Assembly: GCF_028736215.1 (NCBI RefSeq)
Contig: NZ_CP117883.1
Span: 6,200,001 to 6,264,000 of the forward strand
Reading direction: 5' to 3'
DNA: 64,000 bases
Source: Mucilaginibacter sp. KACC 22773
GTDB taxonomy: Bacteria; Bacteroidota; Bacteroidia; Sphingobacteriales; Sphingobacteriaceae
Made by a program: the position numbers and the translations under genes. Positions 1 to 64,000 of the stretch are shown here, in pieces (position 1 is the stretch's first letter; each line of letters opens with the position of its first letter). The notes below the pieces were generated by a model. That model did no database searches. It was not told the DNA's origin and saw only the letters and a program-made list of their open reading frames with translations.

Positions 1-3000
1 GAACTATCTGGATAGGAACAGACGATGGTTTTAATCAATATGTGGCAAATCGCAGGTCATTTATTACCTATAAACCTAACCCGCAAAACGAGTTTTCAAT
101 AAAAGGAAAGTCGGTAAATGCAATTGTTGAAGATAACGATAAAAACCTTTGGCTGGGGAACTGGAACGGCGGGTTGAATAAATTCGATAAGGTTGGTAAG
201 CGTTTTACCAATTATCTGCAAACCGAATCTCTGCATAAAAAAAGCCCTAATGATATCTGGAGCCTTTTTTACGATCAAAGGAGTGGTTGTATTTGGGTGG
301 GCACCTATTGGAGCGGGCTTTATCAGTTTTATCCTAAAAAACAGCGATATACCGCATTTCCGAGTCGTGACAATGTTAATATAGGCGCTTTTTGTATCGA
401 CAACGCTAATGACTCCACCTTAGTTGTTGGAAGTAACGCCGGGTTCTATTTTATAAATAAGGGGAATGGCCAATGGCGAAAAATTGGCGATGTTAATAGC
501 ACAGCCGATAGCTATGTTTACAATGATAATGCCGGAATTATGTGGCTATGTGGTAAAGACGCTTTAACAAAAGTAGATTTTACACAGTATAAATTCCATT
601 TCATTCCATTATCAATCAAACCGCGCGAAGTAAAAAGTATGTTGTTGCAAGGGAACATGTTGTGGTTGGCAACAAACAACGGGCTTTATCAGTTTGATTT
701 AATAAAAAAAAACACAAAGCTATTTAATCACACAAATAATCCGTCAAGCATCAGCAGCAATCAGGTTGGCAAAATATATTTAGACAATGATGGTGTATTA
801 TGGGCGGCTACCGAAAATGGTTTTGATAAGTTTGACGTTAAGAATAACCGGTTTATACACCACTTTCATCATTCGGCCCTGAGCAATTTCTTTAATGAAG
901 ATGTTTTCAGAGATATTCTTGAAGTAAGGCCTCATGAATACTGGCTCGCTACAGACGCCGGCCTTAAAATATACAACGAAGAAAAACAGCAATTCAAACA
1001 TTATTATAACGACGATAAAAACCCTAATTCAATTGCCAGCAACCATATTTATACGCTTTTAAAAGACAAAAAAGGCAATGTGTGGATTGGAACAAATGGA
1101 AACGGGGTTGATCGTTTTGACCAAAAAAACGGCATTTTTCATCATTACGCTTATAATGACAAAAATGCCGGTAGCCTTAGTAGTAATATCGTTCACTGTT
1201 TATTTGAGGATAGTAAAAGGAATATCTGGATCTGCACGGCCGACGGGCTAAATAAATATGTTCCGAAAAATGATTCTTTTATCGTTTACTCAAGCAAAGA
1301 TGGATTTGCAAGTAATGTTTTCAACAACCTTGTTGAAGATGGTTTTGGGAATCTTTGGATTAACTCCGCAACGGGAATATCAAAGTTTACTCCCCGAACA
1401 TTAGCTGTCACCAATTTTGATGAAGGCGACGGCGTGTTTTCCCACTCGCTTATTTACAAGTCGGCAGATGGTCAGATTTATTTAGGCGGAAATACTGGCG
1501 TAGTTGTTTTCGATCCGTCAAAAATTAAATTGAATAATAAAATCCCCCAGGTTTATCTTTCCGATTTCCAGGTGTTTAATAAATCGGTAAGGCCGGGTAA
1601 AAATTCGCCATTGAAAAAGCCGGTTAGTACAGCCGATACTGCATTTCTTAATTACGACCAAAATGTATTTTCAATCGAATTCGTTTCGCTCAATTATACC
1701 CATTCAGAGAAAAATGGTTATCGGTATAAATTAGAAGGCTTTGACGAAAAATGGAATTTTAACAGTAGCCAGCGAAGGGTTACTTACACCAACCTTAACC
1801 CGGGAACTTATACCTTTAAGGTAATTGCAAGCAATAATGACGGCGTGTGGAACAGAACGCCGAAATCGTTAATCATAATTATTTCTCCACCGTGGTACCA
1901 AACCTGGTGGGCATATACTATCTATATTATAATTGTTGGCGGGTTGGTTTATCTGTATCTGTTATACAGGGACCATCAGGCTAAACTAAAATACGAAATT
2001 CAGATTGCTCACTATGAAAGTGAAAAGGAAAAGGAGTTAAGCGAACGAAAGCTTGCTTTTTTTACCAATATTTCTCATGAGTTCCGGACGCCATTGACAT
2101 TGATCATTAACCCTGTTAAGGAACTATTATTTAACGAAAAGAAGGCTATGGATGCCTCCAATTTAAACATTGTTTACAGAAACGCGCGCCGGCTATTAGG
2201 CCTGGTAGATCAGCTGCTCCTTTTCAAAAAGGCAGAATCAGAATCCGATCAGCTTAAAATAAGCAATGTTAATATTGTTGATTTATGTAAGGAGGTTTAT
2301 TTATGTTTTGTACATGAAGCGAAAAGAAAACAAATCCATTTGGAGTTTGTATCATCAGCCGATTGCCTTAATATTTATGTAGATAGAGAAAAAACAGAAA
2401 TAGTGTTATTTAATCTGCTCTCGAATGCGATAAAGTTCACTCATAAACATGGAAAGATTCGCATCTGTGTAGAAGAAGCAGACCAGGTGGTATCAATAAT
2501 GGTCGAGGACGATGGATGCGGAATCCCTTCCGAAGTTGGTGAAAAACTTTTTAGTCGTTTTTACCAGGTACCTGATTTGGCGGGCACACCAACCGGAGGA
2601 TTTGGTCTTGGACTATACCTCGTCAAAAATTTTGTAGAACGCCAGAACGGAACAGTTGAATATCAAAGTCAGATTGGAAAAGGCACATCGTTCACCATCA
2701 CTTTTAAAAAAGGCAAATTGCACCTTAAAGACCCTGTTATTTTAGAACAATCAGCAGCTACTTCCGGGTTTTTAAAGGAGCTGATTGATGCTGAAACTAC
2801 AGCTAATGACATCGTGTTGGCAGCAGACCCGGTTGAAGAACAATCATTGTCTGACTTCAAAACGCTATTGATCATCGATGACCATGAGGATATGAGAGAA
2901 TATCTGCGCCAGATTTTCAAACTCGAATATAATGTTCTTGTTGCGTCAAGCGGCGAAGAGGGAATAAAAATAATAAACGAACAATGGCCGGATATTGTTA

Positions 3001-3656
3001 TATGTGATGTGATGATGCAGGGCATTACAGGTATAGAAGTTTGTGCAGCCATTAAGGGAAATATGACAACCTCGCACCTTCCGGTGATTCTTTTAACAGC
3101 CAGCGCATCAAATGAGATAAAGCTAAAAGGTATTGAAGGTGGCGCTGATGATTATATCGGGAAACCTTTTGACAAAGATATCCTGAAAGCAAAGGTCAAT
3201 GGGTTGCTGAGGAGCAGGAATACCCTTCAGCAATATTTTTATAATGAAATCACACTTAACAATAACCCCCATAGCATCTCGATAGAGTACAAACGGTTTC
3301 TGGATTCCTGCATCCGGATTGTTGAGGATCATATAACAGACCCCGATTTTAACCTTCAATCCTTAGCCTACGAATTAAATATGTCCTATTCCGGGATCTA
3401 TAAAAAAATCAAAATGATTTCCGGGCAACCCGCAAATAGCTTCATACGGTCAATCAGGTTGCGAAAAGCGGCACAGTTATTTGTACACAGCGATTTAAAT
3501 ATATTGGAAACCGCTTATGCTGTTGGAATAAAAGACATCAAATATTTTCGTGAGCAGTTTAAAAAAGTGTTCGACTTAAAACCTTCCGAATACATTAAAA
3601 AATTCAGAAAGAGCTTCAAAAATGCTATGGTAAACCAGGTGGCCGAAAGAAAATAA
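1..3656 (+). CDS. Hybrid two-component system (HTCS) sensor/regulator, 5' truncated by window edge
   Basis: One-protein sensor kinase and transcription factor typical of Bacteroidota glycan loci. The frame is open to the window edge: codons from position 3 read TIWIGTDDGFNQY, a regulator-propeller repeat, so the GTG at 42 is internal and the true start lies upstream. Residue numbers count from that GTG. Periplasmic beta-propeller repeats fill about the first 480 residues and a Y_Y_Y domain follows (about 540-615). One membrane segment lies near 622-645. The HisKA box NISHEFRTPLT has its phospho-His near 679; the HATPase N box (LLSNAIKFT) and G boxes (DDGCGIP, GGFGLGLYLV) follow. A receiver domain starts near 944 with phospho-Asp near 988, and an AraC-type helix-turn-helix ends the protein. 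It probably senses an oligosaccharide in the periplasm and activates the GH35 and GH43 genes downstream; that link is inferred from position. Confidence 0.95.
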   Translation, partial: TIWIGTDDGFNQYVANRRSFITYKPNPQNEFSIKGKSVNAIVEDNDKNLWLGNWNGGLNKFDKVGKRFTNYLQTESLHKKSPNDIWSLFYDQRSGCIWVGTYWSGLYQFYPKKQRYTAFPSRDNVNIGAFCIDNANDSTLVVGSNAGFYFINKGNGQWRKIGDVNSTADSYVYNDNAGIMWLCGKDALTKVDFTQYKFHFIPLSIKPREVKSMLLQGNMLWLATNNGLYQFDLIKKNTKLFNHTNNPSSISSNQVGKIYLDNDGVLWAATENGFDKFDVKNNRFIHHFHHSALSNFFNEDVFRDILEVRPHEYWLATDAGLKIYNEEKQQFKHYYNDDKNPNSIASNHIYTLLKDKKGNVWIGTNGNGVDRFDQKNGIFHHYAYNDKNAGSLSSNIVHCLFEDSKRNIWICTADGLNKYVPKNDSFIVYSSKDGFASNVFNNLVEDGFGNLWINSATGISKFTPRTLAVTNFDEGDGVFSHSLIYKSADGQIYLGGNTGVVVFDPSKIKLNNKIPQVYLSDFQVFNKSVRPGKNSPLKKPVSTADTAFLNYDQNVFSIEFVSLNYTHSEKNGYRYKLEGFDEKWNFNSSQRRVTYTNLNPGTYTFKVIASNNDGVWNRTPKSLIIIISPPWYQTWWAYTIYIIIVGGLVYLYLLYRDHQAKLKYEIQIAHYESEKEKELSERKLAFFTNISHEFRTPLTLIINPVKELLFNEKKAMDASNLNIVYRNARRLLGLVDQLLLFKKAESESDQLKISNVNIVDLCKEVYLCFVHEAKRKQIHLEFVSSADCLNIYVDREKTEIVLFNLLSNAIKFTHKHGKIRICVEEADQVVSIMVEDDGCGIPSEVGEKLFSRFYQVPDLAGTPTGGFGLGLYLVKNFVERQNGTVEYQSQIGKGTSFTITFKKGKLHLKDPVILEQSAATSGFLKELIDAETTANDIVLAADPVEEQSLSDFKTLLIIDDHEDMREYLRQIFKLEYNVLVASSGEEGIKIINEQWPDIVICDVMMQGITGIEVCAAIKGNMTTSHLPVILLTASASNEIKLKGIEGGADDYIGKPFDKDILKAKVNGLLRSRNTLQQYFYNEITLNNNPHSISIEYKRFLDSCIRIVEDHITDPDFNLQSLAYELNMSYSGIYKKIKMISGQPANSFIRSIRLRKAAQLFVHSDLNILETAYAVGIKDIKYFREQFKKVFDLKPSEYIKKFRKSFKNAMVNQVAERK

Positions 3657-3971
3657 ACCGGTAAGCAGCCGCCTGGTTTACCTCTCCCCGAAAATGTAAA
3701 AACCATTCTTCAGCCGGCAATCTATTGAGTGTTGTGCTCTAATGTCTGTTTTTAAACTACCCGAAATCCTACGAAAACAACCTTTTGGGGCCTTTTTAGT
3801 GGTTTACCCCTTCAATTTTACGGGTTAGCCCCCTTTTTATTAATTGATTTTACATCCATTTTAGCAGCATCAGCTAATAGCCAGAAGTATTAGTGGAGCT
3901 TAACCGCATCCGCAATACAATTTTGAGAGCCTGCCTATTATGTAACCAATAACACTTTATATATTTTTTTA
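3657..3971. other. Intergenic region between HTCS and GH35
   Basis: A 315-base gap with no convincing ORF. It should hold the promoter and any HTCS binding site for the GH35 gene, but I could not single out a clear motif. The stretch just before the GH35 start is very AT-rich. Confidence 0.4.
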
Positions 3972-5795
3972 ATGAGATCATTTATTCTTTTTTTAATTGG
4001 GGCCATTTTGTTAGCGGGCGGCCTGGTCAAAGCCCAACCTAAACATCAATTCACATTAGGAGATAAGGACTTTCTGTTAGATGGTAAGCCTTTCCAGATG
4101 ATCTCGGGCGAATTACACTATCCCCGCATACCACGGGAGGCCTGGCGCGACAGAATGAAAATGGCAAAGGCAATGGGGCTTAACACCATAGGTACGTATG
4201 TTTTTTGGAACTTGCACGAACCGCAAAAGGGACAATTTGACTTCGCCGGCAATAATGATATTGTTGAATTTATTAAAATAGCTCAGCAGGAAGGCTTGTG
4301 GGTTATTTTGCGCCCCAGCCCTTATGTATGTGCCGAATGGGAATTTGGCGGCTATCCGTATTGGCTGGAAAATGAAGAAGGACTGGTTGTAAGAAGCAAG
4401 AATCCGCAATATTTAAACGAATACGAAAACTACATTAAAGAATTAGGAAAGCGTTTGTCCCCCTACCAGGTAAATCATGGCGGTAACATCCTGATGGTAC
4501 AAATTGAAAATGAGTATGGATCATACGGCTCTGACAAGGATTACCTGGCCGTTAATCAAAAAATGTTTAAAGACGCCGGATTTGACGGTTTGTTATATAC
4601 CTGCGATCCGGCTGCCGACCTGGTAAAAGGACATTTGCCAGGTTTACTGCCGGCAGTAAATGGGTTAGATAATCCGGCCAAGGTAAAGGAGCTCATCAAC
4701 CAAAACCACGATAGTAAAGGCCCCTATTATATTGCCGAATGGTATCCGGCGTGGTTCGACTGGTGGGGTACAAAACACCATACGGTTCCGGCAAATCAGT
4801 ATACCGGCCGGTTAGACTCTGTACTTGCAGCAGGCATTTCGATAAATATGTACATGTTTCATGGCGGAACTACAAGGGGATTTATGAACGGGGCCAACTA
4901 TAACGACCAGTCGCCGTTTGAGCCACAGATAAGCAGTTACGATTATGATGCACCACTTGATGAAGCCGGAAACGCGACACCCAAATTTTGGGCTTTTAGA
5001 AACGTAATTCAAAAACATTTACCCGCCGGCATTAATTTGCCTGTTGTTCCCCCTGTTAAACCCACCATCATAATACCTCAAATTGAGCTCAATAATGTGG
5101 CAAACCTTGACGACTTAAAACGGGAAAGCAAAAGCAGTCAAAATCCATTAACCTTTGAGGATATGAAACTCGATTATGGTTTTATGTTGTACCGAACAAC
5201 CATTACGGGAGGGAAATCCGGAATAGTGAAGATTAAAGAGCTCAGAGATTTCGCGGTAGTGATGATCAACGGAAAAACGGTAGGAATCCTCGATCGTCGT
5301 ACCGGATTAGACAGTATTAACGTCAGTTTACCTGCTGGAAATGTAACACTGGATATTTTAGTAGAAAACCTGGGCCGCATCAATTTTGGTAAATACCTGT
5401 TACAGAACAAAAAGGGAATTGTTGGCAAAGCGTTTTTCCAAAATAATGAAATAACAGGTTGGCAAAACTTTCCTTTGCCATTAAAAACGGTGGGTAGCTA
5501 CAACCCTAACCCTGGTTTGGTTAACTTAAATACACCTGTCATGAAAAAGGGGACTTTTTCATTATCTTCTTTGGGAGATACCTATCTCGATATGACCGAT
5601 TGGGGTAAGGGCATGGTGTGGATTAACGGACATAACTTAGGGAGATACTGGCGAACCGGCCCTCAACAAACTTTGTATGTACCACGCGAATGGTTGCATA
5701 CCGGCAAAAATGAGGTATTAGTTTTTGAACTGCTAAAACCCGAAAACCAAAAACTGTCGGCAGTGAACAAACCGGTTTTAGACCGCTTACAATAA
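3972..5795 (+). CDS. GH35 beta-galactosidase, secreted
   Basis: Exo-beta-galactosidase of glycoside hydrolase family 35, releasing terminal beta-linked galactose, probably in the periplasm. Residues 1-22 form a signal peptide ending KAQ. The TIM barrel begins with GELHYPRIPREAW (about 46-58). The family acid/base motif ENEYG is present (Glu181), and the nucleophile region AEWYPAWFDWWG places Glu256. Jelly-roll domains follow; the C-terminal WINGHNLGRYW is a typical GH35 feature. At 607 residues it has the usual length for bacterial and animal GH35. It lies 315 bases after the HTCS and 109 bases before the GH43 gene, on the same strand, so the two enzymes may be co-transcribed under HTCS control. 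A second, longer GH35 lies at 39743-42709. Confidence 0.95.
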   Translation: MRSFILFLIGAILLAGGLVKAQPKHQFTLGDKDFLLDGKPFQMISGELHYPRIPREAWRDRMKMAKAMGLNTIGTYVFWNLHEPQKGQFDFAGNNDIVEFIKIAQQEGLWVILRPSPYVCAEWEFGGYPYWLENEEGLVVRSKNPQYLNEYENYIKELGKRLSPYQVNHGGNILMVQIENEYGSYGSDKDYLAVNQKMFKDAGFDGLLYTCDPAADLVKGHLPGLLPAVNGLDNPAKVKELINQNHDSKGPYYIAEWYPAWFDWWGTKHHTVPANQYTGRLDSVLAAGISINMYMFHGGTTRGFMNGANYNDQSPFEPQISSYDYDAPLDEAGNATPKFWAFRNVIQKHLPAGINLPVVPPVKPTIIIPQIELNNVANLDDLKRESKSSQNPLTFEDMKLDYGFMLYRTTITGGKSGIVKIKELRDFAVVMINGKTVGILDRRTGLDSINVSLPAGNVTLDILVENLGRINFGKYLLQNKKGIVGKAFFQNNEITGWQNFPLPLKTVGSYNPNPGLVNLNTPVMKKGTFSLSSLGDTYLDMTDWGKGMVWINGHNLGRYWRTGPQQTLYVPREWLHTGKNEVLVFELLKPENQKLSAVNKPVLDRLQ

Positions 5796-5904
5796 GCGGG
5801 ATTTTATTCGCAATACTCCTTAGCAATATCGTTGGGGAGCCTGATTATATTATATTTTAACTGCTGGCAGTAATGCTTTTGCAAAGGATATCTTTTATTT
5901 TAAC

Positions 5905-6993
5905 ATGAACCATATAAGAATTGCAATCAGTATTGCTGTAATTGTTTTTTTCTCGCTCAATTGTCAGTTAGCAGCGTTCGGGCAAAAAAGCAATCATAAT
6001 TTTAACCAGAGGTATAAAGGTTACTTGTTTGCCTACTTTACCGGAAATCAGAAAAGTGAAGAGGCCATCCGGTTCGCAATCAGCATGGATGGATATCACT
6101 ATCTTGCCTTAAACCACAATGAACCGGTTATAAATAGCTCGGTTATCAGCGAAACCGGTGGTGTTCGGGACCCTCACATCCTGAGATGTGCCGATGGGAA
6201 AACATTTTTTATGGTTGCAACAGATATGGTTTCCGCCAACGGATGGAACTCTAACCGGGGATTGGTGTTACTTAAGTCAAACGATTTGATCCATTGGTCT
6301 TCTGCTCATATTAATTTTCAAAAACGTTTTCCGGACCAGGATAGTCTTTTGCGTGTATGGGCGCCTCAAACCATATATGACAATGTTGCTAAAAAGTATA
6401 TGGTTTACTTTTCTTTAAAGCACGGCGGCAACCCGGATAAGATATACTATATATATGCTAATAAAGATTTTACTGATTTTGAAGGGGAGCCTAAGCAGCT
6501 ATTCTTTAGTCCGGATAATGCAGCTTGTATAGACGGGGATATCGAGAAAAAAGACGACAAATACTATTTGTTCTTTAAAACAGAAGATAGGGTACCTGGA
6601 ATTAAAATTGCAGTTTCCAAAAGCTTAACCGGTGGATATGCGCTTCAAAGCGATCAATACGTTCAGCAAACTACACTACCGGTTGAAGGGGCCGGTACTT
6701 TTAAATTAAATGATGGCAGTGGATTTATTTTGATGTATGACATGTATACCAGCGGCCGTTACCAGTTTACAAAATCAACCGATTTAAAAAACTTTAAGGT
6801 TATAGATAAAGAGGTGACCATGAATTTTAAACCACGGCACGGTACTGTTATGCCGGTGACCTTAAAGGAAATTAAAAAGCTTATTAGTAGCTACACGACT
6901 GCGGATGTTGTTCTCCGAACCGTTAATGAGAGCGGGAGAATCCGAAACGAACTGGTAGTTGATACGGTTAAAAAAAAGGTTATATACCCTTAG
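5905..6993 (+). CDS. GH43-like five-bladed beta-propeller glycosidase, secreted
   Basis: Probable glycoside hydrolase of the GH43 clan (arabinofuranosidase, xylosidase or galactosidase type). Signal peptide at residues 1-26 ending AAFGQ. Family marks: VRDPHIL (about 92-98) carries the putative catalytic base Asp; VWAPQTIYD; IDGDIEKKDDKYYLFFK carries the pKa-modulating Asp; VEGAGTFKL carries the putative general acid Glu. At 362 residues it is a single catalytic domain without an obvious carbohydrate-binding module. The exact sugar specificity cannot be read from the sequence. With the GH35 upstream it would fit removal of arabinose or galactose side chains, as in an arabinogalactan-like substrate; that is inference. 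Confidence 0.85.
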   Translation: MNHIRIAISIAVIVFFSLNCQLAAFGQKSNHNFNQRYKGYLFAYFTGNQKSEEAIRFAISMDGYHYLALNHNEPVINSSVISETGGVRDPHILRCADGKTFFMVATDMVSANGWNSNRGLVLLKSNDLIHWSSAHINFQKRFPDQDSLLRVWAPQTIYDNVAKKYMVYFSLKHGGNPDKIYYIYANKDFTDFEGEPKQLFFSPDNAACIDGDIEKKDDKYYLFFKTEDRVPGIKIAVSKSLTGGYALQSDQYVQQTTLPVEGAGTFKLNDGSGFILMYDMYTSGRYQFTKSTDLKNFKVIDKEVTMNFKPRHGTVMPVTLKEIKKLISSYTTADVVLRTVNESGRIRNELVVDTVKKKVIYP

Positions 6994-7427
6994 TGCCAGG
7001 TTCAAACGCAAAGCTTTTTAAACCCGAATTTGCTCATTTGCCCGGGATATCGGCAGTGCCGACTGAAAAGGTTGATTTTTCTAAATGTGCTGTGCCATAT
7101 CGCATTACAATTATGGGGGCATAAACCTGTATTTTACACGCTGTCGACAACAGAAAGCGCATTCCCAAAATCTTCGGAACGTTAGGGAGATAATTAAGTG
7201 TACCGTCAATGCTAAAATGCTTTTTCGATAATTGGTTCAATGTTTAAAAGCTGACGATGCAAAGAAAAAAAGCAGCGAAAAAAAATCAAATTGCTTTAAC
7301 ATTTTTAACAATTTGTTATGTGGAACATATAGGAGAAGGTATTCTTATGATGTGCGGATTGAAGCCACCTGTTTGTTGTTCGGCTTCTTAAAACATTTTT
7401 TTACTTTTAATCAAACGTTTGGCCATT
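6994..7427. other. Intergenic region between GH43 and Crp/Fnr genes
   Basis: A 434-base gap. A short open stretch after the GH43 stop (about 7002-7125, translating to PGISAVPTEKVDF and ending MGA) has no start codon and could be a decayed gene end, but I do not recognise it. A-rich sequence (7258-7300) precedes the regulator. No clear terminator was seen. Confidence 0.3.
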
Positions 7428-8009
7428 ATGTATGAGTCGCTATTTAACTATATACGTCGCTATAGCGAATCCCCACTTACAAGTGCGGAGGAAGAATTGA
7501 TCAAAAATTCTTTTTTTCCAAAAGCTTTAAAAAGGAAACAAATGTTCTTAGAGCAGGGGCACGTCTGCCAGTATACCGGATTTATCCTAAAAGGTGCCAT
7601 GAGGCTATATAGCATCGATTCAAACGGCACCGAGCACATTATACAATTAGCTATTGAAAACTGGTGGATGGTTGACCGTGAAAGTTTTTTGATGAAAACC
7701 CCATCTGTTTATAATATTGACGCCTGGGAGGATACTGAGTTACTGACTTTAAAACATGACGGTTTATTGCAAATTTTGAACATTCCAGCCATCAAAGAAA
7801 TGTTTTGGCAAATGAATCAAAGCAATTTCATCGCTTCACAAAAAAGATTAAATTACTCCATTACTTTACCTGCTAAAGAGCGGTATGAAGAACTGTTAAA
7901 AAACTACCCGGAATTTGTGCAGCGTTTTCCGCAACATACTATTGCCTCCTATTTAGGTATAAATAAAGAAACGCTTAGCCGGGTTCGCAGTAAATTAGTA
8001 AAAAAATAA
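7428..8009 (+). CDS. Crp/Fnr-family transcriptional regulator
   Basis: Cytoplasmic one-component regulator with an N-terminal cyclic-nucleotide-binding-like beta-barrel (about residues 20-115) and a C-terminal winged helix (TIASYLGINKETLSRVR, near the end). The ATG at 7428 is preferred; a TTG nine bases upstream is possible. At about 193 residues it has the usual size for the Bacteroidota Crp/Fnr subgroup, which often lacks the cAMP-contacting residues; no Fe-S cysteine cluster is seen. It is followed by an isochorismatase-family gene whose upstream region holds a perfect inverted repeat at the position expected for an activator site, so that gene is its likely target. Confidence 0.9.
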   Translation: MYESLFNYIRRYSESPLTSAEEELIKNSFFPKALKRKQMFLEQGHVCQYTGFILKGAMRLYSIDSNGTEHIIQLAIENWWMVDRESFLMKTPSVYNIDAWEDTELLTLKHDGLLQILNIPAIKEMFWQMNQSNFIASQKRLNYSITLPAKERYEELLKNYPEFVQRFPQHTIASYLGINKETLSRVRSKLVKK

Positions 8010-8058
8010 CAGCTATCTCCTGCTAATATTCGTCCTTCCACTGATCCAATTTTCTTTA

Positions 8059-8072
8059 ATGACAAATGTCAT
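8059..8072. promoter_or_regulatory. Candidate Crp/Fnr operator
   Basis: Perfect inverted repeat ATGACA-AA-TGTCAT. Its centre (8065.5) lies about 33 bases upstream of the middle of a TAnnTTTG promoter element, which puts it near -41 relative to the expected transcription start, the classic class II activator position. The adjacent upstream gene encodes a Crp/Fnr regulator. Confidence 0.6.
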
Positions 8073-8094
8073 CGTTCTTCTTTTTCCGGCCCGC

Positions 8095-8102
8095 TAACTT
8101 TG
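8095..8102 (+). promoter_or_regulatory. Putative Bacteroidota -7 promoter element (TAACTTTG)
   Basis: TAACTTTG matches the Bacteroidota primary-sigma -7 consensus TAnnTTTG. It lies 49 bases before the ATG of the isochorismatase-family gene. No clear TTG -33 box is seen; the inverted repeat at 8059-8072 takes that place, which fits an activator-dependent promoter. Confidence 0.55.
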
Positions 8103-8151
8103 TTTTATAAATCAGTAAAAAAGATTTTGTAAACAATTAAAACTTCAGAAA

Positions 8152-8758
8152 ATGAAACAATTCAAAAAGGATGATACAGTAATGTTATTGGTGGATCATC
8201 AGGTAGGTACACTTAATTTTTGTGCAAACAGACCACACGAAATGATAATAAGCAGAACAAGGGCATTGGCGAGATTGGCTAAGGCACTTAATATCCCCGT
8301 TGTACTTACAAGCAGCCAGGAAGACCATGCCCAAGGCCCTTTACTACAGGATTTACAAGACCTGCTTCCCGAAGAGTATGCTAATCGTGTAAAACGCTCA
8401 GGAATTACCAATGCCTGGGATGACGAGGCTTACAAAACAGCGGTATTGAAGGCCGCCAACGGCAGGAAAAATGTTATTATGGCAGGGCTTACTAATGATG
8501 TTTGTATCGTTTGGCCTTCTATCTCCATGCAGGAAGAAGGATTTAACGTTCAGGTAGTCATCGACGCCGGTGGCTCCCCTTCTCAAATTGCCGATGATAT
8601 AGCTCAGCAAACCTGGGAAAGCAAAGGCGTACGGACCACAACCATTAATTAATCAATTAATATCAGAACTGGTACATAACTGGGCTACAGAAGAAGGGCA
8701 GAATGTATTGCCAATTCTTTTTGAAGAGGTAATGTCAAAGGTTGGGCAGTTTGCCTGA
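8152..8758 (+). pseudogene. Isochorismatase-family (YcaC-like) hydrolase, frameshifted by a 4-bp duplication
   Basis: The first frame (8152-8652, 166 residues) is an isochorismatase-like cysteine hydrolase: VMLLVDHQVG (catalytic Asp near 15) and MAGLTNDVC (nucleophile Cys near 122). It stops early after GVRTTTIN. In the +1 frame the sequence continues as QLISELVHNWATEEGQ and runs to a TGA at 8756-8758 through LFEEVMSKVGQFA, which restores the usual length of about 200 residues and the expected C-terminal helix. The junction reads ATTAATTAATCAA; removing one TAAT gives ATTAATCAA and an uninterrupted reading frame. The catalytic core is intact, so a shortened product could still be made. A sequencing error is a possible alternative. 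Confidence 0.8.
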
Positions 8759-8777
8759 AATTAAATTATAATTATCA

Positions 8778-8811
8778 GGATCAGGACAATGCTATCCCAT
8801 TATCCTGATCC
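8778..8811. terminator. Hairpin between isochorismatase gene and pirin gene
   Basis: A 9-bp perfect stem (GGATCAGGA at 8778-8786, TCCTGATCC at 8803-8811) with a 16-base loop. It lacks a following T-run, so intrinsic termination is doubtful; it may be a pause or processing site. Confidence 0.35.
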
Positions 8812-8826
8812 CTTAAAAAATGATTT

Positions 8827-9561
8827 ATGTTACAAAAAATAAGCAATTCCCTGTTTGTCGGCAACGGCCCCATCAAAATACGGTACCCCGGTTTAGCCGT
8901 TTCCAAAACAGATTCAGGGATAGGTAGTATCGGCAGGATTGACCATCCGGAAATCCACGGAAATACGGTTATTAAAATGCATCCGCATATCAATGACGAA
9001 ATACTTTCCTATTTCAGGACCGGAAAAGCAGAGCACAGCGACTCTGAAGGCTTTGTAAAAATGATTGGCAAAAAAACACTGATGCTGATGAAAGCCGGTA
9101 AGTCATTTTACCATGAAGAAAAAATAATTGGTGAAGGCGAGCCATTGGAAGGGCTACAGATATTTATCCGTCCCGGCAAAAAGGATTTGCAGCCAGAAGT
9201 GGTCTTTCTTGATCTGGAAACTATCCACAGCGAAAATAAATGGAGGTTACTTGCCTCTCCTACTACAGCAACAACTTTTCAGTTCAGCAGCCAAACCTGG
9301 CTGTATGATATGAAGCTGCTGGGCGGCAATAGCTCAGAAATACCCGAATTATCTAAAAATGGACTTACGGCATTACTGTATGTATTTCAGGGAGCAATCC
9401 GGGTGAATGACAGTATCGATCTGAAAAAAAAGGAGGCCATTGTGTTCAAAGACGAACAAGTTGTTATTACTGCGTCTGGAGATGCTGAATTGGTATTGTT
9501 TGTAACAGACGAAGAAGGAGAAATTTTCAAAGGCGGTATGTATAGCGGGAATCAAAGATAA
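8827..9561 (+). CDS. Pirin-family bicupin protein
   Basis: Pirin-like protein of two cupin domains, 244 residues. The N-terminal cupin carries HPHINDEILSYFRTG (about 52-66), close to the pirin metal-binding pattern HPHxxxE, and HSDSEG follows. The second cupin is around residues 150-235 and has no obvious metal ligands. Known pirins act as quercetinases or redox-linked regulators; the substrate here is not evident. The gene follows the isochorismatase-family gene on the same strand and precedes an AraC regulator, a typical small-molecule or stress-response neighbourhood. Confidence 0.8.
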   Translation: MLQKISNSLFVGNGPIKIRYPGLAVSKTDSGIGSIGRIDHPEIHGNTVIKMHPHINDEILSYFRTGKAEHSDSEGFVKMIGKKTLMLMKAGKSFYHEEKIIGEGEPLEGLQIFIRPGKKDLQPEVVFLDLETIHSENKWRLLASPTTATTFQFSSQTWLYDMKLLGGNSSEIPELSKNGLTALLYVFQGAIRVNDSIDLKKKEAIVFKDEQVVITASGDAELVLFVTDEEGEIFKGGMYSGNQR

Positions 9562-9666
9562 TGAAGTCTAACCTAAAGATCATCAGGTATACGCAGGGTG
9601 CTCTTTAGAAAAAAACACAATGACGGGCTGAACAATGACAGGTGTCTTATTTTCAGTTTAAATTCC

Positions 9667-9691
9667 TGTATTTTATGCAAAATAAAATACA
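9667..9691. promoter_or_regulatory. Perfect inverted repeat upstream of AraC gene (candidate operator)
   Basis: TGTATTTTAT and ATAAAATACA form a 10-bp perfect inverted repeat with a 5-base spacer, ending 12 bases before the AraC ATG at 9704. It could be an autoregulatory operator or a leader hairpin covering the start region. Its dyad symmetry is more like a dimeric repressor site than the direct repeats usual for AraC proteins. Confidence 0.4.
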
Positions 9692-9703
9692 CTATCTTTC
9701 CAT

Positions 9704-10522
9704 ATGCAGCACCAAGAATTTGCGCCTCCCGAAGAGTTACAAGATTCCATAAAATGTTTTTGGTACAACAGCAGAGACTTCGGGGAACAGCTATCTGATT
9801 TTGAAGTACAACCCGATGGCTATGCCGAAATTATTTTTCATTTCGGGAACGGTTGCAGCATTGCCCGGGATGGCAGCTTGCAGCCATTGCCATCGCCGTT
9901 CATGATGGGGCTGCTCAACCAGCCTGTTGTTTTTTACGCCAAAAACCGCCTGGAAATTATTGCCATCAGGTGCTTTCCCTGGACAGTGTTCGATTTACTT
10001 GGGCTGCAGGCGGTTAAAGGCGGTGTGCACATGTTTGAGCATCCTATTGCGCAGCTTCACCCAACGTTAAAAAACTGCATTGAAGCCGGCAGGATAGATG
10101 AAGCACTGTCCGTGATAAAACAATATTTCCTTAATGCCCGGTCGGCGGTTGCAGCCAACAGTATGCTATTTAAAGCAGGAGTTGCGATGAGCAAAGCAAA
10201 GGGTACCATGCCGGTAAGCCAGGTAGCGGCAGCGGCCCATGCCACCGTTCGTACGCTGGAACGGAACTTTAAGCAATCGTCTGGCCACACGGTTAAAGAT
10301 GTGTCCGGTTTAATGCGTTTTGAGCAGGTACGTAACCAATTATGGCTTTACCCGGATATCAACCTCGCCGGTTTAGCCCATGAACTCGGTTATACAGATC
10401 AATCTCACCTAAGCCGCGAGTTTAAGCGGTACAGCGGCAGTACGCCAGCCGCCTTCGCTCGGAAAGCAAAGCAAGGAAAGCCTCCTGTAGGCAACGATTT
10501 TGTCGCGTTTGTACAAGCCTGA
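9704..10522 (+). CDS. AraC-family transcriptional regulator
   Basis: A 272-residue regulator with an N-terminal cupin-like sensing domain (DGYAEIIFHFGNG, YAKNRLEIIAIRCFPW; the DUF6597 type common in Bacteroidota) and a C-terminal double helix-turn-helix. The HTH region includes SQVAAAAHATVRTLERNFKQ and LAHELGYTDQSHLSREFKRY, the usual AraC signature. The start at 9704 is the first ATG and gives full family length. The FAD monooxygenase gene starts 41 bases after its stop on the same strand, so they are probably co-transcribed and the monooxygenase may be under its control. Confidence 0.9.
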   Translation: MQHQEFAPPEELQDSIKCFWYNSRDFGEQLSDFEVQPDGYAEIIFHFGNGCSIARDGSLQPLPSPFMMGLLNQPVVFYAKNRLEIIAIRCFPWTVFDLLGLQAVKGGVHMFEHPIAQLHPTLKNCIEAGRIDEALSVIKQYFLNARSAVAANSMLFKAGVAMSKAKGTMPVSQVAAAAHATVRTLERNFKQSSGHTVKDVSGLMRFEQVRNQLWLYPDINLAGLAHELGYTDQSHLSREFKRYSGSTPAAFARKAKQGKPPVGNDFVAFVQA

Positions 10523-10563
10523 AACAGCGGCATTGCTGAATTTTGTGTATCAAATCATTCCAT

Positions 10564-12111
10564 ATGAAAGTTACACTTGAAGGCGATAAATCAGCACAAA
10601 ATAATTCTATCTACGATGTGATAGTTTCCGGCGCCGGGCCTGTAGGCCTGTTCCTGGCCTGCGAACTGGCCCTGGCCAAACGTTCGGTATTGATACTGGA
10701 AAAAGCCGAGAACCCGCACTCACCACTAAAACAATTACCATTCGGGATCCGGGGGCTCTCGGCACCTACTATCGAGGCGCTGTACCGGCGTGGATTGCTA
10801 CAACAACTTGAGGTACACAAGCGCCTTAAAAATCCTCATCAAAATGCCGGGCAAGGGTTGCGGCGGCAGGTGGGGCATTTTGCCGGCATTCCGTTTCATG
10901 AAGGCGATATTGACACTAATCAATGGACGAATCGTCTGCCCGGCTCAACAGATACCAGCTTAATTTCTGAAATGGCGGAGCTTGAAACTGTACTGGCCCG
11001 TCGCGCCGAGACTCTTGGCGTAGAACTCAAGCGTGGCCTTGCCGTTACTGACATTCATCAAACCGAAGACCGAGTAACTGTTCAGTCTGGCGAACAATCT
11101 TTTCAAGGTAAATGGCTGGTAGGTTGCGATGGAAGCCGTAGCGTTGTTCGCAAGTTGGGCGGTTTTGAATTTGCGGGCACCGAGCCTGAATTTACCGGCT
11201 ACACCACCCGTATTGACATTGCCGATCCTGAGAAGCTAAAACCGGGCCGGAACGTGACGCCCAGGGGCATGTACCTCCAATCTCAGCCAGGTTACCTAAT
11301 GATACAGGATTTTGATGGCGGGGCATTTCATGGCTCAGAAAAACCAATAACCCGTGAACACGTGCAGGAGGTGTTACGCCGTATTTCGGATACCGATGTT
11401 ACCATCAATATCCTGCATATTGCAACCACGTGGACCGACAGGGCACGACAGGCCACAACCTACCGCAACCGACGGATACTTTTAGCCGGCGATGCAGCTC
11501 ACATTCATTCGCCGTTGGGAGGCCAGGGGCTTAACCTTGGGCTTGGCGATGCCATGAACCTGGGCTGGAAACTTGCTGCAACTATCCAGAATAAAGCGCC
11601 GGAAGGCCTGCTGAACAGTTATAATACCGAACGGCACCCAATTGGCGCACAGGTTTTGGATTGGTCGCGCGCGCAGGTTGCCATCATGAAACCAAGCCCG
11701 GGAGCCCGCGCGCTACAAGCAATTATGCGCGACCTAATGAATACGCGCGATGGCGCCACCTATTTTGCAGGACGTGTTTGGGGTGTTTCCACCCACTATG
11801 ATCTTGGCGGTCATCACCCCCTGGCAGGCTACAGTGTCCCCAACTTTGAGCTGGGGGATGGTACAAAAATTGGCGAGCTTATGCACGATGGCATGGGAAT
11901 ACTGCTGGATTTTGATGCCAACACTTCGCTTAAAACTTTAGCGGGGGAATATAGCGACCGGATGAAATACATCTCGGGTACCACAAAAGAGCGATTAGGT
12001 GTAAGCGCCGCGCTGATACGCCCGGATGGGATTATCGCGTGGGCTGCTTCGGGCGCCCCGGATTATAGTGAACTGCAAATGGTTGTGGCTCGCTGGTTTG
12101 TTGGTAGTTAA
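10564..12111 (+). CDS. FAD-dependent aromatic-type monooxygenase (PHBH fold)
   Basis: Group A flavin monooxygenase that would hydroxylate an aromatic or polyketide-like small molecule using NAD(P)H and oxygen. Motifs: dinucleotide-binding GAGPVGLFLA near the N-terminus, VGCDGSRSVVR (DG motif) mid-protein, and LLAGDAAHIHSPLGGQGLN (GD motif). The C-terminal part has the thioredoxin-like tail seen in the larger PHBH subgroup (LIRPDGIIAWAA). The ATG at 10564 is preferred over an upstream TTG at 10543 because the family fold starts shortly after it. Length 515 residues is normal. It may serve tetracycline-like or rifampicin-like xenobiotic hydroxylation, but nothing here fixes the substrate. Confidence 0.88.
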   Translation: MKVTLEGDKSAQNNSIYDVIVSGAGPVGLFLACELALAKRSVLILEKAENPHSPLKQLPFGIRGLSAPTIEALYRRGLLQQLEVHKRLKNPHQNAGQGLRRQVGHFAGIPFHEGDIDTNQWTNRLPGSTDTSLISEMAELETVLARRAETLGVELKRGLAVTDIHQTEDRVTVQSGEQSFQGKWLVGCDGSRSVVRKLGGFEFAGTEPEFTGYTTRIDIADPEKLKPGRNVTPRGMYLQSQPGYLMIQDFDGGAFHGSEKPITREHVQEVLRRISDTDVTINILHIATTWTDRARQATTYRNRRILLAGDAAHIHSPLGGQGLNLGLGDAMNLGWKLAATIQNKAPEGLLNSYNTERHPIGAQVLDWSRAQVAIMKPSPGARALQAIMRDLMNTRDGATYFAGRVWGVSTHYDLGGHHPLAGYSVPNFELGDGTKIGELMHDGMGILLDFDANTSLKTLAGEYSDRMKYISGTTKERLGVSAALIRPDGIIAWAASGAPDYSELQMVVARWFVGS

Positions 12112-12177
12112 AGGAGGCAAGTAATCACCTCCATTACCATCCTTTTATATATCCTTTTTGATAAAAAAAATATTCAC

Positions 12178-14832
12178 TTACCTCTGAAAATGATAATCGC
12201 CGCCCTTAACCGAAACTTTTTGATAGGTTTTCCCCAACACATCGGGCACAAAAATATCAGCAGTTGTGTTTTGTGGGATGGTAACCGACATATCAAGCTT
12301 GCCACCTTCTATTTTCCACTTACTGCTGATGTGTCCGTACGGGCAATCGTAACCGCCCTCGGCCCAGGTTAGGCCGCCGCCTATTGCCGGCTTAATGATT
12401 ATTTTTTTATAACCCGCCTCTCCTGCCTGTATGCCGGCTATGTTTTGATACATCCAATCGCCAATGGCGCCATAAGCGTAATGGTTGTAGGAGTTCATAG
12501 ACGATTCCTCGAAGCTGCCATCGGTCCTGATGCCATCCCATCTTTCCCAAATGGTTGTGGCCCCAGCCTTTATGGGGTATAACCACGACGGATAGGTATC
12601 CTGTAACAACAACCTGTAAGCCACATCGGCATGACCAAACTTGCTGAGGGCATCGCAAAGGTATGGGGTACCTAAAAAGCCAGTTGTAAGGTGGTAATCA
12701 TACTGCTTTATATTTTTAACCAGCCGTTCGGCTGCTTGTTGCCTTAGGGCTACAGGTAGCATGTCAAACTCAAGCGCCAGCACGTAGGCTGTTTGTGTAT
12801 CAGATGATATCAACCCATTTGGCGTAACGTATTCGTTTATAAAGGCATTTTTTATCCTTTGCAATAATTGCGTATAATACTGCTCGTCGGCCTTTTTGTT
12901 CAGAATTTTGGCGCTGTTAAGTAAAAGCTGTGTTGAGTGGGCATAGAAACACTGGGCTATTAAATATTTATTGGTTATGGCAGATGTACCGTCCCTGTCG
13001 TTGTTAACGCTGTAAAACAGCCAGTCGCCGAAATGATTTCCGGTAACCCAAAGGTCGTTTTTGGTTTGCTTTTCAATGTACTTAACCCAGGCTTTCATAC
13101 TCGCGTACTGATTTTCCAAAACCTGTTTATCACCATAAGCCGAGTACACCGTCCACGGTACAATGGTTGATACATCGCCCCAGCCGGTACTGCCGCCAAC
13201 TTCATTATTGCCGTTAGTAAAAACATCGGGGATGATGTAAGGGATACTTCCGCTGGGGTACTGGTCGGCCGCCACATCTTTAAGCCACTTGGTAAAAAAG
13301 TTGTGCACATTCATGTTGTACGATGCCGTGCGCGAAAAAACCTGCGCATCCCCTGTCCAGCCCAGCCGTTCATCGCGTTGCGGGCAATCAGTAGGCACAT
13401 CTAAAAAATTCCCCCTTTGCCCCCATTGAATATTGTGCTGTAATTGGTTAAGCGATGGGTTTGAGCATGCAAAATTCCCCGTAACCTTCATGTCTGAATA
13501 TAAGGCTATCCCGGTAAAATCGGCGGGGTTTAATTCGCCTTTAATGCCTGCTATCTTAATATACCTGAAACCCTGCCAGGTAAACTGCGGCTCGAAAGTT
13601 TGCTTGCTGTTATCTTTTAAAATGTAAATATTCTGGGCTTTGGCGGCACGCAGGTTTTCGGTATAAAAATTACCGGCCTTATCTAACACCTCGGCGTGTG
13701 ATATCATAACGGAATCGCCGGCATGGCCCTGAACGGTAACTTTTACCCAACCTACCAGGTTTTGACCAAAATCGATCACTTTTTCGCCGCGGGGGGTGGT
13801 GATGATTTTAACAGGCTTAAATATTTCATGCTGCCTAACCGGTTCATTGATGGTGGCAACCAGGTTGTTTTTATCCAGGGTCTGTACATTTACACCCTGC
13901 CAATCCCGGTCGTTAAAACCGGCCTCCGACCAACCCTGCCGGGCAAGCCGGGTATCCAGGATACATCCATCGTAAATTTCGGCAAAGCGCAGGGCGCCGG
14001 TTGATGACTTCCAGCTTTCGTCGGATACAATCAGCTTTTCGGTGCCATCGGTGTAAACTATTTTAATTTGCAGCAAAAGCGCAAGGGTTTTCCCATAAAA
14101 ATCCGACCGTGGATTGTACGGACCCAGCGGGCTGCGGTACCAGCCACTGCCAAGCGCCACTCCAATAGCGTTATCGCCCGATTTTAAAAGATCCTTGACA
14201 TCATAAGCCTGATATTGCAGCCTTTTGTTGTAGCTTGTCCACCCGGGTGTCAGGTAGGCATCACCCACCTTTTTGCCATTGATTTGAGCCTCATAAAAGC
14301 CATGAGATGTGATGTAGGCCGTTGCCTTTCTAATCTGTTTGTTTAACGAAAAACCGGTCCTTAGTAACGGAACCGGGCCATTCACTGCATCGGGAGTTGA
14401 AGGGCCTATCCATTTTGCCTGCCAATCGGCCTGGGATAATAGCCCCATCGTCCATAAGGCAGGTTCACTCCAGGAAGATTGTTTGCCGCTGACGTCCCAG
14501 GTCCTTACCTTCCATGAATAACTATGCCCCGATTGCAAAGTTTTGCCCCCGTATGGCACATACAACGTTTGGCTTGATAAAACCTTACCGCTTGACCATA
14601 AACTAACGGATTTGCCACCTTCCGCATCAATAGCATCTACCTGCACCTCGTAAGCAGCCTGGCTATTGGCCTTGCTGCCATTTGCGGCCAGCTGCCAGCT
14701 AAACCGTGGGCTGCGGGCATCAATGCTGATGGGGTTTTTCTGATCTTCGGTTAACAGATTGGTGACGGTTACCTGTGCTGTACCAATTTTGCATACTAAT
14801 AAAAAACAGGTCGTGGCAAGGGTTATTCTCAT
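12178..14832 (-). CDS. GH78 alpha-L-rhamnosidase, secreted
   Basis: Family 78 inverting alpha-L-rhamnosidase of 884 residues. Signal peptide 1-19 (ends GTA/Q). Domain order: N-terminal fibronectin-like domain (about 22-130), a jelly-roll domain with YITSHGFYEAQINGKKVGDAYLTPGW (about 173-199), a second beta-sandwich with IDFGQNLVGWV, then an (alpha/alpha)6 barrel. Family catalytic motif DCPQRDERLGWTGDAQ lies at about 482-497, and TTIWERWDGI carries the downstream acidic residue. It is the last gene on the minus strand of locus A, more than 1 kb from the GH92 gene, so it probably has its own promoter. It convergently faces the monooxygenase gene; a weak GGAGG/CCTCC hairpin (12113-12132) lies between them. 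Confidence 0.95.
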   Translation of the reverse strand: MRITLATTCFLLVCKIGTAQVTVTNLLTEDQKNPISIDARSPRFSWQLAANGSKANSQAAYEVQVDAIDAEGGKSVSLWSSGKVLSSQTLYVPYGGKTLQSGHSYSWKVRTWDVSGKQSSWSEPALWTMGLLSQADWQAKWIGPSTPDAVNGPVPLLRTGFSLNKQIRKATAYITSHGFYEAQINGKKVGDAYLTPGWTSYNKRLQYQAYDVKDLLKSGDNAIGVALGSGWYRSPLGPYNPRSDFYGKTLALLLQIKIVYTDGTEKLIVSDESWKSSTGALRFAEIYDGCILDTRLARQGWSEAGFNDRDWQGVNVQTLDKNNLVATINEPVRQHEIFKPVKIITTPRGEKVIDFGQNLVGWVKVTVQGHAGDSVMISHAEVLDKAGNFYTENLRAAKAQNIYILKDNSKQTFEPQFTWQGFRYIKIAGIKGELNPADFTGIALYSDMKVTGNFACSNPSLNQLQHNIQWGQRGNFLDVPTDCPQRDERLGWTGDAQVFSRTASYNMNVHNFFTKWLKDVAADQYPSGSIPYIIPDVFTNGNNEVGGSTGWGDVSTIVPWTVYSAYGDKQVLENQYASMKAWVKYIEKQTKNDLWVTGNHFGDWLFYSVNNDRDGTSAITNKYLIAQCFYAHSTQLLLNSAKILNKKADEQYYTQLLQRIKNAFINEYVTPNGLISSDTQTAYVLALEFDMLPVALRQQAAERLVKNIKQYDYHLTTGFLGTPYLCDALSKFGHADVAYRLLLQDTYPSWLYPIKAGATTIWERWDGIRTDGSFEESSMNSYNHYAYGAIGDWMYQNIAGIQAGEAGYKKIIIKPAIGGGLTWAEGGYDCPYGHISSKWKIEGGKLDMSVTIPQNTTADIFVPDVLGKTYQKVSVKGGDYHFQR

Positions 14833-14873
14833 ATATAGGTTAATGTTTTTATTGTCTAATGTCGACCATCAAA

Positions 14874-14891
14874 AACCGGGATAGCCCGGTT
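14874..14891. promoter_or_regulatory. Short GC-rich hairpin upstream of GH78
   Basis: AACCGGG-atag-CCCGGTT forms a 7-bp stem 42 bases upstream of the GH78 ATG. It would sit in the 5' leader of that mRNA. Function unknown; it could also be a remnant of an intergenic repeat. Confidence 0.3.
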
Positions 14892-15135
14892 AGCGGCCAT
14901 GCTGGCATAGTTTGTTTTCCAACTTCATCTTTATCCTTCAGAAGCAAATGGGTTATCACAGGCTTTATTGGTTCACTCGCCACAAAGGGCATAACCGGTT
15001 GTTAAAAGCCAAAACAATTCAATTACAATCACTCGAAACAATACGTATTCAACAATATTTTATCATTGGTTGCCAACCTGGCAATTCGATAGATTATAAA
15101 TGGTTAATCAAAATTAAATTAAGCAGATATGATAA

Positions 15136-15288
15136 CCGTCCCTTTCTGTCCTGCAAGACAGAGAGCTTTTGTATAGCTATTCGCTGTTCAATAATGATGC
15201 TCCTTTTGAGGCGGTACGACAGGGAGTAAATTTTAGAGCAATTCAAAAATCGGGTATCCCTTTTATTATTTTAAGTCGGATTGTATAG
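15136..15288 (+). pseudogene. Possible decayed gene fragment (receiver-domain-like)
   Basis: A start-less open stretch translating to pieces such as YSLFNNDAPFEAVR and KSGIPFIILS, ending at TAG 15286-15288. The pattern weakly recalls the middle of a response-regulator receiver domain (DYSLP...SGxxxPFIIVSG). No start codon and no full domain, so this is at most a remnant; chance similarity is quite possible. Confidence 0.2.
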
Positions 15289-15344
15289 GTAACACAGATG
15301 CGGTTACTGATTAGTTTCTAAAGATATTCTTTGTTGACACGTCC

Positions 15345-15607
15345 GGGCTTGTTCTACACGAATCAGAGGCATAGCCTCGGCCAATCTCGTAGCCCCGGGT
15401 TTTAACCCGGGGACAGAAACGAAGAAAACGATTGAGAGCCGTAGGTTCGACCCATATGAGCAATGCGTATATATCGTTTGAGCAAAATTGAAATACGTGG
15501 ATTTACCCCAAAATATGGTCCGTGCCGATGGCACTCTTGTTATGCTTTGGCCAATCATCCACGGGTTGAAACCCGTGGCTACAATATGTGTCGGGCCGAT
15601 GGCCCTT
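15345..15607. repeat. Multi-hairpin intergenic repeat element (REP-like)
   Basis: A compact element made of five short perfect hairpins: GAGGC/GCCTC (15366-15378), CCCCGGGTT/AACCCGGGG (15393-15412), GTGCCGATGGCAC (15522-15534), CCACGGGTT/AACCCGTGG (15559-15578) and GGGCCGATGGCCC (15593-15605). Related hairpins differ by paired changes that keep the stems. No coding potential. It is related in style to the element at 62983-63075. Confidence 0.7.
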
Positions 15608-15761
15608 AGAAATAATTATGTAAAAGCTAATTGAAATCGAACAACCATACAAACCATCATAGAGCCCTTTTTATTGAAGAATAAAGTTGTTGCATAATTT
15701 AGCTTGGCGGCATTAAGCCAAAACTTATTAGCTGTGTAGGAAATCGCGTTTTAAATTTATA

Positions 15762-15838
15762 AGATTTAATTCGCGCAACGATGCAGAGACGCAAAGTGAT
15801 TTGCTTATTTTTCTTTTGCGACTTTGCGCGAAAAATCT
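15762..15838. repeat. Imperfect inverted repeat
   Basis: AGATTT...CGCGCAA on the left pairs with TTGCGCG...ATCT on the right, with GCAAAGT/ACTTTGC pairing inside. It has the form of the common Bacteroidota intergenic palindromes. The remaining intergenic sequence (14892-15135, 15608-15761, 15839-15968) shows nothing else I can name. Confidence 0.5.
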
Positions 15839-15968
15839 AATAACTTGATACCATTGATGCCTATATAGCACAATATAGTTGATCATGAAATCTTAAACGC
15901 AATTTGCCCTTTTTATTGAATGGATAAGGTCGTTGTCTATTTTTATTTGACTTACCCTTATTCAAGTT

Positions 15969-18254
15969 TTACCGGCCAGGCTGATATTGAGGTTGTGTCG
16001 CCCATTTAGCATCCGGCGTATCCTGCATAAAAAATTCCAGGCTGCCGCCTTTCATGATCTCTTTATAGCTGATATAATTACTCAGGCTTAGCTTCCCGTT
16101 CCACTTAACCTGGTAAATGTATGCTGAAGTTTTACTTTTCTTGTGGCAGGTTATGGTTGTGCTCTTCCCGTTGGGCAGCTTCAATATTACTTTATCAAAA
16201 ATTGGCGAACATAATACAAATTGGCCTGATACCGGGTTTACCGGATAAAAACCCATAGATGCAAACATATACCAGGCCGACATCTGCCCCGCGTCGTCAT
16301 TACCTCCCAAACCACCCGGACCATCACTATATTCCGTTGCAAGTACTTCGCGAACCTGCTGCTGGGTCTTCCAGGGCGCTGGGGTATAATTGTACATAAA
16401 AGGGATTTGATGACCCGGTTCATTACCATGCCAGTATTCTTTTTTCAAAAATAAATTATCCAATGCCGATTCCAGTTTGGCTGGGCCGCCCATTAGTTTT
16501 GCAAGACCCGGAATATCCTGGGGTACATAAAAAGTATATTGGCGGGGCGTACCCTCGGTAATATAGCTTTCTTTTTTGTCGGGGTTGTAATCCGTTATCC
16601 AATTGCCATTGGCGTAGCGGCCCCGTACCATGCCTGTTGCCGGGTCAAATACGTTTTTATAGTAGCCTGCCCGCCTGGTCAATGATTTATAATCTGCTGT
16701 TTTACCTAATTTCCGGGCGAATTGCGATAAGGCATAATCATCATAAGCATACTCCATAGTACGGCTAACCTGCTCTTTTTTATGGAAGGCATCGGGTACG
16801 CTATCTTCCAGCGGTATGTAGTGATATTTTAAATAGCTGTCCAGTGCACGGCGGCCTTTGCCTTCTACATAATCGGCTTTATTGGCCGGTATGTCAAATG
16901 CGTTGTGCCGCAATAAACCATATGCTTCGTTTACATCATAGTCGCGGATGCCCTTAAGATAGGCCGAGCTAATTACCGACGCCGTGTGATCGCCTATCAT
17001 TTCTGATGTATAATTGTTCCAGCAGGGGAATATAGGCATCCAGCCTCCTTGCCTGCCTTTAATAATCAGAGACCGTACCAGGTCATTTACAAAGGCAGGT
17101 TTCAATATTTCATACAAAGGAATTTCGGCCCGGTAAATATCCCACATCGAAAAATCATCGTAGTAATTGCCCTTTGCCAGCTTTGCGTTTTTATAGCCGG
17201 TAGCAAACATAGGGTAGCTCCCATCTACATCGCTAAACAGGCGGGGCTGCTGCATGGTGTGATAATAGGCCGTGTAAAAAATATTTTTATCCTTCAGGTT
17301 ATCGGTAGCTACACTAATTTGACTTAAGGTTTTTTGCCAAACCTCCTTACAGGTTACAACTGCTTTGTCAAAATCAAACCCGGGCATTTCGGCCTGTAAA
17401 TTTCTACGGGCGCCATCCAGGCTTGTAAATGATGTACCTATACGGATTACCAGCTTTTCGCCCTTGTTCATTTTAAAGCCAACAAAAGCGCCTAAGCCCG
17501 GCATGTCTTTCAGGCTTGTGGCCGATAAAATCTTCTCCCCGGTAAAAGTCCCCTCGCGATCGGCCTGTTTTTCAAACCGGATTACAAAAAAGCCATTAAA
17601 ACCCGCGCTTTTGCCCCATCCCTGGTAAATGCGATGCGCCGGGTTATAACCGCATATTTCTCCGCGTTGGGTATCCACCTTTATGTAGCCTTCGTGCCTG
17701 TCGCTGTTGGGCGTAATCAGTAAATAAAGGCTATCGGCCTTTTCCATCGTAAACTGCATTATACCACAGCGTGGGGTGGCGGTTACGGCGGCACGCAAGC
17801 CATATTCAGCTAAATTAACCTGGTATAAATAGGGGGTTAACAGCTCGTCGGTGTGTTTAAATAAGGTTTGGTAATTGTTGGTTTTTAATTTCCCGGTTAT
17901 GGGCATAATGGTAAAGCTGCCGTAATCCTGCGTACATGAACCACTTAACCAATGCGAGCCGCGCAGGCCATAAAACAGGCTGTCTTTATAAAGATATGGC
18001 GGAACGCACTTATTTTCCGTTGCCTGGGTTTCGGGCGTCCACTGCGTCATGGCAAAGGGTGTGGTTACGGCAGGGATAGTGTTAGCCTGCGAGGCCCCGT
18101 AGCCCGAACCGTGCTTTATTGCCGATGCCGTTGTGGCAACAGCGGTACCGGCCAGTGACTGTACATATTTAACAACATCCTGCGCAAATGCGGATGCCGA
18201 AATAGCCAGCAGCAAAAAAGTAAAAAATAAACGTCGCGCTTTAAATAGTATCAT
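15969..18254 (-). CDS. GH92 alpha-mannosidase, secreted (locus A)
   Basis: Calcium-dependent inverting exo-alpha-mannosidase, usually acting on alpha-1,2 or 1,3 mannose. 761 residues with a signal peptide at 1-24 (ends AFAQ). The N-terminal beta-sandwich starts with the family pattern near GSGYGASQANTIPAVTTPFAMTQW in split form (GYGASQANT, PAVTTPFAM); the helical barrel carries NYYDDFSMWDIYR, GDHTASVISSAY, and the C-terminal GGLGGNDDAGQMSAWYMF, which holds the family NDD/G pattern around the catalytic acids. It lies 52 bases after the acetyltransferase gene, so it belongs to the GH89-acetyltransferase-GH92 transcription unit. Locus B has a larger relative at 34650-37928. Confidence 0.93.
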   Translation of the reverse strand: MILFKARRLFFTFLLLAISASAFAQDVVKYVQSLAGTAVATTASAIKHGSGYGASQANTIPAVTTPFAMTQWTPETQATENKCVPPYLYKDSLFYGLRGSHWLSGSCTQDYGSFTIMPITGKLKTNNYQTLFKHTDELLTPYLYQVNLAEYGLRAAVTATPRCGIMQFTMEKADSLYLLITPNSDRHEGYIKVDTQRGEICGYNPAHRIYQGWGKSAGFNGFFVIRFEKQADREGTFTGEKILSATSLKDMPGLGAFVGFKMNKGEKLVIRIGTSFTSLDGARRNLQAEMPGFDFDKAVVTCKEVWQKTLSQISVATDNLKDKNIFYTAYYHTMQQPRLFSDVDGSYPMFATGYKNAKLAKGNYYDDFSMWDIYRAEIPLYEILKPAFVNDLVRSLIIKGRQGGWMPIFPCWNNYTSEMIGDHTASVISSAYLKGIRDYDVNEAYGLLRHNAFDIPANKADYVEGKGRRALDSYLKYHYIPLEDSVPDAFHKKEQVSRTMEYAYDDYALSQFARKLGKTADYKSLTRRAGYYKNVFDPATGMVRGRYANGNWITDYNPDKKESYITEGTPRQYTFYVPQDIPGLAKLMGGPAKLESALDNLFLKKEYWHGNEPGHQIPFMYNYTPAPWKTQQQVREVLATEYSDGPGGLGGNDDAGQMSAWYMFASMGFYPVNPVSGQFVLCSPIFDKVILKLPNGKSTTITCHKKSKTSAYIYQVKWNGKLSLSNYISYKEIMKGGSLEFFMQDTPDAKWATQPQYQPGR

Positions 18255-18269
18255 ATAGCCCCCTCTAAA

Positions 18270-18288
18270 TCTCCCCCGGCAGGGGAGA
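18270..18288. repeat. Small palindrome between acetyltransferase and GH92 genes
   Basis: TCTCCCC-cggca-GGGGAGA, followed on the plus strand by a T-run. It matches a frequent Bacteroidota intergenic palindrome type; a similar one lies at 39620-39717. On the minus-strand transcript it would be an intercistronic hairpin. Confidence 0.45.
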
Positions 18289-18306
18289 CTTTTTTGAAAT
18301 GAATTG

Positions 18307-19506
18307 TTATATTTTTAAAAATATTTTATTGCGATATAAAAAGTATAGTAGGGCGAGTTGCACAATTACTATACTTATGGCCTGCCATACTGTTTGCCAT
18401 AAAGGTGATGCGTACTGGATCAATCCTCCTAAAAGATAATGGGCGGTATGCTGAAAATCGATCATGCCTTCGGATGCCAGGTAAATAAGAATTGAATTTA
18501 CCCCGATAAGCACAAAAGGGAAAGCCCATTTGCGATAGCCCGCCACATCGATAATCAGATAAAATACCGACAGGAAAACCAGGCTCCAGCCACCTACAAA
18601 CAAAACAAAAGAGCTTGTCCAAAGGCGTTTGTTGATAGGGAAGGTTAAATTCCATACGGAGCCGATGGCAATTAGTATCAGTCCGGCCACAAACAAAGCC
18701 ACGCCCTTTTTCCACATGGGCCATTTTACCGACTGGTATTTTAAAAACTGGCCGGTAAAGATACCCAGCATTGCTGTACCAATTGCCGGGATGGTTGATA
18801 ACACCCCTTCGGGATCATGTACTTTATCATGTAACCGGCCGGGAAGTAGTAAACGATCTACATATGATTCCAGGCTGCCATTCATGGTTAAAACTCCTGC
18901 CCCATAACCCGGCACCGGGATAAGCATCATAGCAGCCCAGTACCCTAACAATAATACAGCAAACCAGGCAAACTGCTGCCTGATATTAAAATTCAAATAA
19001 ATGAGGCCTGCAAAAAACCAGGCCAGGCCAATGCGCCCCAACACGCTTGCAAAGCGCGTTTGCTCGTAACCGTTCCACTTGAAAAGGCCGTTAACAATCA
19101 GCCCTAAAAAAAGCAGTATCACGGTACGGCGGAGCATGGATAAATAGATGCTCCGTTTATCGGCTTTAGGCAAAAACTGCGCATCACTCACACCGGCCTT
19201 CATCATTTTATTGTGCATAGAGTACGGCATAGACACACCGGCTATGAACAAAAACAGCGGGAAGATCATATCATAAAATGTAATCCCATTCCAATCAGTG
19301 TGGTGCAACTGGCCCGACATCCACAGTAAAACCGGCCAGTTAGTTGCCTTTGCCAGAGCGTGTATCACACCTTCGCCACTCATTATCCAAAACATATCAA
19401 AGCCACGCAGCGCATCTAACGATAGTAAGCGGGGTAACTTTACAGGCGCGTTTTTACCGTTGCCGGCATTCATTAAAGGATCAGATACAATTGGTGCATT
19501 GGCCAT
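18307..19506 (-). CDS. HGSNAT-like membrane acetyltransferase (DUF5009/DUF1624 type), locus A
   Basis: Polytopic inner-membrane protein (399 residues, about 10 to 11 hydrophobic segments) related to heparan-alpha-glucosaminide N-acetyltransferase, which moves an acetyl group from cytosolic acetyl-CoA onto a glucosamine residue on the other side of the membrane. N-terminal LSLDALRGFDMFWI is the family start. HHTDWNGITFYDMIFPLFLF aligns with the human active-site region KHASWNGLTVADLVFPWF, placing the catalytic His at residue 69. It starts 18 bases after the GH89 stop and ends 52 bases before GH92, so the three form an operon. Its use on glucosamine here is inferred from the family and from the GH89 neighbour. 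Confidence 0.85.
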   Translation of the reverse strand: MANAPIVSDPLMNAGNGKNAPVKLPRLLSLDALRGFDMFWIMSGEGVIHALAKATNWPVLLWMSGQLHHTDWNGITFYDMIFPLFLFIAGVSMPYSMHNKMMKAGVSDAQFLPKADKRSIYLSMLRRTVILLFLGLIVNGLFKWNGYEQTRFASVLGRIGLAWFFAGLIYLNFNIRQQFAWFAVLLLGYWAAMMLIPVPGYGAGVLTMNGSLESYVDRLLLPGRLHDKVHDPEGVLSTIPAIGTAMLGIFTGQFLKYQSVKWPMWKKGVALFVAGLILIAIGSVWNLTFPINKRLWTSSFVLFVGGWSLVFLSVFYLIIDVAGYRKWAFPFVLIGVNSILIYLASEGMIDFQHTAHYLLGGLIQYASPLWQTVWQAISIVIVQLALLYFLYRNKIFLKI

Positions 19507-19524
19507 ATGCCTTAAATATTAATG

Positions 19525-21744
19525 TTATTTTAAGTCTGCCCCTATTTTAGTGCGGTACTTTTTATATAGTTGCTGGGACAGCAATATGCTGCTGCCCTTT
19601 GTGGTTGTCGGGTAGGGCTTTTGCGTATTTACCCAGCTCCACTCCCAGCCGCTTATATTTTTATCAAATGCGGCGGCATCCATCGGCTTTCCGGCTTTCA
19701 ACGCGGCCTGGGCTTCTGTAAAAAACTTTTGCCACCGTACTTTATAAAAATCATTGAGCAAACCGCTCCACTGGCGGCAGGAGTATTCATGAAGCGGGCT
19801 TTTTTCATCGCCCCAAAGCGTAACCAGGTTGCGGGCATTCCGTTCATAAATTGCCTTTTCGGCCAGGGTAGTTCCGCATTTACGGGCATCGGCAAGCCAT
19901 GGGCCTAATAAAAAATCTTTACGTGTTGCCAAAAGCGCATCCATATCGCCAATCAATTGAAGATACTGGGCGCTGTAATTATCAAAGTCGGCTATATTTT
20001 TATCCTCGTAAGCCTTCACCCATTTTTGCTGCAATGGCCGGGCGTAGTTTGCCAGTATCTGTCTCGATAAATCAACCAGGTCATATCGAAAGCCATCGCT
20101 CTTGCTGCATGAGGGTACTGCCTTCATCAGTTCGTCCCAGGCGGGCAACAGGTCTTTCCGCTGATAATTTAGCTTAGTCCTTGTCCATACCGCTGCCGAA
20201 TCAAACGTTGGCCTGCCTGTTATGATCGACTCCGAGGCATCGCGGATATCTTTACCGTTATAAACGGTTTCTTTTAATACCTGCCATGCTTTGATTGTAT
20301 GTTCGTTTACACTTCCGTAGCGGTTTAAAATGTACGACCGAAGCCAGTTATCCAGGTTTATCGGCTCGCTTTGCCAGGTGTTACTGGTCATTAATTCATA
20401 CAACACGGGGTTTTGTTCAATGCCTTCCATGGTAAGGCCAATGCCTGCCAGTTTGCCCGATGCGGTATCTTTAAGTGCCAGTGCGGGGCCGGTGGCTACG
20501 CCTTCAATCCGGCCAAACATCCCGATATTGCCGCCAAAATTGTGCAACATGTTCCATATCCAGGGTTTGCCATAATAGGCTTCGGTGCGTTTCCAAACGG
20601 GTTCAATCTCGGTTGCCAAATCAAGCATAATCATGTGATCGTTGGGCACGGCTTGAAGCAAAGCTTTTATCTGCGGAGTTTTCCAGAATTTGCGGTCGCT
20701 GTAAAAAAGCCAGCCCTGCATTACCCATACGGCTTTCGGGTCGGCGCTGCTCATGGCCTGGTAAACCCTTGAACTTAGGGCCGATAAATAGGCGGGATCA
20801 TCCGTTGGCGGTTCATTTTCATTAAAGGTATCTGCCGAGTATAAATGGTCGGTGCCATATAAGCGCGTTTGGGTCTCTAAAAACTTACGCCCAATTAAGT
20901 CAAACATTGGGTCGTGGGTGTCCAATATATAGGTATCGCCAAAACCATTGTTCCAGTTAGTCTTTTTCAGTTTTGATTTGGGGAAGCGTGTCATAAACGC
21001 GGCGGGTACATGGCCGGTAAATGATTGTAAAACGGGCTTCATGCCAAGCGCTCTTTCGCGCTTTAATATTTTTTGCTGCAAATCGCGGTGGTTTGTCATC
21101 CAGCTTACCGGCAGCGGGCCGCCCCAACCATCCAGGTTGCCCATCCAAAACCATGAAAAATAAGCGGGGCCGCAAAAAAAAGATTTCAAATCGTCATCGA
21201 TAAAACCCATATCCTTATAAACCTGGTACCAGGTATACTCCTGGCCGGTTAATGCAAGCGGCATATCAATGCCATGCAAAGCCATCCAGTCAATTTCTTT
21301 CTCCCATCGTTTCCAATCCCACCAGCTCATACTATAGTTGTACGTGCAATAGTTTAAGTAGTACCGGTATTGGTAGGGTGTGTTTTTACGAATTTTAGTG
21401 GTTACCGCGGGTAATTTTGCGGGCAGGTTTAAATTGGTGCCATTCCAGGTTACCTGGCAGTGGCCATATTCGGTTAAATAATAATATAAGGCGGATGCTA
21501 TCGCGACACCGTTATTACCCCTTAATACAATTTTGTTGTTAATGCTTTCTATTTCAAACGCATCTTTGCCATTTATCGCCGGGATTTCTTCTACCTTAAA
21601 ATGTGCTGCTGCTTTGGGTATAACGCGGCCAATTAACGCATATGATGCATTCTTGTTAACCTGGGCATTTGCTACCCTTCCGGTAAAAATTAAAATAACA
21701 AGCAGGGCAAAAAAAAGCTTTGCAGGCAATTTGTTCAACAACAT
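19525..21744 (-). CDS. GH89 alpha-N-acetylglucosaminidase (NAGLU-like), locus A
   Basis: Exo-alpha-N-acetylglucosaminidase of family 89, releasing terminal alpha-GlcNAc. 739 residues; signal peptide 1-27 (VANAQ). Three-part NAGLU fold: N-terminal domain (about 30-120), TIM barrel (about 120-450) and helical C-terminal domain. Family marks are strong: YYLNYCTYNYSMSWWDW, WMALHGIDMPLALTGQE, FSWFWMGNLDGWGGPLP, SADTFNENEPP with catalytic Glu near 309, and LTMEGIEQN with catalytic Glu near 440. It follows susD after a strong hairpin (21784-21812) and is 18 bases ahead of the acetyltransferase gene. A paralogue of similar length is in locus B. Confidence 0.96.
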   Translation of the reverse strand: MLLNKLPAKLFFALLVILIFTGRVANAQVNKNASYALIGRVIPKAAAHFKVEEIPAINGKDAFEIESINNKIVLRGNNGVAIASALYYYLTEYGHCQVTWNGTNLNLPAKLPAVTTKIRKNTPYQYRYYLNYCTYNYSMSWWDWKRWEKEIDWMALHGIDMPLALTGQEYTWYQVYKDMGFIDDDLKSFFCGPAYFSWFWMGNLDGWGGPLPVSWMTNHRDLQQKILKRERALGMKPVLQSFTGHVPAAFMTRFPKSKLKKTNWNNGFGDTYILDTHDPMFDLIGRKFLETQTRLYGTDHLYSADTFNENEPPTDDPAYLSALSSRVYQAMSSADPKAVWVMQGWLFYSDRKFWKTPQIKALLQAVPNDHMIMLDLATEIEPVWKRTEAYYGKPWIWNMLHNFGGNIGMFGRIEGVATGPALALKDTASGKLAGIGLTMEGIEQNPVLYELMTSNTWQSEPINLDNWLRSYILNRYGSVNEHTIKAWQVLKETVYNGKDIRDASESIITGRPTFDSAAVWTRTKLNYQRKDLLPAWDELMKAVPSCSKSDGFRYDLVDLSRQILANYARPLQQKWVKAYEDKNIADFDNYSAQYLQLIGDMDALLATRKDFLLGPWLADARKCGTTLAEKAIYERNARNLVTLWGDEKSPLHEYSCRQWSGLLNDFYKVRWQKFFTEAQAALKAGKPMDAAAFDKNISGWEWSWVNTQKPYPTTTKGSSILLSQQLYKKYRTKIGADLK

Positions 21745-21783
21745 ATTAAGTAATTATATTAAAAACAAAAGACGGTAAAAAAC

Positions 21784-21812
21784 AAATACAGGCCGGTGTA
21801 CGGCCTGTATTT
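21784..21812 (-). terminator. Hairpin between susD and GH89 (locus A)
   Basis: AAATACAGGCCG (21784-21795) and CGGCCTGTATTT (21801-21812) form a perfect 12-bp stem with a 5-base loop. On the minus strand it is followed by a T-rich stretch, so it should act as an intrinsic terminator or attenuator that lowers CAZyme expression relative to susCD. Locus B has a hairpin at the same place. Confidence 0.75.
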
Positions 21813-21829
21813 ATTACTAAACATACTGC

Positions 21830-23422
21830 TCAATAACCTGGGTTTTGAACCAGTTTTGGATTTAACTGCATTTCGGGTCTTGGTATCGGAAAAATGCGTT
21901 TTGCGGGATTTGCATCGGTTTTGATACCCCATGATTTCTCGAACTGTCCAAAACGGATCATATCGTTCCGGCGCCACATTTCCATCGCCAGCTCACGGCC
22001 GCGCTCATCTAAAATATCCTGCAAGGTAACAGCCGCCATTGGCGAAGCCTTTGCACGTGCCCTAACCTGGTTAACCAATGATAAAGGCGAATCGCCGTTG
22101 GTTGCAGTTGCCCCTCTTAAAATGGCTTCGGCTTTCTCCAGCAACACGTCGGCATACCTAAACATAGGCACATCGTTACCTTGGTTACGATCTGTATTTA
22201 AGCTGTCCGGATAAAATTTGTTGTTCCTGTAGCCTTCTTCGTTAGCAAGTTCGTCGTTACCGATATCAAAAGTGGCAGGGTTTTTCCAAACAATATCGGG
22301 CGTAAACTCCAGTTGGTGTACAACCGTAGCGTTGGGGTTAGGACCGCTATAACTGGCGTCAAGCCCAATGTTGGTTGTCGTAATATTTATAGGCGTGCCA
22401 TCATTGTTGTACTGCTTGCCAACCAGGTATTGTTTTTTACGGATGTCATTATCATCGTTAAACAAAGCATAGTACTCTTTGTATGTATATACCGGCCCAT
22501 CGGGCGTGTACGGCATTTTATATTTATTTTTCAAATTAGGGTTAATTGTCCAGCGGGCATAATATTGGCCTTGCGCCTGCACGCCATCATAAGGCACTGC
22601 AAAAATAAAATCTTTGATTTGCGGACCGTTATTTGGTTTAAACATGCCCAAATAATCGGCATCTAAAGAATACTGGCCCAGTTTTATGACGTTATCGCAC
22701 ATGGTAACCGCATCCTGGTACCTTGCTGTGCCAATGTAATATTGGGCATTAAGGTACATTTTTGCAAGTATGGCATAAGCTAAACCTTTGGTTGGTCTGC
22801 CGTAGGTTGTTACGCCGGATGTAGCGCTCAGATCCGGAATCTGCGCGAGTAATTCGCTTTCGATAAATGCAAACACAGCTGCCCTTGGCTGAGTGCCCAG
22901 GTTGGTGGTATCCCCAAACTTTTTGCTGATAGGCACATTTCCAAAAAGGTCCATCAAATAAAAGTAAGATAATGCCCGCATAGTTTTAATTTCGGCAACG
23001 GTTTGCTTTTTAGCATCACTTGCCGGTGTAGCGTCAAATAACGACAATACCTGGTTACATAAACTTATGGTTCCGTAACCCCACTGCCAGCATGTTTCTG
23101 TCATACCGTTATCAGGCGTTACCGTATGCAGGTTCACGGTTGAATAGGTACCTCCGTCAAGCCAGTTGCCTCCACGCGCTACCAGCACATTTTCATCGGT
23201 ACTTAAATTTTGCAATAACCAGTACTGCCTGCCCGGCGCCCCGCGGAACGAGGTATAAATAGGCCCGGTGGCTGCTACATACTGCGCCGGGGTAGTTGGG
23301 AAAATAGATGGGGTAAGTGCTGATTTAGGCGTAATATCTAATTTTGTACAACCCGAAAGGTAAATAGCGCCCACAACCATGGCAATAAGGCCAGGTTTTA
23401 TATATCTTTTTAAATTATTCAT
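21830..23422 (-). CDS. susD: SusD/RagB-family glycan-binding lipoprotein (locus A)
   Basis: Outer-membrane lipoprotein that caps the SusC barrel and binds the incoming oligosaccharide. 530 residues, lipobox LSGC with the lipidated Cys at 25. The N-terminal SusD-like domain with TPR helices is followed by the RagB/SusD C-terminal domain; the ending LVNQVRARAKA, ILDERGRELAMEMWRRNDMIRFG and FPIPRPEMQLNPKLVQNPGY are standard family marks. It starts 20 bases after the SusC stop, the usual SusCD arrangement. The gene symbol is used in the family sense only. Confidence 0.96.
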   Translation of the reverse strand: MNNLKRYIKPGLIAMVVGAIYLSGCTKLDITPKSALTPSIFPTTPAQYVAATGPIYTSFRGAPGRQYWLLQNLSTDENVLVARGGNWLDGGTYSTVNLHTVTPDNGMTETCWQWGYGTISLCNQVLSLFDATPASDAKKQTVAEIKTMRALSYFYLMDLFGNVPISKKFGDTTNLGTQPRAAVFAFIESELLAQIPDLSATSGVTTYGRPTKGLAYAILAKMYLNAQYYIGTARYQDAVTMCDNVIKLGQYSLDADYLGMFKPNNGPQIKDFIFAVPYDGVQAQGQYYARWTINPNLKNKYKMPYTPDGPVYTYKEYYALFNDDNDIRKKQYLVGKQYNNDGTPINITTTNIGLDASYSGPNPNATVVHQLEFTPDIVWKNPATFDIGNDELANEEGYRNNKFYPDSLNTDRNQGNDVPMFRYADVLLEKAEAILRGATATNGDSPLSLVNQVRARAKASPMAAVTLQDILDERGRELAMEMWRRNDMIRFGQFEKSWGIKTDANPAKRIFPIPRPEMQLNPKLVQNPGY

Positions 23423-23442
23423 GTCAGTTAGGTTAATGGTTA

Positions 23443-26400
23443 TTATAAATCAACTTGTATACCTGCAAGGAAGCTCCTTGTTTTTGGATAGAAATTATTA
23501 CTATCAACGCCGATAAACTGGCCGCTTGCCTGGTTATCGATGTTCAAATTCAACTCGGGATCAACCCCTTTGTATTTGGTGATAATAAATAAGTTGGTAC
23601 CAGTAACATACAAACGGATGCCATGTACATAATTACCTGCAACATTAAATTTGTAAGCAAGTGTTGCATTACTTAACCTGATAAACGCGCCACTTTCAAG
23701 ATAACGTGTTGAATACAAGTTGGCGTTAACATCGGTACCCGGCTCACTCAATGTTAAAGTAGGCACGCCATGTGCCGAAGCCTGGGTTGGCTGGTTAAAG
23801 CTGGCCAAAGATGCGTTCATGATTTTGTTACCACCCTGACCTCTGAAAAAGAAATTAAGGCTGAAGTTTTTATACGTAAAATCGTTACCCAAACCAAATG
23901 TATAGGTTGGCTGTGCATTACCCGCATAAGTTTGATCGGCACTTGTAGGTGTTGTGGTTGACTGACCGTTGGCACCTAAAAATGTGGATACGCCGTTTGT
24001 ACGGCCAAGATATTTGAGCGTATAAAACTCGCCCAACGGATACCCGGCTTCAATGATGGATACGTTTATCCCGCTTTGGCCCGGCCCTTCAGGATCACCT
24101 CTATATATTTTCGATAAATTTGGGGCAAGGGCTGTGATCTTATTTTTGTTGAATGAAATGTTGCCGTAACTGCTCCAGGTAAAGTCATTTAATTTAATTG
24201 GTGTTCCATTCAGGGCAATCTCGACACCCTTATTGGTCATGCTGCCTACGTTTACAACCTTATAATTTACGAAGTTATTGATCAATGATACCGGAACCGA
24301 AGTGATCATATCGGTTGTTTTTTTATTGTAGACATCAACCGAGCCGCCCAGTCTTCCCTTAAATAAAGAAAAATCGATACCGCCGTTAAGTGTGGCAGTG
24401 CTTTCCCATTTCAAATCCGGATTTGGGTTTTGGGTTACACCAATAGCACCGATATAAGCATTCTGGTAATAAAAACTACCGGTTGTGCCATAAAGCGTTA
24501 AAGGCGTATAAGGCGAGAAGCCTAATGAATTACCTGTTTTTCCATATCCTACCCTCAGTTTTAAATCATCAAACAGCGATTGCGATTTCATGAAACCCTC
24601 ATCGATAACGCGCCATGCAGCCGATGCAGCAGGGAAATACCCCCAGCGGTTATTGGTGCCAAAAGCGTTTGAACCGTCCCGACGTAACGAGGCCTGTAAA
24701 AGGTATTTGCCCAGGTAACTGTAGTTTAACCGCGAATAAAATGATATCAAACGTAAAGTTTCAAACGGAACCGATCCGAAATCACTGCGAAGGCCTGTTT
24801 GATAACCCAAGGCAAGATTGTTTGATCCGGTAACGTCGGAGGGAAAATTCTGTGCTGCCGTTTGAAAACCATCCCCCTTTGTAGTTTGATCTATTGAGTA
24901 CCCAAACAAGGCTTTAAAATTGTGCTTTTCATTCCAGTTATGAGCATAAGTTAAATAGTTTTCAAATAACTTTTTTGTGTCTGTATAAGTCGACCGGATG
25001 GCTTTGCCGCCAAGGCCGGGCGCAAGTTCTGATACCGAATTGTAATAGGTATTGTTATCGGTATTTGTCTCCTGGTAAGCTAAGTTGAAATTGTAAAGCA
25101 AACCGGCAGGTAATATCAACTCACCACGCACGTTGCCCAGTAACAAATTAATTTTTTGCTTATAAGTATCATTGGAAATAAGGCCAACAGGGTTATAACC
25201 CAGTTTTAAAGTAGGGTCGTTATAAAATGTACCATCGGCATTATAAATGGTACGTGTAGGCAAATACTGAACTATTGATTTAAACAATCCGGGACTTTGG
25301 CCATTTGCACTTGACAACGGAATATCATTAACCAGCAGGTTTGAGTTGGTCACCGCATTGCTCAATGAAAAATCCAGTTTCAATTTATCGTTCAGCGCTT
25401 TTTGGGTAATATTAAGCCTGCCTGTAACACGTTTTAAACCGCTGGTTTTAACAATCCCCTGGTTATCCAGGTAATTTAAGCTTCCGTTATAGGTAGTTTT
25501 ATCGGTACCGCCGCCAAAAGAAAGGTTATGGTTTTGCGAAAAACCGGTATTACGTTCAACCGCCTTTTGCCAGTCAGTATTTCCACCGTTATCGTTTGCA
25601 GGTGTAAAACTTTGTCCGTTAGCTTTCACATAAGCCCTCAACTGATCGGCACTGGCTACGTCAAACTGGTTAGATATTTTTTCAAATGCGCCGTAACCAT
25701 TGTAAGTCATCCTCATCTGGCCCGCTTTAGCCTTTTTAGTAGTTACGATGATTACGCCATTGGTAGCCCTGGTTCCGTAGATTGCGGCAGCAGAGGCATC
25801 TTTCAATACATCAATCGAAGCAATATCCGAAGGAGCAATCAAATTAAAATCGGCTCCGGGTACGCCGTCTATTACATAAAATGGTACAGAGGCCTCACCT
25901 GCCCGTATAGACGATGGCCCGCGAAGCGTAACAGAAGCTTTGCTATTGGGGTTGCCATCGCTGGTAATATTTAAACCGGCCACTTTACCTTCCAATAAAT
26001 CGGCAGGGCTTGATACAACACCGGCATTAAATTGCTCGGCCTTAACCGTGGCAATAGCGCTGGTTAGTTCCTTTTTGGTTGTGGTACCATACCCTACTAC
26101 AACTACTGTAGATAATGAATTGGCCGAAGGCACCAAAGTAACCTTTATAACAGTTTGCGTACCAACGGTTATTCTTTGCGTATCAAAACCAATATAAGAG
26201 AATACCAGTACAGTGCTCTCGCTGGCAACCTGTACTTTAAATTTACCATCTACATCGGTTACAGCTCCTGTTGCAAGGCCTGCTATTTTAACCGAAACAC
26301 CTATTAATGGCAGCCCCTTGTCATCAACGACGGTACCGGTAATAATAGTAGGCGGCGGCAATTCCTCTTTTTTCTCCACAGGGGGTTTTGGCGCTGGCTT

Positions 26401-26757
26401 AACCAATAAGCTACCTTCAATTTCGGTGTAAGTAAATTGGTTGTCCAATAAAACCTTTTTCAAAACGGCTTCCAGTTTCTCGTTTCGCGCCGTCAGGGTC
26501 ACTTTAACATCGCTTTCAATATTATTACCGGTATACATAATCCGTACACCTGTATTTGCCGAAATGCGCTCAAGCGCATCAGAAAGCGGCATTTTTTTCA
26601 ATTTAAGGGTAACTGGCTTTTCCAGTACGCTTTGTCCGTATGAGTTATCGGCCATAGCAATGGACGATAGCGAACAGACAACTAATAAAATAATCGCATT
26701 AATTTTCATAACGAGTGTTATGGCTCGAAAGAATCTTTCGGGTATGGTTTTTTTCAT
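23443..26757 (-). CDS. susC: SusC/RagA TonB-dependent transporter with STN signalling domain (locus A)
   Basis: Outer-membrane TonB-dependent importer of oligosaccharides, 1104 residues. After the signal sequence (MADNSYGQS region, about 35-45) come a secretin/TonB short N-terminal (STN) domain (about 48-125), a carboxypeptidase-regulatory-like beta-sandwich (TGTVVDDKGLPLIGVSVKI), a plug domain (VVVVGYGTTTKKELTSAIA, VIDGVPGADF, LKDASAAAIYGTRATNGVII) and a 22-strand barrel ending in KTRSFLAGIQVDL. The STN domain is the part that contacts FecR anti-sigma factors, which fits the FecR gene just upstream. Its start lies 208 bases downstream of the FecR stop. Confidence 0.97.
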   Translation of the reverse strand: MKKTIPERFFRAITLVMKINAIILLVVCSLSSIAMADNSYGQSVLEKPVTLKLKKMPLSDALERISANTGVRIMYTGNNIESDVKVTLTARNEKLEAVLKKVLLDNQFTYTEIEGSLLVKPAPKPPVEKKEELPPPTIITGTVVDDKGLPLIGVSVKIAGLATGAVTDVDGKFKVQVASESTVLVFSYIGFDTQRITVGTQTVIKVTLVPSANSLSTVVVVGYGTTTKKELTSAIATVKAEQFNAGVVSSPADLLEGKVAGLNITSDGNPNSKASVTLRGPSSIRAGEASVPFYVIDGVPGADFNLIAPSDIASIDVLKDASAAAIYGTRATNGVIIVTTKKAKAGQMRMTYNGYGAFEKISNQFDVASADQLRAYVKANGQSFTPANDNGGNTDWQKAVERNTGFSQNHNLSFGGGTDKTTYNGSLNYLDNQGIVKTSGLKRVTGRLNITQKALNDKLKLDFSLSNAVTNSNLLVNDIPLSSANGQSPGLFKSIVQYLPTRTIYNADGTFYNDPTLKLGYNPVGLISNDTYKQKINLLLGNVRGELILPAGLLYNFNLAYQETNTDNNTYYNSVSELAPGLGGKAIRSTYTDTKKLFENYLTYAHNWNEKHNFKALFGYSIDQTTKGDGFQTAAQNFPSDVTGSNNLALGYQTGLRSDFGSVPFETLRLISFYSRLNYSYLGKYLLQASLRRDGSNAFGTNNRWGYFPAASAAWRVIDEGFMKSQSLFDDLKLRVGYGKTGNSLGFSPYTPLTLYGTTGSFYYQNAYIGAIGVTQNPNPDLKWESTATLNGGIDFSLFKGRLGGSVDVYNKKTTDMITSVPVSLINNFVNYKVVNVGSMTNKGVEIALNGTPIKLNDFTWSSYGNISFNKNKITALAPNLSKIYRGDPEGPGQSGINVSIIEAGYPLGEFYTLKYLGRTNGVSTFLGANGQSTTTPTSADQTYAGNAQPTYTFGLGNDFTYKNFSLNFFFRGQGGNKIMNASLASFNQPTQASAHGVPTLTLSEPGTDVNANLYSTRYLESGAFIRLSNATLAYKFNVAGNYVHGIRLYVTGTNLFIITKYKGVDPELNLNIDNQASGQFIGVDSNNFYPKTRSFLAGIQVDL

Positions 26758-26965
26758 ATTTTTGCTATATTAAAGTGTTATAGGTCAAGCTGGAACGTGC
26801 TATGGTTCTTGAGGCCTCCTGCATGCTCCATTAATAAATCTTTGGCATTTTATTCCTCCAAAACTGGCCCGGCCATTTTGGAGGATCATTTTCTCTTTCC
26901 CTGGGTTTTAACTCATAGCTTTTATTTAGGTGTCAAACATTATTTGTTTTTATATAATTGGTATA

Positions 26966-27973
26966 TTAATTACAGCCCTTACCTTTTAAGGTATATGCAC
27001 TGCCCTCCTTTTTAAAGTGGGCGTTTACAAGGGCTTCTATCAGCTTTAATACTTTTTGTAATGGCATATTGTTAAAATCGGCATACAAGGTGCAGTTGAG
27101 CAGATTTTTATCGGCCTTGATCACCACGTTATATTTGCGCTGAACATCGGCCAGCACATCAGACAATGGTGTATTATGGTATTGCAACTTACCCTGCTGC
27201 CAGCTAACTACCGACAGGGCATCGTCAATTTTTTTTGCAACCAGTGTTTCATCAGTCTTGGAATATACCAACTGCATATTAGGTGTAAGCAAAACGGCAG
27301 GCTGTTTTGCTTTTGTGTTTAATATCCCCACCTTACCACTTACCACGGTTACTTTAATTGCTTTATCTTCTTTATAAGCTTTAACATTAAAGCTGGTACC
27401 TAAAACTGTGGTTGTAATTTTGCCCGAATGGATGATAAATGGCTTAGCGCTATTATGCGCTACTTTAAAAAAAGCTTCGCCTGTAAGGGTCACTTCCCTT
27501 ATATTTTGTTTGAACTTATCGGGGTAGTTCAGCCGGCTGCCCGAGTTAAGGCATATGGTGGTGCCATCAGATAAACTAATCAGTTTTATTTCGCCGTTTA
27601 GGGCTACCGTCTCCTGGTACTTAACCGGGTCTATCCAATTATCCAATTGTTTTCTGAATAAGTAGCCGGTACAAAAAACAGTGGCAACAGATGCCGCAAT
27701 GGCCATTTTTACTAATAAACGCCTTATGGGAAACGCCTGTTCAGGCGGTTTAGTTATACGTTGGTGGATGTTTTTTAATATTTGGCTGGATGCCTGATCG
27801 CTAAGAGTGAGTTTTTGTTCCAGCACGTCTTTACTGAAACCATCAAGGGCTATAAGGTATAACTCCGAGATATCTCCCTTCAGGTATTCGGCAAGCCAGC
27901 GCTTGTCGTCCTGGGTCAGGATATCAGTTTTATAAAGCCTTTCTAAACGTTGAACAATGGTTTCCACGAGCAA
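26966..27973 (-). CDS. FecR-family anti-sigma factor (locus A)
   Basis: Inner-membrane anti-sigma factor, 335 residues: cytosolic N-terminal helices that hold the ECF sigma, one membrane segment (about 88-105, LLVKMAIAASVATVFCTGYLF), a periplasmic FecR domain (LSDGTTICLNSGSRLNYP, VTLTGEAFFKVAHN, TTVLGTSFNVKAY) and a C-terminal domain that contacts the STN domain of SusC. No ATG is available; TTG at 27973 or GTG at 27967 is the likely start. Its partner sigma gene (29908-30504) is not adjacent as usual: a plus-strand serine hydrolase gene lies between them, so FecR must have its own promoter in 27974-28224. Confidence 0.92.
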   Translation of the reverse strand: MLVETIVQRLERLYKTDILTQDDKRWLAEYLKGDISELYLIALDGFSKDVLEQKLTLSDQASSQILKNIHQRITKPPEQAFPIRRLLVKMAIAASVATVFCTGYLFRKQLDNWIDPVKYQETVALNGEIKLISLSDGTTICLNSGSRLNYPDKFKQNIREVTLTGEAFFKVAHNSAKPFIIHSGKITTTVLGTSFNVKAYKEDKAIKVTVVSGKVGILNTKAKQPAVLLTPNMQLVYSKTDETLVAKKIDDALSVVSWQQGKLQYHNTPLSDVLADVQRKYNVVIKADKNLLNCTLYADFNNMPLQKVLKLIEALVNAHFKKEGSAYTLKGKGCN

Positions 27974-28224
27974 TTTTTATATAAATACGCCGGGAGGTTT
28001 AAAACGGGGGGATGGTTTTGAAAATAATTTAAAAAAAAATCAAAAAACTACAAATAGTGTCAATTATGTAGTTTGCAGATGCTGTTTTCATAAATCTTGA
28101 CGGTACTTTTGTTGGCGAAAAAACATTCTGGTGATTACGACAGCAAACTCTTATTCGGTTACAGTTAGCCAATTATCTGTAACTTGTACGAGGCATAGAT
28201 TGTCTCACCGTTAAACCATACAGC

Positions 28225-29514
28225 ATGAAACGCCTGTCTTTATTTGCTATTATTTTACTTATTCCGATTTTAACAAAGGCCCAAATAGATCGTGCGCGCC
28301 TGGACAGCCTGTTTCACTATCTCAGCACAGGTGACCTGGCGATAGGAAGCCTGACGATCACTCAAAACGGTAAAATGATTTACCAGCGTTCCTTTGGCAA
28401 GGATCAGAACCCATCCACTGAATATCGTATCGGCTCGATCACCAAGGTATTCACGGCAATCCTCACTTACCAGTTGATCGATGGCCGTCGTTTAACGCTT
28501 TCCGATCGTTTAAGCCTTTTCTTTCCGGGTCTGCCTAATGCGGATAAGGTCACCGTCGCCCAACTGCTGGGGCACCGAAGCGGATTAGCGAACTTCACGA
28601 ATAACACCGATTTTGATACTTGGAAAGACCAGCCTAAAACGCATGCTGAACTGCTGGAAATGATCAGCAGGCAAAAGCCGGATTTTGAACCGGATGCTAA
28701 AGCAGATTATAATAATTCCAATTACTTGCTGCTGGGTTACATCGCTGAGAAATTATACGGCCAGCCCTATCAAAACGTAGTGACCAACCAGATCATCCGG
28801 CCACTGGGATTAAAGCATACCTATTATGGTGAAAAAGTTGGATTTATGCCTGGCGAAGCGACCTCTTATAAATATTTTGACAGTAACTGGAAGCCCGACC
28901 GCGCCGTTTGCCTCGATAACTTTGGCGGAGCGGGCGCACTCATTTCCACGCCGCGGGACCTCTGCAGCTTTATCACCGCACTTTTCAGCGGCAAACTGAT
29001 TAGTGCCGGCAGCCTGGCGATCATGAAAACCATGCGGGACGGATATGGTAAAGGCCTTTTTCCTTACGGTGATGCGTTAAATCCCGGTTTTGGCCATAAC
29101 GGCAAGACCGAAGGTTTTGGCAGCTCGATGCAATATTATCCAAAGGAAGGTTTGGCCATTGCATATTGCACAAACGGCGAAGTATTCCCGAAAGCTCGCA
29201 TCCTCGATCACATTTTTAAAGCCTGCTTCCATATCTCCGATACGCTGGAAACCTTCCAAAGCGTCCAACTCGATAGCACCCGGTTAAGTGCTTTTACTGG
29301 CACCTATAGTGCGCCTTCCGGCATGCAGGTTGTTAACCGTTTAGATAAAGGCAAACTGCTGATTTCGGTCAAAGGCAAGGATTTTGAATTGACCGCGATC
29401 TCACCAAACGAGTTCTGGAACAAACCTTTCGGCTTTTTCTTTTATTTTGATGATGGCGGCAAGCGGTTATTGCTGCAGGACGTGGGTGATGTGTATGAAT
29501 TGCACCGCCCGTAG
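28225..29514 (+). CDS. Beta-lactamase-family serine hydrolase (class C/AmpC fold), secreted
   Basis: Secreted or periplasmic penicillin-binding-like serine hydrolase of 429 residues. Signal peptide 1-20 (ends TKAQ). The catalytic SxxK is SITK (Ser71-Lys74); the second motif is Tyr162-Asn-Asn164 (YNNSNYLLLG); the third is FGHNGKTEG near 290. A short C-terminal lipocalin-like domain follows (FTGTYSAPSGMQV). This family includes esterases, D-aminopeptidases and peptidases; real beta-lactam hydrolysis is not implied. It is on the opposite strand to the rest of locus A and splits the sigma/FecR pair. It looks richer in GC and GATC-type codons than its neighbours, which suggests later arrival; that is a visual impression, not a count. 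Confidence 0.9.
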   Translation: MKRLSLFAIILLIPILTKAQIDRARLDSLFHYLSTGDLAIGSLTITQNGKMIYQRSFGKDQNPSTEYRIGSITKVFTAILTYQLIDGRRLTLSDRLSLFFPGLPNADKVTVAQLLGHRSGLANFTNNTDFDTWKDQPKTHAELLEMISRQKPDFEPDAKADYNNSNYLLLGYIAEKLYGQPYQNVVTNQIIRPLGLKHTYYGEKVGFMPGEATSYKYFDSNWKPDRAVCLDNFGGAGALISTPRDLCSFITALFSGKLISAGSLAIMKTMRDGYGKGLFPYGDALNPGFGHNGKTEGFGSSMQYYPKEGLAIAYCTNGEVFPKARILDHIFKACFHISDTLETFQSVQLDSTRLSAFTGTYSAPSGMQVVNRLDKGKLLISVKGKDFELTAISPNEFWNKPFGFFFYFDDGGKRLLLQDVGDVYELHRP

Positions 29515-29907
29515 CGGGTGGCTGGAATGTCTCATAAAGGTCTATTAAAACAGTACCATTATACGGCATAACTGACAAATAGGTATTTTAAAGTGTAAAA
29601 TACCCGGTTTTTCAGGCTGTTTTTTTTGAACTTTTAAGTGAAAAATCTTCATTTTATTTTTGTGTCAATAAATTGCGCATTTATTGCTGAAAACTACATA
29701 CTAATTACCTTATTTTTACCTGTTTATGCATAAATAAAGGGCTGTTTTGATATTTAAAAAGAAGCGTGTAAATTTGTACTGTTTGCCCACGAAGAAAAAG
29801 AGTTTTGATGCTGTTTTGTACAACATTCACTTTGTGGATTCTGCTTTAATTTGTGAGAGGCAGGCTCTGTTAATTTTACCTGCCAAACTATATTTCATAG
29901 ATCGAAA
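29515..29907. other. Intergenic region between serine hydrolase and ECF sigma genes
   Basis: A 393-base gap between convergent genes. It is AT-rich with long T-runs; no ORF, repeat or clear terminator stem could be recognised. Confidence 0.3.
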
Positions 29908-30504
29908 TTAATGGTCGATGCCGACCCAATAACAGGCCAGTAACACGCCTGCGGTTTTCCATTCGGCCTGGTGTTCATGGATATGGTTTTTGACGGCAGC
30001 AACCGCATGCCCGAGATATTCTTTAACGGTATGTTTAGATATGTTCAGTTTTTCGGCAGCCTCCTCGTATGTTTTCCCTTCTAACTTGCAAAGTGTAAAA
30101 ACTTTTTTACGCTGGGGCGATAACTGGTTAATAGCCTGGTGCAATAAATAATATTGATCGTCAATTAAATGCACGTTGTTATCCTCCTGCTCAAATTCGG
30201 CAAAAGGCATCGTATTAACAACCGTAGCTTCCCGCAGCTTTTTACGTAAATATGATATCGACTTGTTAAAACTCAGCACAAAAAGCCAGCCACTTACAGA
30301 TTGATCGGCACTAATTTCGGCGCGTTTTTCCCATAGTGCAATGAAAATATCCTGTAAAATATCGCAGGAGGTATCATCGTCCTTAGTGAGTTTGTAAATA
30401 TTACGATAAATGGCCTGGTGATACTTTTGATAAAGCAGATCAAATGCCCCTATATCATCATCGTGTAGGCGAAGCACTAAATCTTTATCTGCATCCATAT
30501 TCAT
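29908..30504 (-). CDS. ECF RNA polymerase sigma factor (locus A)
   Basis: Sigma-70 family, extracytoplasmic function type, 198 residues. Region 2 spans about 20-90 (FDLLYQKYHQAIYRNIYKL, DILQDIFIALWEKR, SVSGWLFVLSFNKSISYLRKK) and region 4 about 125-180 (INQLSPQRKKVFTLCKLEGKTYEEAAEKLNISKHTVKEYLGHA in overlapping parts). Start ATG at 30504; a second ATG two codons later is possible. It should be held by the FecR encoded at 26966-27973 and direct transcription of the locus A SusCD operon when the SusC STN domain signals. The pair is separated by the serine hydrolase gene. Confidence 0.94.
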   Translation of the reverse strand: MNMDADKDLVLRLHDDDIGAFDLLYQKYHQAIYRNIYKLTKDDDTSCDILQDIFIALWEKRAEISADQSVSGWLFVLSFNKSISYLRKKLREATVVNTMPFAEFEQEDNNVHLIDDQYYLLHQAINQLSPQRKKVFTLCKLEGKTYEEAAEKLNISKHTVKEYLGHAVAAVKNHIHEHQAEWKTAGVLLACYWVGIDH

Positions 30505-30667
30505 AACAAACGGGTAACTATTTAATCATTAATCAACAAGCAAAAATTATTGTGAAAAGTACAAATATTTATTTACCAACAAATGTGCCCCACACCGGCT
30601 TTTTTGATAATCTATTTAATTTTTCAGCAATAACTTCAAAAGCACGATTGCTGCTTTTTTTAAGATG

Positions 30668-30726
30668 GCCTGTTTTAAGCTTAACCTGTAAAAAGGCATT
30701 GCTTTTTACAGGTTAAGCAAACAGGC
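30668..30726. terminator. Strong bipartite hairpin terminator downstream of MIOX
   Basis: A perfect 16-bp stem (30679-30694 with 30703-30718, loop GGCATTGC) lies inside an outer 8-bp stem (GCCTGTTT at 30668-30675 with AAACAGGC at 30719-30726), separated by a 3-base bulge on one side. It sits 48 bases after the MIOX stop on the minus strand and separates MIOX from the ECF sigma gene. Confidence 0.8.
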
Positions 30727-30773
30727 TAAAATCAAATAAATCAAAAAAACTCGTTGTTATAGGGGTACATTAA

Positions 30774-31655
30774 TTACAATTTAACTGTAGCCGGCAAATA
30801 TTTGGCAATCAAATCCTCGTAATAAGGCTTTAACTCCGATACTACCGGTGGTTTTGGGCTTTTTGAGTACAGGTCATACGGGTTAAATTTATCAACCCAT
30901 TTAAACATCTCCTGGTCATGCGCGTTCAGCAAATGATCGTAAGCCTTTTCGCGGTGTTGCGAGTAAAAGGAATGATAACGGATCATATACAACGCTTCTT
31001 CGGGCAAATAATCTTTGGTAATGTGGTACAGGTATTCATCGTGCCCCCACGACATGTGCACATTATCTAACCCGCATTGGTGGGTATAAACACCATATTT
31101 GGTATTATAGCGCTCATCAGTGCTATCAGGGTTGGCCGCAAAAAATTCAGGGTAAACTATCTTATCCGAAAACTTGCACCCCACGGGGAACGAGTCGCCT
31201 ACTACGTTCCATTGCGGTTCGCCAAAAAGGCAAAGCACCTTGCCCAAATCGTGAATAAAGCCGGTTAGTACAAACCAATCGGGATGACCATCGGCACGAA
31301 TAGCCTCAGATGTTTGCAGTAAGTGTTGTAACTGATCGAGCGAAATATCCGGGTCGGATTCATCAACCAGCGTATTCAAATACTCCATTGCCGACCACCA
31401 TGGCATTTCCATTTTATCAAACTGTAAAAAATTAGCCTTTTTTGCTAAAACGTTACCATAAGTTTGATAGGTATGGTTAAGCCTGTAAAATTCCCTTACC
31501 GGGTTGTCTTCGGCATCATTATAAACCCTAAACTCCTCTTTGGCTTTAGCGGTGCCGGGCTCGGGGTATCTGCTTAATACATCATCTTCCCAAACATCCA
31601 AACTTGGCAGTGGCGAAATTTCTTTTTCAGTTAACTTTTCCATATCGTAAACCAT
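30774..31655 (-). CDS. miox: Inositol oxygenase (MIOX)
   Basis: Non-haem di-iron oxygenase that cleaves myo-inositol with oxygen to give D-glucuronate. 293 residues, close to the length of animal and plant MIOX. Family motifs in order: [56 protein letters not shown] (HD iron ligands), [58 protein letters not shown] and FNPYDLYSK. The HD-type iron ligands appear complete. ATG at 31655 is used; a second ATG four codons on is possible. Upstream (31889-31902) lies a LacI-type operator nearly identical to the one before the lacI-family gene, which links MIOX with the GH28 gene in a uronate-producing regulon. Confidence 0.94.
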
Positions 31656-31888
31656 TCAAACAATTAATTATTAAACATTGGTAAAGCCCTCATCTATTGA
31701 ACTCTAAATTATACTTATCGCTACCCCCGGAAACCCTGGAGTAAAAACTCCAGCAGGCTATTCATGAACTGGCTATCCGATAAATAAGTTTTAAAATGAG
31801 CTGCGCTTAAAGGCACAGTTTAGCTTTATAATGTTTTAAAATTCACTAAAAAAAACATCGGTTTTACATAATTGGGGGTATTTATTTA

Positions 31889-31902
31889 CGTAAACGATTA
31901 CG
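31889..31902. promoter_or_regulatory. Candidate LacI-family operator (MIOX side)
   Basis: CGTAAACGATTACG, a near-palindrome with the central CG typical of LacI-family sites. It shares ATTTATTTACGTAAACG with the site at 33585-33598. It lies 16 bases beyond the GH28 stop and 234 bases upstream of the MIOX start. Confidence 0.65.
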
Positions 31903-31917
31903 TACTCACGCTGTTAT

Positions 31918-33447
31918 CTATTTTGTAAGTACCTTATTTTTAGCGCTTCGGGGCATCAAAATATTTTGCATTACCGATTTAGTAACGCCAAAAAGCGCTA
32001 TTACGGGTAATGATTTAACCTGCGGTATTTTGAGCGAGTTAAGGGTAAGCCCATCAATATCTTCAAACACGCAGGCAGCCCTAAAATCGCGCCCGGCGCA
32101 GCTAAGTGTTACATTTTTAAAGCTTACCCCTGCCGCATGGCGGGCATAAAAACCCCAGGCGGGCAATTCGCCAAACATTGAAAACTCAGGGTAATCACGC
32201 GGATTTTCGGGTATCCTGGTCAATGAATCTAAACTTACACGGGCAACAGTTTTACTGGCATCGCCATGATATACTATTTTGATATTCTGCAGGGTTACAT
32301 TTTGAACAGGATGCCCCGGTAAACCGGCAATTGATGATGGGAAGGGGTTGTGCCTGCCTTTAACTTCGGGCCCTTCCATTGGGTATCCTTTATCGGGTTT
32401 TCCTTTGGGCACATCAACAGTTACGTTGCTTATACGGATGCCATTAATCCTGCTCACTACAGTGTCTTTATTGCGATGGCCAAGACGTATAAATATAGCA
32501 TTGCCCGTGTTAATGGCATGAATGTTACTGATGTTAATATCTTCCATCACGCCGCCATCAACACACTCCAGGGCAATTGCCGAGCGGTAGGTATCATAAA
32601 TTTTAATGTCCTTTATGGTTATCTTCTTAAAGCCGCCCCATGAAGCAGTGCCAAATTTAATACCGCTGGCACTTGAGCGTGTGGTACATTTTGCTATGTA
32701 TATATTTTCGCAGCAGCTATTCCTGTCGCTCGATTTCAGGCAGATGCCATCGTCGTCGGCATTAAAAAAGCTGTTTGTAAGCTTTACATTTTTACAATCT
32801 ACCAGGTCGATACCGTCATTATTCCAGTAGGTATTGCTTACTACTTTAATGCTATCGATAACCATATCCCTGCACTTATTGTAATCTTGTATCCACACCA
32901 GTCCATTCTGAATAGTTATGCCTTTTACCTGGATGCCGGTACAGTTAAAAAAGCCAATTAACTTAGGGCGGTTTGGTTCTTCGGGTTGAATTTGTCCCCA
33001 GGGATTAGTTTTTTGCCATAATGAATCCCTTAGCTTTCCCGCCTTCAGCATTGCAAAAAGGTCTTTCAGCAATTCGTCGCCGTTGCCGTCAATTGTTCCT
33101 TTACCGGTGATACCAATGTGCTGCTGATCTTTGGCAAATATTAAGGGCGATGCATGCCCTTCGCCATAATCAATCCGTTTTGCGCTCCCCAGCAGTACGG
33201 CGTTGGCTGCCAGGTTTAGTGTAACATTTGACTTTAAGTTGATAACCCCCGTTAAAAACTTCCCTGCAGGAACATGCACTATACCGCCGCCCTGTGCGTT
33301 TGCATTGTCAATAGCCTTTTGAATGCTGATAGTGTTATTGGTAATACCATCGGCTTTAGCGCCATAATCGGTTATGTTAAAGATTTTTTGCTGCGCATAA
33401 CCGGTAAAAGGCATTGCAAGTAAAGCCAAAAAAGAAAATATTTTCAT
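31918..33447 (-). CDS. GH28 polygalacturonase-family enzyme, secreted
   Basis: Right-handed parallel beta-helix glycoside hydrolase of family 28, acting on galacturonans or rhamnogalacturonan. 509 residues; signal peptide 1-19 (GYAQQ). Start of the fold: FNITDYGAKADGITNNT. Catalytic Asp residues lie in NTYWNNDGIDL (Asp211) and NADDDGICLKSS (Asp231-233), followed by conserved SGIKFGTAS and FIRLGHRN segments. The exo or endo mode cannot be told. It is divergent from the lacI-family gene with 201 bases between them that hold an operator. With MIOX it suggests shared control of uronic acid supply. Confidence 0.92.
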   Translation of the reverse strand: MKIFSFLALLAMPFTGYAQQKIFNITDYGAKADGITNNTISIQKAIDNANAQGGGIVHVPAGKFLTGVINLKSNVTLNLAANAVLLGSAKRIDYGEGHASPLIFAKDQQHIGITGKGTIDGNGDELLKDLFAMLKAGKLRDSLWQKTNPWGQIQPEEPNRPKLIGFFNCTGIQVKGITIQNGLVWIQDYNKCRDMVIDSIKVVSNTYWNNDGIDLVDCKNVKLTNSFFNADDDGICLKSSDRNSCCENIYIAKCTTRSSASGIKFGTASWGGFKKITIKDIKIYDTYRSAIALECVDGGVMEDINISNIHAINTGNAIFIRLGHRNKDTVVSRINGIRISNVTVDVPKGKPDKGYPMEGPEVKGRHNPFPSSIAGLPGHPVQNVTLQNIKIVYHGDASKTVARVSLDSLTRIPENPRDYPEFSMFGELPAWGFYARHAAGVSFKNVTLSCAGRDFRAACVFEDIDGLTLNSLKIPQVKSLPVIALFGVTKSVMQNILMPRSAKNKVLTK

Positions 33448-33584
33448 GATAAACTATCGATAAAGAAAAATTAAGCAGGTTTATTATCCCTGTGTATGCC
33501 ACACACCAGGGGTTTATTTTTACATCAGGCATCTAAGTTGTTAAACTTTTACTTTAGTTTGCGGCAACGGCATCCATTTATTTA

Positions 33585-33598
33585 CGTAAACGTTTGCA
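33585..33598. promoter_or_regulatory. Candidate LacI-family operator (GH28/lacI divergent promoter)
   Basis: CGTAAACGTTTGCA, near-palindromic around a central CG, in the 201-base divergent region between GH28 and the lacI-family gene, 50 bases upstream of the regulator start. It shares ATTTATTTACGTAAACG with the site at 31889-31902, pointing to one regulator acting at both. Confidence 0.7.
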
Positions 33599-33648
33599 TA
33601 AACCCCTTTATATTAGTAAAATTATACCGTTATAAAAAGGTATCCGCA

Positions 33649-34653
33649 ATGGGTAACATTAATTTAAAAGAACTCGCTTTAGCGCTAAATTTATCAACCG
33701 CCACAGTATCAAGGGCGCTGCGGGACAGTCATGAAATAAGCCCCGAAACCAAAAAGAAGGTTTTGGAACTGGCTAAACAATTAAACTATGAGCCCAACCC
33801 GGCCGCCAGTAATTTAAGGAGCCACAAAACAAAAACCATTGCCGTAATTATTCCTGAAGTAACCAATAATTTTTTTTCGCAGGCCATTAATGGCATCGAA
33901 GAAATAGCACGCCAGCATGATTACCATGTTTTAATATACCAAACGCACGAAAACAGCGATTTGGAATTGGCCTTTATGCGCCGTTTGCTGAGTGGACGCG
34001 TTGACGGCATCCTGATTTCGGTAGCGAGTGAAACCAATAACGATCAAAATTTTAAGGATATTATTAACCAGCTGCCGGTTGTTTTTTTTGACAGGGTAAA
34101 TGAAGATATAGACGCCGTAAAGGTAACTACAGATGATTACGAAAGCACTTATAGCGCTACCTGCCATTTAATTGAGTGCGGGTGCAGGAAAATTGCCTAC
34201 CTGATGGCCTTAAATAACCTATCGACAGGAAAAAAACGGTTTGCCGGATATTGCGCAGCGTTAAACGACAACCATATTGCCAAAAACGATGCATTAATTG
34301 TACATGACACCAACAATGAAGATGAAAACTATCAGCTGATAAAAAAACTGCTCGCTAACGAAAAACCCGACGGCATTATTACCTCCATTGAAAATCTGGC
34401 CCTGCCATGTTATTACGCCTGTAAGGATCTTAACCTGAATATCCCGCGGGACATTAAAATAATAAGCTTTTCGAACCTCAAAACCGCGCCGCTTTTAAAC
34501 CCCTCACTCAGCACAATTACACAGCCAGCTTTTGAGATGGGCAAAGAAGCAGCCGGCATCCTTTTTAAGATATTGAATAAAAAATATTTTGAACCGAACG
34601 AAACGCTGGTGCTTAAATCAACTATAATAAAAAGGGAATCGACGGGATTTTAA
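33649..34653 (+). CDS. LacI-family transcriptional regulator
   Basis: DNA-binding repressor/activator of about 334 residues from the ATG at 33649. The N-terminal helix-turn-helix and hinge read NLKELALALNLSTATVSRALRD and NPAASNLRSHKTKTIAVIIP in part; the rest is a periplasmic-binding-protein-like sensor domain (NFFSQAINGIEEIARQHDYHV, LMRRLLSGRVDGILISVASE-like, ITQPAFEMGKEAAGILF). A longer open frame back to 33496 exists, but its extra 51 residues run through the operator and do not match the family, so it is rejected. It is likely to control GH28, MIOX and itself through the two operators described. Its stop overlaps the stop of the convergent GH92 gene by four bases. Confidence 0.93.
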   Translation: MGNINLKELALALNLSTATVSRALRDSHEISPETKKKVLELAKQLNYEPNPAASNLRSHKTKTIAVIIPEVTNNFFSQAINGIEEIARQHDYHVLIYQTHENSDLELAFMRRLLSGRVDGILISVASETNNDQNFKDIINQLPVVFFDRVNEDIDAVKVTTDDYESTYSATCHLIECGCRKIAYLMALNNLSTGKKRFAGYCAALNDNHIAKNDALIVHDTNNEDENYQLIKKLLANEKPDGIITSIENLALPCYYACKDLNLNIPRDIKIISFSNLKTAPLLNPSLSTITQPAFEMGKEAAGILFKILNKKYFEPNETLVLKSTIIKRESTGF

Positions 34654-37600
34654 CGATTCTGATCAGGTTTTTCTTTCTTTACTATCTCCGACACTTCACC
34701 AGCTGTTAAAGCCGCTTTAAACACCTTTACCTTATCCATATATCCATGAAAAATTCTTTCAGACGGAAATTCCTCATTCCTGCCTAAAGTCCATTTGTTG
34801 GTTACCGATAGGTTTGCGGTGGTTTCCATCACGGTGGTACCCGCCAATACACCATCGATGTACAGGTAGAGTGTTTTACCTGTACACACCCCGGCAATGT
34901 GGTGCCAATGGTTATTCCAGTTGGCGGGCAGGTTAACGGTGCAATCGCCACGGCCCCAGCCGCCGGCAAAAAAAGTAAGCGTTTGGTGATCAGACACCTG
35001 TAAAACGTGGCTATCGCCTTTGGTTATCATATCCACCAATCCTTTTTCGTTCCCGGTGGGGTATACCCAGCCCATCATGGTGATGGTTTCGCCCATATTA
35101 TCAAGGGCGGGAGTGCTGGGAACCTCAACAAAAGTGTGCTCATTAAACCCGAGCCTGCCGACGGTTTTTGATTTTTCGGCAGTAACTATTTGCCCGTTAT
35201 TTTGAAATCCGGAGTTGTCTTTTACTGAACTATTGGCCGAATAATCTATTAGAGAAAGATCAAGCAAAAGTGATTCTGTGTTGTCCTGGTACACCTTGTA
35301 AACCACGTTTTGATCACCTGCGAATATCCTTTGGAACCCTTTTGAAGCACCCGCCAGTACATGCCCGATCACCTTTTTTTCGCCGGGTTCCAAAACAACG
35401 GTATCGGTAAAAATTAGGGAGTCGTTTTTTGTTACCGGGACATTAAAAGTTTGCTTAACGCCGCCAATATTTTGGATGACATAAGCGAGGTGCTGCGGCT
35501 CATTTATTTTAAGCATTGCGGTAGCGGCAAGGCCTGTAATTTTAAAGGGATGCACCGGCGAATTTGGCGGCAGTTTTACATCAACCATAACCGGAGGCAG
35601 CCCCTCCAATTTAAGTTCCGTTTTCCCGATAGGGTAAAGCCGGCATACCAGCGAATCTTTTTGGATACCGTCCAAAACTACCATACAGTTTTTGTGAGCA
35701 TACGGTTTGCCATTTACCAGTAGCGAAACAATTTTAACGCCGGTAGTTCCTTTGTTGCTGATTGAAAAATGAACGGTAAAAGGTTCATCAGGGACAACAT
35801 TGTTTTTTGAAACGGACCAATTCAACATTTTAAAACCAGGGCTTTGTTTTGTTTCGGATAATTCAACAGGGTTGTTATCCTTTGGCCAATTGCCTGCCTT
35901 ATCCGTCAAATCAAAAACCATTGAACCACCGGCAGTTAATACCGAATGCGGCAGGGTTAGCTGTTGCCAGGGTTTACCGTTAACGGTTAAGGCCCTTATA
36001 TAGCCATCCTTAGCTGATGCCGCTTTATTATTTATGCTAAACCGTTTTCCGTTTGGCAGATGCAGTGTTACCGATTTGAATAATGGTGTTCCTATTGCGT
36101 AATAAGGCCTGCCAGGGCAAACCGGGTAAATACCCATGGCGCTAAAAACATACCAGCTGGATGTTGAGCCCAGGTCGTCATTACCGGGTAAGCCGCCGGG
36201 GTTGTTGCTAAAACGATGCAGCATAATTTGCCTTAACCATTTTTGGGTTAAAGCCGGTTTACCTGCCTGGTTAAACAGGTAGGGCAAATGGAACACAGTC
36301 TCGTTATCAAACAGGATCACATTGTTGCTAAGCGCCGAATCAAGCCGAGTGGCAAATTGGTCGGTGCCGCCCGTGAGGTTAATAAGATCGTTAATGTTTT
36401 GGGGCACGAAGTAGGAATACACCCACTTATCCCCCTCCTTATAACCCGACATGCCCGGCTGTAGTTTAAACTCATCATCGTTTCGGGGCAATAGCAATAG
36501 CTGATCGTTATTTAAAAGATTGCGGTAGTTGTAGCCGCGGTTTGCCAAAAGCCGGTAGTCTTCGTCACTATGAACAACATTTTTGGCAAATTGCGATAAA
36601 GCCCAATCGTCATAAGCATACTCAACCGTGCGGGTAACCGACTCGGACCGGGTAAAGGGGATATAACCTTTTTGATTAAAGATCTCCATGTCGGGCTGGA
36701 TAAACGGCGGCTCCAGTACACTTTTTTTCATGGCGGTATAAGCCAACTGTTTATCAAAACCGGTAATCCCTTTCAGGTAGCTATCCACAATAATGGGTAT
36801 AGCATGGTTACCCGTCATCGATTCGGTTGGCAGGTGACCGGTTTGTTTGTAAATATCCAGCATAGATAAAATTACATCCTGCTGCTTATCCGGGTAAAGC
36901 AGGGTAAGCAAGGGGTGCAGGGAGCGGAAAGTATCCCAGGGAGAGAAGGCCCCATATTGGTGATTGCCTGTTTTTTGGTGAATTTTATCATCTGCCCCCC
37001 GGTAACGGCCATCCACATCATCGATAACCCAGGGGATTAAAAGCGAATGATACAGGGCGGTATAAAAAACGGTTTTATTTGCATCGTTACTGTCGGTTAC
37101 ATCAACAACGTCCAGTTTTTTCTGCCATTCGTTAGCGGTAAGTTTACGCAGTTGATCAAAAGACGATGTGCCAATTTCCGTATCGATATTTTTTTGGGCA
37201 CTTGCGTAACCAACGGCCGAAGCGCTTAGTTTAAGCCCAATAGTTTTAGTGCCGTCTACCGCAGCTGCAAAACTGAATACCCAACCGCCTTTAACCTGCT
37301 TTTTTGAGGTAAACGCTTCGGTAAAGTTGATGACCATATTACCGTTTGAGGCCCGGATTATATTAGGGGATATGATGCTAATCTCCCCGGCGTCGCCGAT
37401 AAATAATTGTGGTGATAAACCAGCGGTAAATGTAAACCGGAACATGCCCGTACGGGTTGTTGCTGTGACCTCGACGGTACTGTGGTCATCAAAGCTCACT
37501 TTATAGTAACCAGGGCTTGCAGTTTCATTGGTATGCGAAAATTTCCGGCTGTATTTACCGGGTTCAAATAAATCTGTATTAACCGGCATCACATAAAACC

Positions 37601-37928
37601 TGCCGGCTGAGCCCTCTGGAAAGCCGCTCATATGACCGAAGCAGCTGAAATAACAAATAGCGCTATCACCATAATTGTACCCCTTTCCAAACCTGGTTTC
37701 AGGACTTAACTGTATAAAACCCGATGGCGCTACAGCACCGGGATAGGTGCCGCCTTCACTCCCCCATTTGGTAAGTACATTACTTTGGGCTGTGCCGATG
37801 AAGGGGTTTACATAGGGCAGGTGGTTGGTGTGTTGGGCTGAGGCGGAAAACTTTAGCAGGATTAAAATAACTGTTAAAGAAAAGAAAGATTTACAAAGCT
37901 GTTTAGTGTTAAACAAGCCACCCGTCAT
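34650..37928 (-). CDS. GH92 alpha-mannosidase with C-terminal Ig-like and LamG domains, secreted (locus B)
   Basis: Large exo-alpha-mannosidase of about 1092 residues from the ATG at 37928. Signal peptide about 10-32 (FSASAQ). GH92 catalytic part about 35-720: YVNPFIGTAQSNVLTKWG, GTYPGAVAPSGFIQLSPET, FSPWDTFRSLHPL, ESMTGNHAIPIIVDSY and GGLPGNDDLGSTSSWYVF carry the family pattern. Then come two beta-sandwich (CARDB/Ig-like) segments (about 745-860) and a LamG/concanavalin-like domain (about 895-1085; MGWVYPTGNEKGLVDMI, NNHWHHIAGVC), probably for carbohydrate binding. A start further upstream is open back to 38462 but would translate a cluster of palindromic repeats, so I reject it. The last gene of the locus B series; relative of the shorter GH92 in locus A. 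Confidence 0.9.
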   Translation of the reverse strand: MTGGLFNTKQLCKSFFSLTVILILLKFSASAQHTNHLPYVNPFIGTAQSNVLTKWGSEGGTYPGAVAPSGFIQLSPETRFGKGYNYGDSAICYFSCFGHMSGFPEGSAGRFYVMPVNTDLFEPGKYSRKFSHTNETASPGYYKVSFDDHSTVEVTATTRTGMFRFTFTAGLSPQLFIGDAGEISIISPNIIRASNGNMVINFTEAFTSKKQVKGGWVFSFAAAVDGTKTIGLKLSASAVGYASAQKNIDTEIGTSSFDQLRKLTANEWQKKLDVVDVTDSNDANKTVFYTALYHSLLIPWVIDDVDGRYRGADDKIHQKTGNHQYGAFSPWDTFRSLHPLLTLLYPDKQQDVILSMLDIYKQTGHLPTESMTGNHAIPIIVDSYLKGITGFDKQLAYTAMKKSVLEPPFIQPDMEIFNQKGYIPFTRSESVTRTVEYAYDDWALSQFAKNVVHSDEDYRLLANRGYNYRNLLNNDQLLLLPRNDDEFKLQPGMSGYKEGDKWVYSYFVPQNINDLINLTGGTDQFATRLDSALSNNVILFDNETVFHLPYLFNQAGKPALTQKWLRQIMLHRFSNNPGGLPGNDDLGSTSSWYVFSAMGIYPVCPGRPYYAIGTPLFKSVTLHLPNGKRFSINNKAASAKDGYIRALTVNGKPWQQLTLPHSVLTAGGSMVFDLTDKAGNWPKDNNPVELSETKQSPGFKMLNWSVSKNNVVPDEPFTVHFSISNKGTTGVKIVSLLVNGKPYAHKNCMVVLDGIQKDSLVCRLYPIGKTELKLEGLPPVMVDVKLPPNSPVHPFKITGLAATAMLKINEPQHLAYVIQNIGGVKQTFNVPVTKNDSLIFTDTVVLEPGEKKVIGHVLAGASKGFQRIFAGDQNVVYKVYQDNTESLLLDLSLIDYSANSSVKDNSGFQNNGQIVTAEKSKTVGRLGFNEHTFVEVPSTPALDNMGETITMMGWVYPTGNEKGLVDMITKGDSHVLQVSDHQTLTFFAGGWGRGDCTVNLPANWNNHWHHIAGVCTGKTLYLYIDGVLAGTTVMETTANLSVTNKWTLGRNEEFPSERIFHGYMDKVKVFKAALTAGEVSEIVKKEKPDQNR

Positions 37929-38330
37929 TGCGAGGTACGAAGCAATCCCCGATGTAGCGGATTCTGAAGGGGAATTGGTATTCAAAAATAAACGACTGTC
38001 ATCCTGAGGTACGAAGGATCTATTCGCGAACTTTTCTATCGGACATGCACAGCTGATAGATCCTTCGTACCTCAGGATGACAGGTTGTAATTTCGATTGC
38101 GCAGGCCTGTCACCCTGAGCCTGTCGAAGGGTCGCGCGGAGAGGCCTTTGCCCACTATGCTTCGACAGGACAGGGAATTTGGACATTCCAAGGGTAGGGA
38201 CGAAGTATCTGCTAACTTTTCCGTGGGCTATAAGTGGCGGACAGATCCTTCGTTCCTCAGGATGACAAAAACGTGGTTTATCCAGACTTACGAAGTTTTG
38301 AAAACTCCGTAAGTCTTTCGCCGATTTGTC
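37923..38330. repeat. Cluster of intergenic palindromic repeats upstream of GH92
   Basis: Several palindrome families lie side by side. A perfect 28-bp inverted repeat has arms 37996-38023 and 38056-38083 (core CCTGAGGTACGAAGGATC). Next come CCCTGAGCCTGTCGAAGGG / CTTCGACAGG (about 38110-38175), a further copy of the ATCCTTCGTTCCTCAGGATG type (38245-38265), and GTCATTGCGAGGTACGAAGC (37923-37943). All are of the type scattered in Bacteroidota intergenic regions. They fill the gap between the acetyltransferase and GH92 genes of locus B. Confidence 0.85.
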
Positions 38331-38424
38331 GTTACGTCCTTCAAAGATTCCGGATGCCAATTGTGCAGTTGTTTTTCCAGCGTCTAACAACATTCTTAAA
38401 CAATACTTCAACTTTTTCACCCCG

Positions 38425-39552
38425 TTATATTTTAATATATATCTTCCTCTTATCCAATACATAAGCCACCAGCCAGCACAGCATCATATAGCAAATGGCA
38501 AATACCAATGTGCCCAGCGCGCCGGGGAACACCCGCTGGTAAAAAACCTGGTTTATCCAATCATAAAAACTGAGTTTGGGGGCTACCCATACGGTTTGTA
38601 AAACGGTAAGCAGTAACTCGGACAGCAGGTAAATGGCTAAGGAATTACGGCCCAGGATAAGGAAAAAGTTGGTGCCGCGTTTTACTTTTTCTATTTCAAT
38701 AACAAATATCAGCAGGCCTAATATGGTAAGGTCGATACCGATGGTGAGGAGCGAAAATGTGCTTGTCCACAGTTTTTTGGCTATAGGGAAAAACTGGCCA
38801 AGGAACAAGGCAGATACGATAAGCAACCCGCCAAACATCATGAGCTTGGCCACGGTTTCGTAAGTTTTACCTTTGCGTTGGATGAACGCGCCCGCTAAAA
38901 AACCGCCTATCACGTTTACTATCCCGGTTAGTGTGCTTAGTAAACCTTCGGGATCAAAAGCTATGGGCCCGCCTTTGTCGTGGTATAAATGATCGTTGCC
39001 CAACAACACAATGTCCAGTTTGGTACCGGCATTGCCCAGCATGGTATATTCCTTGCCTGCCTCGCCAAATAGCATTAAAAAAAGCCAGTAGCCAACCAGC
39101 AGTAACCCCGAGATGATAACCGCCGTTTTTTGAGAGCAATAATGAACAATCAAAGCACCAAAAAAGTAACACAAGGCTATGCGCTGCAACACGCCCATTA
39201 TGCGGGTATGGCTTAGCGGATTAAAAGCCCAGCCGTCGGCAACACGGTGGAAGAATGGGAACCAGTACATGAGGTAGCCCAATAAAAAGATGATAACCGT
39301 ACGTTTAAATATTTTACCGATAAAGGCGGCATCCGATTCAAATTTCTTTTTAGAGAAACTTAAGGCGTTGCCTACTGCGAACAGGAACGACGGGAAAACC
39401 AGGTCGGTTGGTGTAAAACCTATCCATGGGGCGTGGTCGAGCGGCGTCCACACATCCGCGCCCGAGCCGGGCGCGTTTACAATGATCATGAAACAGATGG
39501 TCATCCCCCTAAAAATATCTAATGCGGTAAACCTTTCAGTACTTATTGCCAT
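38425..39552 (-). CDS. HGSNAT-like membrane acetyltransferase (DUF5009/DUF1624 type), locus B
   Basis: Second copy of the heparan-alpha-glucosaminide N-acetyltransferase-like family; 375 residues, about 10 membrane segments. The family start is FTALDIFRGMTICFMI. DHAPWIGFTPTDLVFPSFLF aligns with the human active-site KHASWNG region and puts the catalytic His at residue 40, so both copies keep it. It lies between GH35 (start of the next upstream gene on this strand) and GH92-LamG, the same order as in locus A apart from the GH35 insertion. It is separated from both by repeat-rich gaps, so co-transcription is less certain than in locus A. Confidence 0.85.
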   Translation of the reverse strand: MAISTERFTALDIFRGMTICFMIIVNAPGSGADVWTPLDHAPWIGFTPTDLVFPSFLFAVGNALSFSKKKFESDAAFIGKIFKRTVIIFLLGYLMYWFPFFHRVADGWAFNPLSHTRIMGVLQRIALCYFFGALIVHYCSQKTAVIISGLLLVGYWLFLMLFGEAGKEYTMLGNAGTKLDIVLLGNDHLYHDKGGPIAFDPEGLLSTLTGIVNVIGGFLAGAFIQRKGKTYETVAKLMMFGGLLIVSALFLGQFFPIAKKLWTSTFSLLTIGIDLTILGLLIFVIEIEKVKRGTNFFLILGRNSLAIYLLSELLLTVLQTVWVAPKLSFYDWINQVFYQRVFPGALGTLVFAICYMMLCWLVAYVLDKRKIYIKI

Positions 39553-39619
39553 GTTGTATTGATTATTTATTGACTATATGCTATTTTGCTATTTGGTTCA
39601 AACGGCCCGGTGCAGTGGG

Positions 39620-39717
39620 TTCCCCTCTCGAGAGGGGCAGGGGTGTGTTATCGCGCGTTCAAACACACCCCTGCCATTACACCATTCCTGCCCGCCCCCT
39701 CTCAAGAGGGGAATTTA
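39620..39717. repeat. Palindromic repeat between GH35 and acetyltransferase (locus B)
   Basis: CCCCTCTCGAGAGGGG (39622-39637) and CCCCTCTCAAGAGGGG (39696-39711) flank an inverted repeat GGCAGGGGTGTGTT (39636-39649) / AACACACCCCTGCC (39662-39675). The whole can fold into a cruciform or nested hairpin. It belongs to a common Bacteroidota intergenic repeat type and could act as a terminator. Confidence 0.7.
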
Positions 39718-39742
39718 AAACCAAATAACGAATACTCATTGA

Positions 39743-42709
39743 TTATTTAATATCTGTATTTATTTGTATTATAGTGCGGCCTGCTTCCTGTTCGGCCACA
39801 ATCATTGTATCACCGGGTTGTTTTCCATCTTCATCATAAATCACCAATTGATTCGGGCCTGTTTTTAGCCAGCATTCGGGGATGTATAAACTGGTAATGG
39901 ATATCTTCTCCGGGTACCGCCCAATGTTATGCCCGTTAACCCATACCGAGCCATGCCCCAGCCCTTTTGGCTCAAACCGCCAGATAAAGGTCTTTCCTTT
40001 TGCCCGTGGTACGGTAAAGGTTGACCGGTAAAACGCAGGGGCATTGGTTTTAACCTTGCCGGTAAATTTTTGCCAGCCTTTTACAGCCAGCGCATCGCCG
40101 GGACCGCCTTTCATTTTCCAGCCGGTTACGGCAGGCGCGTCGCCAATGGCATTAATTTTTACAGGCTGATCAATGCCGCCCTCGTTAGAGTAGTTTTCTA
40201 TAAACACAGCAAGCCGGATAGGAGCTTTTAAAGCAGATGCATCTGCAATATCAACTTCAAAAGGCTGGTTCCAGCCATCGTGTTTAAATACCTGTTCGCC
40301 ATTGATAAATACCGTAGCATTTTCGTCCACACTTTTAAACTGCAAGGTGATTTTTGATGTACCTGCGGGCTGTTGTGGTATAATTGTGGTAAACCAACCA
40401 TATCCTTCCTTTAAATTAAAAACATCGGTGTTTATTTTATACGGTTTAAATATGGTGGTATCAAACGCCGGTGGCCCTTGTTTAACATCGCTTATTTTAT
40501 TGGCCCTGGCAAAATACCAGTTGCTTAACTCGCTGATAAACGGACCTCCTTTTTTGATGAGCGCCACACCAAACACACCTTTACTGTCCACCTCATCAAT
40601 CGGCCCAAGATAAGCTGCCAGTTTGTCCCTACCATCATGCGCCGCAAAAATAGCAAGGGTATGTTTACCTTTTTTCAGGTCGAGCGTTAGCTCTCCATCG
40701 TTCAGTTTCCATTTAGCAGCAGGCTTACCGTCAACAAAAGCCTGCCCCCTGCCGCCGCCTTTTACCTGCAAGGTGTATTTAACTGCAACCGGGGTGGTAA
40801 TTGTAGTACGGTACCAGGCATCGGCCGTTACATCGCCGTCGGCACCCATCGGTACAGGGTTCTTTGAGGATAGCCATTTATCCGCGTTATAATTTACGGC
40901 AGACGCACCCGATGCATTTTTAAATTCCCAATTGCTGAGTGCTACTGTTTTGGGCTGATTGACCGTTGTTGATGGAATCTGTTTTAAAAGCACCGTTTTT
41001 TGAGCCGTGTAAATCCAAACCGGGTCTTTTTTATCTTTTAGTAAGGGCTGCTCTATATCAGCGGTAAAAGGCTGATCATTAATCTCAATTTTTCCTACAT
41101 AATCCGCACCACATATAATGTAGGGGGTATTGTGCGGTTTATCGATATAGGTTTTATCTGTTAGCTGCCTGTTCATAGCCAGCACACGGATGGTTTGCGT
41201 ACCTGCTTTAAAGTTATATTCCAATGGCTGGATAATGGAGGGCATAGTTAGGTTAATGCTTACATTTTCGCCGTCAATTTTTACGTTGGGGTTTTCTGTT
41301 GATGCCTTGCCCTGGGTTTTAAAATATAAAGACAAGGGCGATCCGGCTTCGGCATCCGTAATAACCGTAGTGGTATTACCCTGTCTTACAATGGCAAACA
41401 CCCTTGTCAGCGCCCAATTGAGGGTAGCCTCATCTGTCAGTTTATAGTTATGGACTAAGGGATATATCTCGCCGGGCAAAACGCTTACCTTTTTATCAGT
41501 CAGGTTTTTATCAGCAATATCCAATGATGTGGTTATGGGTTGCTGTCCCGTGTTATCCAAAAATATAATCGCACCGGCTGGGCTTCTACGTGCGCTCACT
41601 TTTAAGGCAGGCTCCGAAACTATATTGCTGTAAGCGTCACTGTTGTTTACGCTATTTTCCAGCACCTCTTCGAAACTACGGCTAAACCAGGCCGCCCGTT
41701 TAAAGGCATAATATATTGGCCGTAAATCACCTGCCTGGCCAATGGCCGCGCCATAATCATATGATGCCGCGTCTTCATCGTTATTGGTGTACCCAAAGTT
41801 CGATCCTCCGTGCACCATGTAATAATTATAACCATTGCCGCCGTTGGCGATGATTTTCCAGGTGCGCCTGTCGTAAAGCTGGTCGTCACCAGGTTTGGCA
41901 CCGTATTGCGAATACCAAACACTCCAAAACTCGGTAGAAAACCATGGGTTTGGCCGTGCAGCGTCGTCCAGTTTGCCATCCCCTGCCGGATCGCTGGCGT
42001 GGTGCAGGCCGCTAAAAAAGTAAGGCACCTGCAGGCCCATACTCAGCGCCTTGGTTTGCAAATGTTTAAAATAGCCATCGGGCATCATGGTACCCCAGCC
42101 TTTGGGATGCTCATTCTCCAACTGCACCAGTATTACCGGCCCCCCTTTGTTTACCTGGTTATTCATCACGATAGGTAAAAGGTGATCAAAAAACCTGTCG
42201 ACATATTTTTCAAACAAGGGATTATCTTCCCGAACACTCAGGCCTTTCTTAAATTTAAGCCAGATGGGGTAGCCGCCGTTATCCCACTCGGCACAATAAT
42301 ACGGGCCAACGCGTACAATGGCGTACATACCTAAGTCGTTAACTTGCTTTAAAAACAGGTTCAGATCGCGGTCGCCGGTAAAATCAAATTTGCCTTCCTG
42401 GGCTTCATGAAAGTTCCAGATGGTGTATATCTCGATACAATTAAATCCCGCACGCTTTATGCGCAGCAACCTGTCGTGCCAAAGCTGGTGCGGGATGCGG
42501 GCATACTCCAACCCTGCCGATACAATAAACGTGCGACTGCCATTTATCAAAAAGCCCTTGCTATCAAAATTGATGTAGGATTTAGCCGCTGCAGATGGCG
42601 GGAAAATGTGGTCGTTACTATCCTGGGCTTTTATGGTTATGCTAAACGCCAGGCAAATCAGGATTGTTAGAAGGAGGTATGTGCTTTTGATCATGTGTTT
42701 ATGATTCAA
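39743..42709 (-). CDS. GH35-type beta-galactosidase, large multidomain (locus B)
   Basis: A 988-residue GH35 relative with a signal peptide (1-28, IKAQD). TIM barrel: FIVSAGLEYARIPHQLWHDR, NCIEIYTIWNFHEAQEGKFDF, VGPYYCAEWDNGGYPIWL. The acid/base motif is LENEHPKGWG (Glu200), where the usual ENEYG has His instead of Tyr, and the nucleophile region is FSTEFWSVWY (Glu260). The long C-terminal part holds several jelly-roll domains and ends near SVWVNGHNIGRYPEK. The His change and greater length mark a subgroup distinct from the enzyme at 3972-5795, so the specificity may differ. An ATG five codons in (MIKST) is an alternative start. Confidence 0.92.
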   Translation of the reverse strand: MNHKHMIKSTYLLLTILICLAFSITIKAQDSNDHIFPPSAAAKSYINFDSKGFLINGSRTFIVSAGLEYARIPHQLWHDRLLRIKRAGFNCIEIYTIWNFHEAQEGKFDFTGDRDLNLFLKQVNDLGMYAIVRVGPYYCAEWDNGGYPIWLKFKKGLSVREDNPLFEKYVDRFFDHLLPIVMNNQVNKGGPVILVQLENEHPKGWGTMMPDGYFKHLQTKALSMGLQVPYFFSGLHHASDPAGDGKLDDAARPNPWFSTEFWSVWYSQYGAKPGDDQLYDRRTWKIIANGGNGYNYYMVHGGSNFGYTNNDEDAASYDYGAAIGQAGDLRPIYYAFKRAAWFSRSFEEVLENSVNNSDAYSNIVSEPALKVSARRSPAGAIIFLDNTGQQPITTSLDIADKNLTDKKVSVLPGEIYPLVHNYKLTDEATLNWALTRVFAIVRQGNTTTVITDAEAGSPLSLYFKTQGKASTENPNVKIDGENVSINLTMPSIIQPLEYNFKAGTQTIRVLAMNRQLTDKTYIDKPHNTPYIICGADYVGKIEINDQPFTADIEQPLLKDKKDPVWIYTAQKTVLLKQIPSTTVNQPKTVALSNWEFKNASGASAVNYNADKWLSSKNPVPMGADGDVTADAWYRTTITTPVAVKYTLQVKGGGRGQAFVDGKPAAKWKLNDGELTLDLKKGKHTLAIFAAHDGRDKLAAYLGPIDEVDSKGVFGVALIKKGGPFISELSNWYFARANKISDVKQGPPAFDTTIFKPYKINTDVFNLKEGYGWFTTIIPQQPAGTSKITLQFKSVDENATVFINGEQVFKHDGWNQPFEVDIADASALKAPIRLAVFIENYSNEGGIDQPVKINAIGDAPAVTGWKMKGGPGDALAVKGWQKFTGKVKTNAPAFYRSTFTVPRAKGKTFIWRFEPKGLGHGSVWVNGHNIGRYPEKISITSLYIPECWLKTGPNQLVIYDEDGKQPGDTMIVAEQEAGRTIIQINTDIK

Positions 42710-42790
42710 TGTATTTTGTTGTTGCGGAGGATGCCGGTTTCTTCCTTGTTCTGTTGATTACTCCGCCGACTTTCACGGCGTTTGAACGTT

Positions 42791-42960
42791 GGCGACGACT
42801 CACCCCGGCTTCGCTGCGCTGGCCGAATCTCTCTCCGGCTAAAGCCGCAAAGAGGGTGAAGCTCATTTTTATTTTCTTACCTTTTTCTTTTTTAGCCCCT
42901 CTATACGACGCAGTCGGAGGGGCAGAACGAGCGTAGCGATGTTCGGGGTGAGTCGTCGCC
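42791..42960. repeat. MITE-like element, copy 1
   Basis: 170-bp element bounded by a perfect 16-bp terminal inverted repeat GGCGACGACTCACCCC (42791-42806) / GGGGTGAGTCGTCGCC (42945-42960). It has internal GC-rich segments and no convincing ORF. Left-flanking sequence resembles the flank of copy 2. Confidence 0.7.
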
Positions 42961-43039
42961 GCCTGCAACATACGTCATTCTTTTCCCGATGCCTGTGTCT
43001 CTATAGGCATCTTCACCGATACGGTCGGCTTTAAACGCT

Positions 43040-43222
43040 GGCTAAGACTCACCCGGCGAGGCTCCGCCCGCCACCCTCTCTTCGGCTTCGCCGGAAAGAG
43101 GGGCTTGAAAATTTATTATTTTTTTCCCTTTATAACATGTTGATTTTCAACACTCAAGCCCCTCTTTCCACCGCAGGTGAAGAGAGGGTGGCGGGCGCAG
43201 CCTCGCCGGGTGAGTCTTGGCC
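43040..43222. repeat. MITE-like element, copy 2 (long imperfect palindrome)
   Basis: Left arm about 43040-43110, right arm about 43155-43222, pairing over about 65 bases with few mismatches. The ends GGCTAAGACTCACCC / GGGTGAGTCTTGGCC are related to the ends of copy 1. Inner arms contain CCACCCTCTCTTC and GAAGAGAGGGTGG. The central spacer is AT-rich. No gene lies between 42710 and 43303; the two copies account for most of this 594-base gap. Confidence 0.75.
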
Positions 43223-43303
43223 GCCATGCGATAGTCGTCACTTTTCCTTCCTAATCAATGGATTTTACCACTCATTATGACAGATGGAAAATAACCTACT
43301 TTA

Positions 43304-45502
43304 TCAATACGCCGCCTGCAACACCAAACTATTATACTTTGCAAACAGCGCCTTCGCCTTTTGTACCCCGTCGCCTTTGGCAACATCGGTATAAGCATTA
43401 TCGTGTTTGTTTACCCATTGCCATTCCCAGTTTTTTACCTGGGTATCAAACGCTTTGGCATCAAAGGCGGCGCCTGTGGTCATGGCTTTGTTTAGCTGGC
43501 TAAAGTATAGCTCCCAGCGTTGTTTGTAATACCCTTTTATCAGGCCGGCCCACTGCCTGTTGGAGTATTCGCTCAATCCGCTTTCTTTATCGCCCCAAAG
43601 GGTTACCAGGTCGCGGGAGTTTAGTTCATACAGGTTCTTTTCTTTGTCGGTAATGCCGTTGGCCCTGGCCTCGTTAATCCATTTGCCCAATAAAAAATCT
43701 TTGCGGGTGCTTAGCAAATCGTCCATGTCATCCATCAGCTGTAAAAAGGCTGTGCTGTATTGTTTAAAGGCTTCCTTATCGCCGCTTTTGTAGGCCGATG
43801 CCATTTTTTGCTGCAATGGCGATGCATAATTAGCCAGCACCTGCCGGGTTACGTCAATTACATCATATTGATAACCGTCGCTTTGTTTCAGGCTATCGGC
43901 GGCGTTTACCAATAGCTGCCAGGCTTTGGCCAGCTTTAGGGGATCATAGCTCAATTTGGTTAAAACCCTGTCGATAGTTTTCTGCATGGTTGGCCTGGCC
44001 ACAATGATCGATTCGGGGCCACCCTCGCTCAGGCCACTGCTGTAAACAGTGTTCAGTAATATATGCCAGGCTTCGGAGGCGTTGGCATTGGTTTGCCCGT
44101 AGCGCCTGTGGGCATAATTATTTACCCAGGCATCGGCATCAATCGGTGTATCGCGCCAAACATTCTCCAGCATCAGGGCAAACAGGGCCGGGTTTTGTTC
44201 AATACCTTCGGGCGTTATGCCTATACCAACCAGGTTTTTTGATTCGGGATCATGCAGGGCGACGGCCGGATCAGCAGCCACGTGGCGCATGCGGCCAAAC
44301 AGGCTGATGTTGCCGCCAAAGTTTTGCAGCATACTCCAGATCCAGGGCTTGCCATAGTAGGCTTCGGTACGGTTCCATACCGGGTGCGAATCGCTGTACA
44401 AATCAAGTACAATCATTTGGTCGTTAGGTACCGCGTTCAGCAGGGCTTTTATTTGTTGCGGCTGCCAGAATTTATTGTTGTAATGAAACATCCAGCCCTG
44501 CATTACCCAAACCGCTTTTGGGTCGGCAGCGGTCATGGAGCGGAATACTTTTTTGCTCATGCCATCCAGGTAGGTTGAATCATTTGTGGGTGGTACATTC
44601 TCGTTAAAAGTATCGGCCGAGTATAAATGGTCGGTACCAAACTCCTTGTTTTGAGCTTCGATATATTTTTTGCCGATGGTTTCAAAAAGTTCATCATCAG
44701 GATCAAGAATGAATACATCAGGAAAGCCTGCATCCCAGTTTGTTCTTTTTACTTTGGCTTTCGGGAACCTGTCTTTAAACGACGGTGGTACGTGGCCGGT
44801 AAATGACGACAATACAGGTTTCATGCCGAATGAACGTTCGCGCTCCAGGATCTTTTTTTGCAGTGCCCTGTGGCTATCCATCCAATGCTGTGGCAGCGGG
44901 CCGCCCCAGGCATCAATGTTGCCCATCCAAAACCAGGAAAAATAGGCCGGCCCGCAAAAAAATGCATCCAGTTCTTTATCGGTAAAGCCCATGCTTTTGT
45001 ATACATCCTGCCAAATAGCTTCTTCGCCGGTAATAGCCAGCGGCATGTTGATACCGTTGAGCGCCATCCAGTCAATTTCCTTTTGCCAGCGGGCCCAGTC
45101 CCACCAGGCCATGGTATAATTAAATGTGCAGTAGTTAAGGTAATAGCGGTATTGATAAGGCGTGGTTTTATGAATTTTGGCGGTTACCCCGGGCAGGTTT
45201 GCAGGCAGGTTTAAATTAGTACCATTCCAGCCTATATCGCAAAAGCAGTAGGTTTTAAGGTAATAATTTAAAGCTGCAGCTACAGATAACCCGTTGTTAC
45301 CACGTAAAACTATTTTACCATCGCGGCTATCCAGTTCAAACGCGTCTTTATTGTTATCTGCCGTTATTGGCTCAACCAGGAACGCGCTTGATTTACCGGG
45401 GATGATACGTTCAATGAACTCATACGATGCTTTCTGATCAACCTGGGCATAGGTGTTTAAGCTAAAAACAGTAACAATAAGTATCAATAAACCTTTTTTC
45501 AT
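43304..45502 (-). CDS. GH89 alpha-N-acetylglucosaminidase (NAGLU-like), locus B
   Basis: Second family 89 exo-alpha-N-acetylglucosaminidase, 732 residues, signal peptide 1-19 (NTYAQ). The order of motifs is the same as in locus A: RYYLNYCTFNYTMAWWDW, WMALNGINMPLAITGEE, FSWFWMGNIDAWGGPLP, SADTFNENVPPTND (catalytic Glu) and ITPEGIEQNP (second catalytic Glu). Relative to the locus A copy, the alignment looks collinear without large insertions, which points to duplication of a whole module. It follows susD after a hairpin (45544-45600); the two MITE-like repeats lie downstream before GH35. Confidence 0.96.
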   Translation of the reverse strand: MKKGLLILIVTVFSLNTYAQVDQKASYEFIERIIPGKSSAFLVEPITADNNKDAFELDSRDGKIVLRGNNGLSVAAALNYYLKTYCFCDIGWNGTNLNLPANLPGVTAKIHKTTPYQYRYYLNYCTFNYTMAWWDWARWQKEIDWMALNGINMPLAITGEEAIWQDVYKSMGFTDKELDAFFCGPAYFSWFWMGNIDAWGGPLPQHWMDSHRALQKKILERERSFGMKPVLSSFTGHVPPSFKDRFPKAKVKRTNWDAGFPDVFILDPDDELFETIGKKYIEAQNKEFGTDHLYSADTFNENVPPTNDSTYLDGMSKKVFRSMTAADPKAVWVMQGWMFHYNNKFWQPQQIKALLNAVPNDQMIVLDLYSDSHPVWNRTEAYYGKPWIWSMLQNFGGNISLFGRMRHVAADPAVALHDPESKNLVGIGITPEGIEQNPALFALMLENVWRDTPIDADAWVNNYAHRRYGQTNANASEAWHILLNTVYSSGLSEGGPESIIVARPTMQKTIDRVLTKLSYDPLKLAKAWQLLVNAADSLKQSDGYQYDVIDVTRQVLANYASPLQQKMASAYKSGDKEAFKQYSTAFLQLMDDMDDLLSTRKDFLLGKWINEARANGITDKEKNLYELNSRDLVTLWGDKESGLSEYSNRQWAGLIKGYYKQRWELYFSQLNKAMTTGAAFDAKAFDTQVKNWEWQWVNKHDNAYTDVAKGDGVQKAKALFAKYNSLVLQAAY

Positions 45503-45543
45503 TATTTAAGCTGGTTCTGTTTGTTTGGGTTTTTATAGAATAA

Positions 45544-45600
45544 AAATGCCGGTGACCAACACAAATTGACTTAACAAATTATTGCTGGCTACCGGCATTT
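45544..45600 (-). terminator. Hairpin between susD and GH89 (locus B)
   Basis: AAATGCCGGT (45544-45553) pairs with ACCGGCATTT (45591-45600); the stem can extend to 15 positions with a two-base mismatch (GACCA/TGGCT side). On the minus strand it is followed by a T-rich stretch. It is at the same place as the hairpin at 21784-21812 in locus A. Confidence 0.65.
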
Positions 45601-45615
45601 AATAGATCATTTTAC

Positions 45616-47091
45616 TTAAAAGTTTGGATTTTGTACTAAAACGCCTTTACTCTTATCAATTTCTACCTGCGGCAGCGGGAAATAATAATTTTTAGGGCGA
45701 ACAAAAGTCACTGTTTTCGACTGATCAAGCGGTGCTTTTGAAACCGCCTTGTTGTATATGGCTGCAATATCAACAATATTTTTCTTGTCCCAGCGCATTA
45801 AATCCTGGTGGCGCTCGCCTTCACCGGCAAGTTCAACACGGCGCTCATGTATTAACTGTGTCATACCTGCACCTACAACGGGTGGCAACAATGGCGAAGC
45901 CCGGTGCCTTATCTGGTTTATCAGCACATCGCCCGCGCCGGCACCTTGTGTACGTATAAGAGCTTCGGCTACCAGCAGGTAAATATCGGCCGACCGCATT
46001 AAAGGTACAGCAAAACTATGATCAACACCGCCACCATCGGCGAACGTGTTAAATACTGCGTATTTTTTAAATGCGAACCCGGTTGCCGACAGATCAGCGG
46101 TAAAGGTAGTTAAGCCTTTGCCATCACCAAGATCAACTTTGTCGCCAACACTTAATACAGTTGCAGCTTTACGTGGATCATTAGCTTCAAACTCATTTAC
46201 CAATCCCTGTAAAGGCTGGCTAAAGCCGTAACCGCCCCATGGCCTTGGGATATAGTAAACCGTAAAATCATTTGGTAACACGTTTTGTACCGCCTGGATA
46301 GAAAAAAGCATTTCGGTGCTGGTTTCATTTGCACGGGTGAAGTTATCGGTGTAATTGGGAGCCAATGCGTAATGCGAATTGGATATTACCTTTTGTCCGG
46401 TTGCAATAGCCTCGGGAAGTTTTTCCCAGTTCATGTAAAGCTTGGTTAAAAGCCCCAATGCTGTGCCTTTACTTACCCGGCCGAGATTTGAAGCATCGTA
46501 ACTTTCCGGCAGCAGGTCAACAGCCTTCAGCAAATCGCTTTCTATTTGTTTACGAACTTCTTCAATCGGCGATTTGGGAACGTTAAATAATTGTTTCGAG
46601 TAATCATCCTCTGTGATAATTGGTACATCGCCATGAATTAACATTCCGCGCCAGTAGCCAAACGCTCTTAAAAAATAAGCCTCGCCCATGCTGCGATTTT
46701 TAATATCGGCAGATATAGCGGTGATTTTAGGGATATTGATAATGCAATTGGTAGCGCGGTTTATTTCTTCGTAGCGCCATTTCCAGGGGTACCTGATAGC
46801 CGCGTTTGAAGCATCGTAAGTTAAATTTTCAATACCTTCATCTTCGCCGTGGTCGCCCGAGCGCCAGTAATCGTCAGATGGTACATCAAATGTACATTCG
46901 GCATGGCCAATATAATCTTCTTCAGGTAAAATGCTGTATATCCCATTAACGGCGGTAACGGCATCTGTTTCATTTCTGAAATAATTATCAGAGGTATAAA
47001 CCCCCTGCTGCTTTAAATCGAGTGCTTTTTTACAGCTGCTGTTAAATAAAGCCAGTGCTATTGCTATATATAATATTTTGTTCGATTTCAT
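45616..47091 (-). CDS. susD: SusD/RagB-family glycan-binding lipoprotein (locus B)
   Basis: 491-residue outer-membrane lipoprotein with lipobox FNSSC (lipidated Cys20). N-terminal SusD domain (LDLKQQGVYTSDNYFRNETDA, AVNGIYSILPEEDY), TPR helices (MGEAYFLRAFGYWRGMLIHGDVPI) and C-terminal RagB/SusD domain (LIRTQGAGAGDVLINQIRHRA, LIHERRVELAGEGERHQDLMRW, YYFPLPQVEIDKSKGVLVQNPNF). It begins 4 bases after the SusC stop. It differs a good deal from the locus A SusD in its binding face, so the two loci may take different oligosaccharides. Confidence 0.96.
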   Translation of the reverse strand: MKSNKILYIAIALALFNSSCKKALDLKQQGVYTSDNYFRNETDAVTAVNGIYSILPEEDYIGHAECTFDVPSDDYWRSGDHGEDEGIENLTYDASNAAIRYPWKWRYEEINRATNCIINIPKITAISADIKNRSMGEAYFLRAFGYWRGMLIHGDVPIITEDDYSKQLFNVPKSPIEEVRKQIESDLLKAVDLLPESYDASNLGRVSKGTALGLLTKLYMNWEKLPEAIATGQKVISNSHYALAPNYTDNFTRANETSTEMLFSIQAVQNVLPNDFTVYYIPRPWGGYGFSQPLQGLVNEFEANDPRKAATVLSVGDKVDLGDGKGLTTFTADLSATGFAFKKYAVFNTFADGGGVDHSFAVPLMRSADIYLLVAEALIRTQGAGAGDVLINQIRHRASPLLPPVVGAGMTQLIHERRVELAGEGERHQDLMRWDKKNIVDIAAIYNKAVSKAPLDQSKTVTFVRPKNYYFPLPQVEIDKSKGVLVQNPNF

Positions 47092-47095
47092 GATT

Positions 47096-50000
47096 TTATA
47101 ATTTAACTGTTACACCGAATGTAATTGTACGTACCGATGGGTACTGAGCCACATCAACGCCGCGCTGCAGGTTGCCGTTGGTATAACCTAACTCGGGTGT
47201 ATAGCCTTTGTATTTGGTTATCATAAAGACATTTTGCCCGGAAGCGTACAATTTTACACTTTTAAGGGCGGCTTTTTTAGACCATGTGAAAGGTAAAGTA
47301 TAGCCCAACGTGACGTTTTTAAGGCTGAAATAGTTACCGCTTTCTACAAACAAATCGGATGTGCGGTAGTTATCATTAGCACGGTCAAGCGATAAACGGG
47401 GAATGGTATTGCTTGTACCGGCGCCTGTCCAGCGGCCTAAATCTTCGGCATACAGGTTAAACGGATAAGTTGGATCGATGCCCTGCATCCTATCGGCATT
47501 GTATAAGCTTACGCCAAATACACCGGTAAAATTGGCCGATAAATCAAACCCTTTGTACGATATACTGCCCTGGACACCTGCTGTAACATTCGGGTTAGGA
47601 TTGCCCAGGTTGGTGCGGTCGTTACCATCAATTAAACCATCTCTGTTTAAATCCAGAAATTTAACGTCGCCAGGCCTAATCGAGCTTTTGCGCGAATCAT
47701 TTTTAAGCGCGGGATCATTGTCTATCTCGGCCTGGGTTTGATATAATCCATCTGTTTTCCAGCCATAGAACGACGCTATCGATTGGCCCTGGTAAGTACG
47801 TGAAATTTCCTGGCTTGAGCGGCCGTAAACAGTAGAACCTATAAACGTGCCTTCGCCATTTAACTGGGTTACCTTGTTTTTAATGAAAGATGCATTTGCG
47901 CCAAACGAGTATTTTAATTTATCATCGCCGCCCTGGTAATTAACCTCAACCTCAACACCTTTGTTATTCATGGTGCCAATATTTTGGTTAGGGATTGCTA
48001 CCGAACCTGATGTGCCTACTACCGGAGGCGATATCAGCATATCTTTGGTGTTTTTATTAAACCACGTTACAGTAGTATTTAACTGGTTATTTAAAAAACC
48101 GGCATCAAGTGCAATGTTGGTCATGGCAGCCCTTTCCCAGGTAATATCGGGGTTGGCAATGCTGGTAACTGCGGCACCACTTACTCCCGAGCCGCCAAAT
48201 GCGTAGCCATTGTTTTCGTAGGTGCTTCCTATTTTTAATAAACTTAAGTATTGGTAGGGGCTAACATTCTGATTTCCGAGTTCGCCATAACCACCGGTTA
48301 ATTTAAGATTGCTTATCCAGGTTATGTTTTTAATAAATTGCTCGTTAGACAGCCTCCATCCCAATGAAAAGGCCGGAAAATAACCCCACTGGTTACCGGG
48401 GGCAAATTTTGAAGATCCATCCGCGCGGAAAGTTACCGTTGCCAGAAACCTGCTGTCGTAATCATAAAACAGCCTTGCAAAACCCGACTGAAGAGATGTT
48501 GGCTGTGGTATTATATTTGAGTTAAGCTGAAGGGCACCCTGGTTAAGTACTCTTTGATCGGGGTCGGTATCATCATAGCCAACTCTTTGCGCTGTAAAGC
48601 CGTAGTCTTTAAAGTTTTGATAAGAATAGCCACCAGTAAAGGTTACGTGGCTTTTACCGAAAAGCTTATCGTAGGTTAAGAATGATTCGAGCAGCTGAGA
48701 CGATACTTCCTCCTCGCTTTGTGTAAGGGTAGATGTTTGGTTTGGCCTTGTCTGGTTAACATCGGCAACATTAAAGTTGTAATTGCGTATTAGCGAGCCG
48801 TCAAACGCATAGTTAACACGCAGTTTCAATTCCTTTAAAAATGAAATTTCAGCAAACGCGTTAGCCAGTACACGATATTTTTTTGTGTACTTATCGGCCT
48901 CCTGAATGGTGGCATAAGGGCTGTTAATATCACCTAACTGGTTGGCATAAGCTTTTGATGTTCCGTATGTACCATCGGGATTAACCAGGGGTATAGCGGG
49001 GTTAAACCGTAAAGCCGAGAAAATTAAACCTGTTTGCGAGTTGTTATTATCAAATCCATTTTGATTGCCGTAAGATAACTGCACATTCTCGCCCAGCTTA
49101 AACCATGGGGTTATTTTATGTTCAGAATTGATACGGGTAACGTAGCGTTTAAAGTTGGTTTTGTCGATGATACCGTCTTCGTTATAAATTGATTGCGAAA
49201 GATAATAATTAGATACATCGTTACCACCTTGTAAACTTACATCGCCATTGGTTACATGCCCTGTACCCATAATGGCATGCTGCCAATCAGTACGCTGAGT
49301 TGCATAATAGGTATCGGTCCATGGCGCATCTATAGTAGCACCATCATTGGTATACCGCTCTCTTTTCAATTTGTACAAATCAGGAGCGGTAAGCAGCTTA
49401 ATGTATTTGGTTGTATTTTGAAAACCGTTGTAAAAATTAACCGATGTTGATAGCTTTTGATTGTAAGTACCCTTCTTGGTAGTAACCAGCACCACACCAT
49501 TTGCAGCCCTTGTACCATAAATAGCACTTGAGGATGCATCCTTTAATATTTCGACAGATGCAATATCATTAGGGTTAATATCACTTAACGCATCGGCGTT
49601 GCTGGTTGGTACGCCGTCAATAACAATAAGGGGGTTGGCATCATTAATAGTACCCGTACCACGGATCCTGATACTTGGCGCAGCACCCGGCGAACCATCG
49701 TTACGCACAATGTTTACACCACTGGCGCGGCCATCCAAAGCCTGTGCAGCTGATGCTACCGGCAAGTTTTGAATATCAGTACCTTTAATGCTGGCTACAG
49801 AACCGGTTACATCTACTTTCTTACTGGTGCCATAGCCTACTACAACAACTTCTGTTAAAGCTGATGGTAAAGCAACAAGGGAGATCGACAAAGGCTGGTC
49901 ACCGGTTACGGTCACTATCTTTTTCTCGAAGCCTATATAACTAAACTCCAATACACCGTTAACCGGGGCATTTATTACGAAGTTACCGTTAACATCGGTT

Positions 50001-50467
50001 GTTACCCCAAGGTTGGTACCCTGCAGCCTGATGTTTACGCCAATGAGCGGTTCGCCTTTGCCATCAACCACTTTTCCTTTTACAAGCAAAAGGGCATTGG
50101 CGGTTTCGGCTGTTGATATGATCACTACGTGGTCATCGGCCATTTTGTAGGGCAGCTTATTGTCCATAAGCGAGTTCAACACTTGTTCGATAGAAGCGTT
50201 TTTAACGTCAATATCAACCTTGCCCAGTTTTTTTATGGCGGCGTAGTTGTAAAAGAAACGGTAATCGCTTTGTTTTTGAATTTTGGCAAGTATAGTACTT
50301 ACCTCGGTTTGCTTAATGCTGAGTGTAAATTTCTGTTGTGAATAAACACTGGCCGAAACCTGCATGCAGGTAACCAGGATTAGCAAGAAAACTGCTTTCA
50401 TTAGCAAAATAACTTTAAGGCATACGGGGGCACCCGGAATGGCAAATGCCCTTCTTGTTTTTTTCAT
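47096..50467 (-). CDS. susC: SusC/RagA TonB-dependent transporter with STN signalling domain (locus B)
   Basis: Oligosaccharide importer of about 1123 residues from the ATG at 50467 (MKKTRRAF), which is preferred to an ATG 45 bases upstream because the basic stretch and hydrophobic signal follow directly. Order: signal peptide (ends SVYSQ), STN domain (FTLSIKQTEVSTILAKIQKQ, FFYNYAAIKKL), carboxypeptidase-like domain (GKVVDGKGEPLIGVNIRLQG), plug (VVVVGYGTSKKVDVTGSVAS, VIDGVPTSN, LKDASSSAIYGTRAANGVVL) and barrel ending in VRTITFGVTVKL. It pairs with the FecR at 50657-51739. A TonB-dependent substrate of locus B. Confidence 0.97.
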   Translation of the reverse strand: MKKTRRAFAIPGAPVCLKVILLMKAVFLLILVTCMQVSASVYSQQKFTLSIKQTEVSTILAKIQKQSDYRFFYNYAAIKKLGKVDIDVKNASIEQVLNSLMDNKLPYKMADDHVVIISTAETANALLLVKGKVVDGKGEPLIGVNIRLQGTNLGVTTDVNGNFVINAPVNGVLEFSYIGFEKKIVTVTGDQPLSISLVALPSALTEVVVVGYGTSKKVDVTGSVASIKGTDIQNLPVASAAQALDGRASGVNIVRNDGSPGAAPSIRIRGTGTINDANPLIVIDGVPTSNADALSDINPNDIASVEILKDASSSAIYGTRAANGVVLVTTKKGTYNQKLSTSVNFYNGFQNTTKYIKLLTAPDLYKLKRERYTNDGATIDAPWTDTYYATQRTDWQHAIMGTGHVTNGDVSLQGGNDVSNYYLSQSIYNEDGIIDKTNFKRYVTRINSEHKITPWFKLGENVQLSYGNQNGFDNNNSQTGLIFSALRFNPAIPLVNPDGTYGTSKAYANQLGDINSPYATIQEADKYTKKYRVLANAFAEISFLKELKLRVNYAFDGSLIRNYNFNVADVNQTRPNQTSTLTQSEEEVSSQLLESFLTYDKLFGKSHVTFTGGYSYQNFKDYGFTAQRVGYDDTDPDQRVLNQGALQLNSNIIPQPTSLQSGFARLFYDYDSRFLATVTFRADGSSKFAPGNQWGYFPAFSLGWRLSNEQFIKNITWISNLKLTGGYGELGNQNVSPYQYLSLLKIGSTYENNGYAFGGSGVSGAAVTSIANPDITWERAAMTNIALDAGFLNNQLNTTVTWFNKNTKDMLISPPVVGTSGSVAIPNQNIGTMNNKGVEVEVNYQGGDDKLKYSFGANASFIKNKVTQLNGEGTFIGSTVYGRSSQEISRTYQGQSIASFYGWKTDGLYQTQAEIDNDPALKNDSRKSSIRPGDVKFLDLNRDGLIDGNDRTNLGNPNPNVTAGVQGSISYKGFDLSANFTGVFGVSLYNADRMQGIDPTYPFNLYAEDLGRWTGAGTSNTIPRLSLDRANDNYRTSDLFVESGNYFSLKNVTLGYTLPFTWSKKAALKSVKLYASGQNVFMITKYKGYTPELGYTNGNLQRGVDVAQYPSVRTITFGVTVKL

Positions 50468-50656
50468 TACATTTGTTTTGAAAATTAATGGATAGAGTAA
50501 GCTCGGTTCCAACTCGCTTACTCACAATGATAAATCCCAGATTTTTGCGGGGAAGAGTTGCACCTCTTCCCTTGTTTATTTATGGGTTTTCAGGAATCTG
50601 ATAAGTAATTGTTTCTCTTCATGTGCTGCTGTTAAGTTAATATTAGTTATGTTGTT

Positions 50657-51739
50657 TTATTTTTTGTTCTTATAGGATAAGTACACCGTACTGCCATCAA
50701 TTTTTGATTGCAACGGCACAATTTGTCTCAGGAAATTCAGGGCAGTATCCAGGCTTTCATTTTCAAGCACGCCGCTTATCTGCTCTTTTTTAAGGGCTTC
50801 GTCTGCAAAAACTATTTTTACGTTGTATTTGCGTTCCATTTGCCGGGCAACATCTTCAAAATCATTATTGGCAAACATAATTTTGTGGTCTATCCAGGCA
50901 TTTTCCACATAGGCATCATTGCTTACAACCGGTAATGTGGCTACTTCATATTTTATCTTGGCAACAGTAGCCTTAGCAAACTGATTAGGTACAATTTGTG
51001 CCGGGTTATTAATGGTCAGTTTTTCATGCGGCGATAAAATGATCTTCTTTTCCGGGTCATCGGCCAGCTCAACCTGCACCTTTCCTTTTAATAAAGTAGT
51101 TTCGGTAGTTTTATCATCGCGGTAAGCTTTTACGTTAAATACTGTACCTAAAACTTTTACCGTGAAGCCGGCGGTGTGCACCAAAAATGGTTTCTTCGGA
51201 TTTTTGGTCACTTCAAAAAAGCCCTCCCCTTCTAAATTAACCTCCCTTTGCCCGGCCTCGAAAACCGAAGGGTACGAAAAATGACTGCCCGCATTCAGCT
51301 TCACTTTGGTACCATCTGATAAAGTAACCTGCATCATTTTGCCAAAAGGCACGTCAATTTTTTTTGTTACAGCGGCGTTAAGCTGTTGGTTGGCCCGCTG
51401 GCTATAAAACAAAAAGCCAAACAAACCGAGCACGGCGACAGCCGCAGCCGCGCCAAGCCACCTCCAGTTAAATGGCCGTACGTTGCCTGCAAAAATTTCG
51501 GTTTCTGTTTCTTCAGAATCTTTTATTTTAACCCATAACTCATCCAGCTTACTGTTTATGGTTGTGGGCAAAATTTCGTCGTTGTTATTAAGTGTACCTG
51601 TTAAGGCATCTGTTACTTGCTGAATTTTTTTATATCCGGGGTGTTGTTTTAAGAATAGTTCGAGTTCATCCAACTCTTCCTTATTGGCCGATCCGTCCAT
51701 ACTTTTAGCCATCAGCTCAATAAATCTTGATTTTCCCAT
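50657..51739 (-). CDS. FecR-family anti-sigma factor (locus B)
   Basis: 360-residue membrane anti-sigma factor. N-terminal sigma-binding helices (FIELMAKSMDGSANKEELDEL), one membrane segment (about 94-112, WLGAAAAVAVLGLFGFLFY), FecR domain (VTLSDGTKVKLNAGSHFSYP, REVNLEGEGFFEVTKNP, VKVLGTVFNVKAY) and a C-terminal STN-contacting domain (IMFANNDFEDVARQMERKYNV). ATG start at 51739. The SusC gene lies downstream 189 bases away. Its sigma factor gene (54413-54946) is separated from it by two unrelated genes, as in locus A where one gene intrudes. Confidence 0.94.
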   Translation of the reverse strand: MGKSRFIELMAKSMDGSANKEELDELELFLKQHPGYKKIQQVTDALTGTLNNNDEILPTTINSKLDELWVKIKDSEETETEIFAGNVRPFNWRWLGAAAAVAVLGLFGFLFYSQRANQQLNAAVTKKIDVPFGKMMQVTLSDGTKVKLNAGSHFSYPSVFEAGQREVNLEGEGFFEVTKNPKKPFLVHTAGFTVKVLGTVFNVKAYRDDKTTETTLLKGKVQVELADDPEKKIILSPHEKLTINNPAQIVPNQFAKATVAKIKYEVATLPVVSNDAYVENAWIDHKIMFANNDFEDVARQMERKYNVKIVFADEALKKEQISGVLENESLDTALNFLRQIVPLQSKIDGSTVYLSYKNKK

Positions 51740-51964
51740 AATTTAGTCGATCTGGTGTAAGGACACCTGGCAACCGCGATTTTCCTAAAAGAATTTGAAA
51801 TAAATTTTAACCGCGCCAAAAATGTAAATAACATAAGGTGAGTTTACACTTTCTACATCAGAAGACTTTACACTGCTAACATTTTGGACATCATAACCAG
51901 ACGGGACCAAGTGTTCCGCGTACATCTGGTTAGGTTTAGCTTATTATTGCTAAATCTGGATTGA

Positions 51965-53077
51965 TTAAGTTAAACTGTCAGCGGCATGTTGATGGTTGTT
52001 TTTCCGGAATGCGGACGGAGACATGCCGGTAATCTCTTTAAAGACACGATGAAAGGTTGCCTCCGACTTAAATCCGCAATTCAAAGCAATACCCAGATTG
52101 GTCAGGTGGTCATAGGCTGGTTGAAGCAGTTGTTGTTTGACGTCATTCACGCGATATTCGTTGACAAAGGTGTTGAATCCTTTGTTCAGATGCCCATTCA
52201 AAACAGCCGACAGCAATTTGACATTGAGTTTCAATATATCGGCAAGTTTGCTGACCGACAGTGCAGGGTCAAGATATAAGCGGTCGGTCTCCATGGCATT
52301 TTTTAACAAGTTGATATAAACCTCCGCATCTTCCATGGTCAGTTTATCTACAGTCGCTTTGACGGCATGTTGAGCCTGGATATATACAACCCTTGCGCAA
52401 TGATAACTTCTCAACCCTATCCAGTAAACAAAGATGACCAAAAGGACTTCAATGGGTTCAAAATACGCCAGTGTGCGCAATTGGAACAGCACTGTGCCGA
52501 AGATCGTCACTGCCCAAAGCGATGCGACACCCATCAAAACGGCCAGGAATATTTTGGTCCAGGAGGCTAACTGAAATTGTTCTGCCGTTGGCATCTGCAA
52601 TGACGAGTGCCTGAACAGGCGAATTGCCGATAGCAGGTAAGCCCAGAAAATAACGACCATCAGGATGAGGGCCGCCGGGTGGTAAAGATGATTGGTCTTT
52701 TTTAGGCCGTAGCTCATTAAAGCCAACCGAAGGCCCAGGTCTGCGATAGCGGGCAAATAGCTTTTCAATATAACTTTTGCCGGTATTTTTTCGGCGCCTG
52801 TGATCGTCTTGACATAAAGGTATAAGCTGGGCCCGGTCGTAAAAATAAACGTATAAGGGAAACTCCGGTCAAAAAGATAAAACCAGGGAAGGCTGAGCCC
52901 GGAACTCCAGCAAAAGGTACCAAAGCTATTATAGGCCAGCGCCAGCAGGAAAGCCGCGAGGAAATATTTAGCCTGCCGGTGATCTTTTCCGGGAAACAAT
53001 AGGGTGAAACTGATAATCACCCCTTGTACGATGCCAAAAAGCAGGACAATATTAAAAAGATTAAAGTGAATACCCAT
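51965..53077 (-). CDS. Membrane-bound AraC-family regulator
   Basis: 370 residues: about seven hydrophobic segments over residues 5-240 (LFNIVLLFGIVQGVIISFTLLF, YFLAAFLLALAYNSFGTF and so on) followed by a cytosolic AraC-type double helix-turn-helix (about 265-362; LSVSKLADILKLNVKLLSAVLN, NLGIALNCGFKSEATFHRVFKEITGMSPSAFRK in parts). Such membrane AraC proteins are common in Bacteroidota and sense unknown envelope signals. The gene is 44 bases from the S41 peptidase on the same strand (peptidase upstream), so the two probably form one unit inserted between the sigma and FecR genes of locus B. Confidence 0.9.
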   Translation of the reverse strand: MGIHFNLFNIVLLFGIVQGVIISFTLLFPGKDHRQAKYFLAAFLLALAYNSFGTFCWSSGLSLPWFYLFDRSFPYTFIFTTGPSLYLYVKTITGAEKIPAKVILKSYLPAIADLGLRLALMSYGLKKTNHLYHPAALILMVVIFWAYLLSAIRLFRHSSLQMPTAEQFQLASWTKIFLAVLMGVASLWAVTIFGTVLFQLRTLAYFEPIEVLLVIFVYWIGLRSYHCARVVYIQAQHAVKATVDKLTMEDAEVYINLLKNAMETDRLYLDPALSVSKLADILKLNVKLLSAVLNGHLNKGFNTFVNEYRVNDVKQQLLQPAYDHLTNLGIALNCGFKSEATFHRVFKEITGMSPSAFRKNNHQHAADSLT

Positions 53078-53121
53078 GGCTGGCTGAATCTTAGCGTAAA
53101 GCTAAGCAATGGGCAGCACAC

Positions 53122-54216
53122 TCAAAAAGTTTCCACGGCTCTCTGCTTTTTTGCTTTGAGTTGACCCAGTTCCTGCTCTTTTTGCGCGATCACTTTTTGG
53201 AGCCCGGCGGTACGGTCAGTTCCGGCAGGTATTTTTTTGACCAGGGCTTTGATCGCCATGAGCTGCGCGGTGAGCAGCGCCTCGTCCGCGGGTACCTGTA
53301 CATCCGGCTGTACACCTTTGCCTTCCCAATCGGTGTGTGTAACAGGGTTTACGCTGTAAGCAAATGGAATATCGGCCAGGAAATAAGTGCCTATCTTGTA
53401 GGGTTTGGTAGGGTGCGCCCCGCCGCCAGTGACCTCCCCGACGACTTTTGCGCGGCCGAGGGCCTGCATATTATACGCGAAATCTTCCGATGCAGAAAAG
53501 CAGTCCTTGCTGACCAGTATATAAACCTCCTTGTCGGCCAGCTTTACACCGGGAACCACCGGTAAGGTCCACGACTGCCGCAGCGTCCTGGCATCGCGGT
53601 CATAATTATCGTTCCAGTGTACCGGATTATTGAAGAAATAACTCGCAATCAAAAAACCGCCGTCGGCAAAACCGTGATTTTTACGGATATCGATGATAAT
53701 GGCGTCTGAGTTAGCGAGGAATGTCATGGAAGACAGGGCCAGGTCCTTGATCCAGTCCGAGGGAAAAAAGGAGTCCACCTGCAACAAGCCGATATTGCCG
53801 TCCAGCAGCTCCACCTTTTTGAAATTAAAATTACTGCGTGCCCAGGTTTTACGGAAGGCATCGGCAGCTTCCTGCGACGGCGCTTCAGGTTTTTCCTCGA
53901 TGATCGGCGTCGCCGAAGCTTCTACACCTAAATGCCCGTCACCAGCGATGGCATGCAGGTCTGCGGTTAATCTTTTAGCAAGCACCTCGCGGCTGGTTAT
54001 CGTATCGTAGTCATGGTGCTGCTGATGTTGCCGGATCGCTGTAGCCATTTTTTTAGCGACGTCCTCATAGACATAAAGAGCATTGACTTTGACGACGAGC
54101 GTGTCGATCACTGCTTTACGTTCAGCAGCGCCCATTTTTTGAGTTGCTTTATCCTGCGCCTGTACGGGCAAACCATACGCGATCAGCAATAACGAGGTGA
54201 ATACAATTTTTTTCAT
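53122..54216 (-). CDS. S41-family (tail-specific/IRBP-like) serine peptidase, secreted
   Basis: 364 residues with a signal peptide (1-20, PVQAQ). N-terminal IRBP-type helical domain (AVIDTLVVKVNALYVYEDVAKKM), then the C-terminal processing-peptidase core: NIGLLQVDSFFP, DAIIIDIRKNHGFADGGFLIASYF, VYILVSKDCFSASEDFAYNMQALGRAKVVGEVTGGGAHP in parts. The nucleophile Ser lies in SASEDF. No PDZ domain is obvious, as in the IRBP-like branch. A coiled, lysine/glutamine-rich C-terminus follows. It is placed between the ECF sigma gene and the membrane AraC gene. Codon use looks GC-richer than the flanking SusC/FecR genes by eye. Confidence 0.9.
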   Translation of the reverse strand: MKKIVFTSLLLIAYGLPVQAQDKATQKMGAAERKAVIDTLVVKVNALYVYEDVAKKMATAIRQHQQHHDYDTITSREVLAKRLTADLHAIAGDGHLGVEASATPIIEEKPEAPSQEAADAFRKTWARSNFNFKKVELLDGNIGLLQVDSFFPSDWIKDLALSSMTFLANSDAIIIDIRKNHGFADGGFLIASYFFNNPVHWNDNYDRDARTLRQSWTLPVVPGVKLADKEVYILVSKDCFSASEDFAYNMQALGRAKVVGEVTGGGAHPTKPYKIGTYFLADIPFAYSVNPVTHTDWEGKGVQPDVQVPADEALLTAQLMAIKALVKKIPAGTDRTAGLQKVIAQKEQELGQLKAKKQRAVETF

Positions 54217-54412
54217 AAGGTTTATCCTGGGATCTTTCTAAGGGACCAAAATTGCAAGAGTTCCTGACGAATTCCAATTAGTATAACGCTCAAATCCCGA
54301 TTTGAGTGGTGAACGATTGCCTGAGAACAAATGTCCTGATGTGTAAAGTCTTACAATGTAAAAGGTGTAAACTCGGCTTATGCCATTTACAAAAAATACC
54401 GGGTGAAGAGGC

Positions 54413-54946
54413 CTATAACAGGATACTTTCGAGCTTTTTTAGCGCGATAGCCAGTTGTGCAAATACGGTTTTATCGGATAGGCCGAGGATGGCGGCCACT
54501 TCTTTGCAGGACAGGCCATCCTGCTTAACCATTTTAAAAATGAGTTTGCAACGCGGGGGCAAGCTATCAACAGCCGTTAAAAGCACTGCCTGCAATTCTT
54601 TACTAATGAGCAGTTGAGCCGGATCAACCGATAGGTGAAAATAATAAGCTTCGGCTATGTTTACTTCTTTAAGTTGTTTTGATGAAGTGCCCCTTAAATA
54701 ATTTAAACAGGCATTTTTTACAGTAACGTAAAGGTATACCTGGATATTGAGCACCTTGCCCACATCTTTACGGCTTAACCAAACATTAACAAATATATCA
54801 TTAACAATTTCCTCCGCAGGTTCCTTGTCTCCTAAAAACGAATAGGCAAACTGAAACAACCTACCAAACAGTTGCCTGTAAAGTTCATTAAATGCAGATT
54901 CATCTTGATTAATCTGGATACGTCTGATCAAATCCTGTATACTCAA
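54413..54946 (-). CDS. ECF RNA polymerase sigma factor (locus B)
   Basis: 177-residue ECF sigma. Region 2: SAFNELYRQLFGRLFQFAYSFLG, AEEIVNDIFVNVWLSRKDV, VYLYVTVKNACLNYLRG in parts. Region 4: DSLPPRCKLIFKMVKQDGLSCKEVAAILGLSDKTVFAQL in parts. No ATG or GTG is available in frame before region 2, so the TTG at 54946 is the likely start. Partner of the FecR at 50657-51739; two genes lie between them. It should drive the locus B SusCD operon when substrate binds SusC. Confidence 0.92.
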   Translation of the reverse strand: MSIQDLIRRIQINQDESAFNELYRQLFGRLFQFAYSFLGDKEPAEEIVNDIFVNVWLSRKDVGKVLNIQVYLYVTVKNACLNYLRGTSSKQLKEVNIAEAYYFHLSVDPAQLLISKELQAVLLTAVDSLPPRCKLIFKMVKQDGLSCKEVAAILGLSDKTVFAQLAIALKKLESILL

Positions 54947-55209
54947 ACCGGTTAATTTTCTCAGTATATGAAATTGCCTGTTTAGCAGTATAAATGTAAC
55001 GCTTTCAGTACTGCAATTTTAACAATTTAAGCCGGATCAGAAAAAATCGTTTTAAGTAATTTATCAATGTAGAAATTAGAGCAGCGCGGGGCCGTTATTG
55101 TAGTGGTATAAACGCCCATTAGTCACCTGTCGCAAATTAAACTTGCGGGTGTTCTTTTAAGGCAAAACCGAGTAACCGGAATGAAGCCCGTCATTAACAG
55201 GCATGCATA

Positions 55210-55494
55210 TTAACTTACCGCTTCCATATCGGCAAACATCAAATCGGCCATTAACAAACCCTTATTGCCGGTGGTGGTTTCGATAGTATGGATATACTTA
55301 TATGTATTGCTGAATTGATCAAAACACTGGTCAATTACCTGGATGTTTAAATCGGCAGGCGAAAAGTTCTCGCTGTTTTGAAGGCAAAAGAATTCATCTT
55401 TTACGGGCAAAAAATCGTCGGTGTAACCCTGGTTATGCAGGTCTATCACCCTGCTGGTGAGTTGATTATTAAGTTTTATTTTATTGTTTTTCAT
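55210..55494 (-). CDS. Small conserved-looking protein of unknown function
   Basis: 94 residues, acidic C-terminus, no signal peptide or membrane segment. Features: DLHNQGYTDDFLPV near 18-31 and TTGNKGLLMADLMFADMEA near the C-terminus. The general form (short protein with a QGYTxDF start and GxKGLLxD end) recalls small Sphingobacteriaceae proteins sometimes named phosphoribosylpyrophosphate synthetase in error; I do not assign a function. ATG start; stands alone with AT-rich flanks. Confidence 0.65.
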   Translation of the reverse strand: MKNNKIKLNNQLTSRVIDLHNQGYTDDFLPVKDEFFCLQNSENFSPADLNIQVIDQCFDQFSNTYKYIHTIETTTGNKGLLMADLMFADMEAVS

Positions 55495-55704
55495 GATCGA
55501 TCATTTTTACAGGTAATAGACGTAAACTTAGAATGTTTTGTTACGTTGTATGCAACAAAAATTAAACCAAATTCATGAAAAATACATTATTAATCAATTA
55601 GTTATATTTTTTAATTTGAAATATGGATAGATAGGTAACATTGTTTGGCTTTCAGTACAGTTGTAAAAAAGCTGCATCTTTTCTACACAGAATGACAAAA
55701 ATAC

Positions 55705-56334
55705 TCAGACGGCAGGTGGTGAGCCGAAAACCAATTTCAGCAACTGGTCTTTAACAGATAAACGTTGCCCTTGGGGCAGGATGTTTTCCAGGCTTAAAAG
55801 TTCATAAGTAAAACATCTGACCTTCCAATTCCGATCATTCAGGCTTTGGAACAGAACCGTATTAATTAACTCTTTATTTTTAATAGATGGGTTTAAAATA
55901 TAGTTTGCCAGGGTGTTGATAACAGCAATTTTTATTTCCACTATTTCAGTTTCCATCTCCCGCATCAATATATCTACAATCTTTTGATTAAAAGGCAGTA
56001 GATCATTTTCGATATAATGAAACTCCATTAAATAACCCAATACCTCCTTCGGCTTTTTAACTTCACGGGCCTTTTCAAATATATCCCTTAAAACGTCTAC
56101 GTAAAATTCGCCCCAATTCGCAGTATCAACGGCAAGGGCCTCCAAAACAACAGGCAATGGCGATGATAGCATGGATTCAAACTGCAATTCTTTTATCTCT
56201 TTTTTAAAGCGATGGGGATCGGCATTTGCATATTCAAGCACATCGATTAAAAGCCCGGTATTTTCCCCGGCAGATGTTGCTGAATCAAAAAAGTTATTTA
56301 TCCTGTCCTGAAATTTTACACTAAACTGATTCAC
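55705..56334 (-). CDS. Hypothetical helical protein (HEAT-like)
   Basis: 209 residues, not recognised. It looks almost wholly alpha-helical with amphipathic repeats (LLIDVLEYANADPHRFKKEI, VEIKIAVINTLANYIL, DRNWKVRCFTYELLSLENIL), which recalls HEAT-type repeats. No signal peptide, membrane segment or catalytic motif is visible. The gene is divergent from the GNAT gene with 65 bases between the two starts. Full frame with an ATG start and normal codon use suggest a real gene. Confidence 0.7.
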   Translation of the reverse strand: MNQFSVKFQDRINNFFDSATSAGENTGLLIDVLEYANADPHRFKKEIKELQFESMLSSPLPVVLEALAVDTANWGEFYVDVLRDIFEKAREVKKPKEVLGYLMEFHYIENDLLPFNQKIVDILMREMETEIVEIKIAVINTLANYILNPSIKNKELINTVLFQSLNDRNWKVRCFTYELLSLENILPQGQRLSVKDQLLKLVFGSPPAV

Positions 56335-56399
56335 TTAAATGGCGTGCCTTTTAATTTTCGATAAATATATGTTTATTACCAATAACTACATTTACATCA

Positions 56400-57080
56400 A
56401 TGGAACACCCGCTTGATAATCCTGCCTGGAACGCCTCAATCACCGGCAATCAAAACCTTGCCGAAGGTACGGATACGGTTAAATGTTTTTTGCCTGACGT
56501 ATCGCCTTTTGCCGGGATGATACAAAACACCCCCGAAAACTTTGCTGCCCTTTACGATATTGTTCAACCCAAACGCACGGTTGCTGTTTTCAGCCCCGGA
56601 GACTACGAAATACCCCATCCGTGGAAAGTAGTAAACCCCATGAAATGCCTGCAAATGGTGTATCAAAACGCTGCGCCGCCGGCAATTACCGACATTGCCT
56701 TTACCCCGTTAAATGACGGGCATATCCCTGCTATGCTGGCGCTCACCAAACTAACAAATCCGGGTCCCTTTTTTGACCGGACTATCGATTTTGGCAACTA
56801 TTTTGGCATTTTTATTGGCAGTGAGCTGGTGGCCATGGCCGGGCGCAGGTTACAGCCTTTACCCTATATGGAAGTAAGCGCCGTCTGCAATCACCCCGAT
56901 CACCTAGGGAAGGGTTACGCCAGCCGCCTTATTATGCACCAGGTACGGTTGATTAAAGAAGCAGGCGGAATCCCGTTTTTACATGTGCTGCAAAGCAACA
57001 CAAATGCCATTAAAGTATATGAAAAACTGGGCTTTGTGACCCGTACTGCAATGAATATCTGCGCAATAGTCAAGAATTAA
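56400..57080 (+). CDS. GNAT-family N-acetyltransferase
   Basis: 226 residues with a C-terminal GNAT (FR47-like) fold. The acetyl-CoA-binding motif A reads HPDHLGKGYASRLIMHQV, with the R/QxxGxG/A form, followed by NAIKVYEKLGF (motif B). The N-terminal half is a divergent partner domain. The substrate is unknown; such proteins modify small amines or protein N-termini. ATG start at 56400, 65 bases from the divergent hypothetical gene; the GH39 gene follows on the same strand after 90 bases but has its own promoter element. Confidence 0.88.
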   Translation: MEHPLDNPAWNASITGNQNLAEGTDTVKCFLPDVSPFAGMIQNTPENFAALYDIVQPKRTVAVFSPGDYEIPHPWKVVNPMKCLQMVYQNAAPPAITDIAFTPLNDGHIPAMLALTKLTNPGPFFDRTIDFGNYFGIFIGSELVAMAGRRLQPLPYMEVSAVCNHPDHLGKGYASRLIMHQVRLIKEAGGIPFLHVLQSNTNAIKVYEKLGFVTRTAMNICAIVKN

Positions 57081-57129
57081 TCAACATAAAACTTTTGTTA
57101 ATTAAGTGTGTAAATTACAAGTAATGTGC

Positions 57130-57137
57130 TATGTTTG
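57130..57137 (+). promoter_or_regulatory. Putative -7 promoter element of GH39 gene (TATGTTTG)
   Basis: TATGTTTG fits the Bacteroidota consensus TAnnTTTG and lies 33 bases before the chosen GH39 ATG. A TTTG sits upstream at 57094-57097 but the spacing is longer than usual, so the -33 part is unsure. Confidence 0.4.
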
Positions 57138-57170
57138 TTATTCCCGATAATAAACCTATACATTCCGGAT

Positions 57171-58868
57171 ATGAATATCAAAACAGGATTTGCGCTTTTA
57201 AGCTTACTTACATTGCTGCTAAAAAGCCAGTGCATTTGCGCACAGCAGCAAACCGCCACTATCAACATAGATTTAAATGCCGAAACCGGCAACATGAGCC
57301 CCGTTTGGGCATGGTTTGGGCACGATGAGCCCAACTACACCTACATGAAAGACGGCCGCAAACTGCTTTCCCACCTGGCCGCTTTAAGCCCCACACCGGT
57401 GCACATGCGGGTACATAACCTGCTTACCACCGGCAATGGCGAAGCCGCCCTCAAGTGGGGATCGACTAATGCGTATACTGAAGATCCTGAGGGGAAACCG
57501 GTTTACAACTGGCACCTGGTTGATAGCATATTTGATACTTACATTAAACTGGGCATGAAACCCTACGCCCAGATAGGCTTTATGCCCCAGGCCCTATCCA
57601 CCCATCCCGAACCTTACCGCCATCACTGGAAACCGGGCGACGACTATAATGACATTTACACCGGCTGGGCCTATCCGCCTAAAGATTACAACAAATGGGA
57701 AGAACTGATATACCAGTGGGTAAAACACTCGGTTGCCCGCTATGGCAAAAAAGAAGTAGAAAGCTGGTACTGGGAAGTATGGAACGAGCCTAACATTAGC
57801 TACTGGAAAGGCACTATGCCCGAGTTTTTTAAGATGTATGATTACGCTGCCCAGGGCCTGCGCAGGGCCTTACCTACCGCCAAAATTGGCGGCCCCGAAA
57901 TAGCAGGCGGATCGAGCCAGAGCGGGATGAAGTTTTTGAGGGCATTTATTGAACATTGCCTCACCGGCACCAACTATGCCACCGGCAAAACAGGCTCGCC
58001 GTTGGATGTTATTTCCTTTCATGCCAAGGGGCAGCCTACATTGGTTAATGGCCACGTACGCATGAATATGGCCCCCCAAATGCGCGATATCCGTGAAGGC
58101 TTTAAAATAGTGGCATCGTACCCGCAAACCAAAAACATCCCCATTGTTATCGGCGAATCTGACCCGGAAGGCTGCGCGGCCTGTGGTATGGCCACCAACC
58201 CATCCAACGCATACCGCAACGGCACCATGTATTCCAGCTATACGGCGGCCTCGTTTGCGCGCAAGTATTTACTGGCCGACTCGTTGGGCGTTAACTTTAT
58301 GGGGGCGGTATCCTGGTCGTTTGAGTTTGAAAACCAGCCCTGGTTTTATGGGTTCAGGGATTTGGCTACCAACGGGGTTGATAAGCCGGTACTTAACGTA
58401 TTCCGGATGTTTGGGATGATGCAGGGCAAACGGCTTAAGGTTAATGCCAGCCAGATGCACCCGCTTACAGCCGTTATCGACTCGGGCCTGAGGGGGGCCA
58501 ACACCGATATTGGCGCGCTGGCCGCCAAAGACAAAAAGCAGGCAACCGTAATGGTATGGAATTACCACGACGATGATATCCAGGCTGCAGGGCAACCCGT
58601 AGCAATAACGCTCAGCAACCTGCCCGCGCGCACCGCAACCATTGTACAATACCAAATTGATAACCAGCACAGTAACTCCTACGAGGCATGGAAAAAAATG
58701 GGATCGCCGCAAAACCCCACGCCCGGCCAGGTGAAACAGCTGGAGCAAGCCGGGCAACTGCAAACCGTTGGCAAACCCCAAAAATTGCAGGTTAAAGCCG
58801 GGCTTTTAAATACCACCATTACCCTGCCCCGGCAAGGTGTAGCTCTGTTGAAGTTAAACTGGGAGTAA
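57171..58868 (+). CDS. GH39 beta-xylosidase-type glycosidase, secreted
   Basis: 565 residues from the ATG at 57171 (an ATG 45 bases upstream would put a promoter element inside the gene and spoil the signal peptide). Signal peptide 1-24 (CICAQ). TIM barrel of family 39: VWAWFGHDEPNYTYM, HMRVHNLLTTG, YWEVWNEPNISYW with acid/base Glu206, ISFHAKG, and VIGESDPEGCAAC with nucleophile Glu329. A C-terminal beta-sandwich follows. Likely to release xylose, or another beta-linked or alpha-linked sugar as other GH39 members do; substrate not fixed by the sequence. It is followed by a direct and inverted repeat tract and a convergent ion-channel gene. Confidence 0.93.
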   Translation: MNIKTGFALLSLLTLLLKSQCICAQQQTATINIDLNAETGNMSPVWAWFGHDEPNYTYMKDGRKLLSHLAALSPTPVHMRVHNLLTTGNGEAALKWGSTNAYTEDPEGKPVYNWHLVDSIFDTYIKLGMKPYAQIGFMPQALSTHPEPYRHHWKPGDDYNDIYTGWAYPPKDYNKWEELIYQWVKHSVARYGKKEVESWYWEVWNEPNISYWKGTMPEFFKMYDYAAQGLRRALPTAKIGGPEIAGGSSQSGMKFLRAFIEHCLTGTNYATGKTGSPLDVISFHAKGQPTLVNGHVRMNMAPQMRDIREGFKIVASYPQTKNIPIVIGESDPEGCAACGMATNPSNAYRNGTMYSSYTAASFARKYLLADSLGVNFMGAVSWSFEFENQPWFYGFRDLATNGVDKPVLNVFRMFGMMQGKRLKVNASQMHPLTAVIDSGLRGANTDIGALAAKDKKQATVMVWNYHDDDIQAAGQPVAITLSNLPARTATIVQYQIDNQHSNSYEAWKKMGSPQNPTPGQVKQLEQAGQLQTVGKPQKLQVKAGLLNTTITLPRQGVALLKLNWE

Positions 58869-58965
58869 GTTTTGAGTCTGAAGTCTTGAGTTCTGAGTCT
58901 TGAGTCTGAAGTCCTAAGTCAAAAAAAACTTTCCTGACTTAAGACTTTGGACTTCAGACTTAGAG
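58868..58965. repeat. Direct and inverted repeat tract between GH39 and channel gene
   Basis: Copies of a short word (GAGTCTGAAGTC, CTTGAGTTCTGAGTC, GAGTCTGAAGTCC) run in tandem and then pair with GACTTAAGACTTTGGACTTC on the right side across a run of eight A residues. The hairpin lies between convergent genes and could terminate both. Confidence 0.7.
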
Positions 58966-58967
58966 CT

Positions 58968-59927
58968 TCAATCAATAGCCCCATATATAAACCAGCCATT
59001 CAATAGCAGGTAAACCGCCAGCAACACCTGTGCACATATAAAATCAAAGCGTTTGGCTTTGGTTTCCTGGCCTTTTTTAATCAGCCTTAACGAGTAAGCC
59101 GTGCATATAATAATGCAGAGTATAAAAAACAGCGTTGTGCCATGCAGCGTATCCACCAGCGTAAAGGTAGTCGACTCGGGCAGCGACGAATCGATGATGT
59201 ATTTGTTACCAATTACCGCAAACAGTGCGCCCACACTCAGCCCAAACCGCGAGTCGATGCTATCGGTGTGGATATAAAAACACATATACGCTATCAGGAA
59301 GGCCACATACATACCCAGGAACATCTTCCAAAACAGGCCCATCGCGTCGCGGGCTATCTTCAGGGTAACCTTAAAGTTGCTGTATTCGGTATGGGGTTTG
59401 GCCAATGTGGTATCGCCAAAGCCGGTTTCGTATTTCTTGATGCCGGCGGCTATCCCCAGGCTGTCAACACGCCAGCCGCGCAGGGTAAAGCGGGGGTCGA
59501 AATGTTTGCCCAGCGTATCGGGCACAAATATCAGCGAGTGCGAATCAAACTGCGAATTCTCTATCGAGAAGCGCAGTTTCTGCTTATCAAAGGGGAAATT
59601 ATTAATGGCCCAGGAATCCTTCATTACACATTGCAGTTTCATGAGCAGGTACACCTTGCTACCCGACGAATCGATGGTTGAAAACGATTTAGTAACCGTT
59701 TTGGCCTGCGGTACCTCCAGGTTTTGCACAAAATCAAAATCGCGGTTTTTGTATTTGAGCCACAGCCAAAGGTCAATGGTGTACTCTTTATCCTTAAAGT
59801 TAATGTCATGAATACTGGTAATGTACACCCCGGTTTTCACCGTATCGGCGTGTGGCTTACTGGCATGGGCGGCCGTGCATGCCAGCAGGAGTACCAATGC
59901 AAAAATCAGCTTGTTTTTCAATGGCAA
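58968..59927 (-). CDS. Bacterial pentameric ligand-gated ion channel (Cys-loop receptor-like)
   Basis: 319 residues with a signal peptide (1-22), an extracellular-type beta-sandwich (about 30-200) and four membrane segments, the layout of pLGIC subunits. Ligand domain marks: YITSIHDINFKDKEYTIDLW (start of the sandwich), WAINNFPFDKQKLRFSIEN, which matches the FPFDxQxC Cys-loop region but lacks the disulfide cysteines, as in other bacterial members. TM1 FWKMFLGMYVAFLIAYMCFY, TM2 about GLSVGALFAVIGNKYII, TM3 LHGTTLFFILCIIICTAYSL, TM4 FICAQVLLAVYLLLNGWFIY. It would form a homopentameric channel in the inner membrane with the binding domain in the periplasm. Ligand and ion selectivity are unknown. 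Confidence 0.85.
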   Translation of the reverse strand: MPLKNKLIFALVLLLACTAAHASKPHADTVKTGVYITSIHDINFKDKEYTIDLWLWLKYKNRDFDFVQNLEVPQAKTVTKSFSTIDSSGSKVYLLMKLQCVMKDSWAINNFPFDKQKLRFSIENSQFDSHSLIFVPDTLGKHFDPRFTLRGWRVDSLGIAAGIKKYETGFGDTTLAKPHTEYSNFKVTLKIARDAMGLFWKMFLGMYVAFLIAYMCFYIHTDSIDSRFGLSVGALFAVIGNKYIIDSSLPESTTFTLVDTLHGTTLFFILCIIICTAYSLRLIKKGQETKAKRFDFICAQVLLAVYLLLNGWFIYGAID

Positions 59928-60451
59928 TGGTTAAAATAGTTGCGACGCTAATATAACAAAATAGCCGGGCAATACCGGCGTTGGTTTTAAAAACCCTCCA
60001 TCGCCCCAATTTTTATGTACTATACAAAAAGCTTTAAAATGATCCGGAAATATCCAAAAAAGTTTCAAAAAGTTCCCAAAAAAGCACACAAATAGCATAT
60101 AAATTCAAACCGGCAATTTCCTTAAAAAACGGCCTGTTTTTGGCAGGTTATTAATTGTTATTTTCACACTTAAACCAGTAAAGAGACCAAAATAGCAACA
60201 CTTCTGCCCCACCTCCGGCACCCCCGAAACACCCCCAAACCACCCCGCCGCAGCACCAAACCGGCACCGTTATGGCACCAAACTTACACCATAAAAAAAT
60301 CAAATGGGCGTTGCCCCGTTGGCAGAAACGGGGCTCGGGCTGTACGCTCATACTACACCGGCCTTAGGCGCCGGGCCGGTATCCGCTGCCATCCCTAACG
60401 CAGGCTGCGGGGTATATAATCTCAAGTGATTATAAGTTGTCAAATCCAGGG
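59928..60451. repeat. Intergenic region with a GC-rich repeat remnant
   Basis: The first part (59928-60160) is AT-rich and holds nothing I recognise. 60205-60270 is a strongly C-rich strand. About 60300-60420 is a GC-rich palindromic repeat (CCGGCC/GGCCGG cores, GTTGCCCCGTTGGCAGAAAC, ending in GCTGCCATCCCTAACGCAGG) of a kind seen in Bacteroidota intergenic sequence. It leads directly into the tandem array. Confidence 0.5.
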
Positions 60452-62395
60452 ATTCCAAAGCCACTTTCCCCAATTCCCTCCCCACGGGAGGGGCGCGATA
60501 GCAATGCGGGCAAAGGCAGGGAGGGGTTAATGAACTATTGGCTTTCGGGGGAACGATTTAGCAAAACATGTCACTACGCCAGCATCATCGCTATGCTTCA
60601 TGTTTTGTGGATTACAAAATCACTTTGTAGAGACTACAACTTTGGCCCGCTCATGGCCGCGGGAGAGCCTAGTTCCTTTTGTCTTGGCAAAAGGAACCAA
60701 AACCGCTGTCAGCAGAAATGCTTCGCGCACGGGCCTTTGCCCTGCAAAACGGGCAAAACCTGGGCTGGAATTATTTTGCCCCGAGGCTCCTTTTCCCGCG
60801 CACATGCAAAAACTTCCTATGCCCTGCAGCCGCACAGCCCCACATTGTTTTGCCCGTTTTCGCCCGAAGCTGTTCTGCTGACGATTTTGGGGAACACGAG
60901 AACTTTTCGAATTCCGAAGGCATTTTCCCCAATTCCCTCCCCACGGGAGGGGCGCGATAGCAATGCGGGCAAAGGCAGGGAGGGGTCAATGAACTATTTG
61001 CTTTCCGGGGAACGATTTAGCAAACAATGTCATTACGCCATCATTATACTTCATGTTTTGTAGGTTACCAATTACTTTGTAGAAACTACAACACCGGTCC
61101 GCTCATGGCCGCGGGAGGGCCTAGTTCCTTTTGTCTTGGCAAAAGGAACCAAAACCGCTGTCAGCAGAAATGCTTCTCTGCGCTCGGGGCCTTTGCCCTG
61201 CAAAACGGGCAAAACCTGGGCTGGAATTATTTTGCCCCGGCACACTTTGTCCCTCCGCGCATGCAAAAACTTCCTATGCCCTGCAGCCGCACCACCCCGC
61301 ATTGTTTTGCCCGTTTTCGCCCGAAGCTGTTCTGCTGACACTTTGGGGAACACGAGAACTTTTCGAATTCCAAAGCCACTTTCCCCAGTTCCCTCCCTTG
61401 GGAGGGGCGCGATAGAAATGCGGGCAAAGGCAGGGAGGGGTTAATGAACTATTTGCTTTCCGGGGAACGATTTAGCAAACAATGTCATTACGCCATCATT
61501 ATACTTCATGTTTTGTAGGTTACCAAATTACTTTGTAGAAATTACAACACCGGCCCGCTCATGGCCGCGGGAGGGCCTAGTTCCTTTTGTCTTGGCAAAA
61601 GGAACCAAAACCGCTGTCAGCAGAAATGCTTCTTTGCGCTCCTGGCCTTTGCCCTGCAAAACGGGCAAAACCTGGGCTGGAATTATTTTGCCCCGAGGCT
61701 CTTTTCCCACACGCATGCAAAAACTTCCTATGCCCTGCCACCCCACCGCCCCGCATTGTTTTGCCCGTTTTCGCCCGAAGCTGTTCTGCTGACGACTTAC
61801 GGAAACGAGGGATTTTCGGCTTTCGAACGCGATTTTTTTAAGTTGATAATCAATTATTTAAATCTATGTCATTGCGAGCGCAGCGCGGCAACCTCGTAGT
61901 CATGTGATCCGAATTATTAAGGATCACGAAACTACTTTGTAGAAGCTACAACATTGGCCCGCTCATGGCCGCGGGAGGGCCTAGTCCTTTTTGTCTTGAA
62001 ACAAAAAGGACCAAAAAATTCAAGTCAGCAGAAATGCTTCTTTGCGCACGGGCCTTTGCCCTGCAAAACGGGCAAAACCTGGGCTGGAATTATTTTGCCC
62101 CGAGGCTCTTTTCCCACGCGCATGCAAAAACTTCCTATGCCCTGCCACCCCACCGCCCCGCATTGTTTTGCCCGTTTTCGCCTGAAGCTGTTCTGCTGAC
62201 ACTTCGGGGAACACGAGAACTTTTTCGAATTCCAAAGGCGCTTTCCCCAATTCCCTCCCCACGGGAGGGGCGCGATAGAATGCGGGCAAAGGCAGGGAGG
62301 GGTTAATGAACTATTTGCTTTTAGTGGAACGATTTAGCAAAACATGTCACTACGCCAGCATCATCGATATGCTCCATGTTTTGTGGGTTGCCGTC
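60452..62395. repeat. Tandem array of ~450-bp non-coding units with internal hairpins
   Basis: Units begin at the word ATTCC(A/G)AAG: unit 1 from 60452, unit 2 from 60911 (period 459), unit 3 from 61367 (period 456), unit 4 from about 61921 with its first part replaced, and a partial unit 5 from 62229 to about 62395. Each full unit has in order: CCCTCCCC-ACGGGAGGG hairpin, a GC-rich GGCCCGCTCATGGCC segment, a 10-bp hairpin GTTCCTTTTG/CAAAAGGAAC (60672-60697, 61124-61149, 61580-61605), TTTGCCC/GGGCAAA pairing and a CCCGTTTTCGCCCG box. In unit 4 (61984-62011) the stem is changed on both sides (GTCCTTTTTG/CAAAAAGGAC). Small indels shift all reading frames between units, so the open frames here are not conserved proteins. 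Confidence 0.9.
61870..61905. repeat. Palindromic repeat replacing the start of array unit 4
   Basis: GTCATTGCGAGCGCAGCGCG and following bases belong to the same REP-like type as 37923-37943 (GTCATTGCGAGGTACGAAGC). It sits at the point where unit 4 of the tandem array lacks its normal first part, so it may mark an insertion or recombination joint. Confidence 0.5.
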
Positions 62396-62414
62396 CCGTA
62401 CAAGGCTTTATCAA

Positions 62415-62543
62415 ATGGGTATAACAAGCTTATGGCAAGAAATCAGTATAGATTTTGAGGTGTACGGACTTAAAGATAACGACTGGTGGGATTTTGAACC
62501 CAACAGTTATAATTATGATGCTTTTTGGGTAAAGCGTATGTAA
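62415..62543 (+). CDS. Small ORF, possibly a 3' gene remnant
   Basis: 42 residues from an ATG at 62415 (MGITSLWQEISIDF ... DNDWWDFEPNSYNYDAFW) directly after the end of the tandem array. Rich in aromatic and acidic residues. Not recognised. Either a small protein or the last part of a gene whose 5' end was lost when the array expanded. It is followed after 40 bases by another small gene. Confidence 0.35.
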   Translation: MGITSLWQEISIDFEVYGLKDNDWWDFEPNSYNYDAFWVKRM

Positions 62544-62583
62544 TTGATTAAATTTGGATAACTAAAGAAGAAAGGGAAATAAA

Positions 62584-62748
62584 ATGGCAACGATAACAAA
62601 TAGCTTATCTGTAAAAAAAGGATTTGGTGCCGGTACTGTCAGCGACCAGGTTAAAAGTCATGCTAATGATCCTTTCGTGGTAAAAAAGGTCGAGGAAGCC
62701 ACCAAAACCATTCAAAGGGTTGGCTTGCCGGGCAAAAAAAAGCAATAG
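62584..62748 (+). CDS. Small basic protein of unknown function
   Basis: 54 residues: MATITNSLSVKKGFGAG, then VSDQVKSHANDPFVVKKVEE, ending GLPGKKKQ. It has an ATG with an A/G-rich stretch (AAGAAAGGGAAATAAA) just upstream. Lysine-rich, no membrane segment. Codon use and the clean start and stop suggest a real gene; I do not recognise the family. Confidence 0.55.
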   Translation: MATITNSLSVKKGFGAGTVSDQVKSHANDPFVVKKVEEATKTIQRVGLPGKKKQ

Positions 62749-63336
62749 CGTATTTGACGGTTTATAAATTAAAGGCTGGATATTTAATCCGGCCTTTTCT
62801 CTTTTTAATGGTATTTGTAGTTATAGCAAGCCTATTGACCTGTCTGACGGATAAAAATATTCTAATCTAATCATTACCATTAATTATATTCTGAAAATTC
62901 CCGTTCGGCAGTAATAGACGGATTTCTTTTAAACGATGTCTTGTACTAAACAAGCGCTGTACCAAAACTATCCCGGTTACACAGCCCCGAAAGGGCGGCA
63001 TCCAACTGCGATGGGCATCGCCCATCGATTAAAAATGCATCAACCCAAAAAACCTGAAAGGGTGACATATCAGCTGCCGAACTGTGCGTGTGGGCTTAAA
63101 CGACATACAAAATAACACTTATCTCCGCACAGGTTATTAAGGCGGCGTATCTGACTTTCAAAAAGATGGCTATTGCGCTAAAATGTTTTAGCAAGGAAGT
63201 TGTATCGAGGTTTACGGTGGCCACCCTGTGCTTCAGGATAGGTTTCGGTTATAAAAATCACAAGTGACCTAAACCTGCAGGCAGCCACGCAACACTTGCG
63301 CTAAGCTGGGTTTATACGTTTTTATTTCATAACTTT
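62749..63336. repeat. Intergenic region with a palindromic repeat element
   Basis: 588 bases with no gene seen. About 62983-63075 holds short hairpins GCCC-cgaaa-GGGC, CGATGGGC-ATC-GCCCATCG (63009-63027) and CCTGAAAGGG, similar in design to the multi-hairpin element at 15345-15607. The parts on either side are AT-rich and show no further structure I can name. Confidence 0.5.
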
Positions 63337-64000
63337 ATGATAATCAATAAAGCCATGTTATTTAAACCCGTTTTAGAAGATATAGAGTTCAATGAAACAG
63401 AAGCCATAGTCGATCCACTATATGGTTCTGTTCAAATAAGTTCATTTGAAAAACGATTAATAAACACACCTGAGTTTCAAAGACTGCGCGGAATTAAACA
63501 ATTAGGGTTTGTGAGTCTCGTTTATCCTGCGGCAGAACACAGTCGTTTTGTACATAGCATCGGCGTATGCTATCAAGCTAAAAAATTAATTTGGCAGATA
63601 AATGAGAATTTTAAACGCGAAAAACGATATAGAAGTTGGAGAAAATCTGGGAAATACGGCTCAACTTTACCTGAAATTCCATTAACAGACGTAGAAATAA
63701 CTACTGTAGAAAAAATTGTTATTTCTGCAGCTGCACTTTTACATGATTTGCCACACTCCCCCTTTTCTCATGAAATTGAGTCCCCTAATTCTGATCCTTT
63801 ATATGGGATTCTCAGTCACGATAAATTTGATTCAAATCCCGTACTGTTCAAATATCTGTTTGACACTGAACATTCAACCCTAGCAAATGTCATAAAGATT
63901 TACAATACAAAGTTTTGGGAAATATTAAAAGCTGACAAAAAATGGTTTAGTATAATATCAAAAAATTTTAATGATAATTTCAGTATAACTGATGATGGTT
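63337..64000 (+). CDS. HD-domain phosphohydrolase, 3' truncated by window edge
   Basis: The frame is open from ATG 63337 (or ATG 63355) to the window end, 221 residues visible. DPLYGSVQISSFEKRLINTPEFQRLRGIKQLG and EHSRFVHSIGV (given in parts) are the start of the SAMHD1/dGTPase-like HD group, and AALLHDLPHSPFSHEIE carries the HD metal ligands, with PHSPFSHEIE in place of the more usual GHGPFSHxxE. Members hydrolyse dNTPs or other phosphates, or serve in defence systems. Nothing downstream is visible, so the role is open. The region is more AT-rich than the PULs. Confidence 0.8.
   Translation, partial: MIINKAMLFKPVLEDIEFNETEAIVDPLYGSVQISSFEKRLINTPEFQRLRGIKQLGFVSLVYPAAEHSRFVHSIGVCYQAKKLIWQINENFKREKRYRSWRKSGKYGSTLPEIPLTDVEITTVEKIVISAAALLHDLPHSPFSHEIESPNSDPLYGILSHDKFDSNPVLFKYLFDTEHSTLANVIKIYNTKFWEILKADKKWFSIISKNFNDNFSITDDG

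Follow-up and report, generated by a model that had tools for sequence, protein, structure and literature searches.

We propose that the window analyzed here, a stretch of 64,000 nucleotides from Mucilaginibacter sp. KACC 22773, contains what is likely to be an inositol glycan locus, and we favor, with moderate confidence, plant glycosyl inositol phosphoryl ceramide (GIPC) as the glycan, so that the predicted function would be utilization of the GIPC head group with the inositol end of the pathway under predicted LacI control. Its genes resemble a kit with which a soil bacterium could feed on the sugar and inositol head of the principal sphingolipid of plants. The gene families, the operators, and the conservation and co-occurrence of both are read directly from the sequences (Table 1); from them we infer DNA binding, the inducer, the substrate, the specificity of the GH28 protein and the role of each enzyme. 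If correct, this proposal would explain how membrane lipids of plants come to nourish Bacteroidota of roots and soil, provide enzymes for dissecting GIPC glycans, add a new activity to GH28, and connect the breakdown of inositol in bacteria with its synthesis by way of a single family of operators.

Table 1. Features of the proposed inositol glycan locus, with positions in the window
Feature	Position	Strand	Remarks
Operator A: 5' extension ATTTA and 22-bp palindrome, MIOX promoter side	31880..31906	.	aligns with the element before SSS/MIOX in relatives
Operator B: ATTTA extension and 22-bp palindrome, between divergent GH28 and lacI	33576..33602	.	
LacI-family repressor, recognition helix TATVSRAL (R type)	33649..34653	+	PF00356 and sugar-binding domain
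GH28, signal-peptide-like start; proposed alpha-glucuronosyl-inositol hydrolase (substrate inferred)	31918..33447	-	PF00295, E 2e-22
Myo-inositol oxygenase (MIOX), signal peptide absent by eye	30774..31655	-	PF05153, E 7e-107
ECF sigma factor, probable SusC/SusD operon regulator	29908..30504	-	role from position
FecR-type anti-sigma factor	26966..27973	-	
SusC-type TonB-dependent receptor with STN domain	23443..26757	-	67-90% to SusC in 13 related loci
SusD	21830..23422	-	71-92% to SusD in 13 related loci
NAGLU (GH89) alpha-N-acetylglucosaminidase, signal-peptide-like start	19525..21744	-	E 7e-171 to PDB 4xwh
HGSNAT/NagX-like transmembrane N-acetyltransferase	18307..19506	-	H69 aligns with HGSNAT catalytic histidine
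GH92 (alpha-mannosidase family)	15969..18254	-	60-67% to GH92 in six related MIOX loci

The regulatory part of the proposal starts from a 17-mer, ATTTATTTACGTAAACG, which occurs at 31880-31896 and again at 33576-33592 of the window and at both places runs on into a 22-bp palindrome (A, TTTACGTAAACGATTACGTACT, 31885-31906; B, TTTACGTAAACGTTTGCATAAA, 33581-33602). This agrees with a sequence-only reading of the same DNA, which had claimed 17 shared bases and had placed one site in the gap between GH28 and lacI and the other before MIOX. Both palindromes are near-perfect, of LacI type, and each is two mismatches from TTTACGTAAWCGWTTACGTAAA. The center is CG, and the operator precedes lacI itself as well as the target genes: site A is ~230 bp upstream of the start codon of MIOX and 11 bp behind the GH28 stop, and site B 46 bp before the lacI ATG (33649). 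Under a first-order Markov model trained on the window, a 22-bp palindrome at ≤2 mismatches is expected 1e-4 times per 64 kb and 0.012 times per 7.54-Mb genome. Taken alone, the 12-mer shows no enrichment in the window at 2 mismatches (14 occurrences versus 9.2 expected, with 10 of 100 shuffles reaching 14); within the window it is the full palindrome, and not the 12-mer alone, that is significant. A scan of 28-36 kb of the window against Rfam returned zero matches, and no assignable promoter -7 element was seen around A. By eye, a short perfect hairpin (CTGGAGT-TTTT-ACTCCAG) is seen in the MIOX leader at 31720-31770.

Searching the whole genome at ≤3 mismatches recovered four places, all at 2 mismatches, compared to one for the reversed control: A, B, a site at C1:3953615 and a T-type site at ino1. 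The C1:3953615 site is identical to A over its 22 bp and is followed after ~150 bp by the called start of a SusC gene and then by SusD; three MIOX/lacI clusters contain orthologues of this pair (68-74%). Across 61 Mucilaginibacter genomes, the consensus with G or T at position 6 and ≤1 mismatch yielded 28 near-exact places in 23 genomes, and the reversed control pattern none. Inositol genes carry 23 of these (16 MIOX/lacI clusters and seven ino1, coding for inositol-phosphate synthase); the remaining five comprise two at uronate genes, both in G047, and three elsewhere, at a SusC-like gene, a ROK-family gene and a gene for an uncharacterized exported protein. The operator family follows inositol genes, and its recurrence at MIOX and lacI promoters across the genus bears out the suggestion that LacI-type operators tie MIOX, GH28 and lacI together. 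In promoter alignments the palindrome is kept and little besides. Sites at 3 mismatches are partly noise: one search at this level gave 8 forward matches versus 18 for the reversed control, another over 20 genomes gave 48 versus 12 with three genomes lacking any, and some matches at 2-3 mismatches adjoin MarR-like or unrelated genes. We consider A and B almost certain to be operators. That the twin sites might be a product of chance, or a shared repeat with no regulatory role, would fit the unremarkable 12-mer count and the near-control level of 3-mismatch matches, but the small genome-wide expectation at 2 mismatches, the retention of sites at orthologous promoters and the empty control at 1 mismatch in 61 genomes reduce its probability to a negligible one. 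Two further observations concern similar elements: a palindrome, TTTACGTAATTGATTACGTAAT, and its variants, resembling the LacI operator yet distinct from it, stand before or beside MarR-like genes (L130, L131, L136), and in G052 a perfect T-type operator precedes an uncharacterized exported protein (L118:1501-3021) that has a weak, sub-cut-off match to an MGH1-like glycoside hydrolase domain.

The LacI protein matches PF00356 and PF00532/PF13377 above cut-off, corresponding to an HTH and a periplasmic-binding-protein-like effector domain, and is very probably the binder of A/B-type operators. LacI proteins neighboring such sites come in two sorts, with ATVS-R-AL or AT(V/I)S-K-AL, which differ at a helix position that we take to be equivalent to Arg22 of LacI. 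Operator position 6 is G in 22 of 22 half-sites accompanied by an R-type LacI and T in 19 of 24 accompanied by a K-type one. This count used 23 of 36 lacI rows, setting aside a duplicate (L076), a same-species copy (L079), and those in which the site had >2 mismatches or was missing (R-type L080, L081, L084 and L090; K-type L077, L094, L095, L098, L099, L100 and L102). The covariation of helix residue and operator base is suggestive support for the predicted LacI/operator pairing, albeit not independent proof, since the R and K sorts are LacI clades. As in LacI-family local repressors of sugar operons, the operator is a CG-centered palindrome that adjoins its own lacI and precedes metabolic genes; the difference here is that MIOX is targeted and that a paralogous LacI may act at ino1. 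Our search of the open-access literature, preprints excluded, found no report of LacI control of MIOX.

MIOX itself is full length and matches inositol oxygenase 2huo over residues 21-291 (E 1.5e-73), with the nearest named MIOX locus among the matches listed belonging to Mucilaginibacter sp. SMC90 (98% identical). It is present in 39 of the 61 genus genomes. In the best 80 of 498 named MIOX loci, many of which extend <10 kb per side, a symporter occurs in 54, NAGLU in 8, GH28 in 8 and HGSNAT in 6. MIOX as a constant part of the glycan locus is ruled out, as most of these 80 show the symporter alone; the general role of MIOX is in inositol use, to which the glycan locus adds a further application. 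The stretch of the window examined showed no symporter, and in this genome a symporter with a related operator lies elsewhere. With the T-type consensus at ≤3 mismatches, the same genome has ino1 at 0 mismatches and a K-type lacI/symporter pair at 2, and the reversed control gives 3, for which reason only the exact ino1 site stands alone; the lacI/symporter pair is supported by recurrence in relatives. The ino1 site, TTTACTTAAACGTTTAAGTAAA, is a perfect palindrome (L002:8577-8598, equal to C1:5264576-5264597) ~105 bp before the gene for myo-inositol-1-phosphate synthase. An operator is found ~80-150 bp before ino1 in seven genomes, with a second copy upstream in three of six aligned (G042, G052 and G022; spacing 65 bp in G052). 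A reciprocal inositol switch, in which a paralogous K-type LacI would act at ino1, is plausible. The use of myo-inositol is shared with the iol-type bacterial catabolic pathway; the latter begins with inositol dehydrogenase, the present one with MIOX. At L091:6189-9270, a K-type LacI and a sodium:solute symporter are divergently oriented, the related operator there being TTTGCTTAAACGTTTAACTAAA; in G056 (L103) this operator sits between SSS-MIOX and lacI.

We then considered the conserved gene neighborhoods. In four relatives (L070, L072, L073 and L074), lacI is divergent from a row of the order operator-SusC-SusD-NAGLU-HGSNAT-GH28-operator-SSS-MIOX, and a further one (L071) has the same order without the symporter. 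In a second genus of the same family, two genomes have a single operon, MIOX-SusC-SusD-phosphatase-HGSNAT-NAGLU-GH28-GH92, behind a 0-mismatch operator of mixed half-sites and divergent from a K-type lacI. Xanthocytophaga, of the order Cytophagales (Mucilaginibacter belongs to Sphingobacteriales), has the row lacI-MIOX-HGSNAT-NAGLU-phosphatase-GH28, in which GH28 is a 186-aa frame only and lacI is 32% identical; no operator was found at this locus. Six genomes (G022, G027, G031, G013, G056 and G023) carry SusC-SusD-GH28-NAGLU-HGSNAT apart from any MIOX, preceded by FecR in five of the six stretches fetched, and G023, which has HGSNAT-NAGLU, has no MIOX in its genome. Downstream of such MIOX-free clusters lie GH2 and GH43 (G027) or GH43 (G023), which would suit the galactose and arabinose of larger head groups.

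A close HGSNAT clade (≥55% identity to the L072 protein) accounts for 26 of the 81 HGSNAT-family matches in the 61 genomes. NAGLU is found ≤5 kb from all 26, and MIOX ≤20 kb from 16, nine others carrying MIOX elsewhere; none of the other 55 family matches is near NAGLU or MIOX. MIOX is present in 25 of 26 genomes with the clade versus 14 of 35 for the rest (Fisher p 3e-6, uncorrected for relatedness or genome size). The HGSNAT (81) and MIOX (42) lists underlying these counts are complete, and that for NAGLU holds 54 of 64 rows, the other ten all being ≤39% identical. Among 148 phylum genomes (≥95% complete, own genome included), NAGLU at ≥65% identity occurs in five, in every case with the acetyltransferase adjacent; one of the five, G092 of another family, has the NAGLU-HGSNAT pair without MIOX or GH28 within ~8 kb. 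The phosphatase, a calcineurin-like phosphoesterase by Pfam, is more loosely associated, occupying 36 places in 29 of 61 genomes with only five adjoining these genes; it lies ~3 kb from HGSNAT in G002, G035, G046 and G048, and is absent from our genome at E 1e-60. The fifth of these places is in G009, where the metallophosphatase gene (L083:14104-15307) is beside lacI under a perfect operator.

The window itself displays the features of a SusC/SusD utilization locus, with adjacent susC and susD (21830-26757) and the co-encoded hydrolases NAGLU, GH92 and GH28, for which families were assigned by Pfam and export by signal-peptide-like N-termini recognized by eye. NAGLU has all three of its domains (PF05089, PF12971 and PF12972). 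The HGSNAT-like protein matches human HGSNAT (E 4e-19), H69 corresponding to the catalytic histidine after a 28-residue isoform offset; Pfam has no family for it, its matches coming from PDB and NCBIfam, where it falls under the NagX equivalog cut-off (362 of 480 bits).

The GH28 protein scores 80 bits against PF00295 (cut-off 22.9). The G-H-G motif histidine has a role in polygalacturonases; here HG(G) is replaced by ASG/ASA in the alignment with 3jur, the T. maritima exopolygalacturonase, and in orthologues, while the aspartate motifs NNDGID and DDG are retained, a change compatible with altered specificity. All NCBIfam pectinase cut-offs are missed, the best score being 243 of 500 bits for the BT4146 rhamnogalacturonidase model. 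An AlphaFold model (pLDDT 86, 20 sequences) has its best matches among galacturonidases and polygalacturonases of GH28. Uronate epimerases reach a comparable Z, and the VIA-align list likewise includes epimerases and tailspikes at similar Z; the fold match therefore does not tell the substrate. GH28 is the one candidate uronidase common to the clusters with named genes, G028 additionally having GH39. Read as a plain pectinase in the sequence-only account, the protein fits that description poorly given the absent histidine, the missed cut-offs and its co-travel with NAGLU, HGSNAT and MIOX. We see an even chance that it is instead a GlcA-inositol hydrolase, although we know of no GH28 that cleaves alpha-GlcA.

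To our knowledge, no glycoconjugate other than GIPC joins all the parts to which this gene set corresponds, namely Man or GlcN(Ac)-alpha-1,4-GlcA-alpha-1,2-inositol-phosphate. In the GIPC head, the alpha-GlcNAc-1,4-GlcA linkage is, after acetylation, the bond of NAGLU. The best-described plant head is GlcNAc(alpha1-4)GlcA(alpha1-2)inositol-1-O-phosphorylceramide, with GlcN, Man, Gal and Ara variants and Man-GlcA-IPC leading in Arabidopsis leaves (PMC8099651, PMC9113257); GIPCs are estimated to make up as much as 40% of the sphingolipids of plants (PMC8099651). Plant cell walls extracted with water are described as yielding inositol phosphate glycans in soluble form together with an inositol glycan (PMC11496612), and the substrate therefore exists outside the lipid as well. 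HGSNAT acetylates the terminal alpha-glucosamine of heparan sulfate, with His269 proposed as the residue through which it acts (PMC11357348).

In light of these correspondences, we posit that SusC/SusD would import the glycan and GH92 take off mannose; acting across the inner membrane, the HGSNAT-like protein would acetylate a terminal alpha-glucosamine and thereby enable NAGLU to release GlcNAc, as proposed by analogy to the lysosome; and GH28 would split alpha-GlcA off inositol. In relatives the phosphatase would strip the phosphate and the sodium symporter import inositol. MIOX would then oxidize inositol to glucuronate, joining the freed GlcA in the uronate pathway. LacI would bind A, B and the distant operator before the second SusC/SusD pair, repressing MIOX, GH28/lacI and the distant SusC/SusD as long as no inducer is present; inositol or a glycosyl-inositol is the probable inducer. 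No operator of the A/B type was found in front of the NAGLU/HGSNAT/SusCD genes of the window, so a single LacI regulon need not cover the whole set; control of the SusC-SusD-NAGLU-HGSNAT-GH92 genes probably falls to the sigma/FecR pair. The proposal in its fullest form, a dedicated bacterial pathway for GIPC heads (GH28 as alpha-glucuronosyl-inositol hydrolase, a lysosome-like HGSNAT-NAGLU pair) together with paralogous LacI switches setting MIOX against ino1, we regard as evenly poised.

Three other readings of the locus deserve to be weighed against the utilization of GIPC heads. The target might be the glycan of a GPI anchor (Man-Man-Man-GlcN-alpha-1,6-inositol-P), such as the anchor found on arabinogalactan proteins of plants, with HGSNAT and NAGLU removing GlcN, GH92 the mannoses and MIOX consuming the inositol. 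Such a target would account for GH92, HGSNAT with NAGLU, the phosphatase and MIOX; its GlcN is unacetylated, which fits HGSNAT, and more GH92 and GH35 genes adjoin lacI in the window. The GPI glycan has no uronic acid, yet GH28 is in the operon of the complete clusters seen, leaving this reading rather improbable. If the substrate were instead a glycan resembling heparan or heparosan and ending in alpha-GlcN(Ac)-GlcA, with MIOX as an unrelated passenger, HGSNAT and NAGLU would be accounted for as the lysosomal heparan sulfate pair. The GlcA of heparan is, however, beta-linked, and GH28 would not be expected to cut it; the genes scanned, a part of those in the clusters, include no lyase or sulfatase, and MIOX stands in the same row in three genera, making a substrate of this kind very unlikely.

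The remaining reading extends the earlier suggestion of a uronate regulon: free plant inositol and pectin would be used jointly, GH28 freeing galacturonate, MIOX making glucuronate and LacI sensing the shared uronate. The operators common to MIOX and GH28, the galacturonidases and polygalacturonases as nearest solved folds of GH28, the rhamnogalacturonidase as its best NCBIfam model and the similar sites at uronate genes of G047 all speak for it. However, the uronate operon of this genome, a UxuA-UxaC-PfkB-type kinase-KDPG aldolase-MFS cluster (C1:2385-2391 kb), has no site at ≤5 mismatches in 19.9 kb around UxaC, the uronate isomerase. The preponderance of inositol over uronate genes among the genus sites, the partnership of GH28 with NAGLU/HGSNAT and its missing histidine also count against the idea. 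The uronate regulon as such is not supported, and joint inositol and pectin use is improbable; what survives of the joint control envisaged is that inositol use and GH28 share operators, pectin as the substrate being its weak part. In G047 (L129:2900-11500), TTTACTTyAACGwTTAAGTAAA sites occur at the genes for KduI and a PfkB-type kinase, with a different LacI close by; their resemblance to the inositol operator makes cross-talk possible.

The proposed GIPC locus shares with the SusC/SusD loci of Bacteroidota the SusC-SusD pair, hydrolases with signal-peptide-like starts and LacI or ECF-sigma/FecR regulators. It differs in that MIOX and HGSNAT, and in relatives the phosphatase, are built in, and in that the predicted target is not a polysaccharide but the head group of a phospho-glycolipid. 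To lysosomal heparan sulfate degradation, in which HGSNAT is followed by NAGLU, it is related by homologous proteins with the catalytic histidine of HGSNAT aligned; the system here is bacterial, has GH28 and MIOX in one operon in relatives, and would act on alpha-linked glucuronate as opposed to the beta-linked glucuronate of heparan. We found no report of bacterial use of GIPC head groups in the open-access literature, preprints excluded. A GIPC phospholipase C of Botrytis also targets plant GIPC and yields inositol phosphate glycans, as far as described in part of PMC11496612; it is a fungal lipase, whereas the genes here would consume the released glycans. On the other side of lacI in the window (34650-51739) is a second group of genes comprising a second GH92, an acyltransferase-like protein, GH35, a second NAGLU, SusD/SusC and FecR, which is only distantly like the first (NAGLU ~57% and SusC ~30% to related loci).
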